Assembly (NCBI RefSeq): GCF_963675165.1
Contig: NC_087391.1
Location: 701,001-765,000, forward strand
From: Halichondria panicea
Taxonomy: Eukaryota; Porifera; Demospongiae; Suberitida; Halichondriidae
Direction of reading: 5' to 3'
Length of the DNA: 64,000 nucleotides
Positions within the stretch are counted from its first letter, which is position 1. Each line of letters opens with the position of its first letter. A program made the translations under genes and the position numbers. The notes beneath the pieces were generated by a model, which saw nothing but the letters and a program-made list of their open reading frames with translations, searched no databases and had not been told where the DNA came from. Positions 1-64,000 of this stretch are shown one piece after another.

Positions 1-15
1 AGTACATCGATAAAC

Positions 16-2632
16 ATGGCAGAATTAGAACCAGGTCCTCTGCATCTTGCTTGTAAGAATGGTCACTATCAGACTGTGGAAACTCTCCTGAACCATGGAT
101 ACAATGTGAATGGAACAGATAATGATGGAACCACCCCTCTCATGTTGGCATGTGCATATGGCCACACTGACATTGCGATACTGCTGCTGAGTAGAGGAGC
201 ACAAGTACACATGCAAAATAATGATGGGCGGTCTGCTCTGATGCTAGCAAGTCATAATGGACATAGCGATGTCGCTAAAATATTGATAGAAAAAGGAGCA
301 CAAGTGAACATCCAAGAGAATGATGGGTGGTCTGCTCTGATGATAGCAAGTGAAAATGGACATAGCGATGTCGCTAAAGTATTAATAGAAAAAGGAGCAC
401 AAGTGAACATCCAAAATAATAATGGGTGGTCTGCTCTGATGATAGCAAGTCAAAATGGACATAGCGATGTCGCTAAAATATTGATAGAAAAAGGAGCACA
501 AGTGAACATGCAATTAAATAATGGGTGGTCTGCTCTGATGATAGCAAGTAAAAATGGACATAGCGATGTCGTCAAAGTTTTGATAGAAAAAGGAGCACAA
601 GTGAACATGCAAAAGAATGATAAATGGTCTGCTCTGATGATAGCAAGTCTTAATGGACGTAGCGATGTCGTTAAAGTATTGATAGAAAAAGGAGCACAAG
701 TTAACATGCAAAAGAATGATGGGCGGTCTGCTCTAATGTCAGCGAGTAAAAATGGGAGAAAGGAAGTAGCTCAGATATTACTCGATCATAACGCTGATAC
801 AAGTATCCGAGATACTAACGGTAAAACTGCACTAAGTTGGGCATGTGAGACAGGGCATGCTGAAATAGTGGAGTTGTTGCTATCTTTTGAGAGCAAAGAC
901 GCTACCTCAGGCAGCACAGATCAATTTTCAGAACTCCAATCTCTAGCGGAACGGATACAGATCGAAAAAGGTGAGGTTATCATAATTATATACCTATTTT
1001 TCTGAGCCCAAGCAATTCTTTTAATTGTTTCTCTTTCGTCGTACAGGACAAGATGTAGAAGCTGCCATAAGCACAGTACAAGGGAATGATTTGGATGCAT
1101 TTCACCACACACAAGATATGCAGAAAACTGAACAAAGTAAACACATGTACTATAATAATTATGGCATACTGTGCATGTATCAGATGACTTCCTGTATCTG
1201 TCATGGGCTTTTACATCACCCACATTGGTCAGTGTTCAAATTCCAAGCTTGTGACAGATACACAGTTACGTTACTCTCCGCATACAGTCATTTGATACAT
1301 GTATACTCTTGCCAGGTATTTACTAATACTTGACCGTCAATTGTGTGTGCTCATGCATGGCAGAATCCCCGGAGCTGTCTCTGAAAGTGTTGTCTATGGA
1401 ACTGAAGACGGTGACTGACCCGATACAACTGGGCGTCGGCCTGGGAGTGGCACAGTATCACCTGGAGATAATAAGGAAAAACAACCCTCAAGGTTTGTGT
1501 GTAAAGTGGTAAACATGATTGTATTCACATGTGTACTCACAGACATAGGACAGCAACAGTTCGACCTTTTCTCGTTTATTGCCAAGAACTACATGGTGCT
1601 GGGGATCACATGGGAGAGGATTGCTGACACTCTGGAGGAGTTGGTGGGCATGGGAGATTTGGCACAGGAAATTAGGAGCAAGTATAACATTGTCAAACCT
1701 CAAAAGGTTACAGGTGAAGGTAAAAAACAAAATGGTTAGTTTACATATTCACCCGAATGTGTTATATTTTTGCAGGCAAACCAACTACTGAATCAGCCAA
1801 CAAGGAGTATATATCAGATGACCTGGTTCTGTTCAAAGATAAGCCCATCGGAAGTGGTGCATTCGGTGAAGTATTCAAAGGAGAAGTGAATGGACAGCCT
1901 TGTGCCATCAAATTGCTACATGCAGTCGCCAGTGAAATACAAACAAGGATACCAACTGCGGGTCTCGCCTCAACAGATTCTGTTGAGAGGTTTTGTAAAG
2001 AATGTGAATTCCTCGAGTCATTTCAACATCCCAATATTGTTCGTCACTTAGCAACCAAGAAGCATCCTGAAACTAACCACCTTGTCCTTGCTCTAGAACT
2101 AATGGACTGCAACCTGCGACAATATTTCACTCCTCAGGCTGACAAAGAACCCGTCAAGCTCTCACTAGCTATCCAGACCAGCCTCTGTCATGACATAGCC
2201 TCGGCACTCGAGTACATCCACTCACGAGGGGTGGTACACAGGGACCTCTGTGGAGAGAACATTCTGCTGTCCTGTGGAGGGGAAACCCCCGTTGCTAAAG
2301 TGTGCGATTTTGGAATGTCTAAAATCACCAAGAGTGATGCTCGAAGTGTATCACTGCAAGCATTCGCTCACAAAGGATTCATGCCACCAGAAGCTATTTC
2401 TATGCAGTCATTGTGTTATAACTCGATGTTTGATATATTCTCATTTGGTGCTCTAATGGTTCAAATAGTTCGCCATCTTCCCACCATTAAAGACAGGAAA
2501 GAACGTAAAGATGAATTAGAACTAATCGAAAACGCTCACCCTATCAGAAAACTTATAAGGAAGTGTTTGAAGAAGAACAGAGACAATCGACCCTCGGCTG
2601 CTCACCTAAAGAGGAGACTGGAAACGTTATAG
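16..2632 (+). CDS. Ankyrin array - Death domain - protein kinase, gene 1
   Basis: Five exons fit with all introns in phase 1: 16-970, 1047-1136, 1364-1492, 1543-1719, 1776-2632, giving about 735 residues. Exon 1 starts at MAELEPGPL, a start shared with genes 6 and 7, and encodes about eight 33-residue ankyrin repeats. Exons 3-4 encode a six-helix Death domain (LGVGLGVAQYHLEIIRKN, then a TWERIADTLEELVGM helix). Exon 5 is a whole kinase domain: glycine loop GSGAFGEVF, lysine in CAIKLL, catalytic loop HRDLCGENILL, CDFGMSK and a PPE in place of APE. All catalytic residues are present, so an active kinase of tyrosine-kinase-like or TKL type is expected. The protein should be cytoplasmic, since no signal peptide or membrane segment is seen. 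It ends tail-to-tail with SNX/PARP copy A. Exon borders are inferred from frame and from comparison with the other copies. Confidence 0.82.
1047..1136 (+). other. Short linker exon, gene 1
   Basis: A 90-base exon between the ankyrin and Death exons. The acceptor is GTACAG and the donor lies before GTAAAC; both borders are phase 1. It encodes a polar linker beginning GQDVEAAISTVQGND. Homologous linkers occur at 12866-12979, 23397-23510, 36728 onward and 48161-48283. No domain is recognised in it. Confidence 0.6.
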
Positions 2633-3202
2633 ACAGCTAGGACTATAAAAGCTATAATAATTCTGCTGTAAGTGTACATGTATTTCCATTTTCAACATCG
2701 TGCAGAGGGTAAATGACCTTTCGTTGATTCACAATGTACATACATGCATGTGTGTAGTGCATCATTTGTGGGAGAGGGTGAAGATCAAATTACCTTTACA
2801 GCCCTTACAGTGATCATAGCTAGAACAGATGTAATCTCACCAATGGCTATGATAAGTCTAACCCACACATCCTGTATACCTTGTATGGTAACCACAGCAA
2901 TAGAGCATTATATGGTATCAAAAAAGTGACCTCAAAGGAACACAAGATAAGATAGTAAAATGTACTGTATAGAAAATTTCGTGCTCTCTAAAAGCGTTTC
3001 GTTGAATTCGTGGGTGACTGCTTACCAGAAACAGTGCCTTAATATAATCTTTGCACGTTATAGCACATAGTAAAAATCGTGAATTTTGTAGGATAAGAAA
3101 GCGAAAAATTCACGCTATACGGTATGGAATATATAAAGTGACCTCAAGGAACACAGAACACAACAAAAAACACAAAACTAAATAATGTAACATTCTCTAT
3201 AG
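2633..3202. other. Tail-to-tail intergenic, gene 1 / SNX-PARP copy A
   Basis: Non-coding except for a short conserved hydrophobic segment on the minus strand at about 2803-2890 (see findings). It also holds an AT-rich repeat ending in the CGCTATACGGTAT signature seen across the window. Equivalent spacers lie at 14709-15325, 38160-38612 and 49603-50134. Confidence 0.5.
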
Positions 3203-3359
3203 CTACCACTTGTACTTGAAGTTCATTTTGAGCAGGTACTTGATTCTTATCTGGCTCACATCATACAATGAACCTGTGATAAAGATTAACAAACTAGCCG
3301 AATAGATATTATATTAATATACATGTACTCTGTACAAAGTGTTTAACATTCTACACAAC

Positions 3360-3378
3360 ACACACACCCACACAACAC

Positions 3379-3411
<33 letters not shown>

Positions 3412-3455
3412 CACACACACCCACACAACACACACACACACCCACACACACACTG
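3360..3455. repeat. (CA)n microsatellite, copy A
   Basis: CA-rich low-complexity tract in the intron directly before the last PARP exon. The same position carries CA tracts in copies B (15461-15567), C (39520-39590) and D (50285-50355). Confidence 0.85.
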
Positions 3456-3857
3456 ACAATGAATAGGATACTCATTATAGAGTAGTGAGGTATTGTCGAC
3501 GGCTGTGGAGGAGCCCTTGCCCATGGGGATGACCACACCCTCCTCAGTGGTCTTGTGGCCGTCAGTAGTGGGGGCGGTCCGACCCAGACCCTTGGTACTG
3601 TGCTTACCAGCTGGCAGCTTGTCTACATACTTGGAGTGGGTCAGCTCATACCTGCACACACACACACACACACAAGCATTTGAGTATTGATGAAAATATG
3701 AAATTCAAGGTTACTTATCATACACAGTAAGAGAATATGCAGGGTCAGCAGATATTAATAAACAACACACAAAATCCACACAACCATAATGACCAAAGCA
3801 GGCTCAGGGCCCCAAAACAACAAAGAACTATTGTTACACAGGTTGCCAATATTAGTA

Positions 3858-5262
3858 AAACCAGTAGGTTTTACATAGGATTGGCAGTGGGTTTGCCCGT
3901 GTTTAGCAATATTTCAATTATTTTGACTCATGTTCAAACTGTTCTATCTCTGCAGGGAAAGGCCACATCAAGAAACTGGCTGAACAGATAGTTTATTTAG
4001 CCTTTTCTCTCTTTGTATCTCTCATTTCATAATCCATAAACATTTTTACGAATGAATATTTTCATTTTAAAAATTGCACTATTTCGACGTTTCACCGCTC
4101 TTTGTCTGACTGACTAAGTAAGTAAGTAAGTAAGTGAGTAAGTAAGTAAGTTTCTTGCCCAGCATTTACTCCAAGTACAGCCATCTCCAGGACATTCTGC
4201 ACAGGGTTTCCAAACGACTACAACCTGGATTACAAAGCGCTTCTTCAGATTTGCGATTGCTTCCACGAGGCAGATGACCTCTCAGTCTCTATTTCTCTTA
4301 CCTAGACAATTCCGCCATCTTTAATGACTCAGCAATTGCGTTGTGGCCAATAATAATAGATAGGCGTGGCTAATAAACCGTGCGCCTAAAATCAGTGCAG
4401 CAGTGCTTTTCCAGAGCCCGAGGTGTTCCTTTTCTTCACACTGTTCAGCTCTAGCTCCCTTTCTCTGACAGGCATGCTATATGCACTGGCTAGATATCAT
4501 GCTCTTAAAATGGCTGTCATTTAATACTGATTCGCAAATTCAACATAATTATCAAGCAATAAATTATTACTCATTATACTATAATTATTAGTCCAGAGAT
4601 ATTCGAGAAGATATCTGATTAGTCCTGTCTTCTCTTCTTGTACTGCCTCTTGACGTTCCACTTTATGCATGTCATGATACGTAAACTGTACTGAAAAAGA
4701 AAGGGAATCCGACTAGAAAAACATTTGCAATGTGAAAAATTGCTAGGATTGGCCAGGGGAACCACAAAAAAGCGTGGGAACAAGAAATCAGACGAGAGCA
4801 TAACTCCAATCCGTTACAACGTCATGAACATGTACAATACATAGTATATTAAATAATAGACTGTGTTCCAGATCCACCTATCAGCTTCCATCCATCACAT
4901 CATTCCATGCAGTCACCAGTACGGTCCGTGCATGTTACTACGCATGGATGGACTGTGTGTACCTGTGCTCAACACTGCATGTATTAGGAACATCAATTCA
5001 TCACAAATCATCATGATTATGTGCCCCACATTCTAAAATGGATGTATAATAAATATATATAGGGATTGGTCATCACTCCACCAGTAAAAATTGCGTGGCA
5101 TATTGGCTGGGAAAACATGGGAAAACTACCAGTATACATGTGATTGACGTTGTAACGGATTGGAGTTATGCTCTCGTCTGATTTCTTGTTCCCACGCTTT
5201 TTTGTGGTTCCCCTGGCCAATCCTAGCAATTTTTCACATTGCAAATGTTTTTCTAGTCGGAT
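3858..5262. mobile_element. Copy-A-specific intron insertion containing a foldback element
   Basis: Copy B runs straight from the sequence at 3850 to that at 5263, so about 1.4 kb is inserted in copy A. The distal part (4707-5262) is bounded by 118-base inverted arms at 4707-4824 and 5145-5262, starting ATCCGACTAGAAAAACATTT and its reverse complement. The spacer of about 320 bases encodes nothing recognisable. The proximal part holds a (TAAG)n tract at 4113-4151. No transposase is seen, so this is a non-autonomous or nested insertion. Confidence 0.72.
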
Positions 5263-8200
5263 CTAATCAAGATCCTAAAGAAAACCATGGAAACCAACTA
5301 AGTCATCAGTACACAGTGGTTCAAGTATTGGGAGATGGTACAGTAATTATAAAATTACTCTCTTTACTTCCCTAACCCCACCCACTGAAGCACAACCCTC
5401 ACACCCTACACACCACTCACATGTCTCCGAGGGCAACCTCACAGAGGAGCATGAGTCCCTCGTTGTCAGAGCGAGAGGTGCTACAGTAATCGGCACTCTT
5501 GGAGACCATGTCTGCAAAGTACACCCCCTTCCCAAACATGTAGCCAGTCACAGGCGCCTCTGGTGGAGCTATTCGAAGACCCTGGGACAAAATGAACACA
5601 TAATTATACCATAAAAACAATGAGAGTCAATACTGAAACATAGAAGCCATCACAGTGATTGAAGAGTATAATGTAGACACTCACCAAATACTGTGCATGC
5701 ATACACAGTAATACCACAACATACCTGGGATAGTATTCCCACAAAGTTGGTCTTCCTGGAGCCGTGCCAGAGCAGCTGTCTGTTGTGGAGCTTTGAGAAT
5801 GGTTTGTATTTCTTCCCCTCTCCTTCTCTGTCCACTTTGAACACCTCCAGCACCTCCAGTGAGTACTGAGAGTGGGTGACCGCGTGAGTGTTGGACACGT
5901 ACTCCTGCAGCATTGAGAACTCATCAGAGCCCTTGGGCAGCACCTGACGTGGTGGGGGGGTAATAAAGGAAGTAAAAACGATGAACTTATTAATAATTGT
6001 TTGTTAGTGGGTGATTTTTGTATGGAGGAAATTTTCGTACATTTCGTATTAAAGAGTAGCATATACGAATTATTCTACTGCAATAGATTTAACATCACTA
6101 TCCTGAGCTTTACGAATATTTAAAATACATATTTAAATGGGTAACACATACAAAAATGACCCGCTATACGGTACTGAATAACAGCCAGCTTGCATGTTTA
6201 CGTTCACCTTTGTGTATACATATAAACAAACAGCAAAAACATAATTAATTTTAGCATACCTGCAAAAAGAAGTCGACAGGTTTGTTGGCTGGAAACAGGA
6301 GTGACATCTTGAGCTGCTCATAATGCAGGTCCAATGGGTCCTTCCCTCCACTCACACCATCCTCCTGTTTCAGTAGCGAGTAGGCCACCTCAATCTCCAG
6401 TAGATTATCCAACATTTGTGTCTTTATCTTTATAACCTCCTCTGAGTTCAGTGGGGGTGGTTTCGTCATGCCAAAGTCATGTGGTACTAGAGTGTAGAAT
6501 CTGTTAGTACAGTCGAGGATTTTGCTCGGATTCTGAGTCCCAACTATCTCTCGTTGTAGCTCAGAGAGGACAGAATATGCACTCTCTATCTGTCGCCGTG
6601 ACAACTTTCCCAAAGGCATCTTCTTTATATCAATCTGTGGCAAACAGAGTGTGCAGTTATACTTGAATTGCTGTTGCACAATTCATATAAAACCAGATAA
6701 TCTTTATAAGACAATCCCTAGCTAGCTAAGATATGGCTTGTGCATGTACCTATACGAGATCTTGTATGGGGAAATCGAGTGGCTAGTGCACTCTCTTATA
6801 TTAAAGACCCACCTCAAACTCCAGCATAGCTTTCTTCATGCTCTCCACATCAAATATCATTCGAATGAGATCTTGTATCTCAGGGGCCAGTGTGGACTTT
6901 GAACCAGGGGCAATTCCAAGCTGTTGCCCAGTGTCCTCATCACCACCATAGTCTATCTCCAGGGGGTAGAACTTGCTAGGCCTCTTAACAAAGCTCTCTT
7001 TACTGGTGCCCCATGAATTGCCTGTCTTGTCTTGGTAGAGGAGCTCAAAGTGCTTTTTGGCAGCAGGTTTGGAGGCTCCAAAACTCTGTGAAGGATAAAC
7101 AACAGTTATTTTCTAGTTTTCCATCGAGAAACAAATTTGCAGTAAGTATGCTGTTCTAACCTAGTATACGTATTATTTACAAAGAAAATACCTTGAAAAT
7201 ATGTGGGTTAAAATCAAAAGTCTATTATAGACAAAATACCGAGAAATTATGGCGCATTCCAAATTTTAGATTTGAGCGCATACCATCTGAATCGTCTCTT
7301 TCTAAGGTTGAAATTGTACCACCAGAACTCTAGTTCTCTTAACCAATTAATTACATGACTTCACCTCTTCTCCTGGTGGTTTGGGGGTCTCTGATGATGG
7401 CTGCTTCTTGACTGTCACTGGAGACATCTTGGAACTCGACTGACCAGAGGACTTGAGTGCACCTCGGGTCAACGTGGCCACACGTTTTAGAGGGTTGAGG
7501 AGAGTGTTCACCTGTGAAGGTGGGGAGTGAGTGTGTGTGAAGTGTGGAGGGTGGGGAGTGTGTGTGTGTGTGTGAAGTGTGGAGGGTGGGGAGTGTGTGT
7601 ATGTGTGTGGAGGTGGGGAGTGAGTATGTGTGTGTGTGGGGGTGTGTGTGGAGGGTGTGATACTTACCATTCTCTTTAGCTCGGTGCTCTGTCGTTCGTA
7701 CTCTCCTTCTGACAGGAACAAGATGACCTGACCCAACACGTGGAGGTGATCTGATAGGAATTCCTCTGAGGTGATAGTTTTCAGGTAGCCCTCCAGCTGA
7801 ATTCGTCTCACGTCCAACCGCTGGGGGTCCAATTTGTGGAACGAGGGAAGAGTGGGTAGCACGAGATTAGCAGGGAAGTTATCAATCTGGGAGGAGGGAG
7901 AAAATTGATATTTTGGAATTCAAGAGCTTAAGATGAAAATGCAGCTAAAGTCTGTACCAAAGAGCTTACTAGTATTGCAACCATGAAGGGGACGTAATGA
8001 TAAATTGAGAGCTGTGTGTTTGTATGCTTTTTGTATAGTACATCAATGTCCCCCGCCCCCTCCTTTCGGCTACTACCCACCAGTGCCCTGAGTGAGAGGT
8101 GGAGGTCGTGGAAGCCTCTATAGCGACGATTAATGATCCACTTCTCAGTGACAGAGACATGGCTGTGTTTGCAGGAGACGTGACGTGAAACACACGTTAC

Positions 8201-8598
8201 TGTAGCTTACACTGAGTACTGCTTTAGCAGTGGCCAGAACTGATTCCAGAGCACTTTTCTTCAGTCGATCATAATCTAGAAACAGAGTTACAGACAATAA
8301 AACAAGAGCATTACAATTTTAGACCAGACCCAACAAAAGGAAGTAATCAACATAACACACCTGTGACTCCAGTCTTCTGCAGGTGTGAGATGTGAGAGTT
8401 GACGTTGTACCCGAGTGATCGTACCTCGGTCTCGTTGGCCCCTCACTCAGAGCAGCCATGAAACTGTCAGTGTTCAGAGAGCTCTCCTTGCACTGGACAC
8501 GGGGAACACATACAAGTGAGAGGAACAACATTGGGAGGATATTGAAAACAATTTTATATAAAGTTAACGGACATAGTAAATAATATTCTGAAACACGT

Positions 8599-8817
8599 AC
8601 CGTACGGGTGGAAAATTTCGAGGGTGTAAATTTTCGTGCAATTCAATATTCTGTCTTATTTGGAAAATTTCGCGGGTAGTAAATTTCGTGGAGTTAGGGT
8701 GTGGCACTATCTCGCATGCGTATACGAAGCCTTTCAAGGGTTTTAATTTTCGTGTTCTGCAGCCACCCACGAAAAACGCGAAATTAAAAACACCTTGAAA
8801 TTTTCTACCCGTACGGT
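8599..8817. mobile_element. MITE-like element with CCGTACGGGT ends
   Basis: The ends ACCGTACGGGTGGAAAATTT and its near reverse complement bound about 219 bases in a copy A intron. The interior has TTTCGTGG/CCACGAAA words. It is absent from the other copies at this position, so it is a copy-specific insertion. Confidence 0.65.
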
Positions 8818-9005
8818 ATACCATTCCCTCACCATTGATATGAAGGTGGCGTTGATGTTGTCAGGTAGAGCTAGTGTCTTGAGCAATGGCGTCCATACCT
8901 TCCAGACCAACACATCGGTGAGGAGGGCCTGGAGGGACGGAGAAGAGAACTCGTCCTCTGGGAGCACAATACACAGCAGCAGCTCAGAGAGACGGTACAG
9001 GTAGG

Positions 9006-9054
<49 letters not shown>

Positions 9055-9080
9055 TGTGGGTGGGTGTGTGTGTGTGGTAG
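9006..9080. repeat. (TG)n microsatellite, copy A
   Basis: A tract of about 70 bases of TG units next to the acceptor of PXA exon 2. Copies B, C and F have TG tracts at the same place (20713-20790, 44819-44855, 62035-62120), so the tract predates the duplications and supplies the polypyrimidine-like region on the minus strand. Confidence 0.85.
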
Positions 9081-10008
9081 GTTTGACAAATTGGATGAGA
9101 AAAAGACAATTCTTTCTTCACTTCAATAATACACTTTACAAATCCATGCTAGCAGGAGTAGATTAATACTCGTGATACAGCTGTACAATGCTGATACCTA
9201 TCCTGGCTTCCCTGTCACACCAGACGGCCCTCCACGGGTCCTCCCCACTCTCACACTTGAAGAACTCTGTCTCCACCGCCTCGTTCCATATTGCTGCACT
9301 TTGACCTGTGACCACACCCACTGATGCAGTCCCACATGCCACCTTGTATGCCCTCAGGTGATCCATAAAATCATTGATGAGTGTCTCTATGAAGAAGGCC
9401 AAGTAGTCGACCTCTCTGCCAGCCGCGGCTACTTCTTGAATCACATTGTGGGCCAGTTCTAGGCCTTCTTGGGAACACACTGGGTCGGGACTGACGTGGG
9501 TGTGATACCAGCTCTCGAAAAGGTCTCGTAGTCCGAGGGACAACAGCTGTTAGGGTGTGTGGGTGGAGAGGATAATAGCGTTAGGTGTGTGTTTAGGGGA
9601 AGGGGTGGTTGTGTGTATGGTGTGAGGTTGTGATCACCTTTTCTAGTTCTTCATCAATGCTCTTCACTCCAGTGAGTTGACTGTTGAACTGGAGGGGGCG
9701 TGGCTCAACGGAGGGTGCCAACACCTGGGGAGGTAGCAAACAATGAGACAATGACAGCAGCGGGATTGACGAGGTTACCTTGTGACAGCCGACTTGTGTC
9801 CATTGAGAACTGCTCTCTGTCCACACCTTCCTCACATGATAGGCCTGCTGCCAACTGACATACAGTGCAACAGAGAGGAACCTGAAGTCAAACAGTTGTA
9901 CTGACTGTATAGACTAGTGTAGTATATCGAGTGTGTGTGCATGGTGATGCATTCTTACCCTAGAATGAAGGACAAGACACAGAGAACCAGGAGTAGGCCA
10001 CCATCCAT

Positions 10009-10171
10009 TGCACTGCATCACTGATCAGTGCACTCTTTATCTTTTATCTATGCTCAGAGATCTGTGCTGAGTCAGCAGAGAATGACATGCATGTGACATA
10101 AAGACCAAGACATTGTGAATGTACATGTAAATCACATGTACATGTACAACCACAGAGGTGTGCAATTAAAT
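10009..10171. promoter_or_regulatory. Divergent promoter, SNX/PARP copy A and gene 2
   Basis: The start codons of the two genes are 163 bases apart and point away from each other. The spacer holds a perfect 13-base palindrome TGCTGAGTCAGCA (10065-10077), the textbook T-MARE/AP-1-like site for Maf/CNC bZIP factors. Just beyond it is a quasi-palindrome ATGACATGCATGTGACAT (10082-10099) that is conserved in all four head-to-head spacers. No clear TATA box is seen. Confidence 0.6.
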
Positions 10172-13100
10172 ATGGCAGAACAAAGTCTTCTGCATCTTGC
10201 TTGTAAGAATGGTCACTATCAGACTGTGGAAACTCTCCTGAACCATGAATACGATGTGAACGAAACAGATGATGAAGGATTCACTCCTCTCATGTTGGCA
10301 TGTTTATATGGCCACACTGACATTGCAATACTGCTGCTGAGTAGAGGAGCACAAGTGAACATGCAAGCGAATAATGGGGGGTCTGCTCTGATGCTAGCAA
10401 GTCAAACTGGACATAGCGATGTCGTTAAAATATTGATAGAAAAAGGAGCACAAGTGAACATGCAAGCGAATGGTGGGTTCTCTGCTCTGATGGGAGCAAG
10501 TCAAAATGGACATAGAGATGTCGTCAAAGTATTGATAGAAAAAGGAGCACAAGTGAACATGCAAAAGAATGATGAATGGTGTGCTCTGATGCTAGCAAGT
10601 CAAAATGGACATAGCGATGTCGTTAAAATATTGATAGAAAACGGAGCACAAGTGAACATGCAAAAAAATAATGGGGGGTCTGCTCTGATGCTAGCAAGTC
10701 AAACTGGACATAGCGATGTCGTTAAAATATTGATAGAAAAAGGAGCACAAGTGAACATGCAAGATAATAATGTGTGGTCTGCTCTGATGATAGCAAGTTA
10801 TAAGGGACATAACGATGTCGTCAAAGTATGATAGAAAAAGGAGCACAAGTGAACATGCAATCGAATAATTGGTGTTCTGCTCTGATACTAGCAAGTGCAA
10901 ATGGACATAGCGATGTCGTTAAAATATTGATAGAAAAAGGAGCACAAGTGAACATGCAAGCGAATGGTGGGTTCTCTGCTCTGATGGCAGCAAGTCAAAA
11001 TGGACGTAGCGATGTCGTCAAAGTATTGATAGAAAAAGGAGCACAAATGAACATGCAAGATAATGATGGGTGGTCTGCTCTGATGCTAGCAAGTCAAAAT
11101 GGACATAGCGATGTCGTTAAAATATTGATAGAAAACGGAGCACAAGTGAACATGCAAAAAAATAATGGGGGGTCTGCTCTGATGCTAGCAAGTCAAACTG
11201 GACATAGCGATGTCGTTAAAATATTGATAGAAAAAGGAGCACAAGTGAACATGCAAGATAATAATGGGTGGTCTGCTCTGATGATAGCAAGTTATAAGGG
11301 ACATAACGATGTCGTCAAAGTATTGATAGAAAAAGGAGCACAAGTGAACATGCAATCGAATAATTGGTGTTCTGCTCTGATACTAGCAAGTGCAAATGGA
11401 CATAGCGATGTCGTTAAAATATTGATAGAAAAAGGAGCACAAGTGAACATGCAAGCGAATGGTGGGTTCTCTGCTCTGATGGCAGCAAGTCAAAATGGAC
11501 GTAGCGATGTCGTCAAAGTATTGATAGAAAAAGGAGCACAAATGAACATGCAAAAGAATGATGAATGGTGTGCTCTGATGCTAGCAAGTCAAAATGGACA
11601 TAGCGATGTCGTTAAAATATTGATAGAAAACGGAGCACAAGTGAACATGCAAACAAATAATGGGGGGTCTGCTCTGATGCTAGCAAGTCAAACTGGACAT
11701 AGCGATGTCGTTAAAATATTGATAGAAAACGGAGCACAAGTGAACATGCAAACAAATAATGGGGGGTCTGCTCTGATGCTAGCAAGTCAAACTGGACATA
11801 GCGATGTTGTCAAGGTATTGATAGAAAAAGGAGCACAAGTGAACATGCAAGATAATAATGGGTGGTCTGCTCTGATGATAGCAAGTCAAAATGGACATAG
11901 CGATGTTGTCAAAGTATTGATAGAAAAAGGAGCACAAGTGAACATGCAAGATAATAATGGGCGGTCTGCTCTGATGATAGCAAGTCATAATGGACATAGC
12001 GATGTTGTCAAAGTTTTGATAGAAAAAGGAGCACAAGTGAACATGCAAAAGAATGATAAATGGTCTGCTCTGATGCTAGCAAGTCTTAATGGACATAGCG
12101 ATGTCGTCAAAGTATTGATAGAAAAAGGAGCACAAGTGAACATGCAAGATAATGATGGGTGGTCTGCTCTGATGATAGCAAGTGAAAATGGACATAGCGA
12201 TGTTGTCAAAGTATTGATAGAAAAAGGAGCACAAGTGAACATGCAAGATAATAATGGGCGGTCTGCTCTGATGATAGCAAGTCATAATGGACATAGCAAT
12301 GTCGTCAAAGTATTGATAGAAAAAGGAGCACAAGTGAACATGCAAGATAATAATGGGGGGTCTGCTCTGATGATAGCAAGTAAAAATGGACATAGCGATG
12401 TTGTCAAAGTATTGATAGAAAAAGGAGCACAAGTGAACATGCAAAAGAATGATAAATGGTCTGCTCTGATGCTAGCAAGTCTTAATGGACATAGCGATGT
12501 CGTCAAAGTATTGATAGAAAAAGGAGCACAAGTGAACATGCAAGATAATGATGGGTGGTCTGCTCTGATGCTAACGTGTTATAATGGGAGAAAGGAAGTT
12601 GTTCATATATTGCTTGACAATCACGCTGATACAAATATTCGTGATAGCAGTGGTAAAAATGCACTTATTGTGGCAACTAAAGCAGGGCATGCTGATATAG
12701 TTGAGTTGTTACTACCCTACGAGCACAGAGACACTACCTCAAGCAGCAGTACATCCACAGAAGAACCTCCAGCAAAGCGGGTAAAGATTGAAAAAGGTGA
12801 TTCAATATAACACTTTTAGTATAGCCACAATCACCGTTACTAATTCCAACTCAAACGTTTTTTAGGACAAGATGATGTTTCACTGGTTAAAGAGGTAGCA
12901 GCAATCACCAACGCAGTACAGGAGAAAGATGTAGATGCTCTTCCTACAAAAATTATGCGACCTCAAACAGTTACTGAAGGTATAATTACAGCAAGCAAAA
13001 TGGTTAATATTATAATTAGTATAATTAATAGTATGGCTAAGAGTGCAATATGGGATTAATAGCACGAGTAACAAGCAACGGCAAGGATACTAATTGCACG

Positions 13101-14708
13101 AGGCGCAGCAGAGTGCTATTAACCTTGCCAGTGCTTGTTATGAGTGCCTTATTGCACGAGTAGCCATACTATTGATTGTTAATCGTTTGTGATGTTTTAA
13201 GGACATTTTTAGCTGCAGTTTCAGTAAAAAATTAGCCGCGGCCGTTATTTGAACGTGCGGTCGTCAAGGCAGTAATTGCACGTCGTTAATGACGACGTGC
13301 AATTACTGATACGCGATTAATCACTGTACGAATCACAGTGAATAATAGGACAACATGCAATTATACTAATAATGCATGACTGTGCAATGCTGGACATATA
13401 TGAATTGTACGGCTGATCGACCCCGAACACTAATTAATGTTCTGCTTCTACAGGACCACCCGTTAATCGAGTCACTCTCCAAGAACTAGTAAGGCGACAC
13501 AGTCTGACTGACGAGCAACTCAACAGTGAAATAGTGGGGTCTGATATTCCCTACGTGGCCAAATATTTTGATGGGGTGATAATCTATTCGAGTGCAATGG
13601 GACTGACTCCTTCTGAACTAGCCGATGTGAAGGATTTGTCCTATAGGAAAGGAATTCAAGTAGCCATGACTGAATGCTTGATTCTCTGGAAAAGACACGA
13701 TCCTGTTACAGCAACTCACAAAGCTCTACTGGAGCTGTTACTGAAATTAAGCAAAGAAGAAATAGCTGATCAAATCTGTCAGCACTTGACTAAATGTGAG
13801 TATACAATCATACATGATAATGTACACAATTCTATTATGTTTTTACAGGTAAACCATCTTCATCTACTGCAGTAGCTAACAAGGAGTATATATCGGATGA
13901 CCTGGTTCTGTTCAAAGATAAGCACATCGGAAGTGGTGCATTCGGTGCAGTATTCAGAGGAGAACTGAATGGACAGCCTTGTGCCCTCAAATTGCTACAT
14001 GCAGTCGCCAGTGAAATACGAACAAGGATACCAACAGCGAGCTCTGCCTCAACAGATTCTACTGAGAGGTTTCGTAAAGAATGTGAATTCTTTGAGTCAT
14101 TTCAACACCCAAACATTGTCCGTCACCTAGCAACCAAGAAACATCTTGAAACTAATCAGCTTGTCCTTGCTCTAGAACTGATGGACTGCAACCTGCGACA
14201 ATACTTCACTCCTTCTCAGCCTGACAAAGAACCCGTCAAGCTCTCACTAGCAATCCAGACCAGCCTCTGTCATGACATAGCCTCGGCACTCGAGTACATC
14301 CACTCACGAGGGGTGGTACACAGGGACCTCTGTGGAGAGAACATTCTGCTGTCCTGTGGAGGGGAAACCCCCGTTGCTAAAGTGTGCGATTTCGGAATGT
14401 CTAAAATCACCAAGAGTGATACTCAAAGTGTATCACTGCAAGTATTCGCTCACAAAGGATTCATGCCGCCAGAAGCTACTGACATGGAGTCATCGTCCTA
14501 TAACTCGAAATTTGACATCTTCTCATTTGGTGCTCTAATGGTTCAAATTGTTCGCCATCTTCCCACCATTAAAGACGGAAAATATCGTAAATATGAATTG
14601 AAACAGATTGAAGATGCTCACCCCATCAAGGAACTTATAATAGATTGTTTGAATGAGAACAGAGACGATCGACCATTAGCTGCTCAGCTAAAGAGGAGAC
14701 TGGTATAG
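10172..14708 (+). CDS. Ankyrin array - Death domain - protein kinase, gene 2 (frameshift in array)
   Basis: Exons 10172-12796, 12866-12979, 13454-13795 and 13849-14708, all joined in phase 1, give about 1313 residues if one missing base is allowed for. The start MAEQSLLHLACKNG matches gene 3. Exon 1 holds about 25 ankyrin repeats arranged partly as five-repeat blocks. The repeat at about 10829 reads AAAGTATGATAG where all others read AAAGTATTGATAG, a one-base loss that stops translation at 10831. Exon 3 encodes a Death domain of a second type (VTLQELVRRHSLTDEQL, IIYSSAMGLTPSELADV). Exon 4 is a kinase with GSGAFGAVF, CALKLL, HRDLCGEN and CDFGMSK, all key residues kept. Either the copy is a young pseudogene or the missing base is a consensus error. 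Confidence 0.78.
13027..13173. mobile_element. Hairpin MITE in gene 2 intron
   Basis: The ends AATAGTATGGCTA and TAGCCATACTATT are inverted copies, with further internal pairing (TTGCACGAGG and similar). The same element lies in the same intron of gene 3 at about 23572-23718, so it was inserted before those two genes separated. A second small palindrome, TGCACGTCGTTAATGACGAC, lies at about 13277. Confidence 0.6.
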
Positions 14709-15325
14709 TGTTAAGACTGTCATTGTGTCTATATGGACTGATTATTATTTTAGTCATGCTATTTTATTTTTACTATTAATATTCCACTTTTCGTTGATTC
14801 ACAATGTACATGCATGCATGTGTGTAGTGCATCATTTGTGGGAGAGGGTGAAGATCAAATTACCTTTACAGCCCTTACAGTGATCATAGCTAGAACAGAT
14901 GTAGTCTCACCAATGGCTATGATAAGTCTAACCCACACATTCTTTATACCTTGTAGGGTAACCACGTACAACAGCAATAGAGCATTATATGGTATAAAAA
15001 AAGTGACCTCAAAGGAAACAAGTAATAAAATGACTGTACATGTATACATAGAGCAAAAAGATAAATTTCGTGCTCTCTAAAAGCGTTTCGTTGAATTCGT
15101 GGCCTGGGTGGTGACTGCTTACCAGAAACAATGCCTTTAATATAATCCTTGCACGTTGTAGCACATAGCAATTCTAATTAAAGAAAAATCGTGTATTTCG
15201 TAGGATGAGAAAAGCGAAAAATTCACGCTATACGGTATCAAATATATAAAGTGACCTCAAGGGAACACAGAACACAACAAAAACACAAACTAAATGTAAC
15301 ACAAGTCCAACAGTTCTCTAGCTAT
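14709..15325. other. Tail-to-tail intergenic, gene 2 / copy B
   Basis: No gene is recognised. It contains the copy B version of the conserved minus-strand segment (about 14868-14958) and the AT-rich repeat ending in CGCTATACGGTAT. Confidence 0.5.
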
Positions 15326-15482
15326 CACTTGTACTTGAAGTTCATTTTGAGCAGGCTCGTGATTCTTATCTGACTCACATCATACAATGAACCTGTGATA
15401 AAAAAGTTATTAATTAAGTTCAAAAAACTGTACTCGGTACAAAGTGTTTAACATCCTACACACACACCCACGCACACACACC

Positions 15483-15535
<53 letters not shown>

Positions 15536-16618
15536 ACGCACACACACCCACCCACCCACACACACACTGACAATGATTAGGATACTCATTATAGAGTAGT
15601 GAGGTATTGTCGACGGCTGTGGAGGAGCCCTTGCCCATGGGGATGACCACACCCTCCTCAGTGGTCTTGTGGCCGTCAGTAGTGGGGGCGGTCCGACCCA
15701 GACCCTTGGTACTGTGCTTACCAGCTGGCAGCTTGTCTACATACTTGGAGTGGGTCAGCTCATACCTGCACACACACACACACACAAGCATTTGAGTATA
15801 ATATGAAATTCAAGGTTACTTATCACACAGTAAGAGAATATGCAGGGTCAGCAGATATTAATAAACAACACACAAAATCCACACAACCATAATGACCACA
15901 GCAGGCTCAGGGTCCCAAAACAACAAAGAACTATTGTTACACAGGTTGCCAATATCTAATCAACATCCTAAAGAAAACCATGGAAACCAACTAAGTCATC
16001 AGTACACAGTAGTTTAAGTATTGGGAGATGGTACAGTAATTATGAAATTACTCTCTTTATTTCTCTAACCCCCACCCACTAAAGCATAACCCTCACACCC
16101 TACACACCACTCACATGTCTCCGAGGGCAACCTCACAGAGGAGCATGAGTCCCTCGTTGTCAGAGCGAGAGGTGCTACAGTAATTGGCACTCTTGGAGAC
16201 CATGTCTGCAAAGTACACCCCCTTCCCAAACATGTAGCCAGTCACAGGCGCCTCTGGTGGAGCTATTCGAAGACCCTGGGACAAATTGAACAGTGAGTAA
16301 AAATTTACAAGTCATCATTGTGAAGACTTCAACTGCATACATGTACATGTAGACATTGACACACACCAAATGTTATAACTGCATGTGCATACACAACATA
16401 CCTGAGATAGTATTCCCACAAAGTTGGTCTTCCTGGAGCCGTGCCAGAGCAGCTGTCTGTTGTGGAGCTTTGAGAATGGTTTGTATTTCTTCTCCTCCCC
16501 TTCTCTGTCCACTTTGAACACCTCCAGCACCTCCAGTGAGTACTGAGAGTGGGTGACCGCATGAGTGTTGGACACGTACTCCTGCAGCATTGAGAACTCA
16601 TCAGAGCCCTTGGGCAGT

Positions 16619-16620
<2 letters not shown>

Positions 16621-16679
<59 letters not shown>

Positions 16680-16700
16680 GTGTGTGTGTGTGTGGGGGGG
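16621..16700. repeat. (TG)n microsatellite, copy B
   Basis: About 57 bases of TG units, then a TG/G-rich tail, directly upstream of the first transferase exon. Homologous tracts lie at 40618-40680, 51776-51812, 54572-54650 and 57404-57481. It is the site where the copy E and F junctions occur. Confidence 0.9.
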
Positions 16701-16854
16701 GAGGTAACATTGTTATTACAACCACAGGTGCACAGGATATGAATATTATATATTCATGCTACTGAACAACATGTCTATGTTTATGCCTTGTTGACACAAG
16801 TTATTATAGATTCTGTGACATGATAAGGTACAGTACACAGAGATTACAATCAAT

Positions 16855-16986
16855 GCAGAGGTGGTCCAACAGGCACGATGCAGCTCAAGCTGATTAATTA
16901 TCCGCCCACATCGTATGTTTTTGCTGAGTGTAATCAGAGGCTAGTTGCTTGAGCTGCACCGCGCCTGTCTGTCGGACCACCTCTGC
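16855..16986. mobile_element. 132-base hairpin MITE next to PARP regulatory exon, copy B
   Basis: The element begins GCAGAGGTGGTCC and ends GGACCACCTCTGC, with long internal pairing (AGCTCAAGC... GCTTGAGCTGCA). It is flanked by AATCAAT direct repeats, a probable 7-base target duplication. Orthologous insertions are at 51979-52106, 54810-54941 and 57641-57772, but not in copies A or C. Confidence 0.8.
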
Positions 16987-17874
16987 AATCAATGAATGTA
17001 CACATACTCACATCCATCTTGGTCTTGAGCTGCTCATAATGCAGGTCCAATGGATCCTTCCCTCCACTCACACCATCCTCCTGTTTCAGTAGCGAGTAGG
17101 CCACCTCAATCTCCAATAGATTATCCAACATTTGTGTCTTTATCTTTATAACCTCCTCTGAGTTCAGTGGGGGTGGTTTCGTCATGCCAAAGTCATGTGG
17201 TACTAGAGTGTAGAATTTGTTAGTATAGTCGAGGATTTTGCTCGGATTCTGAGTCCCAACAATCTCTCGTTGTAGCTCAGAAAGGACAGAATATGCACTC
17301 TCTATCTGTCGCCGTGACAACTTGCCCAAAGGCATCTTCTTTATATCAATCTGTAGCAAACAGAGTGTACAGAATTGCAGTTCATATAAAACTAGCTTGT
17401 AATAGGACAATCCCTAGCTAAGACATGGCTTGTGCATGTGTACCTATACAAGATCTTGTATGGGGACATCGAGGGCTAGTTTATACTCTTTTAAGACCCA
17501 CCTCAAACTCGAGCATAGCTTTCTTCATGCTCTCCACATCAAATATCATTCGAATGAGATCTTGTATCTCAGGGGCCAGTGTGGACTTTGAACCAGGAGC
17601 AATTCCAAGCTGTTGCCCAGTGTCCTCATCACCACCATAGTCTATCTCCAGGGGGTAGAACTTGCTAGGCCTCTTAACAAAGCTCTCTTTACTGGTGCCC
17701 CATGAATTGCCTGTCTTGTCTTGGTACAGGAATTCAAAGTGCTTCTTGGCAGCAGGTTTGGAGGCTCCAAAACTCTGTGAAGGATAAACAAACAGTTATT
17801 CTCTAAAAAGTTGTCCATCAAAAAACAAATTTGCAGTAAGTATGCTGTCCTAAACCTTAAACAAAATATTGCTT

Positions 17875-18037
17875 ACCGTATAGTGGGTAATTTTCGTGGG
17901 CAAGCTGACTTCCACGAAATTTAAACGCAGGCGTGGAATGCAGTGCAGGCAACAAGACTAAACGAAATTTGTACTCACGAAAACCACCGTTTTCCAGATC
18001 AACGAATTTACCCTACAAAAATAACCCGCTATACGGT
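17875..18037. mobile_element. MITE with ACCGTATAGYGGGTAA ends, copy B
   Basis: Inverted ends (ACCGTATAGTGGGTAATTTT and AACCCGCTATACGGT) bound about 163 bases between the WGR exon and the next PARP exon. Copies C (42427-42610), D (52988-53156), E (55827-55987) and F (58657-58819) carry it at the same site. Copy A, which lacks the adjacent WGR exon, lacks it too. Confidence 0.75.
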
Positions 18038-18648
18038 ATACTGAATCTTAAAGCTACTTTCTTCCCCCCTCCCCTCTCAGTGGTTTAGCTGACCTCTGTC
18101 TTTGAGCCTCCTATGGCGGTCCCCACACGACCCCACGACCTGAACACATAGTAGTTCTTGCTGGAGTCTCCTTCGAGCAGCTGCAGCTTGTAGTACGAGT
18201 TAGTGCCTCTTATGACATCGACCAATCCAAGTACAGCATTCCAGACCACACCCCCACCTCCAGTACGTTGTGTGACTCCTCCAGCTCTGAATCAGGGTCC
18301 ACTGCAGCACCACCCTTTACCATCACCTTGACCTTGCTGGGACCTGGGTGGAGGGAGGGGTGTGTCTACAGGTACGTATATATACAGTCCGGAGGCATTA
18401 ATAACATAAAGTTATGTACATCTCAAATTAGGTGGTCTGTACATACAACAAAGACCAAAGGAAAGTGATTTACAAAGAAAATACCTTGAAAATATATCAA
18501 AAGTCTATTATGGACAAATACCGAGAAATTATGGCGCATTCCAAACTTGAGATTTGAGCGCATACCATCTGAATCGGCTCTTTCTAAGGTTGAAATTGGA
18601 CCACCAGAACTCTAGTTATCTAAACCAATTAATTACATGACTTCACCT

Positions 18649-21600
18649 CTTCTCCTGGTGGTTTGGGTGTCTCTGATGATGGCTGCTTCTTGACTGTCAC
18701 TGGAGACATCTTGGAACTCGACTGACCAGAGGACTTGAGTGCACCTCGGGTCAACGTGGCCACACGTTTTAGAGGGAGGAGAGTGTTTGCCTGTGAGGGT
18801 GGGGAGTGTGTGTGTGTGTATGTGGAGGGTGGGGAGTGAGTGGGTGTGTGTGGAGGGTTGGGAGTGTGTGTGTGTGTGTGTGGGTGTGTGTGGGTGTGGA
18901 GAGTGAGTGGAGGTGGGGAGTGTGTGTGTGGAGGGTGGGGAGTGAGTGTGTTTGATTGAAGAAGGTATTGGGGTGGGCAAGGATTGTCAGTCGCACACCC
19001 TCCCAATCTTACGGAAAGCTTTTAAAAAGTTTTTTATTTACGGTGTTGGAATCCAGTCTTCACTGCTAGCAGAGGATTACTAATGTATGGAATGTACACT
19101 ATTTTGATGGGCATCAATTACTAGGAAAATGTAAAATCTTCATAATAATAGTAAACAAAAAAGAACAAAAGAGCAGACAACATAAAACCATACAGCAATA
19201 GAAAAAGCAAACAGATGCCCGACCTTGAGAGCCGAGAATGATGGGTTAAAGAGTCTTTAACAGTGCACCAACACTCCCCATTCATCTGTTGCATTCAGAG
19301 TCACACTAGTACTGAATAATTATTGTAAGTTATTTACATTGAGGTCATGCTGATATAAAGAGGGTGTGATACTTACCATTCTCTTTAGCTCGGTGCTCTG
19401 TCGTTTGTACTCTCCTTCTGGCAGGAACAAGATGACCTGACCCAACACGTGGAGGTGATCTGATAGGAATTCCTCTGAGGTGATAGTTTTGAGGTAGCCC
19501 TCCAGCTGAATTCGTCTCACGTCCAACCGCTGGGGGTCCAATTTGTGGAACGAGGGAAGAGTGGGTAGCACGAGATTAGCAGGGAAGTTATCAATCTGGG
19601 AGGAGGGAGAAAATTGATACCCAAGAGCTTACTAGTAATGGCAATGCAGCTACAGTCTGTACCAAAGAGCCTACTAGTATTGACAATCAACTACCAAGGG
19701 GACCTATGATAAATTGAGAGCTGTGTGTTTGTATGCTTTTTGTAGTACACCAATGTCCCCGCCCCCTCCTTTCGGCTACTACCCACCTGTGCCCTGAGTG
19801 AGAGGTGGAGGTCGTGGAAGTCTCTATAGCGACGATTAATGATCCACTTCTCAGTGACAGAGACATGGCTGTGTTTGCAGGAGACGTTGACGTGAAATAC
19901 ACAATGCTTGGTGGTACCCTCGTTCAGAATGTCATAGTCGGGAATGGCGGCCGAGAGGGCAATGAGACTATTACTGGACACATTTGCAGGGACACTCTTG
20001 GCCTGTGGAGTGGGTGGGGTGTGTGGAGTGAGTGGGAGTGTGGAGTGGGTGGGAGGGTGGAGGGTGGTTGGCAAGGAGAGGCATATATACACTTATGGAA
20101 TGAACAAACAGTTACTGTAGCTTACACTGAGTACTGCTTTGTGGCCAGAACTGATTCCAGAGCACTTTTCTTCAGTCGATCATAATCTAGAAACAGAGTT
20201 ACAGACAATAAAACAAGAGCATTACAATTTTAGACGAGACCCAACAAAAGGAAGTAATCAACATAACACACCTGTGACTCCAGTCTTCTGCAGGTGTGAG
20301 ATGTGAGAGTTGACGTTGTACCTGAACGATCGTACCTCTGTCTCGTTGGCCCCCTCACTCAGAGCAGCCATGAAACTGTCAGTGTTCAGAGAGCTCTCCT
20401 TGCACTGGACACGGGGGAACGCATACAAGTGAGAGGAACAACAATGGGAGGATATTAAAAATACTTTTATGATCAAAGCCATTCAGCATGCATGAAGTTA
20501 ACGGACATAGTTCTGAAACACGTACACCATTCTCTCACCATTGATATGAAGGTGGCGTTGATGTTGTCTGGTAGAGCTAGTGTCTTGAGCAATGGCGTCC
20601 AGACCTTCCAGACCAACACATCGGTGAGGAGGGCCTGGAGGGACAGAGAAGGGAACTCGTCCTCTGGGAGCACAATACACAGCAGCAGCTCAGAGAGACG
20701 GTACAGGTAGGCTGTGTGTGTGTGTGTGGGTGTGTGTGTGTGTGTGTGGGTGTGTGTGTGTGTGTGTGTGTGCGTGCGTGCGTGCGTGGTAGGTTTAACA
20801 ACATTGGCAACAATACACGTTCTATTTTCTATTGAAAATCATCAAAATCGCACCATCCACACTACAAGAGATGGGAATATTGTTAATGGATATTCTAGAA
20901 CATTAATAAGAACTACACAGTGATACTAGGTACAATGCTCGTACCTATCCTGGCTTCCCTGTCACAGCAGACGGCCCTCCATGAGTCCTCCCCACTCTCA
21001 CATTTGAAGAACTCTGTCTCCACCGCCTCGTTCCATATTGCTGCACTTTGACCTGTGACCACACCCACTGATGCAGTCACACATGCCACCTTGTACGCCT
21101 TCATGATCCATAAAATCATTCATGAGTGTCTCTATGAAGAAGGCCAGATAGTCGACCTCTCTGCCAGCCGCAACTACTTATTGAATCACGTTTATGGGCG
21201 AGTTCTAGGGCTTCTTGGGAACACACTGGGTCGGGACTGACATGGGTGTGATACCAGCTCTCGAAAAGGTCTCATAGTCCGAGGGACAACAGCTGTTAGG
21301 GTGTGTGGGTGGAGAGGATAATAGCTTAATTTAGGTGTGTGTTTAGGGGAGGGGGTGGTTGTGTGTGCTGTGTGAGGTTGTGATCACCTTTTCTAGTTCT
21401 TCATCAATGCTCCTCACTCCAGTGAGTTGACTGTTGAACTGGAGGGGGCGTGGCTCAACGGAGGGTGCCAACACCTGGGGAGGTAGCAAACAATGAGACA
21501 ATGACAGCAGCGGGATTGACGAGATTACCTTGTGACAGCCGACTTGTGTCCATTGAGGGCTGCTCTCTGTCCACACTTTCCTCACATGACGGACCTGCTG

Positions 21601-21756
21601 CCAACTGACGTACAGTGCAACAGAGAGGAACCTGAAGTCAAACAGTTGTACTGACTGTATAGACTAGTGTAGTATATAGTGTGTGTGCATGGTGATGCAT
21701 TCTTACCCTAGAATGAAGGACAACACACAGAGAACCAGGAGTAGGCCACCATCCAT
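18649..21756 (-). pseudogene. PXA-PX sorting nexin (SNX19-like), copy B, frameshifted
   Basis: It has the same exon series as copy A, from the start codon at 21756 to the basic linker exon at about 18649-18790. The first PX exon (about 19787-20006) is complete here: SVPANVSSNSLIALSAAIPD, then KWIINRRYRDFHDLHL. PX second half 19377-19595, PXA part 2 about 20539-20712. PXA part 1 (about 20943-21296) carries a one-base gain near 21190 (CATAAACGTG versus CACAATGTG in copy A) and a two-base loss near 21105, so the frame is broken. About 410 bases absent from copies A and C are inserted at about 18960-19365. Confidence 0.68.
18960..19365. other. Shared intron insertion in copies B, D, E and F
   Basis: About 410 bases lie between the linker exon and the PX second-half exon. 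Copies A and C have only about 150 bases of TG-rich sequence there. Homologues are at about 54000-54405, 56833-57240 and 59635-60050. No coding potential or inverted ends are evident. It marks B, D, E and F as one duplication lineage. Confidence 0.6.
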
Positions 21757-22186
21757 TGCACTGTATCACTGATCAGTGCACTCTTTATCTTTTATCTATG
21801 CTCAGAGATCTGTGCTAATACATGTACATGCTGAGTCAGCAGAGAATGACATGCATGTGACATATTATGTCCTGAAGTTTTTCTAATTGCATGCGGGAGG
21901 GCGGCTTTTCTCATTATGTCATTATCAATTTCACCTTATGAATTTCATTATTTTGCAAATGAATATCATTATCACACTATTTTGGACCATTATGCGCATG
22001 CGTAGTAGAAATAATGGGATAGAAATCCAATAATGAGATAGAAATCCAAGAATAAAATCTGATGCGGGCGGTGGACCAGAAACCAGAGTATCACTTGGAG
22101 TGGCCTAAAGACATTGTGAATGTACATGTAAATCACATGTATCACAGTATATGTACAACCACAGAGCTAGAGGTGTGCAATTAAAT
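21757..22186. promoter_or_regulatory. Divergent promoter, copy B and gene 3
   Basis: It carries the same motifs as the copy A spacer: perfect TGCTGAGTCAGCA at 21829-21841 and ATGACATGCATGTGACAT at 21846-21863. About 240 bases rich in CATTAT words have been inserted between these motifs and the gene 3 start, enlarging the spacer to 430 bases. Confidence 0.6.
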
Positions 22187-24400
22187 ATGGCAGAACAAAG
22201 TCTTCTGCATCTTGCTTGTAAGAATGGACACTATCAGACTGTGGAAACTCTCCTGAACCATGAATACGATGTGAACGGAACAGATGATAAAGGATTCACT
22301 CCTCTCATGTGGGCATGTTTATATGGTCACACTGACATTGCAATACTGCTGCTGAGTAGAGGAGCACAAGTGAACATGCAAATGAATATTGGTGGGTTTG
22401 CTCTGATGGTAGCAAGTCAATATGGACATAGCGATGTCGTTAAAGTATTGATAGAAAACGGAGCACAAGTGAACATGCAAGATAATAATGGGCAGTTTGC
22501 TCTGATTCTAGCGAGTCAAAATGGACATAGCGATGTCGTTAAAATATTGATAGAAAACGGAGCACAAGTGAACATGCAAGATAATAATGGGCAGTTTGCT
22601 CTGATTCTAGCAAGTCTTAATGGACATAGCGATGTCGTCAAAGTATTGATAGAAAAAGGAGCACAAGTAAACATGCAAAATAATAATGGGTGGTCTGCTC
22701 TGATGCTAGCAAGTCAAAATGGACATAGTGACGTCATTAAAGTATTGATAGAAAAAGGAGCACAAGTGAACATGCAAGATAATAATGGGGGGTATGCTCT
22801 GATGATAGCAAGTCAAAATGGACATAGCGATGTTGTCAAAGTATTGATAGAAAAAGGAGCACAAGTGAACATGCAAGATAATAATGGGGGGTCTGCTCTG
22901 ATGATAGCAAGTCTTAATGGACATAGCGATGTCGTCAAAGTATTGATAGAAAAAGGAGCACAAGTGAACATGCAAATGAATAATGGGGGGTCTGCTCTGA
23001 TGATAGCAAGTCAAAATGGACATAGCGATGTTGTCAAAGTATTGATAGAAAAAGGAGCACAAGTGAACATGCAAACGAATGATGGGTGGTCTGCTCTGAT
23101 GGTAGCGTGTTATAATAAGAGAAAGGAAGTTGTTCAGATATTGCTTGACAATCACGCTGATACAAATATTCGTGATAGCAGTGGTAAAAATGCACTTATT
23201 GTGGCAACTGTAGCAGGGCATGCTGATATAGTTGAGTTGTTACTACCCTACGAGCACAGAGACACTACCTCAAGCAGCAGTACATCCACAGAAGAACCTC
23301 CAGCAAATCGGGTAAAGATTGAAAAAGGTGATTCAATATAACACTTTTAGTATAGCCACAATCACCGTTACTAATTCCAACTCAAACGTTTTTTAGGACA
23401 AGATGATGTTTCACTGGTTAAAGAGGTAGCAGCAATCACCAACGCAGTACAGGAGAAAGATGTAGATGCTCTTCCTACAAAAATTATGCGACCTCAAACA
23501 GTTACTGAAGGTATAATTACAGCAAGCAAAATGGTTAATATTATAATTACCTCAATATAATTAGTATAATTAATAGTATGGCTAAGAGTGCAATATGGGA
23601 TTAATAGCACGAGTAACAAGCAATGGCAAGGATACTAATTGCACGAGGCGCAGCAGAGTGCTATTAACCTTGCCAGTGCTTGTTATGAGTGCCTTATTGC
23701 ACGAGTAGCCATACTATTGATTGTTAATCGTTTGTGATGTTTTAAGGACATTTTTAGCTGCAGTTTCAGTAAAAAAATTAGCCGTGGCCGTTATTTGAAC
23801 GTGCGGTCGTCAAGGCAGTAATTGCACGTCGTTAATGACGACATGCAATTACTGATACGCGATTAATCACTGTACGAATCACAGTGAATAATAGGACAAC
23901 ATGCAATTATACTAATAATGCATGACTGTGCAATGCTGGACATATATGAATTGTACGGCTGATCGACCCCGAACACTAATTAATGTTCTGCTTCTACAGG
24001 ACCACCCGTTAATCGAGTCACTCTCCAAGAACTAGTAAGGCGACACAGTCTGACTGACGAGCAACTCAACAGTGAAATAGTGGAGTCTGATATTCCCTAC
24101 GTGGCCAAATATTTTGATGGGGTGATAATCTATTCGAGTGCAATGGGACTGACTCCTGCTGAATTAGCCGATGTGAAGGATTTGTCCTATAGAAAAGGAA
24201 TTCAAGTAGCCATGACTGAATGCTTGATTCTCTGGAAAAGACACGATCCTGTTACAGCAACTCACAAAGTTCTACTGGAGCTGTTACTGAAATTAAGAAA
24301 AGAGGAAGTAGCTGATCAAATCTGTCAGCATTTGACTAAATGTGAGTATACAATCATAATTATGCCTCGGTGCGCATATGCGCAAGCGAGGTATGTGGTA

Positions 24401-24431
<31 letters not shown>

Positions 24432-27400
24432 CGTGCGTGTGTGGACTATTTCAGCTGCTCAAGGATCAATGAAGTGCAAGTAAGAGTTTCTATAGGCTTC
24501 TAGTCATGTTTTCTTGGCACGCTATTTGTGGATTTGCAAAATAAAACTTCTTTCTCGAGTTATGCCTAGTTTTGCTTACATGGAATGCCATTGCAGCCTT
24601 TTCAGAAGAGTCCGTAGCAAAACTTGTTCACCGAGTGTTGCTACTCTACTTAGTAGTTAGCTCTGCACTAGAACGCTAGCTATTGGTAGCTGCAAGAGTG
24701 AGAAGAGAGCTGCAAGGCTCTGCTGACTTGCAGCCATTAATTTTAGACTTGAACTTTTGGCATCAATCGTTTTTAACAACAATCATGGTCGATCATTACC
24801 CACTATTTGAGTTTCCCAGTGATAATTGCTATGCAGAAAATTATCATTATGATAATTATAATGTGTATATACAAAAGCTATTAGTAGTTTTATGTTATGT
24901 AGCTTTGGCACCTCCACCGAGGCATCAGCACCCGCGGTGCTTTCATTATAGTAATGATTTATATATTTTTTACAGGTAAACCATCTTCATCTACTGCAGC
25001 AGCTAACAAGGAGTATATATCAGATGGCCTGGTTCTGTTCAAAGATAAGCCCATCGGAAGTGGTGCATTCGGTGCTGTATTCAGAGGAGAACTGAATGGA
25101 CAGCCTTGTGCTATCAAATTGCTATATGCACTTGCCAGTGAAATGCAAACAAAAGTACCAACAGCAAGTCTCGCCTCAATAGATTCTGTTGAGAGGTTTC
25201 GTAAAGAATGTGAATTCCTTGAGTCGTTTCAACACCCCAATATTGTCCGTCACCTAGCAACCAAGAAATATCCCAAGACGAACCATCTCGCCCTTGCTCT
25301 AGAACTGATGGACTGCAACCTGCGACAATACTTCACTCCTCAGCCTGACAAAGAACCCATCAAGCTCTCGCTAGCAATCCAGACCAGCCTCTGTCATGAC
25401 ATAGCCTCGGCACTCAAGTACATCCACTCACGAGGGGTGGTACACAGGGACCTCTGTGGAGAGAACATTCTGCTGTCCTGTGGAGGGGAAACCCCCGTTG
25501 CTAAAGTGTGCAATTGCGAAATGTCTAAACTCACCAAGAATGATACTCATGGTGTAGCACTGCAAGCATTTGCTCACAATGGATTCATGCCACCAGAAGC
25601 TACTGACATGGAGTCATCGTATTATAACTCGAAATTTGATATCTACTCATTTGGTGCTCTAATGGTTCAAATTGTCCGCCATCTTCCCACCATTAAAGAT
25701 CGTAAATATCGTAAATATGAATTGAAACTGATCAATGAAACTCACCCCATCAAGGAACTTATAATTGATTGTTTGAATGAAAACAGAGACGATCGACCCT
25801 CAGCTGCTCACCTAAAGAGGAGACTGGAAGGCCTTCAATGTGAGTCAAACTAGCCATAACTCGAGAAAGAAGCTTTAGTTTGCTAATCCACGAATCAAAA
25901 TCCAAGAGAACGTGGCTAGAAGCCTATAGAAGCTGTTAGTTTTTGTCGCATTGCAACCGTTGAGCAGTTACAGCTGGAATACACACACACACACAGTCAG
26001 CTTTACCGTATCCCTTGTGCGGCTACGCCTCGAGGCAGAATAACACGCAACTAGCAGGAAAGGCAATGAATAAAATTAGTAACTATGTTATTCATTGCCT
26101 TTCCTACTGGCAGCTCTATGTATCCCACCTTCTAAATTAACCTGTACATGATACTGTCATAAATATATATATTCCTTGTCTACATGCAGACCCTCTCTGA
26201 CCCCTAACTCAGTACAATCCTTTGACTTATGTATGCTACTATATTCATGTGAGGTAAAAAGTTGTATCCCGCTCCTGACTGACATTACACAATATAATTA
26301 TGGTATCCCCCCACCTACAGACTCTCAGCCTGCCCACGAAAATAACGAATATTTTACCCCACGAAAATTACCCGCTATACGGTATTCATTGCAAATTGGA
26401 TTTCACAGTTTATATAACAGCATGTGGTTGCGATGGAAGGTTGGAGAAACGCCCCCTATGGTTTTAAGTGGAGTTGCGTACTCTTCCTAATGAACTCTTG
26501 ACCTAAGCTATCTAGTAAAAATGTCTATTTGAGCCAAGAAATGACTACTGCGTTTCAGCTGGACTTTCAGCTTATTCTAGCTGGAAAATATCTAGCTCAT
26601 GAATAATTAACGAGCAAACAGTTTACCGTAACCTTAAAGCGCAACGACTTGCACTTTTAGTGCACTCATCCTGACTTGCAACATGTGTGATGTAGTACAT
26701 GTGCTGCAAACAGTTTGCTCATGAATGTTTATTATAATGATTTTTGTGAAATTATAAGTGCCATGATAAAGTTTGAAGCATAAATATATTGGTGTATCAA
26801 TCTGTATGACCATCTTCCAGTGGAAGCTCTGAGCGATCATCAAGTTACTATCATTATACCCACTCTTCGAGTTTCCCTCATTCTGGATTCTGCCTGCATT
26901 CATCATGATAATTATAATGTGTGTTCATGTGTGTGTAAAAGCAAGAGTAGATAAGAGTAAGAGTGTTGAACTGCTAGTAACAGCATTTGCCTGCTCCTGC
27001 GTCATCACTTGATAGTAATTCAGTACTAATTTGTTATGTTAGCAACACTTCCCAGAAACTGCACATGCTGTGATTGCGTAGTTCAGTGCTACAAACCACA
27101 AACCACAGTTTACGCGGTTCCACGATTACTACAGCAGTTCAACACTCTTACTCTTATCTACTCTTGGTAAAAGCTATATATAGCTTTTATATGTTATGTA
27201 GCTTTGCTTTGGCACCTCCACCGAGGCATCAGCACCTGCGGTGCTTTCATTTAGATTGCATGTTGTTGTGAATAGTTCTGTGGTCCTTGTAATGCATGTG
27301 TATAATTATTACGTATGTGTATAGCATACCGTATAGCTGGGAATTTCCGGGGGACACTTGAACCTGTGTAATGATACATGCCCACATATATATAGTCGAG

Positions 27401-30400
27401 TGTGCTGTGTTTCTGAATCAGTCGATATTCCTATTATTTCAGTATCATCCAAGTCTGAGCAAGCTCTTAATGAAGCCATGAAGGAAGGATTTGTCCGTGT
27501 GAACACTACCAATATCTTATTCTTTGGAATGGCAGGCACTGGTAAAACTTCCACTAAGCATCTCCTTCTGGGACTGCCTCCTCCTGATGATCGAAATAGC
27601 ACTCCATTAGCTACCAAAGCAGAGAGGATACGACAAATTCGTGACACTACAAAGCTGAAAACGGAAGCTCAAGAAGATCCCTCTAGGTCATGGAAACCAG
27701 TAGTTAGTGATGACTTACAACGCATTGTTGCTGATGCTATTAAATCTCATGTGACCAGCTCAGATCCTAACTCTAAAGCATCTGCTATTCCACAAGAACT
27801 CAACATCGCTCTGAAGCAACTTGAACCTAGCAATGAAATCGGTGCGCCAGTTGATGCGAGAGCAACTAAACCATCAGTAGCTGGAGCAAAAATAACGCTT
27901 AGTAAGCAAGAAAAAAAGAAGAGTAAATTTCTGAACACGGTTTCGAATGTAATAGCGAATATTCAGCGATTTTCTGGCGCTGATCGTACTGCAGTTCAAG
28001 AAAAGTTTGGATCTCATTGGATCTACATAATCGATAGTGGTGGGCAACCACATTTTCATAATCTTCTACCACTCTTCATGCCCAAGATTTCTGTAGCTTT
28101 GTACATTCTTCGTCTCTCTGACTGCCTGGACGATCATCCGCTGGTTGAATACTACAAGGACAATAAGCCAGTTGGTGAAGTTTTCAAGTCACATCTTTCA
28201 GTTCTGGATAACTTCAAGTATCTTTTGCAGTCGATTCAATCTCACAGTAAAGAGTGCAAGCTGGTATGCATTGGTACTCACAAAGACCATAAATCTAAAT
28301 GCAAGGAAACATTATCCGACAAGAATAAAACGTTGTTAAACTTTGCAGATAAAGATAGCATTAAAAAGTTGACTATGTTTTTCAATTTGGGGTTAAAAGA
28401 TGTTATATTTCCTGTGGATTGTAAGAACTGCGATTCTGACAGTAAGGAAGTGGCAAAGACAATTCGTGAATGTATTCACAAAGCATCTCAAGAGCTGAAT
28501 AAGAATGAAATCCTGGTCCCTTTTTGGTGGTTTGTTTTGGAAATTATTGTCGAGAAGGTTTCGAACGATGAAAAAAGAAAAGTTTTAAGCAAGAATGAAT
28601 GCGCAGAAATTGCAGAAGTATTACATAATTTTCACGAAGATGCACTGTGTGAAGCTTTAAAATTTTTCCATGAGCATCACATATTTCACTACTATCCTGC
28701 CATTTTACCAAATGTGGTATTCTGTGATACTCAAGTGCTTCTCGATAAAGTAACAGAGCTTGTCGAGTATGCTGCATACATGCGAGGATCATCTGGGTTC
28801 GGAACCTGGTTAAATTTTACCAATAAAGGAATGATTACGATTGAACTTTTATCTGAGAATAGTTTTGAAAAGCACTACGTCGATGGACTCTTTGCACCCA
28901 TTCATCTCATTGCAATATTCAAGCACTTGCTGATAGCCACACCATTTCCACAAGAAGTCACTCAAGAGAAGCGTTTCTATATGCCATCACTTCTATCTTT
29001 GCTCCCATCAACTCAAGTCAATGACAAACGGGCTGATTTGCTTAAGACCGGTTTGATCCCACTCGTTTTACACTTCAAAAATAATTGGCAATGCTGTGGA
29101 GTGTTTTGCTGTCTCCAAGTGTACTTGATTAAAGAATGTGAATGGGAAATTGAAATGTATGCTCACCAGCCGAGTAGAAACTTTGTACAATTGATTCATC
29201 TAAAGCGAGACTGTACTATCACGCTAATTGACGGGTTTTCAATCCTCGAAATTCATTCCAGCAATAATCAAAAAGAAATACTGTCGTTGATATATGCAAA
29301 TATTCAATCTGGTCTTCGATCTGCTTACAAAGCCCTGAAATACACGTATGAGGATCCTGAATTTGCATTTTTGTGTCCCTGCATTTCGCAAACACTTTCT
29401 CAAAACTCCATCTCTAGTGCAAGTCCCCAAGTGCCCCACCACCCAGCTCGTGTTCTGGCTGAGGACGGTGTAATGAGGTGTACTCTATGCAATAATACGT
29501 ATGAGCTAGAAGACGGTCATAAAGATTGGCTCTCTGCTTGTTGTAAACTGGAAGGTGAGATGCCATAATTATTAATTATAATATCCCAACAGACCCATGT
29601 ACCATGTATACATGCATGTATACATGGTACATGGGTCTGTTGATTGATGTAGTACGAACAAAGTTGTAATTATCAATAATGTCACAACTCTATAGTAACT
29701 CGATAACGTGAATTAATGTCTCCTATAATCGACACAATATTACCATAGCTGTCACTTGCACTGTACACGCTCTGTGTCTATGTGCATATACGTACAGATC
29801 CTCTAGCCTCAGGACAGCGCAAAAAATCAGTGAAAGAAGTTCAAACTCGGTCAAAGCGTTCTAATAAGGATGTCACTGCACAAGGTACAATAAAACCTGC
29901 ATGCATGCATGTATAGTGAACTATAGTGTCAAGACTCTACTGTATATAGCTGGTTGTTTACTAAATTTTCGTGATTCGAGGATTTACCTCAAATTTTAAA
30001 AAATTAGTGCCTCGAAAATGGGTGTACTTCCGGTATTGAAATCTCTCTACTGTAGTAGGTGTGGTTATTTAAACCTCTATATCCTCGAAAATTAAATGGA
30101 GGAACTCACGAAAATTTTGTGCCTCGAATAACCCACCATAATTTGGGGCATAGTAGGTTAAGTCATTATGCTGGTATATATAATTGGAGCATAATAGGTT
30201 AAAATTGATTTGGTCAGTTTCTAGCCTCGATTCCAGGCCGCTTGAAAAAGGCGGCCTGGTATACTTTGTATGCGCATGCGCGAAATAATTGACAACAATT
30301 TCATCATATAAATTGTAAAAAAACGGACAAAGTTACAAAAGGAAAGAATACGTATGACAATGTGACCACAATGGCAGCTTTCAGAGACACTAATCAAAGT

Positions 30401-33099
30401 AGAATAATTATGCTGCAGCTTCTTCTAGCTATGTTTATCGAAGAGACAGTTGAAGAAAGCCTCCCAGACAGCTAGATAGAGCTGCCAGCTAGGAAGAGTG
30501 GTGGACTCTTTAATACATCAGTAGATCTTGAGTGAATAACTTCCTGAGTGTCGAGTTAAAAGCTTTCAGGAGTAATCATTAGCTTCTTTATCTTCAGCAA
30601 TGACTTCTTGTCGAACATAAAGGCAAGATTCAGTAGCAGAAGACTTAATTGCCTGGTCCATATTACCACAGCCTCATCAGGGGACCCACAGGAACACATC
30701 ATGCCTTTCCTATAACATCTGTAGCCTTACAGTGTAGGGTGCCGTTAAGTAGAGACTTGGCTTGATACAATAAAGGGCGTAAGAACTCAGTCATCTTTGC
30801 ACAATACTTCTATGTAACGGACTGTAACTTCAGAATACAAATAGTATTTTACTGACAGTATCCACAAATACATGGATTACCCCCTTTTTGGGGTAATGTA
30901 CGCGCATGCGCATACAAAGTATACCAGGCCGCCTTTCTTGTCGCGGCCTGGAATTGAGGCTAGTCAGTTTCGTGCAAATCCAATGGTTTCCTGCTGCTGC
31001 TGAACGTTTTTTCTTTCTTTTATTATGTTGAATCCTCAGTTTTGACAAATGTACAATACAACAAGAGATAATTTTTTGGTTACGAAGTACTGCTGAAAAA
31101 AGATTATTTATGATCGACGTCAATGTGGGGCATAATAATTATGTTTTTTTAACAATGCTGAAATTGGGGAAGCTAGTGCTCAAAAGCATAATAGGCAGAA
31201 AAAGAGCATAATTTGCCAGGGCCTAGTCTTAGGGCAGGCTGTATTACCAGTGTACAGTGGTTTGCAGAACAGTTGTCATACTCAGATAGGCAGTAGGCGG
31301 TGGCTCTTAAGTGTGTTGTGGTTTTGTGGTCTTTTCACACTATAGACCTTTTACTCATGATCAATCATGACAGCAACTTTAAAAGAGTTTTTTCCCATGA
31401 ACTACATATATATGTTAAGCTGTACAACCTTTAATTAATCTTCTGAATACTTATGTTGTATATCTTCCCACAAGAAAAGTACTGAAAATTAGTTTAAAAT
31501 TTAATCAACGCTGCGTGTTTAGTAAATTTGAAGTGTACTATACTCTCTTCAGTGCTGCTCCTGCTGCACCATATTCAGAGGATTATTAAAAGTGATGGGC
31601 AGTTTAGCTCTTGACAGCAACTTTAAAAAAGGTCATTCCATGATGATTCATGAGTAAAAAGGTCTAGTACATCTGTTTACTTGTACATGTATAGACTCAT
31701 GAATCATCATGGGAAACTACTTTTCAGTACTTTTCTTGTGGGAAGGTATACACCATATTCATTAAAGGTTGTACAGCTCAACATACAGTTCATGGGGAAA
31801 ATCTCTTTTAAAGTTGCTGTCATGATAAAAGGTCTATAGTGTGAAAAGACCACAAAACCACAACACACTTAAGAGCCACGCCTACTGCCTATCTGAGTAT
31901 GACAACTGTTCTGCAAACCACTGTACACAGTGTTCACTGTCTCTGCCCCACAATGACAACAGAACTCTTACAACTGCCCAATTCATTTACCATACATTTT
32001 TTAGTTGAGCCGCTTCAGCATTACACAATTAAAAGGTGATGGAAGTGATGGAAGCTTCGGACAAAAATGTTAGCTCCTAGGTCTAAGAGTAGCTTGACCG
32101 TAACATTGTGTAATGAAGTGGTGCTCTTGTGCATGACTGTTATATTGTCATATCCTCCTCACAGGTAATGCAGTGACTCCACTAGCCACTCCACACACAA
32201 CCACTCAGTCAGGTAGCAGATACTGTGCATTGGTTTGACTGTAGTATTAATTTTGTAAATTTGTACAGTACTGTACATTTTATAGAGGAAATGATGTCAC
32301 TTAATTAACTGTCAATGTATATGTTTTATCTGTACAGTTCAACAACGATCAAGGGCCTATATAATTATGCTGTTGTGTGACCTCTAATAATGATTTTATA
32401 GTGTACATTTGCTTCAGCTAATAAATATATACACCAGATATGGTGCTAGGAACCAAAGACCATTGTACTTACTACCATTATTAAAAAAAAGTTCTATCAG
32501 TTCCATCTGTCATAAAATCGGATTGCTATTCGAAAGCTGGAAAATACATGACTTGATTCCTACATGCCCGGCATTCCCCATTATTATACAAGCACATGTT
32601 GTGTTGCTTGTAATAATTATTTGTGCATTTTCAGATGCTTATTGTACGCAGTTTGTCATATAAAACTGGCCATTTTAAATGTAATATGTACTAATCTTGT
32701 GTGTGTGTAGGATCGTCACAAGAGGAGCCTACTAGCAGAAACCAAACAGTAGAAATTGCACAACAACGGTCGTCCATTGTTCTGACTGGAGATGATATTC
32801 TAACAATTTGTGAGAAGCTGAGAAGTGCAAGCAAAGATTGGTTCAACTTGGGACTGGCTCTCGGAATGAAGATTACCGACTTGGAAGACATTGAAGATGC
32901 ATACCGCCATAACCAACGCCGCCTAATGAAGATGGTAACCAAGCGTCTTGAAGTCACTGATTCAGAGCATCCGATGACATGGCCTTACATATGTGAATGT
33001 CTAAGGAGGCCTATTGTTGAGCGTAACGATGTAGCCGAGGAAATTGAAGACAAGTATGTGAGGACAGCAACTGCAGTTGCTCATAGTGCCACCAATTGA
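22187..33099 (+). CDS. Ankyrin - Death - pseudokinase - Roc-COR - Death, gene 3
   Basis: Eight exons all join in phase 1: 22187-23327, 23397-23510, 24000-24341, 24976-25839, 27443-29554, 29798-29884, 32165-32212, 32711-33099, giving 1698 residues. Order: about ten ankyrin repeats (residues 10-350), linker, Death domain of the gene 2 type, kinase, Roc GTPase, COR, polar linker, second Death domain. The kinase exon would stop at 25851-25853, but it carries a strong donor (AAT/GTGAGT at 25840). The next acceptor, TTATTTCAG at 27442, restores frame exactly. The kinase keeps CAIKLL and HRDLCGEN but has NCE instead of DFG. These are the domains of DAPK in another order. Alternatively the kinase gene ends at 25853 and the Roc-COR-Death gene is separate with an unseen first exon. 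Confidence 0.62.
24359..24955. mobile_element. Insertion in gene 3 intron 3
   Basis: The equivalent intron of gene 2 is 53 bases long; here it is 634. The inserted sequence starts GCCTCGGTGCGCATATGCGC and ends near CACCGAGGCATCAGCACCCG, so its ends are partly inverted. It includes a TG microsatellite (24399-24440). The right end recurs at about 27210-27252 in the next intron. Splice sites are unaffected. Confidence 0.6.
25854..27442 (+). other. Intron or intergenic gap between kinase and Roc-COR exons
   Basis: About 1.6 kb without convincing coding sequence. It contains one solitary CCCGCTATACGGTAT element end (about 26325-26385), a second copy of the CACCGAGGCATCAGCACC repeat (27216-27250), and short direct repeats around CTCTTACTCTTATCTACTC. 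No promoter is evident before the Roc exon, which favours an intron. Confidence 0.5.
27443..29554 (+). CDS. Roc-COR GTPase exon (part of gene 3)
   Basis: A 2112-base exon. It opens with a Ras-of-complex GTPase: P-loop FFGMAGTGKTST, DxxG-type switch in YIIDSGGQPHFHNLLPLF, and guanine-specificity motif GTHKD. The second half fits a COR / winged-helix region (LVPFWWFVLEIIVEK, then FHYYPAILPNVVFCDTQ). A CxxC pair (RCTLCNNTYE) lies near the exon end. Roc-COR proteins act as GTP-regulated dimers in signalling. The nucleotide motifs are intact, so GTP binding is likely. A methionine lies just upstream in the same frame, but it precedes a good acceptor and has no promoter context, so I treat this as an internal exon. 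Confidence 0.78.
29587..29642. repeat. 56-base perfect palindrome
   Basis: The left arm starts CAACAGACCCATGTACCATG and the right arm is its exact reverse complement ending GGGTCTGTTG, with no spacer. It sits 33 bases into the intron after the Roc-COR exon. It could form a cruciform or an RNA hairpin near the donor. Confidence 0.9.
30222..30962. mobile_element. 741-base TIR element with 9-base target duplication
   Basis: The ends are TAGCCTCGATTCCAGGCCGC and the near-inverse GGCCTGGAATTGAGGCTA, pairing over about 60 bases to TATGCGCATGCGCG. Direct repeats GTCAGTTTC flank it on both sides (30213-30221 and 30963-30971). A 9-base duplication with long terminal repeats is typical of Mutator-like elements. 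No transposase is encoded, so it is non-autonomous. Confidence 0.82.
31251..31927. mobile_element. Foldback element with arms of about 220-245 bases
   Basis: The left arm (31251 to about 31496, starting TGTACAGTGGTTTGCAGAAC) is inverted at about 31708-31927. The arms are similar but carry small indels. The roughly 210-base spacer repeats arm words (GACAGCAACTTTAAAA). No protein is encoded. Confidence 0.78.
32711..33099 (+). CDS. C-terminal Death domain exon (part of gene 3)
   Basis: The exon opens after a TGTGTGTGTAG acceptor in phase 1. It reads into a Death domain: LTGDDILTICEKLRSASKDW, NLGLALGMKITDLEDIED, and helices ending VERNDVAEEIEDKYV, then stops at 33097-33099. Death domains assemble homotypic signalling complexes. 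It differs strongly from both Death types of the ankyrin-kinase genes, so it arrived with the Roc-COR part. Confidence 0.75.
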
Positions 33100-33572
33100 T
33101 CATGAGAACCTGATAAGGTACGTGTGTTTGTAATCTGATTGTAGTCTAATCTTGTGTCATGTTGCTTAAGACTCTGAGGTGACCCCAAAGCATTCCACTT
33201 TATTTGTTCCTGTATAATTAGGTGTAGTGCGGTGATAGAGTTGCTGACTCAGCGATTATCAGCCATCACTCGACTGAGACAACATGAAGTATCTTCTCTG
33301 ACGTTGCTAAGGCCGTTGCTAGGCTACACCATCGAACAAAACCCATCATACATCGTGACCTTTTGCTGAATTCCATAGTAAATTTAGGTTTTCTTCCCAC
33401 TAGTAGTTATAAAAGTAGTAGCCTATAAAAGGGACAAATGAGTTATTGGTTGGGATGGTGGAGCATAAGTCCCAAATGGATATCTCTTAAAGAAATCTCA
33501 CAATGAGACCAATCCAATGATACTCGTATCATCACATCCTCACACAACACACACCCGCCCACATGCACACAG

Positions 33573-34055
33573 GCACTGGGCGTACTACTGTTCAAGCTGT
33601 GCTTCATGGATACTCCATTTGGTGACAACCCTCTAGCCATAGTTAGTGCTCAGTACAGCATTCCTGAAGACTCTCCCTACACACAAGACCTGCACAACTT
33701 GAGAGGTACATGTACATACACACACACCCCACCCCCTCACACACATACACACAAATCCTATAGTAAATGTAACCAGCACCACTGGGTATACATATAAAAC
33801 CGAGTTATTATAATAGTGGGGCTTTTCTTTGTGAACTGGGCCTGTTTTTTCAGAGCTAATTATATTTGAGAACACACACTAGCTGCAGGTGCTATGATAC
33901 TCTGCCATCCTTAAGTGTATTGCTCTAATGATACGTGTATTCTCCCCCTCCCTTGTAGGCTACCTGTTGACCTCTGACCCTGAGCTGTGTCCCAGCAAGT
34001 GTGTGAGGTGGTGTCCAGGATCACAGGAACCACCAACCATGTCACTAATGTCTTT
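33573..34055 (+). pseudogene. AAK1/BMP2K-like kinase fragment
   Basis: Exon 33573-33705 encodes ALGVLLFKLCFMDTPFGDNP and then SIPEDSPYTQDLHNLR, closely matching the C-lobe of the NAK kinase family (AAK1, BMP2K), which phosphorylates clathrin adaptors. A second exon, 33959-34055, continues RGYLLTSDPE, then loses frame: the expected reading (QVCEVVSRITGTTNHVTNVF) continues in another frame after about eight missing bases. Catalytic-loop exons are absent. It is a stranded fragment between gene 3 and kinase 4. The upstream gap 33100-33572 shows nothing else. Confidence 0.72.
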
Positions 34056-34189
34056 GTGAGTACCTTACTATTAGTATACCCTGTGTATGTATAGTGGTGA
34101 GCAGACCAACAGTGGCTCTGTATTATAGAGGGTGGTCTGCTAACACAGGTCCATGCAAACATATTCACCCAATGTGTTATATTCTGCAG

Positions 34190-34858
34190 GCAAACCAACT
34201 GATGCAGCTAACAAGGAGTATATATCAGAGGATTTGGTTCTGTTTAAAGATAAGCCCATCGGAAGTGGTGCATTCGGTTCAGTATTTAAAGGAGAACTGA
34301 ATGGACAGCCTTGTGCCATCAAATTGCTACATGCAGTTGCCAGTGAAATACGAACCCAAATACCAACTGCGAGTCTCGCCTCAACAGATTCTACTGAGAG
34401 GTTTCGTAAAGAATGTGAATTCTTTGAGTTGTTTCAACACCCCAATATTGTCCGTCACCTAGCAACCAAGAAACATCCCAAGACGAACCACCTCGTCCTT
34501 GCTCTAGAACTGATGGACTGCAACCTGCGACAATACTTCACTCCTCAGACTGACAAAGAACCCGTCAAGCTCTCACTAGCTATCCAGACCAGCCTCTGTG
34601 CAAGCATTCGCTCACAAAGGATACATACCACCAGAAGCTACTGACATGGAGTCATCGTCCTATAACTCGAAATTTGACATCTTCTCATTTGGTGTTCTAA
34701 TAGTTCAAATTGTCCGCCATCTTCCCACCATTAAAGACGGAAAATATCGTAAATATGAATTGAAACTGATCAAAGATGCTCACCCCATCAAGGAACTTAT
34801 AATAGATTGTTTGAATGAGAACAGAGACGATCGACCATTAGCTGCTCAGCTAAAGTGA
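34190..34858 (+). pseudogene. Kinase 4, catalytic core deleted, fused to ankyrin repeats
   Basis: It starts at a normal kinase-exon acceptor (TTCTGCAG/GC) with GSGAFGSVFKGELNGQPCAI. After QTSLC it jumps to the segment AFAHKGYIPPEATDMESS. About 167 bases are missing compared with gene 5 (37722-37888), which removes the HRD loop and the DFG motif and shifts the frame. The C-lobe remnant reaches AAQLK and then hits TGA where kinase sequence abuts an ankyrin repeat. No ankyrin or Death exons precede it. Confidence 0.82.
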
Positions 34859-37800
34859 AAATGGACATAGCGATGTCGTTAAAGTATTGATAGAAAAAGG
34901 AGCACAAGTGAACATGCAAAACAATAATGGGTGGCCTGCTCTGATGATAGCAAGTCAAAATGGACATAGCGATGTCGTTAAAGTGTTGATAGAAAAAGGA
35001 GCACAAGTGAACATGCAAATGAATGATGGGTGGTTTGCTCTGATGATAGCAAGTGAAAATGGACATAGCGATGTCGTTAAAGTATTGATAGAAAAAGGAG
35101 CACAAGTGAACATGCAAAACAATAATGGGTGGTCTGCTCTGGTAGCAAGTCAAAATGGACATAGCGACGTCGTTAAAGTATTGATAGAAAAAGGAGCACA
35201 AGTGAACATGCAAGATAATGATGGGTCTTCTGCTCTGATGATAGCAAGTCAAAATGGACATAGCGACGTCGTTAAAGTATTGATAGAAAAAGGAGCACAA
35301 GTGAACATGCAAGATAATGATGGGTTCTCTGCTCTGATGACAGCAAGTCAAAATGGACATAGCGATGTCGTTAAAGTATTGATAGAAAACGGAGCACAAG
35401 TAAACATGCAAGATAATGATGGGTGGTCTGCTCTGATGATAGCAAGTGAAAATGGACATAGCGATGTTGTCAAAGTATTGATAGAAAAAGGAGCAGAAGT
35501 GAACATGCAAGATATAAATGACGGGTGGTCTGCTCTGATGATAGCAAGTCATAATGGACATAGCGATGTTGTCAAAGTATTGATAGAAAAAGGAGCAGAA
35601 GTGAACATGCAAGATAATGATGGGTCTTCTGCTCTGATGATAGCAAGTGAAAATGGACATAGCGATGTTGTCAAAGTATTGATAGAAAAAGGAGCACAAG
35701 TGAACATGCAAATGAATGATGGGCGGTTTGCTCTGACGGCAGCAAGTCGTAATGGACATAGTGACGTCGTTAAAGTATTGATAGAAAAAGGAGCAAAAGT
35801 GAATATGCAAGCGAATGATGGGCTGTCTGCTTTGATGATAGCAAGTCAAAATGGACATAGCGATGTTGTTAAAGTATTGATAGAAAAAGGAGCACAAGTG
35901 AACATGCAAAATAATAATGGGTTCTCTGCTCTGATGACAGCAAGTTTGAATGATCATAGCGATGTCGTTAAAATATTGATAGAAAAAGAAGCAAAAGTGA
36001 ACATGCAAAGTAATGATGGGTGGTCTGCTCTGATGATAGCAAGTCAAAATGTACATAGCGATGTCGTCAAAGTATTGATAGAAAAAGGAGCACAAGTGAA
36101 CATGCAAATGAATGATGGGCGGTCTGCTCTGATGATAGCAAGTGATTATGGACATAGCGATGTCGTTAAAATATTGATAGAAAAAGGATCACAAATGAAC
36201 ATGAATGACAATGACGGATGGTCTGCTCTGCTGGTAGCAAGTCTATGTGGGCGTAGCGATGTCGTCAAAGTATTGATAGAAAAAGCTGGAGTACAAGTGA
36301 ACATGCCAAAAAATGATGGGCGGTCTGCTCTGATGCTAGCAAGTCAAAATGGACATACCGATGTCGTTAAAATATTGATTGAAGAAGGAGCACAAGTGAA
36401 CATGAAAGATAATGATGGATGGTCTGCTCTAATGAAAGCAAGTCAATTTGGAAGAAAGGAAGTTGTTCAAATACTTTTTGACAATCACGCTGATATAAAT
36501 ATTCGAGATACAACCGGTAAAAATGCACTTAGTTTGGCAAGGGAAACAGGGCGCATGGAAATGATTGAGTTGGTGTCATCCTTCGAGCACAGAGACAGTA
36601 CCTCCAGCAGTACGTCCAACGATGAACCTCCTGCGAAGCGGTTAAAGATTGAAAAAGGTGAGTGTACATTCTTGATGAAGTCTGAGTATTAGTAGCTTCA
36701 ATCGTCCTTACTAGGTTAATATTTTAGGACAAGATAATAAAGCAGTCACTAACACTGTGCAAGGGAAAGATATGGATGCACTTCTTACGATATGCAGAGA
36801 ACTGTATATTTCCATCCAAACTAATCAACACTATACTGTAATACACCTTGACACGTGTGCTCATGTTACTATAATTATACAGAGTCTCCCGAGCTGTCTC
36901 TGAAGGTGTTGTCTATGGAACTGAAGACTGTGACTGACCCGATACAACTGGGCGTCGGCCTGGGAGTGGCACAGCATCACCTGGAGATAATAAGGAAAAA
37001 CAACCCTCAAGGTTTGTGTGTAAAATGGTGAACTGTTATCATCGTATTCACATGTGTACTCACAGACATAGGACAACAACAGTTCAACCTTTTTTCGTTT
37101 ATTGCAAATAACTACATGGTGCTGGGGATCACATGGGAGAAAATTGCTGAAACTCTGGAGGATTTGGTGGGCATGGGAGATTTGGCACAGGAAATCAGGA
37201 AGAAATTCATCAACTTTGCCCAACCTGGGCTTGCTGTCGTTGAAGGTATAATAATTATAAATATGTGCTAACGTGAAATTTTCATAAACATTTTTGATGC
37301 AGCTGAAACTGTGGTCACACTCGATTGTTCGAACAAGGAGCGTATATCGGAAGGCTTGTTTATTTTCAAAGATAAGCCTATTGGAAGTGGTGCATTTGGC
37401 ACAGTATTCAGAGGTGAACTGGATGGTGGTTGTTGTGCAGTCAAGGTCCTTCGCTTAGTTGCTGATGAAATCCAGTTACAGTTACCAACAGCGAGTCTCG
37501 CCTCAACAGATTCTACTGAGAGGTTTCGTAAAGAATGTGAATTCCTTGAATTGTTTCAACATCCCAATATTGTTCGTCACCTAGCAACCAAGAAACATCC
37601 CAAGACGAACCATCTCGTCCTTGCTCTAGAACTAATGGACTGCAACCTGCGACAATACTTCACTCCTCAGCCTGACAAAGAACCCATCAAACTCTCGCTA
37701 GCAATCCAGACCAGCCTCTGTCATGACATAGCCTCGGCACTCGAGTACATCCACTCACGAGGGGTGGTACACAGGGACCTCTGTGGAGAGAACATTCTGC

Positions 37801-38159
37801 TGTCCTGTGGAGGGGAAACCCCCGTTGCTAAAGTGTGCGATTTCGGAATGTCTAAAATCACCAAGAGTGATGATAAAAGTGTATCACTGCAAGCATTCGC
37901 TCACAAAGGATTCATGCCACCAGAAGCTACTGACATGGAGTCATCGTGCTATAACTCTATGTTTGATATCTACTCATTTGGTGCTCTAATGGTTCAAATT
38001 ATCCGCCATCTTCACACCATTAAAGACGGAAAAGATCGTAAAAATGAATTGAAACTGATCGAAGATGCTCACCCCATCAAGGAACTTATAATAGATTGTT
38101 TAAATGAGAACAGAGACGATCGACCCTCAGCTGCTCACCTAAAGAGGAGACTGGTATAG
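34859..38159 (+). CDS. Ankyrin - Death - kinase, gene 5 (headless)
   Basis: The ankyrin exon runs from the junction with kinase 4 to 36657 (about 17 repeats). It has no MAE start, so the promoter and first repeats were lost. Then: linker exon from 36728, Death exons 36883-37011 and 37066-37245 (gene 1 type, NNPQDIGQQQFNLFSFI), kinase exon 37303-38159. The linker exon has a 4-base deletion relative to gene 6 (CTTCTTACGATATGC), so its donor and frame are uncertain. The kinase has the second N-lobe type (ERISEGLFIFKDKPIGSGAF, CCAVKVLRLVADEI) and keeps HRDLCGEN and CDFGMSK. One repeat contains an extra codon (QDINDGW, about 35510). It may be expressed only by read-through or not at all. Confidence 0.65.
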
Positions 38160-38612
38160 AGTGTACGACTGTTAATGTTTACTGTGTGGTATAATCAATT
38201 ATGTATGTCCAAAATATGATTGACCAAAATTTAATAATTAATGTTGTGCTATAACATGCATGGGCTATGGGAGGAGGGGCATTAGGCTACATTGCAGTGA
38301 AAGGGGTGGACATGTTGTCTCTGATGGGAATAATGAATATGGAGTGATTATTCATTACCTACAGTCAAGTCCCACACATACCAATCATACTTTACCTTAT
38401 ATGGTATAAGCAGCATAACATGCATGGGTTATGGGAGGAGGGCATTAGGCTACATTGCAGTGAAAGGGATGCATGAACATTGTGTACACAGGATTATAGA
38501 ACACAAACACAATGTCACCAAAAAGACAAGTAAATACATAACATGAGTACAACAAAAAGACCAACACAAAACTAAATGTAACAGAGCTAGTCCAAGAGTC
38601 GATCTCTAGCTA

Positions 38613-38685
38613 CCACTTGTACTTGAAGTTCATTTTGAGCAGGTACTTGATTCTTATCTGACTCACATCATACACAATGAACCTG
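38613..38685 (-). other. Extra copy of PARP last exon, copy C
   Basis: The terminal PARP exon (YDVSQIRIKYLLKMNFKYKW then stop) occurs twice in copy C, here and at about 39061-39131. Adjacent flanking sequence, including the AAGTAGAGT acceptor side, is duplicated too, so this is a local tandem duplication. Confidence 0.75.
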
Positions 38686-39260
38686 AAGTAGAGTTAAGGT
38701 CCAACAAGATAGAAAACACACATGTACTCAACTAGCCTCGTTCCCATTTTTTACGATGAATATTCCACTTTTTGTTGATTCACAATGTACATGCATGCAC
38801 GTGTGTAGTGTATCATTTGTGGGAGAGGGTGAAGATCAAATTACCTTTACAGCCCTTACAGTGATCATAGCTAGAACAGATGTCATCTCACCAATGGCTA
38901 TGATAAGTCTAACCCACACATTCTTTATACCTTGTATGGTAACCTCAACAATTAGTACTAGTAACCATGATAATTAAGGTGACCTCAAGGGAACACAACA
39001 ATGACACCAAAAAGACAAAGACACAAACTAAATGTAACACAGGTCCAAGAGTCTCTAGCTACCACTTGTACTTGAAGTTCATTTTGAGCAGGTACTTGAT
39101 TCTTATCTGACTCACATCATACACAATAAATCTGAAGTAGAGTCAAGGTCCAACAAACAAAACTAAAACATAAACATCCAATGCACAATGCAATCACTGG
39201 ATCAGCACTAAGTGTAGTGTGTAACAATTAAAGCACAATACACAATATACTCAATCAGGG

Positions 39261-39403
39261 GAGGTACGACACGCGTGCCTTGATTACGCTAATTGCCTCT
39301 GCAATATCGTTGAGTGTGGGAGGATAATCGAGGCATAATTACGCCCACGCTCAACGTTATTGCAGAGGCAATTAGTCTAATCGAGGCACGCGTGTCCTAC
39401 CTC
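39261..39403. mobile_element. 143-base hairpin element
   Basis: It begins GAGGTACGACACGCGTGCCT and ends AGGCACGCGTGTCCTACCTC. Almost the whole length pairs (CTAATTGCCTCTGCAATA with its inverse). It is present only in copy C, in the region after the duplicated last exon. Confidence 0.8.
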
Positions 39404-40613
39404 CTCTGCAATATACTAGCACAATACACAATACCAGGAATGTCCATTGTACAGTGAAAACAATCTGGAGTTTATACACAATGCACACGCAAGTACTCTC
39501 ACTGTATAACAATACATAACACACACCCACACACACACACACACACACCCACACCCACACACACACACACACACACCCACCCACACAGAGACAATGAATA
39601 GGATACTCATTATAGAGTAGTGAGGTATTGTCGACGGCTGTGGAGGAGCCCTTGCCCATGGGGATGACCACACCCTCCTCAGTGGTCTTGTGGCCGTCAG
39701 TAGTGGGGGCGGTCCGACCCAGACCCTTGGTACTGTGCTTACCAGCTGGCAGCTTGTCTACATACTTGGAGTGGGTCAGCTCATACCTGCACACACAGTA
39801 AAATAATATACTCATGCATTTCAGCAGCGTACACTTAATAGCCTGCAAAGGTATCACCTAGAATATGCAGGACCAGCAGATAACACACAAAACCCAGCAC
39901 AGATCAGAGCAGCTAGGCTCAGGGTCCCAAAGACAACAAAGGACATTATTGGTTACACAACACTCTATGGGCTGCCAATAATTATCAAGATCTAATCAAG
40001 ATTCACTAAACAAAACCATGGAAACCAACTAAGTCATCAGTGTGTGCACAGTGGTTCAAGGTACAGTAATTATAAAATTACTCTCTTTATTTCCATAACC
40101 CCCACACACTGAGGCACAACCCTCACATCCTACACACCACTCACATGTCTCCGAGGGCAACCTCACAGAGGAGCATGAGTCCCTCGTTGTCAGAGCGAGA
40201 GGTGCTACAGTAATTGGCACTCTTGGAGACCATGTCTGCAAAGTACACTCCCTTCCCAAACATGTAGCCAGTCACAGGCGCCTCTGGTGGAGCTATTCGA
40301 AGACCCTGGGACAAAGTAAACAGTGAGAGATATTAGAAGCCATCACAGTGAAGAGTATAACCAAATACTGTGCATGCATACACAGTAATACCACAACATA
40401 CCTGAGATAGTATTCCCACAAAGTTGGTCTTCCTGGAACCGTGCCAGAGCAGCTGTCTGTTGTGGAGCTTTGAGAATGGTTTGTATTTCTTCCCCTCCCC
40501 TTCTCTGTCCACTTTGAACACCTCCAGCACCTCCAGTGAGTACTGAGAGTGGGTGACCGCGTGAGTGTTGGACACGTACTCTTGCAGCATTGAGAACTCA
40601 TCAGAGCCGGACA

Positions 40614-40650
<37 letters not shown>

Positions 40651-41040
40651 GTGTGTGTGTGTGTGTGTGTGTGGGGGGGGGGAGGTAACATTGTTATTAC
40701 AACCACAGGTGCAGGAATAATTATGAATAATAATTATTATTATGCGTTAATAATTATGCACTGTACATGTTTATATGTCCTTGTTGTTATAAAGTAAGGT
40801 GATGTTATCAGTAATAGGTGAACATTGATTCTGTGATATGAGGTACAGTACATGTACACAGTACAGAGCACTAAAGTGCAAACCCTCGGCTGGTGACATG
40901 AAACCAGTGCATGTAGTATGTATGTCTAGCACAGCAACGCAGGAGCAATAATATCAGAGTGGACTCATGAGGCATGCTGATAATAGAGTTTTAGTGGTAG
41001 GCCTGTACATGAGACCAATGTACTGTAGATTAGGATCACA

Positions 41041-41217
41041 GCAAAGAAGCCTGGAGTCTTAGAGAAGTATGGCTCCTTGGTGCTAGGATCCAGACTCAAG
41101 CAAAGAAGCCTGGAGTCTTAGAGAAGTATGGCTCCTTGGTGTTAGGATCCAGACTCAAGCAAAGAAGCCTGGAGTCTTAGAGAAGTATGGCTCCTTGGTG
41201 CTAGGATCCAGACTCAA
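41041..41217. repeat. 59-base minisatellite, three units
   Basis: Three near-identical direct repeats start GCAAAGAAGCCTGGAGTCTT at 41041, 41100 and 41159, followed by a partial unit. They lie in the copy C intron between the regulatory and first transferase exons, a region (about 40700-41560) otherwise without recognisable features. Confidence 0.9.
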
Positions 41218-43219
41218 GCAAAGTAGAGTCACAATTCTAGCTTTCTACTTTAGTGACCCTTTTCCATTGTTTCTGGTACAGGATCACTTCAGCTGCAAAT
41301 ACGTCGTCTATTTCGAATAAAGGCCACGTGTAGTTAGCTAGCTGCCAACATGCAAGTTTAAGCTTCTTAGTTTTTGCTCGTTTTTATTCGACAACGAGGC
41401 TTTAACATCAAAATCTGCCACTATTAAAACTAATAACTTGTTGTATGAAGGCTATATGCTGTAAACGCAGTGCTGTACGTGGTATCCAGGTGAGTAGACT
41501 CACTCATTACACTATACCCGTGGCCGCCCACGCGCACCTCGGGTAATCACTCACATCCATCTTGGTCTTGAGCAGCTCATAATGAAGGTCCAATGGGTCC
41601 TTCCCTCCACTCACACCATCCTCCTGTTTCAGTAGCGAGTAGGCCACCTCAATCTCCAGTAGATTATCCAACATTTCATGATTTGTGTCTTTATCTTTAT
41701 AACCTCCTCTGAGTTCAGTGGGGGTGGTTTTGTCATGCCAAAGTCATGTGGTACTAGAGTGTAGAATCTGTTAGTACAGTCAAGGATTTTGCTCGGATTC
41801 TGAGTCCCAACAATCTCTCGTTGTAGCTCAGAGAGGACAGAATATGCACTCTCTATCTGTCGCCGTGACAACTTGCCCAAAGGCATCTTTTTCATATCAA
41901 TCTGTGGCAAACAGAGTGTGCAGAATTGAATTGCTGTTGCACAATTCATATAAAACCAGACAATCCCTAGCTAAGATATGGCTTGTACATGTACCTATAC
42001 GAGATCTTGTATGGGGAAATCGAGTGGCTAGTACACTCTCTTATATTAAAGACCCACCTCAAACTCCAGCATATAGCTCGAGCATAGCTGCTCTCCACAT
42101 CAAATATCATTCGAATGAGATCTTGTATTTCAGGGGCCAGTGTGGACTTTGAACCAGGAGCAATTCCAAGCTGTTGCCCAGTGTCCTCATCACCACCATA
42201 GTCTATCTCCAGGGGGTAGAACTTGCTAGGCCTCTTAACAAAGCTCTCTTTACTGGTGCCCCATGAATTGCCTGTCTTGTCTTGGTAGAGGAACTCAAAG
42301 TGCTTCTTGGCAGCAGGCTTGGAGGCTCGTGAAGGATAAACAAGTAGTTATTCTCTAAAAAGTTTTCCATCATGAAACAAATTTGCAGTAAGTATGCTGT
42401 CCTAAACCTTAAACAAAATATTGCTTACCGCAGAGCGGGTAATTTTCATGGGGTAAAAATTCATTATTTTTGTGGGCAAGCTGACATCCACGAAATTTTA
42501 ACGTAGGCGTGGAATGCAGTGCAGGCAACAAGACTAAACGAAATTTGAACTCACGAAAACCACCGTTTTCCAGATCAACGAATTTACCCCACGAAAATTA
42601 CCCGCTATACTGAATCTTAAAGCTACTTTCTTCCCCCTCCCTCTCCTCTCAGTGGTTTAGCTCACCTCTGTCTTTGAGCCTCCTATGGTGGTCCCCACAC
42701 GACCCCACGATCTGAACACATAGTAGTTCTTGCTGGAGTCTCCTTCGAGCAGCTGCAGCTTGTAGTACGAGTTAGTGCCTCTTATGACATCGACCAATCC
42801 AAGTACAGCATTCCAGATCACACCCCCTCCTCCAGTACGTGGTGTGACCCCTCCAGCTCTGAATCAGGGTCAACTGCAGCACCACCCTTTACCATCACCT
42901 TGACCTTGCTCGGACCTGGGTGGAGGGAGGGGTGTGTCTACAGGTACGTATATATACAGTCCGGAGGCACTAATAACATAAATTTATGTACATCTCAAAT
43001 TAGGTGGTCAACAAAGACCAAAGGAAAGTGATTTACAAAGAAAATACCTTGAAAATATGTGGGTTAAAATCAAAAGTCTATTATGGACAAAATACCGAGA
43101 AATTATGGCGCATTCCAAACTTGAGATTTGAGCCCATACCATCTGAATCGGCTCTTTCTAAGGTTGAAATTGGACCACCAGAACTCTAGTTCTGGTAACC
43201 AATTAATGACATGACTTCA

Positions 43220-44819
43220 CCTCTTCTCCTGGTGGTTTGGGTGTCTCTGATGATGGCTGCTTCTTGACTGTCACTGGAGACATCTTGGCACTCGACTGGC
43301 CAGAGGACTTGAGTGCACCTCGGGTCAACGTGGCCACAAGTTTTAGAGGGTTGAGGAGAGTGTTCGCCTGTGAGGGTGGGGAGTGTGTGTGTGTGAAGTG
43401 TGGAGGGTGGGGAGTGTGTGTGTGTGTGAAGTATGGAGGGTGGGGAGTGTGTGTATGTGTGTGGAGGGCGTGATACTTACCATTCTCTTTAGCTCGGTGC
43501 TCTGTCGTTCGTACTCTCCTTCTGGCAGGAACAAGATGACCTGACCCAACACGTGGAGGTGATCTGATAGGAATTCCTCTGAGGTGATAGTTTTGAGGTA
43601 GCCCTCCAGCTGAATTCGTCTCACGTCCAACCGCTGGGGGTCCAATTTGTGGAACGAGGGAAGAGTGGGTAGCACGAGATTAGCCGGGAAATTATCAATC
43701 TGGGAGGAGGGAGAAAATTGCTATTTTGGAATTCAAGAGCTTAAGTAATATAATGAAAATGCAGCTAAAGTCTGTACCAAAGAGCTTACTAGTATTGCAA
43801 CCATGAAGGGGACGTAATGATAAATTGAGAGCTGTGTGTTTGTATGCTTTTTGTATAGTACACCAATGTCCCCCGCCCCCTCCTTTCGGCTACTACCCAC
43901 CTGTGCCCTGAGTGAGAGGTGGAGGTCGTGGAAGTCTCTATAGCGACGATTAATGACCTACTTCTCAGTGACAGAGACATGGCTGTGTTTGCAGGAGACG
44001 TTGACGTGAAACACACAATGCTTGGTGGTACCCTCATTCAGAATGTCATAGTCGGGAATGGCGGCCGAGAGGGCAATGAGACTATCACTGGACACATTCG
44101 CAGGGACACTCTTGGCCTATGGAGTGGGTGGGGTGTGTGGAGTGGGTGGGAGTGTAGAGGGTGGTTGGCAAGGAGAGGCATATATACACTTATGGAATGA
44201 ACAAACAGTTACTGTAGCTTACACTGAGTACTGCTTTAGCAGTGGCCAGAACTGATTCCAGAGCACTTTTCTTCAGTCGATCATAATCTAGAAACAGAGT
44301 TACAGACAAAAAAACAAGAGCATTACAATTTTAAATGAGACCCAACAAAAGGAAGTAATCAACATAACACACCTGTGACTCCAGTCTTCTGCAGGTGTGA
44401 GATGTGAGAGTTGACGTTGTACCTGAGTGATCGTACCTCGGTCTCGTTGGCCACCTCACTCAGAGCAGCCATGAAACTGTCAGTGTTCAGAGAGCTCTCC
44501 TTGCACTGGACATGGGGGAACACATACAAGTGAGAGGAACAACAATTGGAGGATATTGAAAATACTTTTATGATCAAAGCCATTCAGCATGCATGAAGTT
44601 AACGGACATAGTTCTGAAACATGTACACCATTCTCTTACCATTGATATGAAGGTGGCGTTGATGTTGTCTGGTAGAGCTAGTGTCTTGAGCAATGGCGTC
44701 CAGACCTTCCAGACCAACACATCGGTGAGGAGGGCCTGGAGAGACGGAGAAGAGAACTCGTCCTCTGGGAGCACAATGCACAGCAGCAGCTCAGAGAGAC
44801 GGTACTGTTACAGGTACGC

Positions 44820-44851
<32 letters not shown>

Positions 44852-45820
44852 CGTGGTAGGTTTAACAACATTGGCAACAATACACGTTCTATTTTCTATT
44901 GAAAATCATCAAAATCACACCATCCACACTACAAGAGATGGGAATATTTTCAATGGATATTCTAGAACATTAATAAGAACTACACAGTCATACAAGGTAC
45001 AATGCTCGTACCTATCCTGGCTTCCCTGTCTCAGCAGACGGCCCTCCACGGGTCCTCCCCACTCTCACACTTGAAGAACTCTGTCTCCACCGCCTCGTTC
45101 CATATTGCTGCACTTTGACCTGTGACCACACCCACTGATGCAGTTCCACATGCCACCTTGTACGCCCTCAGGTGATCCATAAAATCATTCATGAGTGTCT
45201 CTATGAAGAAGGCCAAGTAGTCGACCTCTCTGCCAGCCGCGGCTACTTCTTGAATCACATTGTGGGTCAGTTTTAGGGCTTCTTGGGAACACACTGGGTC
45301 GGGACTGACGTGGGTGTGATACCAGCTCTCGAAAAGGTCTCGTAGTCCGAGGGACAACAGCTGTTAGGGTGTGTGGGTGGAGAGGATACTAGCTTTAGGT
45401 GTGTTTTTAGGGGAGGGGGTGGTTGTGTGTGTGGTGTGAGGTTGTGATCACCTTTTCTAGTTCTTCATCAATGCTCTTCACTCCAGTGAGTTGACTGTTG
45501 AACTGGAGGGGGCGTGGCTCAACGGAGGGTACCAACACCTGGGGAGGTAGCAAACAATGAGACAATGACAGCAGCAGGATTGACGAGGTTACCTTGTGAC
45601 AGCCGACTTGTGTCCATTGAGGGCTGCTCTCTGTCCACACCTTCCTCACATGACGGGCCTGCTGCCAACTGACGTACAGTGCAACAGAGAGGAACCTGAA
45701 GTCAAACAGTTGTACTGACTGTATAGACTAGTGTAGTATATAGTGTGTGTGCATGGTGATGCATTCTTACCCTAGAATGAAGGACAAGACACAGAGAACC
45801 AGGAGTAGGCCACCATCCAT
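43220..45820 (-). pseudogene. PXA-PX sorting nexin (SNX19-like), copy C, stop in PX
   Basis: Start at 45820 with the same membrane anchor; PXA part 1 is open (about 45014-45363, LRDLFESWYHTHVSPDP), PXA part 2 about 44640-44820, PX exons about 43910-44117 and 43481-43699, linker exon about 43220-43369. The PX exon carries TAG in place of the Trp codon in the conserved EKWIINRRY motif (about 43957), ending the frame. PXA is otherwise the best preserved of the complete copies. Confidence 0.7.
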
Positions 45821-46850
45821 TGTATCATGTCAGGAGTGCATGAACATGCCATATGCGCTATGCCAAGTCAGCAGAGTATGACATGCATGTGACATAATGA
45901 CGCATTCAGTCTGCCCTAAGACCCCAAATGTTGTAAGACAGGAAGTGCTACAAGTTGCCTCATGAATATATTAATTAATGAAAACTTGTTTCTGATAAAA
46001 GTAAAGGTTTTTAGAGCTATCTAAGTTGAAATATGTAATAAGAAGACAGTTTAACATACGATAAACACTTTAAAATATGAATTTGGGTCAAACTGGCATT
46101 AAGTTGTGAAAACGATTGCGGAAAGTTCGAGAGTTTGAGCAAGCTGTTCACCATCAACGTAGCAAGCTAAAAATTGGTTGATCAAATCAAAAGGATCTAA
46201 ATTACAACATATTCAAGGTAAATGCCATACAAATGAATGGTGTTTGCAAAGCAGCTACACAAATTTTGAAATAAATACACAACTTGGCAATAGCATAGAA
46301 CACTTCATGAATGACTTCAAGCCTTCTAGCTTGCTGCTAAGCATGCACATGCATCAGATGCACTAGTTGATACTTTAGGCAGTCACTGGTTCCTTTCACA
46401 TCTGGAGATATGCAGCCATGAGTTCCACCAACCACAGAGATTATTCAGAATGAGCTAACTTTGAGAGTTTGCGCAAGCTGTTCACACTATCTCAATCCAG
46501 TCCAAACTTGCTGAGTCAATACATTCCATATTGAACTAATTTATCTCCTAGTAACAGGTTCTAGTTCAGTAAATGGTCTGTGTTATGAGCTTTGGAAATT
46601 CAGAAAAAATCACAATTCACTACAATCTGACAGAGTTGTAGGGTGTCATCATTATGAATCTCATTATAATTATAATGAATTTCATTAAAACAATGTTTTT
46701 GTGATGTCATCCTTATGAAACCATTAAAATACTTGTGGTATGTATTTCCTGTCTTGTCTTGCAAATACTGAAAACTTGGGGGTCTTAGGGCAGACTGATT
46801 GTCAATTAACATCACTTGTAAATCACATGTAATTAGTACATAAGATAAAC
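45821..46850. promoter_or_regulatory. Divergent spacer, copy C and gene 6, split by a transposon
   Basis: The motifs are conserved near copy C: an imperfect TGCCAAGTCAGCA (45861-45873) and ATGACATGCATGTGACAT (45878-45895). An 891-base element separates them from the gene 6 start, unlike the compact copy F spacer. Confidence 0.5.
45907..46797. mobile_element. 891-base TIR element in the divergent spacer
   Basis: 19-base perfect inverted ends (CAGTCTGCCCTAAGACCCC). The empty site in copy F suggests an ATT target duplication. No transposase frame is seen. A three-base duplication would fit PIF/Harbinger-like or CACTA-like transposition, but the family is not determined. Confidence 0.78.
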
Positions 46851-49602
46851 ATGGCAGAATTAGAACCTGGTCCTCTGTATCTTGCTTGTAAGAATGGTCA
46901 CTATCAGACTGTGGAAACTCTCCTGAACCATGGATACAATGTGAATGGAATAATTAATAATGGACTCACCCCTCTCATGTGTGCATGCGGATATGGCCAC
47001 ACTGACATTGCGATACTGCTGCTGAGTAGAGGAGCACAAGTAAACATGCAAAAGAATGATGGGTGGTCTGCTCTGATGATAGCAAGTCAAAATGGACATA
47101 GCGATGTCGTTAAAGTATTGATAGAAAAAGGAGCACAAGTGAACATGCAAATGAATGATGAGTGGTCTGCTCTGATGATGGCAAGTCAAAATGGACATAG
47201 CGATGTCGTTAAAGTATTGATAGAAAAAGGAGCACAAGTGAACATGCAAAAGAATGATGGGTGGTCTGCTCTGATGATGGCAAGTCAAAATGGACATAGC
47301 GATGTCGTTAAAGTATTGATAGAAAAAGGAGCACAAGTGAACATGCAAATGAATGATGAGTGGTCTGCTCTGATGATGGCAAGTCAAAATGGACATAGCG
47401 ATGTCGTTAAAGTATTGATAGAAAAAGGAGCACAAGTGAACATGCAAAAAAATGGTGGGCGGTCTGCTCTGATGATGGCAAGTCAAAATGGACATAGCGA
47501 TGTCGTTAAAGTATTGATAGAAAAAGGAGCACAAGTGAACATGCAATTGAATATTGGGAGGTCTGCTCTGATGCTAGCAAGTCAAAATGGACATAGCGAT
47601 GTCGTCAAAATATTGATAGAAAAAGGAACACAAGTGAACATGCAAAGTAATGATGAGTGGTCTGCTCTGATGATAGCAAGTCATAATGGACATAGCGATG
47701 TTGTCAAAGTATTGATAGAAAACGGAGCACAAGTGAACATGCAAATGAATGATGGGGGGTCTGCTCTGATGATAGCAAGTCAAAATGGACATAGCGATGT
47801 TGTCAAAGTATTGATAGAAAAAGGAGCACAAGTGAACATGCAAAGTATTGCTGGGCACACTGCTCTGATAATAGCGTGTTATATTAAGAGAAAGGAAGTT
47901 GTTCAGATATTGCTTGACAATCACCTGATACAAATATTCGTGATAGCAGTGGTAAAAATGCACTTATTGTGGCAACTGAAGCAGGGCATGCTGAAATAGT
48001 TGAGTTGTTACTACCCTACGAGCACAGAGACACTAACTCAAGCAGCAGTAGGTCCACAGATGAATCTTCTGCGAAGCGGGTTGAAAAAGGTGAGTGTACA
48101 TTCTAAACTCTTGATTTAATATAGCCACAATCATCGTTACTGACTAATGTTTTTTTTTAGGAGAAAACGATACTTCACTGTCTAAAGAGGTAGAAGCAGT
48201 CACTAACACGGATGCACTTCCCACACAAGATGTGCAGAGAACTGTATCTCCATCCAAACAAGTCAACAATCACATTAAACAAAGTGAACACTAATGCAAC
48301 CATTATTATGTATACAAGCACTTACATTTCTATACAGAGTCTCCCGAGCTGTCTCTGAAGGTGTTGTCTATGGAACTGAAGACTGTGACTGACCCGATAC
48401 AACTGGGCGTCGGCCTGGGAGTGGCACAGCATCACCTGGAGATAATAAGGAAAAACAACCCTCAAGGTTTGTGTGTAAAGTGGTGAACTGTTTATCATCG
48501 TATTCACATGTGTACTCACAGACATAGGACAGCAACAGTTCGACCTTTTCTCGTTTATTGCCAAGAACTACATGGTGCTGGGGATCACATGGGAGAGGAT
48601 TGCTGACACTCTGGAGGAGTTGGTGGGCATGGGAGATTTGGCACAGGAAATCAGGAAGAAATTCATCAACTTTACCCAACCTGGGCTTAGTGTCGTTGAA
48701 GGTATAATTATTTGCTAACCTGAAATTTAAAATAAACCTTTTTTTATGCAGCTAAACTTGTTGAAGTTAACTGTTTTAAGGAACGTATATCGGAAGGCTT
48801 GTTTATTTTCAAAGATAAGCCCATCGGAAGTGGTGCATTTGGCACAGTATTTAGAGGTGAACTGAATGGTGGTTGTTGTGCAGTTAAGGTCCTTCGCTCA
48901 GTTGCTGATGAAATCCAAACACAGTTACCAACAGCAAGTCTCGCCTCAACAGATTCTGCTGAGAGGTTTCGGAAAGAATGTGAATTCTTTGAATCCTTTC
49001 AACACCCCAACATTGTCCGTCACCTAGCAACTAAGGAATACCCCAAGACTAACCACCTCGTCCTTGCTCTAGAGCTGATGGACTGCAACCTGCGACAATA
49101 CTTCACTCCTCAGCCTGACAAAGAACCCATCAAGCTCTCGCTAGCTATCCAGACCAGCCTCTGTCATGACATAGCCTCGGCACTCGAGTACATCCACTCA
49201 CGAGGGGTGGTACACAGGGACCTTTGTGGAGAGAACATTCTGCTGTCCTGTGGAGGGGAAACCCCCGTTGCTAAAGTGTGCGATTTCGGAATGTCTAAAA
49301 TCACCAAGAGTGATACTCAAAGTGTATCACTGCAAGCATTCGCTCACAAAGGATACATGCCACCAGAAGCTACTGACATGGAGTCATCGTCCTATAACTC
49401 GAAATTTGACATCTTCTCATTTGGTGCTCTAATGGTTCAAATTGTCCGCCATCTTCCCACCATTAAAGACGGAAAATATCGTAAATATGAATTGAAACTG
49501 ATCAATGAAACTCACCCCATCAAGGAACTTATAATTGATTGTTTGAATGAGAACAGAGACGATCGACCATTAGCTGCTCAGCTAAAGAGGAGACTGGCCT
49601 AG
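46851..49602 (+). CDS. Ankyrin - Death - kinase, gene 6 (frameshift in last repeat)
   Basis: Exons 46851-48089, 48161-48283, 48338-48466, 48522-48701 and 48752-49602 join in phase 1 only if one base is restored: AATCACCTGATAC at about 47921 replaces AATCACGCTGATAC found elsewhere, and translation would otherwise end at 47999. About 840 residues when corrected. About eleven ankyrin repeats, with an alternating two-repeat block. The Death domain is of the gene 1 type. The kinase has the second N-lobe (ERISEGLFIFKDKPIGSGAF) and intact HRDLCGEN and CDFGMSK. Start MAELEPGPL. All splice signals are intact, so an assembly error is as likely as recent decay. Confidence 0.76.
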
Positions 49603-50134
49603 TGTTATGACTGTCATTGCTATTTACGATGAATATTCCACTTTCATAATGTACATAGTGATACATGCATGTGTGTAGTGTATCATTTGTGGGAGAGGGT
49701 GAATTACCTTTACAGCCCTTACAGTGATCATATCTAGAACAGATGTCATCTCACCAATGGCTATGATAAGTCTAACCCACATATCCTGTATACCTTGTAT
49801 GGTAACCACAGCAATAGAGCATTATATGGTATCAAAAAAGTGACCTCAAAGGAACACAAGATAAGATATTAAAATGTACTGTATAGAGCAAAAAGATAAA
49901 TTTCGTGCTCTCTAAAAGCGTTTCGTTGAATTTGTGGGTGACTGCTTACCAGAAACAATGCCTTAATATAATCTTTGCACGTTATAGCACATAGTAATTC
50001 TGAAAAATCGTGTATTTCGTAGGATGAGAAGCAAAAAATTCACGCTATACGGTATCGAATATATAAAATGACCTCAAGGGAACACAGAACACAACAAAAA
50101 CATAACATTAGTAACAGAGTTCAACAGTCTCTAG
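49603..50134. other. Tail-to-tail intergenic, gene 6 / copy D
   Basis: Same composition as the other tail spacers: the conserved minus-strand hydrophobic segment at about 49708-49800 and the AT-rich repeat ending CGCTATACGGTAT. No gene. Confidence 0.5.
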
Positions 50135-50288
50135 CTACCACTTGTACTTGAAGTTCATTTTGAGCAGGCACTTGACTCTTATCTGGCTCACATTATACAA
50201 TGAACCTGTGATAAAGATTAACAAACTAGCCGATTAGATATTATATTAATATACATGTAGTCTGTACAAAGTGTTTAACATCCTACAC

Positions 50289-50335
<47 letters not shown>

Positions 50336-51769
50336 CCACACACCCACCCACACACTGACAATGAATAGGATACTCATTATAGAGTAGTGAGGTATTGTCG
50401 ACGGCTGTGGAGGAGCCCTTGCCCATGGGGATGACCACACCCTCCTCAGTGGTCTTGTGGCCGTCAGTAGTGGGGGCGGTCCGACCCAGACCCTTGGTAC
50501 TGTGCTTACCAGCTGGCAGCTTGTCTACATACTTGGAGTGGGTCAGCTCATACCTGCACACACAGTAAAATAATTGATGCACAGGCACTTAAGTAGTGTA
50601 CACTGTGATGAAACTACCTATATATATATATAGCGTGTATATCGCATGCATGCATTCCGCGAAAACCTTTCTAACGGTCATTCCACAAAAGTTTATACCT
50701 TCAAAATAGACCTGCTATTAATACCTAATGCAGTTCAAGGTTATCATCTGTACTGTACCTAGAAATTTGCACTCACTGACAGATAATAAAAACAGATAAT
50801 AAAAACAACACACAACCACAAAGATCAAAGCAAGTTCCCAAAACAAACAAAGGACTATTGTTACACACAATAGAGCACTGCCCTCTATAGGCTGCCAGTA
50901 TCTAACCATGGAAACCAACTAAGTCATGACTGCACAGTGTTCAATGAGTACTGTACTACACTGCATGCAGGGAGACCAGAGGAGGCCCGACAACCATGCA
51001 CCTGCCATACGTTTTTACTGAATCAGTCTTCAATAAAAGTTGCCTTTACAGAGAGGTTATTGAGAAAGTTAAAGCTCCTATTAACCTAACAGAACTAAGT
51101 CTAAGAGGAGTGCAACACATACCTTTAAAGGCAAGTTATATTAAAATGCTGATTCAACCAAAATAAATGTTAGGTGGTGCAGAGGTCTGACAAGACCTTC
51201 TCTGCTGAGAGACAGTACCGTAATTAAAAATTGTTTTACCCCCACCCACTGAAGCACAACCCTCACACCTTACACACCAATCACATGTCTCCGAGGGCAA
51301 CCTCACAGAGGAGCATGAGTCCCTCGTTGTCAGAGCGAGAGGTGCTATAGTAATTGGCACTCTTGGAGACCATGTCTGCAAAGTACACCCCCTTCCCAAA
51401 CATTTAGCCAGTCACTGGCGCCTCTGGTGAAGCTATTCGAAGACCCTGGGACAAAGTAAACAGTCAGAGATATTAGAAGCCATCACAGTGAAGAGTATAA
51501 TGTAGACACTCACCAAATACTGTGCATGCATACACAGTAATACCACAACATACCTGGGATAGTATTCCCACAAAGTTGGTCTTCCTGGAGCCGTGCCAGA
51601 GCAGCTGTCTGTTGTGGAGCTTTGAGAATGGTTTGTATTTCTTCCCCTCTCCTTCTCTGTCCACTTTTGAACACCTCCAGCACCTCACGTGAGTACTGAG
51701 AGTGGGTGACCGCGTGAGTGTTGGACACGTACTCCTGCAGCATTGAGAACTCATCAGAGCCATTGGACA

Positions 51770-51813
<44 letters not shown>

Positions 51814-53462
51814 GTGGGGGAGGTAACATTGTTATTACAACCACAGGTGCAGGTGCAGGAATATGAATATTATATATTCATGCTACTAAACAACATGTCT
51901 ATGTTTATGCCTTCTTGACACAAGTTATTATAGATTCTGTGACATGATAAGGTACAGTACACAGAGATTACAATCAATGCAGAGGTGGTCCGACAGGCGC
52001 TGTGCAGCTCAAGCTGATTAATTATCCGCCCACATCGTATGTTTTTGCTGAGTGTAATCAGAGGCTAGTTGCTTGAGCTGCACCGCGCCTGTCGGACCTC
52101 CTCTGCAATCAATGAATGTACACATACTCACATCCATCTTGGTCTTGAGCTGCTCATAATGCAGGTCCAATGGGTCCTTCCCTCCACTCACACCATCCTC
52201 CTGTTTCAGTAGCGAGTAGGCCACCTCAATCTCCAGTAGATTATCCAACCTTTGTGTTTTTATCTTTATAACCTCCTCTGAGTTCAGTGGGGGTGGTTTC
52301 GTCATGCCAAAGTCATGTGGTACTAGAGTGTAGAATTTGTTAGTATAGTCGAGGATTTTGCTCGGATTCTGAGTCCCAACAATCTCTCGTTGTAGCTCAG
52401 AAAGGACAGAATATGCACTCTCTATCTGTCGCCGTGACAACTTGCCCAAAGGCATCTTCTTCATATCAATCTGTGGCAAACAAAGTGTATAGAATTGCAG
52501 TTCATATAAAACTAGCTTGTAATAGGACAATCCCTAGCTAAGACATGGCTTGTGCATGTACCTATACGAGATCTTGTATGGGGAAATCGAGGGCTAGTTT
52601 ATACTCTTTTAAGACCCACCTCAAACTCGAGCATAGCTTTCTTCATGCTCTCCACATCAAATATCATTCGAATGAGATCTTGTATCTCAGGGGCCAGTGT
52701 GGACTTTGAACCAGGAGCAATTCCCAGCTGTTGCCCAGTGTCCTCATCACCACCATAGTCTATCTCCAGGGGGTAGAACTAGCTAGGCCTCTTAACAAAG
52801 CTCTCTTTACTGGTGCCCCATGAATTGCCTGTCTTGTCTTGGTAGAGGAACTCAAAGTACTTCTTGGCAGCAGGTTTGGAGGCTCCAAAACTCTGTGAAG
52901 GATAAACAACAGTTATTTTCTAGTTTTCCATTGAGAAACAAATTTGCAGTAAGTATGCTGTCCTAAACCTTAAACAAAATATTGCTTACTGTATAGCGGG
53001 TAGTTTTCGTGGGATTATTTTCGCTGACATCCACGAAATTTTAACGTAGGCGTGGAATGCAGTGCAGGCAACAAGACTAAATGAAATTTGTACTCACGAA
53101 AATCACCGTTTTCCAGATCAACGAATTTACCCCACGAAAATTACCCGCTATACGGTATACTGTATCTTAAAGCTACTTTCTCCCTCCCCTCTCAGTGGTT
53201 TAGCTGACCTCTGTCTTTGAGCCTCCTATGGTGGTCCCCACACGACCCCACGACCTGAACACATAGTAGTTCTTGCTGGAGTCTCCTTCGAGCAGCTGCA
53301 GCTTGTAGTACGAGTTAGTGCCTCTTATGACATCGACCAATCCAAGTACAGCATTCCAGACCACACTCCCCACCTCCAGTACGTGGTGTGACCCCTCCAG
53401 CTCTGAATCAGGGTCCACTGCAGCACCACCCTTTACCATCACCTTGACCTTGCTCGGACCTG
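50135..53462 (-). pseudogene. PARP1-like C-terminal half, copy D (intact WGR, broken catalytic exons)
   Basis: The only copy here with a continuous WGR exon (about 53211-53455: [46 protein letters not shown]). The other exons are damaged: TAG for Lys in the exon after WGR (about 52782, RPS then stop); a one-base gain in the first transferase exon (about 51667); and TAA for Tyr in VTGYMFGKG (about 51403). The triad His and Glu codons remain. Intron MITEs match copies B, E and F. A non-functional catalytic end is likely. Confidence 0.75.
50560..51285 (-). other. Copy D intron before transferase exon 2
   Basis: About 700 bases without a gene. Compared with copies B and C the sequence from about 50580 to 51230 is largely unique, with an AT tract (TATATATATATAG at about 50620). 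No inverted ends were recognised. Confidence 0.4.
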
Positions 53463-53757
53463 GGTGGAGGGAGGGGTGTGTCTACAGGTACGTATATATA
53501 CAGTCCGGAGGCACTAATAACATAAATTGATGCACATCTCAAATTAGGTGGTCAACAAAGACCAAAGGAAAGTGATTTACAAAGAAAATACCTTGAAAAT
53601 ATGTGGGTTAAAATCAAAAGTCTATTATGGACAAAATACCGAGAAATTATGGCGCATTCCAAATTTTAGATTTGAGTGCATACCATCTGAATCGGCTCTT
53701 TCTAAGGTTGAAATTGGACCACCAGAACTCTAGTTCTGGTAACCAATTAATGACATG

Positions 53758-54556
53758 ACTTCACCTCTTCTCCTGGTGGTTTGGGGGTCTCTGATGATGG
53801 CTGCTTCTTGACTGTCACTGAAGACATCTTGGAACTCGACTGGCCGGAGGACTTGAGTGCACCTCGAGTCAATGTGGCCACACGTTTTAGAGGGTTGAGG
53901 AGAGTGTTCGCCTGTGAGGGTGGGCAGTGAGTGTGTGAAGTGTGGAGGTGGGGAGTGAGTGGGTGTGTGTGGAGGGTGGGGAGTGAGTGTGTTTGATTGA
54001 AGATTATACAAAGGTATTGGGGTGGGCAAGGATTGTCAGTCGCACACCCTCCCAATCTTACGGAAAGCTTTTAAAAAGTTTTATATTTACGGTGTTGGAA
54101 TCCAGTCTTCACTGCTAGCAGAGGATTACTAATGTATGGAATGTACACTATTTTGATGGGCATCAATTACTAGGAAAATGTAAAATCTTCATAATAATAG
54201 TAAACAAAAAAGAACAAAAGAGCAGACAACATAAAACCATACAGCAATAGAAAAGCAAACAGATGCCCGACCTTGAGAGCCGAGAATGATGGGTTAAAGA
54301 GTGTTTAACAGTGTACCAACACTCCCCATTCATCTGTTGCATTCAGAGTCACTAGTACTGAATAATTATTGTAAGTTATTTACATTGAGGTCATGCTGAT
54401 ATAAAGAGGGTGTGATACTTACCATTCTCTTTAGCTCGGTGCTCTGTCGTTCGTACTCTCCTTCTGACAGGAACAAGATGACCTGACCCAACACGTGGAG
54501 GTGATCTGATAGGAATTCCTCTGAGGTGATAGTTTTGAGGTAGCCCTCCAGCTGAA
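53758..54556 (-). pseudogene. SNX fragment, copy D (PX tail and linker only)
   Basis: Contains the linker exon (about 53764-53911) and only the 3' part of the PX second-half exon (about 54421-54556: GYLKTITSEEFLSDHLHVLG). At 54556/54557 the PX exon is cut and joined to the 5' edge of a transferase exon (GGGCAGCACC on the plus strand). The fused exon is out of frame. PXA, membrane anchor and start are missing. Confidence 0.8.
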
Positions 54557-54564
54557 TTTGGGCA

Positions 54565-54651
<87 letters not shown>

Positions 54652-56305
54652 GGGGGGAGGTAACATTGTTATTACAACCACAGGTGCAGGAATATGAATA
54701 TTATATATTCATGCTACTGAACAACATGTCTATGTTTATGCCTTGTTGACACAAGTTATTATAGATTCTGTGACATGATAAGGTACAGTACACAGAGATT
54801 ACAATCAATGCAGAGGTGGTCCGACAGGCGCGGTGCAGCTCAAGCTGATTAATTATCCGCCCACATCGTATGTTTTTGCTGAGTGTAATCAGAGGCTAGT
54901 TGCTTGAGCTGCACCGCGCCTGTCTGTCGGACCACCTCTGCAATCAATGAATGTACACATACTCACATCCATCTTGGTCTTGAGCTGCTCATAATGCAGG
55001 TCCAATGGATCCTTCCCTCCACTCACACCATCCTCCTGTTTCAGTAGCGAGTAGGCCACCTCAATCTCCAATAGATTATCCAACATTTGTGTCTTTATCT
55101 TTATAACCTCCTCTGAGTTCAGTGGGGGTGGTTTCGTCATGCCAAAGTCATGTGGTACTAGAGTGTAGAATTTGTTAGTATAGTCGAGGATTTTGCTCGG
55201 ATTCTGAGTCCCAACAATCTCTCGTTGTAGCTCAGAAAGGACAGAATATGCACTCTCTATCTGTCGCCGTGACAACTTGCCCAAAGGCATCTTCTTTATA
55301 TCAATCTGTAGCAAACAGAGTTTACAGAATTGCAGTTCATATAAAACTAGCTTGCAATAGGACAATCCCTAGCTAAGACATGGCTTGCATTGTGTATGTG
55401 TACCTATACGAGATCTTGTATGGGGAAATCGAGCGCTAGTTTATACTCTTTTAAGACCCACCTCAAACTCCAGCATAGCTTTCTTCATGCTCTCCACATC
55501 AAATATCATTCGAATGAGATCTTGTATCTCAGGGGCCAGTGTGGACTTTGAACCAGGGGCAATTCCAAGCTGTTGCCCAGTGTCCTCATCACCACCATAG
55601 TCTATCTCTAGGGGGTAGAACTTGCTAGGCCTCTTAACAAAGCTCTCTTTACTGGTGCCCCATGAATTGCCTGTCTTGTCTTGGTAGAGGAGCTCAAAGT
55701 GCTTCTTGGCAGCAGGCTTGGAGGCTCCAAAACTCTGTGTACGATAAACAAACAGTTATTTTCTACCATCGAGAAACAAATTTGCAGTAAGTATGCTGTC
55801 CTAAACCTTAAACAAAATATTGCTTACCGTATAGCGGGTAATTTTCGTGGGTAAGCTGACTTCCACAAAATTTTAACGCAGGCGTGGAATGCAGTGCAGG
55901 CAACAAGACTAAACGAAACTTGTACTCATGAAAACCACCGTTTTCCAGATCAACGAATTTACCCCATGAAAATTACCTGCTATACGGTATACTGAATCTT
56001 AAAGCTACTTTCTTCCCCCTCCCTCCCCTCTCAGTGGTTTAGCTCACCTCTGTCTTTGAGCCTCCTATGGTGGTCCCCACACGACCCCATGATCTGAACA
56101 CATAGTAGTTCTTGCTGGAGTCTCCTTCGAGCAGCTGCAGCTTGTAGTACGAGTTAGTGCCTCTTATGACATCGACCAATCCAAGTACAGCATTCCAGAT
56201 CACACCTCCTCCAGTACGTGGTGTGACCCCTCCAGCTCTGAATCAGGATCCACTGCAGCACCACCCTTTATCATCACCTTGACCTTGCTCGGATCTGGGT
56301 GGAGG
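54557..56305 (-). pseudogene. PARP1-like fragment, copy E (regulatory and WGR exons)
   Basis: Carries only the first ten or so bases of transferase exon 1, a (TG)n tract, the regulatory exon (about 54965-55308), the following exon (about 55461-55733) and a WGR exon (about 56047-56300) with a net frame-shifting deletion near 56205. No catalytic exons. Near-identical to copy F over its length. Confidence 0.78.
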
Positions 56306-56591
56306 GAGGGGTGTGTCTACAGGTACGTATATATACAGTCCGGAGGCACTAATAACATAAATTTATGTACATCTCAAATTAGGTGGTCTGTACATACAAC
56401 AAAGACCAAAGGAAAGTGATTTACAAAGAAAATACCTTGAAAATATGTGGGTTAAAATCAAAAGTCTATTATGGACGAAATTATGGCGCATTCCAAATTT
56501 TAGATTTGAGTGCATACCATCTGAATCGGCTCTTTCTAAGGTTGAAATTGGACCACCAGAACTCTAGTTCTGGTAACCAATTAATGACATG

Positions 56592-57390
56592 ACTTCACCT
56601 CTTCTCCTGGTGGTTTGGGGGTCTCTGATGATGGCTGCTTCTTGACTGTCACTGAAGACATCTTGGAACTCGACTGGCCGGAGGACTTGAGTGCACCTCG
56701 AGTCAATGTGGCCACACGTTTTAGAGGGTTGAGGAGAGTGTTCGCCTGTGAGGGTGGGCAGTGAGTGTGTGAAGTGTGGAGGTGGGGAGTGAGTGGGTGT
56801 GTGTGGAGGGTGGGGAGTGAGTGTGTTTGATTGAAGATTATACAAAGGTATTGGGGTGGGCAAGGATTGTCAGTCGCACACCCTCCCAATCTTACGGAAA
56901 GCTTTTAAAAAGTTTTATATTTACGGTGTTGGAATCCAGTCTTCACTGCTAGCAGAGGATTACTAATGTATGGAATGTACACTATTTTGATGGGCATCAA
57001 TTACTAGGAAAATGTAAAATCTTCATAATAATAGTAAACAAAAAAGAACAAAAGAGCAGACAACATAAAACCATACAGCAATAGAAAAGCAAACAGATGC
57101 CCGACCTTGAGAGCCGAGAATGATGGGTTAAAGAGTGTTTAACAGTGTACCAACACTCCCCATTCATCTGTTGCATTCAGAGTCACTAGTACTGAATAAT
57201 TATTGTAAGTTATTTACATTGAGGTCATGCTGATATAAAGAGGGTGTGATACTTACCATTCTCTTTAGCTCGGTGCTCTGTCGTTCGTACTCTCCTTCTG
57301 ACAGGAACAAGATGACCTGACCCAACACGTGGAGGTGATCTGATAGGAATTCCTCTGAGGTGATAGTTTTGAGGTAGCCCTCCAGCTGAA
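56592..57390 (-). pseudogene. SNX fragment, copy E
   Basis: Duplicate of the copy D fragment: the linker exon (about 56598-56745) and the truncated PX second-half exon ending at the same PX/transferase junction at about 57390. No start, membrane anchor or PXA. Confidence 0.8.
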
Positions 57391-57398
57391 TTTGGGCA

Positions 57399-57483
<85 letters not shown>

Positions 57484-59136
57484 GGGGGAGGTAACATTGT
57501 TATTACAACCACAGGTGCAGGAATATGAATATTATATATTCATGCTACTGAACAACATGTCTATGTTTATGCCTTGTTGACACAAGTTATTATAGATTCT
57601 GTGACATGATAAGGTACAGTACACAGAGATTACAATCAATGCAGAGGTGGTCCGACAGGCGCGGTGCAGCTCAAGCTGATTAATTATCCGCCCACATCGT
57701 ATGTTTTTGCTGAGTGTAATCAGAGGCTAGTTGCTTGAGCTGCACCGCGCCTGTCTGTCGGACCACCTCTGCAATCAATGAATGTACACATACTCACATC
57801 CATCTTGGTCTTGAGCTGCTCATAATGCAGGTCCAATGGATCCTTCCCTCCACTCACACCATCCTCCTGTTTCAGTAGCGAGTAGGCCACCTCAATCTCC
57901 AATAGATTATCCAACATTTGTGTCTTTATCTTTATAACCTCCTCTGAGTTCAGTGGGGGTGGTTTCGTCATGCCAAAGTCATGTGGTACTAGAGTGTAGA
58001 ATTTGTTAGTATAGTCGAGGATTTTGCTCGGATTCTGAGTCCCAACAATCTCTCGTTGTAGCTCAGAAAGGACAGAATATGCACTCTCTATCTGTCGCCG
58101 TGACAACTTGCCCAAAGGCATCTTCTTTATATCAATCTGTAGCAAACAGAGTTTACAGAATTGCAGTTCATATAAAACTAGCTTGCAATAGGACAATCCC
58201 TAGCTAAGACATGGCTTGCATTGTGTATGTGTACCTATACGAGATCTTGTATGGGGAAATCGAGCGCTAGTTTATACTCTTTTAAGACCCACCTCAAACT
58301 CCAGCATAGCTTTCTTCATGCTCTCCACATCAAATATCATTCGAATGAGATCTTGTATCTCAGGGGCCAGTGTGGACTTTGAACCAGGGGCAATTCCAAG
58401 CTGTTGCCCAGTGTCCTCATCACCACCATAGTCTATCTCTAGGGGGTAGAACTTGCTAGGCCTCTTAACAAAGCTCTCTTTACTGGTGCCCCATGAATTG
58501 CCTGTCTTGTCTTGGTAGAGGAGCTCAAAGTGCTTCTTGGCAGCAGGCTTGGAGGCTCCAAAACTCTGTGTACGATAAACAAACAGTTATTTTCTACCAT
58601 CGAGAAACAAATTTGCAGTAAGTATGCTGTCCTAAACCTTAAACAAAATATTGCTTACCGTATAGCGGGTAATTTTCGTGGGTAAGCTGACTTCCACAAA
58701 ATTTTAACGCAGGCGTGGAATGCAGTGCAGGCAACAAGACTAAACGAAACTTGTACTCATGAAAACCACCGTTTTCCAGATCAACGAATTTACCCCATGA
58801 AAATTACCTGCTATACGGTATACTGAATCTTAAAGCTACTTTCTTCCCCCTCCCTCCCCTCTCAGTGGTTTAGCTCACCTCTGTCTTTGAGCCTCCTATG
58901 GTGGTCCCCACACGACCCCATGATCTGAACACATAGTAGTTCTTGCTGGAGTCTCCTTCGAGCAGCTGCAGCTTGTAGTACGAGTTAGTGCCTCTTATGA
59001 CATCGACCAATCCAAGTACAGCATTCCAGATCACACCTCCTCCAGTACGTGGTGTGACCCCTCCAGCTCTGAATCAGGATCCACTGCAGCACCACCCTTT
59101 ATCATCACCTTGACCTTGCTCGGATCTGGGTGGAGG
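57391..59136 (-). pseudogene. PARP1-like fragment, copy F (regulatory and WGR exons)
   Basis: Second unit of the tandem duplication: regulatory exon about 57796-58139, next exon about 58292-58564, WGR exon about 58878-59131 with the same deletion as copy E. No transferase exons follow; on the minus strand the next sequence is the truncated copy E PX exon. This half is preceded by the near-complete copy F SNX. Confidence 0.78.
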
Positions 59137-61311
59137 GAGGGGTGTGTCTACAGGTACGTATATATACAGTCCGGAGGCACTAATAACATAAATTTATGTA
59201 CATCTCAAATTAGGTGGTCTGTACATACAACAAAGACCAAAGGAAAGTGATTTACAAAGAAAATACCTTGAAAATATGTGGGTTAAAATCAAAAGTCTAT
59301 TATGGACGAAATTATGGCGCATTCCAAATTTTAGATTTGAGCGCATACCATCTGAATCGGCTCTTTCTAAGGTTGAAATTGGACCACCAGAACTCTAGTT
59401 CTCGTAACCAATTCATTACATGACTTCACCTCTTCTCCTGGTGGTTTGGGTGTCTCTGATGATGGCTGCTTCTTGACTGTCACTGGAGACATCTTGGAAC
59501 TTGACTGGCCAGAGGACTTGAGTGCACCTCGGGTCAATGTGGCCACACGTTTTAGAGGGTTGAGGAGAGTGTTCGCCTGTGAGGGTGGGGAGTGAGTGTG
59601 TGAAGTGTGGAGGTGGGGAGTGAGTGTGTTTGATTGAAGATTATACAAAGGTATTGGGGTGGGCAAGGATTGTCAGTCGCACACCGGCCCTCCCAATCTT
59701 ACGGAAAGCTTTTAAAAAGTTTTTTATTTACGGTGTTGGAATCCAGTCTTCACTGCTAGCAGAGGATTACTAATGTATGGAATGTACACTATTTTGATGG
59801 GCATCAATTACTAGGAAAATGTAAAATCTTCATAATAATAGTAAACGAAAAAGAACAAAAGAGCAGACAACATAAAACCATACAGCAATAGAAAAAGCAA
59901 ACAGATGCCCGACCTTGAGAGTCGAGAATGATGGGTTAAAGAGTCTTTAACAGTGCACCAACCCTCCCCATTCATCTGTTGCATTCAGAGTCACTAGTAC
60001 TGAATAATTATTGTAAAGTATTTACATTGAGGTCATGCTGATATAAAGAGGGTGTGATACTTACCATTCTCTTTACCTCGGTGCTCTGTCGCTCGTACTC
60101 TCCTTCTGACAGGAACAAGATGACCTGACCCAACACGTGGAGGTGATCTGATAGGAATTCCTCTGAGGTGATAGTTTTGAGGTAGCCCTCCAGCTGAATT
60201 CGTCTCACGTCCAACCGCTGGGGGTCCAATTTGTGGAACGAGGGAAGAGTGGGTAGCACGAGATTAGCAGGGAAGTTATCAATCTGAGAGGAGGGAGAAA
60301 ATTGATACCCAAGAGCTTACTAGTAATGGCAATGCAGCTAAAGTCTGTACCAAAGAGCTTACTAGTATTGCAACCATGAAGGAGACGTAATGATAAATTG
60401 AGAGCTGTGTGTTTGTATTCTTTTTGTATAGTACACCAATGTCCCCCACCCCCTCCTTTCGGCTACTACCCACCTGTGCCCTGAGTGAGAGGTGGAGGTC
60501 GTGGAAGTCTCTATAGCGACGATTAATGATCCACTTCTCAGTGACAGAGACATGGCTGTGTTTGCAGGAGACGTTGACGTGAAACACACAATGCTTGGTG
60601 GTACCCTCGTTCAGAATGCCATAGTCGGGCAATGGCGGCTGAGAGGGCAATGAGACTATCACTGGATACATTCGCAGGGACACTCTTGGCCTGTGGAGTG
60701 GGTGGGGTGTGTGGAGTGAGTGGGAGTGTGGAGGGTGGAGGGTGGTTGGCAAGGAGAGGCATATATACACTTATGGAATGAACAAACAGTTACTGTAGCT
60801 TACACTGAGTACTGCTTTAGCAGTGGCCAGAACTGATTCCAGAGCACTTTTCTTCAGTCAATCATAATCTAGAAACAGAGTTACAGACAATAAAACAAGA
60901 GCATTACAATTTTAGAACAGACCCAACAAAAGGAAGTAATCAACATAACACACCTGTGACTCCGGTCTTCTGCAGGTGTGAGATGTGAGAGTTGACGTTG
61001 TACCTGAGTGATCGTACCTCGGTCTCGTTGGCCCCCTCACTCAGAGCAGCCATGAAACTGTCAGTGTTCAGAGAGCTCTCCTTGCACTGGACACGGGGGA
61101 ACACATACAAGTGAGAGGAACAACAATGGGAGGATATTGAAAATACTTTTATGATCAAAGCCATTCAGCATGCACAAAGTTAACGGAAATAGCATATAAT
61201 ATTCTGAAACACGTACACCATTCCCTCACCATTGATATGAAGGTGGCGTTGATGTTGTCTGGTAGAGCTAGTGTCTTGAGCAATGGTGTCCAGACCTTCC
61301 AGACCAACACA

Positions 61312-61933
61312 TAGTCTCGAATACCCGCCTCAACCTAAAAGCTTGAGTCTGGTCAAACTCACATATGAACTTTGTTCTGCACAGTCAGCAAAGTCAAGTG
61401 GGCTACACGCCCACAAGCATAGTGATAAAGCCACAAGCCACCGCATGTTAGGGACAGAACATACACAGAGGGCTATATCATATCAGACAGTGTATCAATT
61501 AAGGCTAGGAGTTGAAAGCCTACGAGAAAAACACTGAGCTTGAAGCCATCATTGCACAGAGCTAGAGGGCCATGAAACCATGGTCGACGGTCACATTCAC
61601 ATAAATGAGCATTTAGGCTGTTAATTTCGACAAGGTGTTCCAAAGGTCCTGTTGCTAGTCTGGAGATCGAGTTCTAGTATCACATCCTTACAACTTTCTC
61701 CATGAATTTTCCTACGTCGCCTTCTGTCAGGGGCTATATATTAGTAACAATCCATGCTGCCGTACCGTGGCGGTTAGCTATAATGATATTCATGTAGACT
61801 ATAATTTTATTCATGTGTCACACCCACTGTGGTCAATTAAATGTCCAAGAAATTCCTGGACACACTTGAACCAAACCTCAATGTGAGTTTGACCAGACTC
61901 AAGCTTTTAGGTTGAGGCGGGTATTCGAGACTA
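61312..61933. mobile_element. 622-base Mutator-like non-autonomous element
   Basis: The 53-base terminal repeats are perfect inverts (left TAGTCTCGAATACCCGCCTC, 61312-61364; right 61881-61933). A 9-base target duplication ACCAACACA lies on both sides (61303-61311 and 61934-61942). It interrupts a PXA exon that is uninterrupted in copies A, B and C. It contains no transposase. Perfect ends and duplication indicate a recent insertion. Confidence 0.92.
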
Positions 61934-62033
61934 ACCAACACATCTGTGAGGAAGGCCTGGAGGGACGGAGAAGAGAACTCGTCCTCTGGGAGCACAATAC
62001 ACAGCAGCAGCTCAGAGAGACGGTACAGGTAGG

Positions 62034-62034
<1 letters not shown>

Positions 62035-62080
<46 letters not shown>

Positions 62081-62125
62081 TGTGTGTGTGGGTGTGTGTG
62101 TGTGTATGTGTGTGTGTGGTAGGTT
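62035..62125. repeat. (TG)n microsatellite, copy F
   Basis: About 85 bases of TG units with a few CG and GG interruptions, at the acceptor side of PXA exon 2, in the same position as in the other copies. Confidence 0.85.
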
Positions 62126-63057
62126 TAACAACATTGGTCATACACTTTCTATTTTCTATTGAAAATCGCACCATCCACACTAATACAAACGGGAATATTG
62201 TCAATAGATATTCTATAAGAACTACACAGTGATACTAGGTTCAATGCTGGTACCTATCCTGGCTTCCCTGTCACAGCAGACGGCCCTCCACGGGTCCTCC
62301 CCACTCTCACACTTGAAGAACTCTGTCTCCACCGCCTCGTTCCATATTGCTGCACTTTGACCTGTAACCACACCCACTGATGCAGCCCCACACGCCACCT
62401 TGTACGCCCTCAGGTGATCCATAAAATCATTCATGAGTGTCTCTATGAAGAAGGCTAGGTAGTTAACCTAGCCGCGGCTACTTCTTGAATCACGTTTATG
62501 GGCGAGTTCTAGGGCTTCTTGGGAACACACTGGGTCGGGGCTGACGTGGGTGTGATACCAGCTCTCGAAAAGGTCTTGTAGTCCGAGGGACAACAGCTGT
62601 TAGGGTGTGTGGGTGGAGAGGATACTAGCTTTAGGTGTGTGTTTAGGGGAGGGGGTGGTTGTGTGTGTGGTGTGAGGTTGTGATCACCTTTTCTAGTTCT
62701 TCATCAATGCTCCTCACTCCAGTGAGTTGACTGTTGAACTGGAGGGGGCGTGGCTCAACGGAGGGTGCCAACACCTGGGGAGGTAGCAAACAATGAGACA
62801 ATGACAGCAGCGAGGATTGACGAGGTTACCTTGTGACAGCCGACTTGTGTCCATTGAGGACTGCTCTCTGTCCACACTTTCCTCACATGACGGGCCTGCT
62901 GCCAACTGACATACAGTGCAACAGAGAGGAACCTGAAGTCAAACAGTTGTACTGACTGTATAGACTAGTGTAGTATATAGTGTGTGTGCATGGTGATGCA
63001 TTCTTACCCTAGAATGAAGGACAAGACACAGAGAACCAGGAGTAGGCCACCATCCAT

Positions 63058-63193
63058 TGTATCATGTCAGGAGTGCATGAACATGCCATATGCCAAGTCA
63101 GCAGAGTATGACATGCATGTGACATAATGACATTCATTGCATTGTCAATTAACATCACTTGTAAATCACATGTAATTAGTACATACGATAAAC
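63058..63193. promoter_or_regulatory. Divergent promoter, copy F and gene 7
   Basis: A 136-base head-to-head spacer, the shortest in the window. It contains the imperfect TGCCAAGTCAGCA (63091-63103) and ATGACATGCATGTGACAT (63108-63125). The stretch AAATCACATGTAATTAGTAC just before the ATG is shared with gene 6. Confidence 0.58.
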
Positions 63194-64000
63194 ATGGCAG
63201 AATTAGAACCAGGTCCTCTGCATCTTGCTTGTAAGAATGGTCACTATCAGACTGTGGAAACTCTCCTGAACCATGGATACAATGTGAATGGAACAGATGA
63301 TGATGGATTCACCCCTCTCATGTTGGCATGCGAATATGGCCACACTGACATTGCGATACTGCTGCTGAGTAGAGGAGCACAAGTAAACATGCAAGATAAT
63401 CATGGGTGGTCTGCTCTGATGATAGCAAGTCACAATGGGCATAGCGATGTCGTTAAAGTATTGATAGAAAAAGGAGCACAAGTGAACATGCAAACGAATG
63501 ATGGGCGGTCTGCTCTGATGATAGCAAGTCAACATGGACATAGCGATGTCGTCAAAGTATTGATAGAAAAAGGAGCACAAGTAAACATGCAAGATAATGA
63601 TGGGCGGTCTGCTCTGATGATAGCAAGTCAATATGGGCATAGCGATGTCGTTAAGGTATTGATAGAAAAAGGAGCACAAGTGAACATGCAAGATAATGAT
63701 GGGCGGTCTGCTCTGATGATAGCAAGTCAATATGGGCATAGCGATGTCGTTAAGGTATTGATAGAAAAAGGAGCAGAAGTGAACATGCAACATAATAATG
63801 GATGGTCTGCTCTGATGATAGCAAGTCAAACTGGACATAGCGATGTCGTTAAAATATTGATAGAAAAAGGAGCACAAGTGAACATGCAAACGAATGATGG
63901 GCGGTCTGCTCTGATGATAGCAAGTCAATATGGGCATAGCGATGTCGTTAAGGTATTGATAGAAAAAGGAGCAGAAGTGAATATGCAACATAATAATGGA
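63194..64000 (+). CDS. Ankyrin array, gene 7 (cut by window end)
   Basis: Begins MAELEPGPLHLACKNGHYQT, as in genes 1 and 6, and runs open to the end of the window through about seven ankyrin repeats. By analogy the Death and kinase exons should follow outside the window. Repeats two, four and five are almost the same at the DNA level (SQYGHSDVVKVLIEKGA), showing recent internal duplication. Confidence 0.85.
   Translation, partial: MAELEPGPLHLACKNGHYQTVETLLNHGYNVNGTDDDGFTPLMLACEYGHTDIAILLLSRGAQVNMQDNHGWSALMIASHNGHSDVVKVLIEKGAQVNMQTNDGRSALMIASQHGHSDVVKVLIEKGAQVNMQDNDGRSALMIASQYGHSDVVKVLIEKGAQVNMQDNDGRSALMIASQYGHSDVVKVLIEKGAEVNMQHNNGWSALMIASQTGHSDVVKILIEKGAQVNMQTNDGRSALMIASQYGHSDVVKVLIEKGAEVNMQHNNG

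What the first reader, a model, noticed from the sequence alone, without database searches (positions are those of the whole stretch)
3203..21756. Membrane-anchored PXA-PX sorting nexin joined to the C-terminal half of PARP1
In every copy the SNX19-like exons (anchor, PXA, PX) are followed on the same strand, about 0.3 kb later, by WGR, regulatory and transferase exons of PARP1 type. No zinc-finger or BRCT exon, stop-bearing SNX terminal exon or Nexin_C lies between them. PARP1 normally starts with DNA-binding fingers, and SNX19 normally ends with Nexin_C, so each half lacks what the other replaces. A fusion would put poly-ADP-ribosylation on an endomembrane, a combination I do not know from any described protein. 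Caveat: the linker exon ends in phase 0 (GAG/GTGAAG), while the best WGR acceptor (CCACCCAG/GT) needs phase 1; only weaker acceptors a few bases on restore frame.
Basis: partly seen in the sequence, partly recalled or inferred. Interest (0 to 1): 0.9.

Follow-up and report, generated by a model that had tools for sequence, protein, structure and literature searches.

The report
Broken SNX–PARP1 chimeras from tandem duplication
A stretch of an animal chromosome holding the end of one gene and the start of another was copied head-to-tail several times, which stitched the front of a sorting-nexin gene onto the back of the DNA-repair enzyme gene PARP1, but every stitched copy found is broken and both original genes survive intact at the two ends of the array.

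Summary
The DNA observation is right; the fusion-protein reading is not. Five SNX::PARP1 loci (four in the window, one just left of it) share one junction: SNX-like exons S1-S10, a 0.28-0.31 kb intron with a dispersed repeat, then PARP1 WGR, regulatory and catalytic exons. Both parents are intact at opposite ends of the array: full PARP1 to the right, full SNX with Nexin_C to the left. A segment from mid-PARP1 to mid-SNX was thus duplicated in tandem, and the chimeras are its junctions. None can encode the proposed protein: in 5 of 5 the spliced frame stops in the SNX half (codons 87-303), and the SNX donor (phase 0) and first WGR acceptor (phase 1) do not match. Four of five lose the catalytic domain's end through a 2-nt deletion; the fifth has frame-breaking indels before it. 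One oddity remains: amino-acid changes among copies are fewer than neutral, so decay is recent, or copies came from functional templates, or the chimera once worked.

The parts
3201..10010 (-). F4: SNX5'::PARP1-3' chimeric locus. First WGR exon (W1) absent, 1-nt deletion in S6, front of PX exon S8 missing, regulatory exon end altered, 2-nt deletion in last exon
7086..7364 (-). F4 junction intron (S10 donor to W2 acceptor), with the dispersed repeat inside
8359..8494 (-). F4 exon S6 (with 2 flanking bases each side) with 1-nt deletion; the frame stops at codon 303 in S7
15320..21758 (-). F3: SNX5'::PARP1-3' chimeric locus; nonsense codons 87 and 118 in PXA exon S4 (plus ins1 and del2), 4-nt deletion in S7, 1-nt deletion in W1, 2-nt deletion in last exon
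18344..18646 (-). F3 junction intron between S10 and W1; phase 0 donor, phase 1 acceptor
20943..21294 (-). F3 exon S4 (PXA; with 2 flanking bases each side) carrying the first stop codons
38608..45822 (-). F2: chimeric locus; nonsense codons 190 and 373, 1-nt deletion in W1, parental W2 acceptor sequence deleted, 8-nt deletion in W2, 8-nt insertion in regulatory exon; two last exons
42916..43220 (-). F2 junction intron
50133..63059 (-). F1: chimeric locus; PXA exon S4 ins1 and del7 with first stop at codon 123, S5 split by about 0.63 kb insert, nonsense codon 302, 1-nt insertion in S8, 1-nt insertion in C1, 2-nt deletion in last exon
52130..59578 (-). three tandem copies of the S10-W1-W2-R cassette inside F1 (S10 at 59578, 56747, 53913; the second and third preceded by a partial S9)
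22109..25853 (+). one of the ankyrin / Death-like / protein-kinase genes that lie between chimeric loci and are part of the duplicated unit
   Evidence: the Death match is below Pfam's cut-off

Best explanation
The loci are chimeric pseudogenes made by tandem segmental duplication. Ancestrally one PARP1 gene and one SNX19-like gene lay on the same strand with an ankyrin-kinase gene between them (inferred from today's order). A duplication whose breakpoints fell in the PARP1 intron before the first WGR exon and in the SNX intron before the Nexin_C exon (shown: one shared junction) put the SNX 5' part next to the PARP1 3' part; a dispersed repeat at the junction suggests ectopic recombination between repeat copies (inferred). 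Later unequal crossing-over amplified the unit to five chimeric loci, leaving full PARP1 at one end and full SNX at the other (layout shown, process inferred). The junction joins phase 0 to phase 1, so the first transcripts would have ended in a short out-of-frame tail after the PX and linker part, unless W1 was skipped (inferred from sequence). The copies have gathered stops and frameshifts in both halves (shown). The ankyrin-kinase genes carried in the unit may be what kept the array (inferred, weak).
For: Intact parents: PARP1 15 exons, 1013 aa, at C15:775108-768636 (Pfam domains, match to solved PARP1 9mi8 over residues 1-1012); SNX 11 exons, 626 aa, at C15:681120-677950. Similarity of chimeras to parental SNX ends at C15:678507 in 7 of 8 junctions (678508 in the eighth), and to parental PARP1 runs on from C15:772603 in 7 of 7 junctions with W1; F4, which lacks W1, resumes at 771439. 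The junction intron holds a dispersed repeat: 41 matches listed (40 of 228 candidates scored), 8 of them these junctions; the PARP1 parent intron holds the same family (41 matches listed including itself, 40 of 657 candidates scored). First stop in the SNX half in 5 of 5 loci; stop-making substitutions, not only indels, in 4 of 5 loci (F1, F2, F3, F5). Nonsense changes are 8 of 111 singletons in the chimeras (7%) against about 3.4% expected under neutrality, so stops are not visibly being removed; numbers are small. W1 has indels in 5 of 7 copies.
Against: SNX-half exons diverge less than introns (0.023-0.034 against 0.066-0.132 per site; not done for the PARP half), and amino-acid changes among copies are fewer than neutral (SNX half 55 N: 50 S, neutral ratio 2.44; PARP W2-C4 24 N: 37 S, neutral ratio 2.58, neutral ratios with an assumed transition bias of 4). 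A chimera dead since birth would not show this. It needs recent decay, or copying from functional alleles of the parents shortly before decay. In the SNX parent intron only a 23-nt piece resembling the repeat was found and a 75-nt query from it matched only itself, so the repeat-mediated origin is only partly supported.
Confidence: 0.88

Rival explanations
1. A working fusion protein: SNX anchor-PXA-PX joined to PARP1 helical and transferase domains, made by skipping the first WGR exon (S10 to W2 is phase 0 to 0).
For: S10-W2 is in frame on parental sequence; amino-acid changes in W2+R are rare among copies (8 N: 23 S) while W1, which would be skipped, looks relaxed (8 N: 5 S; Fisher p 0.04, comparison chosen after seeing the data; against all of W2-C4 p 0.22); W1 has indels in 5 of 7 copies.
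Against: 5 of 5 loci stop in the SNX half, 87 to 303 codons in, under both splice models; the last exon has a 2-nt deletion in 4 of 5 loci, and F2 has 8-nt indels in W2 and R. Part of W1's excess sits at one short hotspot.
Confidence: 0.05
2. Two separate neighbouring genes rather than a fusion: a truncated SNX ending in the junction intron and a short PARP1-like gene with its own start.
For: W2-C3 of F3 has no indel and no nonsense codon.
Against: Stops break each SNX half, and 4 of 5 PARP halves lose the end of the catalytic domain, the fifth having upstream frameshifts. No start site or promoter was tested.
Confidence: 0.05
3. Assembly artefact (mis-joined repeats, or polishing errors making false frameshifts).
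For: One lesion (F4 S6) is a one-base loss in a run of G, seen on comparing.
Against: Copies differ from parents and from each other by several percent at silent sites, share junctions, and carry stop-making substitutions; both parents read open over all exons.
Confidence: 0.02

Closest known systems
Chimeric gene structures created by tandem duplication (Drosophila yakuba, PMC5460883; abstract and section list seen)
   Same: Tandem duplication creates chimeric gene structures (abstract); that breakpoints in two genes join the 5' end of one to the 3' end of the other is recalled.
   Different: Here the chimera was amplified to five loci with the array and all five are broken; no expression data.
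PARP1
   Same: The 3' halves are copies of this genome's PARP1 WGR, regulatory and catalytic exons; the parent has the PARP1 domain set.
   Different: No zinc fingers, PADR1 or BRCT, and the frames are broken.
SNX19-type sorting nexin (PXA-PX-Nexin_C without RGS; the abstract start of PMC7956473 in the listing says SNX19 is the one without RGS)
   Same: The 5' halves copy this genome's SNX gene: short hydrophobic N-terminus, PXA, PX.
   Different: No Nexin_C and stops within the half. The SNX19 label rests on the absence of an RGS match; no tree was built.

Membership tests
Functional fusion gene | Open reading frame across the junction | tested here: not met
   0 of 5 loci under either splice model
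Functional fusion gene | Matching splice phase at the junction intron | tested here: not met
   Phase 0 donor, phase 1 W1 acceptor in the 7 junctions with W1; phase 0/0 only if W1 is skipped or, as in F4, absent
Functional fusion gene | Spliced transcript across the junction | not testable with these tools
   No transcript data available
Chimera at a tandem-duplication junction | Complete parent genes at opposite ends, chimeras at internal junctions, same strand order | tested here: met
Chimera at a tandem-duplication junction | One shared breakpoint in all copies | tested here: met
   (F4 has a further deletion on the PARP1 side)
Chimera at a tandem-duplication junction | Repeat homology at both parental breakpoints (one possible mechanism) | tested here: inconclusive
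   Repeat in the PARP1 intron, only a 23-nt resemblance in the SNX intron
Pseudogene | Inactivating lesions | tested here: met
   5 of 5 loci
Pseudogene | Neutral ratio of amino-acid to silent changes | tested here: not met
   Fewer amino-acid changes than neutral in both halves; fits recent loss, recent copying from functional templates, or past function

The most novel reading that the evidence does not exclude
The chimera worked until recently, or still does in other individuals, as a membrane-anchored PXA-PX protein carrying the PARP1 helical and transferase domains, made by skipping the relaxed first WGR exon; this assembly shows its decayed copies.
Probability: 0.06. Interest if true: 0.75.

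Novelty: new member of a known kind. Interest (0 to 1): 0.22.

Why it matters
It shows how a repeated chimera read from raw sequence can look like a new enzyme when it is the scar of a tandem duplication, with both parents present to prove it. The array is a compact natural example of chimera birth and decay; the unexpected constraint on its exons asks when the copies lost function, or whether the parents keep rewriting them. If a working version existed, it would place poly-ADP-ribosylation on an endomembrane.

Tried and rejected
Considered and rejected: independent fusion events (junctions are the same); a frame saved by W1 indels (W1 is 251, 250 or 247 bases, never the +1 or -2 needed); an intact locus outside the window (F5 stops at codon 189). 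The comparison of W1 with W2+R was chosen after seeing the counts and is weak. Two results sit awkwardly: the SNX parent's own singletons are 6 N: 4 S, not clearly constrained, and F2's PARP-half singletons are 2 N: 8 S although F2 is broken.

Paper searches: one search failed on a parenthesis. One search (tandem duplication, chimeric gene and others, at least 4 of 5 terms) held 53 papers, 12 listed; it gave PMC5460883. One search (sponge, PARP1, sorting nexin) gave one paper on circular RNAs in breast cancer lines. One search (sorting nexin, PARP catalytic domain, PXA domain, WGR domain, at least two) held 23 papers, 8 listed, none joining the two by its title; the other 15 were not seen. In PMC2964712 the words sorting nexin, PX domain, transmembrane and sponge do not occur (word search only). 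One search (sponge, ankyrin, death domain and others) held 3 papers, not followed. No other animal genome could be searched, so presence of the array in relatives is untested. No tool named the organism; 'animal, sponge-like' is my guess from recall.

Full report
What is there. The window is C15:701001-765000 of a 131-Mb, 39-contig genome. Family searches of that genome placed PARP catalytic exons at six sites on C15 between 692k and 770k, all on the minus strand (which lists 56 matches in the whole genome), zf-PARP on this chromosome only at C15:774.4-775.1k (3 matches in all, one of them on C3), and Nexin_C on this chromosome only at C15:678.0-678.2k (3 matches in all, the others on C2 and C3). 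I fetched the flanks, joined them to the window and modelled both end genes exon by exon.

The parents. At the right end a complete PARP1 of 15 exons and 1013 aa runs from C15:775108 to 768636 without an internal stop; Pfam gives two zf-PARP stretches, PADR1, BRCT, WGR, PARP_reg and PARP, and residues 1-1012 align with a solved PARP1 (9mi8). At the left end a complete sorting nexin of 11 exons and 626 aa runs from C15:681120 to 677950, with PXA, PX and Nexin_C and no RGS match. Both are on the minus strand, and the introns of both models have GT-AG ends.

The chimeras. Exon mapping found five loci with SNX exons S1-S10 followed by PARP1 exons: F1 window 63059-50133, F2 45822-38608, F3 21758-15320, F4 10010-3201, and F5 left of the window at C15:700867-691967. 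F1 and F5 repeat the S10-W1-W2-R cassette three and two times, giving 8 junctions. Similarity to the SNX parent ends at C15:678507 in 7 of 8 (678508 in one), and to the PARP1 parent runs on from C15:772603 in all 7 that keep W1; F4 resumes at 771439. Between lies a stretch related to a dispersed repeat, whose family is also in the PARP1 parent intron; in the SNX parent intron only a 23-nt piece matches (22 of 23), and a 75-nt query from there matched only itself. The order along the chromosome, full PARP1, then chimeras alternating with ankyrin-kinase genes, then full SNX, is what a tandem duplication with breakpoints in the two introns gives. I take that origin as well supported, and recombination between repeat copies as likely but not shown.

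Can they make a fusion protein? The SNX parent joins S10 to its Nexin_C exon in phase 0; the PARP1 parent joins BRCT to W1 in phase 1. S10 spliced to W1 therefore reads six residues and a stop on parental sequence; S10 spliced to W2 is in frame. But on each locus's own sequence the frame ends in the SNX half in 5 of 5: F1 codon 123, F2 190, F3 87, F4 303, F5 189, whatever happens at the junction. Lesions include stop-making substitutions, small indels, an insert of about 0.63 kb in S5 of F1, and loss of the front of the PX exon in F4. The PARP halves are broken too: a 2-nt deletion in the last exon in F1, F3, F4 and F5, and 8-nt indels in W2 and R of F2.

What does not fit simply. Pairwise dN/dS is 0.05-0.42 over the 30 comparisons of copies and parents, SNX-half exons diverge 2.3 to 5.5 times less than the introns (the PARP half was not measured), and amino-acid changes among copies are below the neutral share in both halves. 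In the SNX half the copies' singletons look more relaxed (42 N: 26 S) than shared variants (6 N: 20 S); in the PARP half they are 23 N: 20 S against 7 N: 13 S, with F2 at 2 N: 8 S; the parents' own singletons are 6 N: 4 S (SNX) and 1 N: 8 S (PARP1). Nonsense changes are 8 of 111 singletons, not below the neutral share. Sites were treated as independent, and exchange between copies was not modelled. I read this as recent loss of function, or recent copying from functional parental alleles; a formerly working chimera remains possible. W1 looks more relaxed than W2+R (p 0.04, post hoc) but not than W2-C4 as a whole (p 0.22).

Comparison with what is known. Chimeric structures from tandem duplication are described in Drosophila (PMC5460883, abstract and section list seen). 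Searches found no paper on a sorting nexin joined to a PARP, within a library that lacks most subscription journals and with 8 of 23 hits seen.

Verdict.

Noticed in passing
window 1-2632, 10097-14708, 22109-25853, 34144-38159, 46833-49602, 63176-64000 (+): Repeated genes or gene pieces with ankyrin repeats (99-nt units), a sub-threshold Death-domain match where tested (two of them) and a protein kinase (five tested) alternate with the chimeras and form part of the amplified unit.
   Followed up: partly
window 27337-29565 (+): 743-aa open frame with only a sub-threshold Roc-like match (E 0.14) and a P-loop-like stretch (motif recalled); may be a Roc-type GTPase.
   Followed up: partly
window 52130-59578 (-): Three copies, about 2.8 kb apart, of the S10-W1-W2-R cassette inside F1; F5 (left of the window) has two.
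   Followed up: partly
W1 exons, exon position 89 (e.g. window 18345-18092, 42917-42664): The same short AGG-rich spot of the first WGR exon carries deletions of 1 or 4 nt or clustered changes in 6 of 7 copies: an indel hotspot or exchange between copies.
   Followed up: partly
genome C13:2005-2008k and C16:516-519.5k: Two further places with WGR and PARP catalytic matches, perhaps PARP2/3-type genes.
   Followed up: no
window 39133-38608 (-): F2 has two copies of the PARP1 last exon, both without the 2-nt deletion seen in the other four loci.
   Followed up: no
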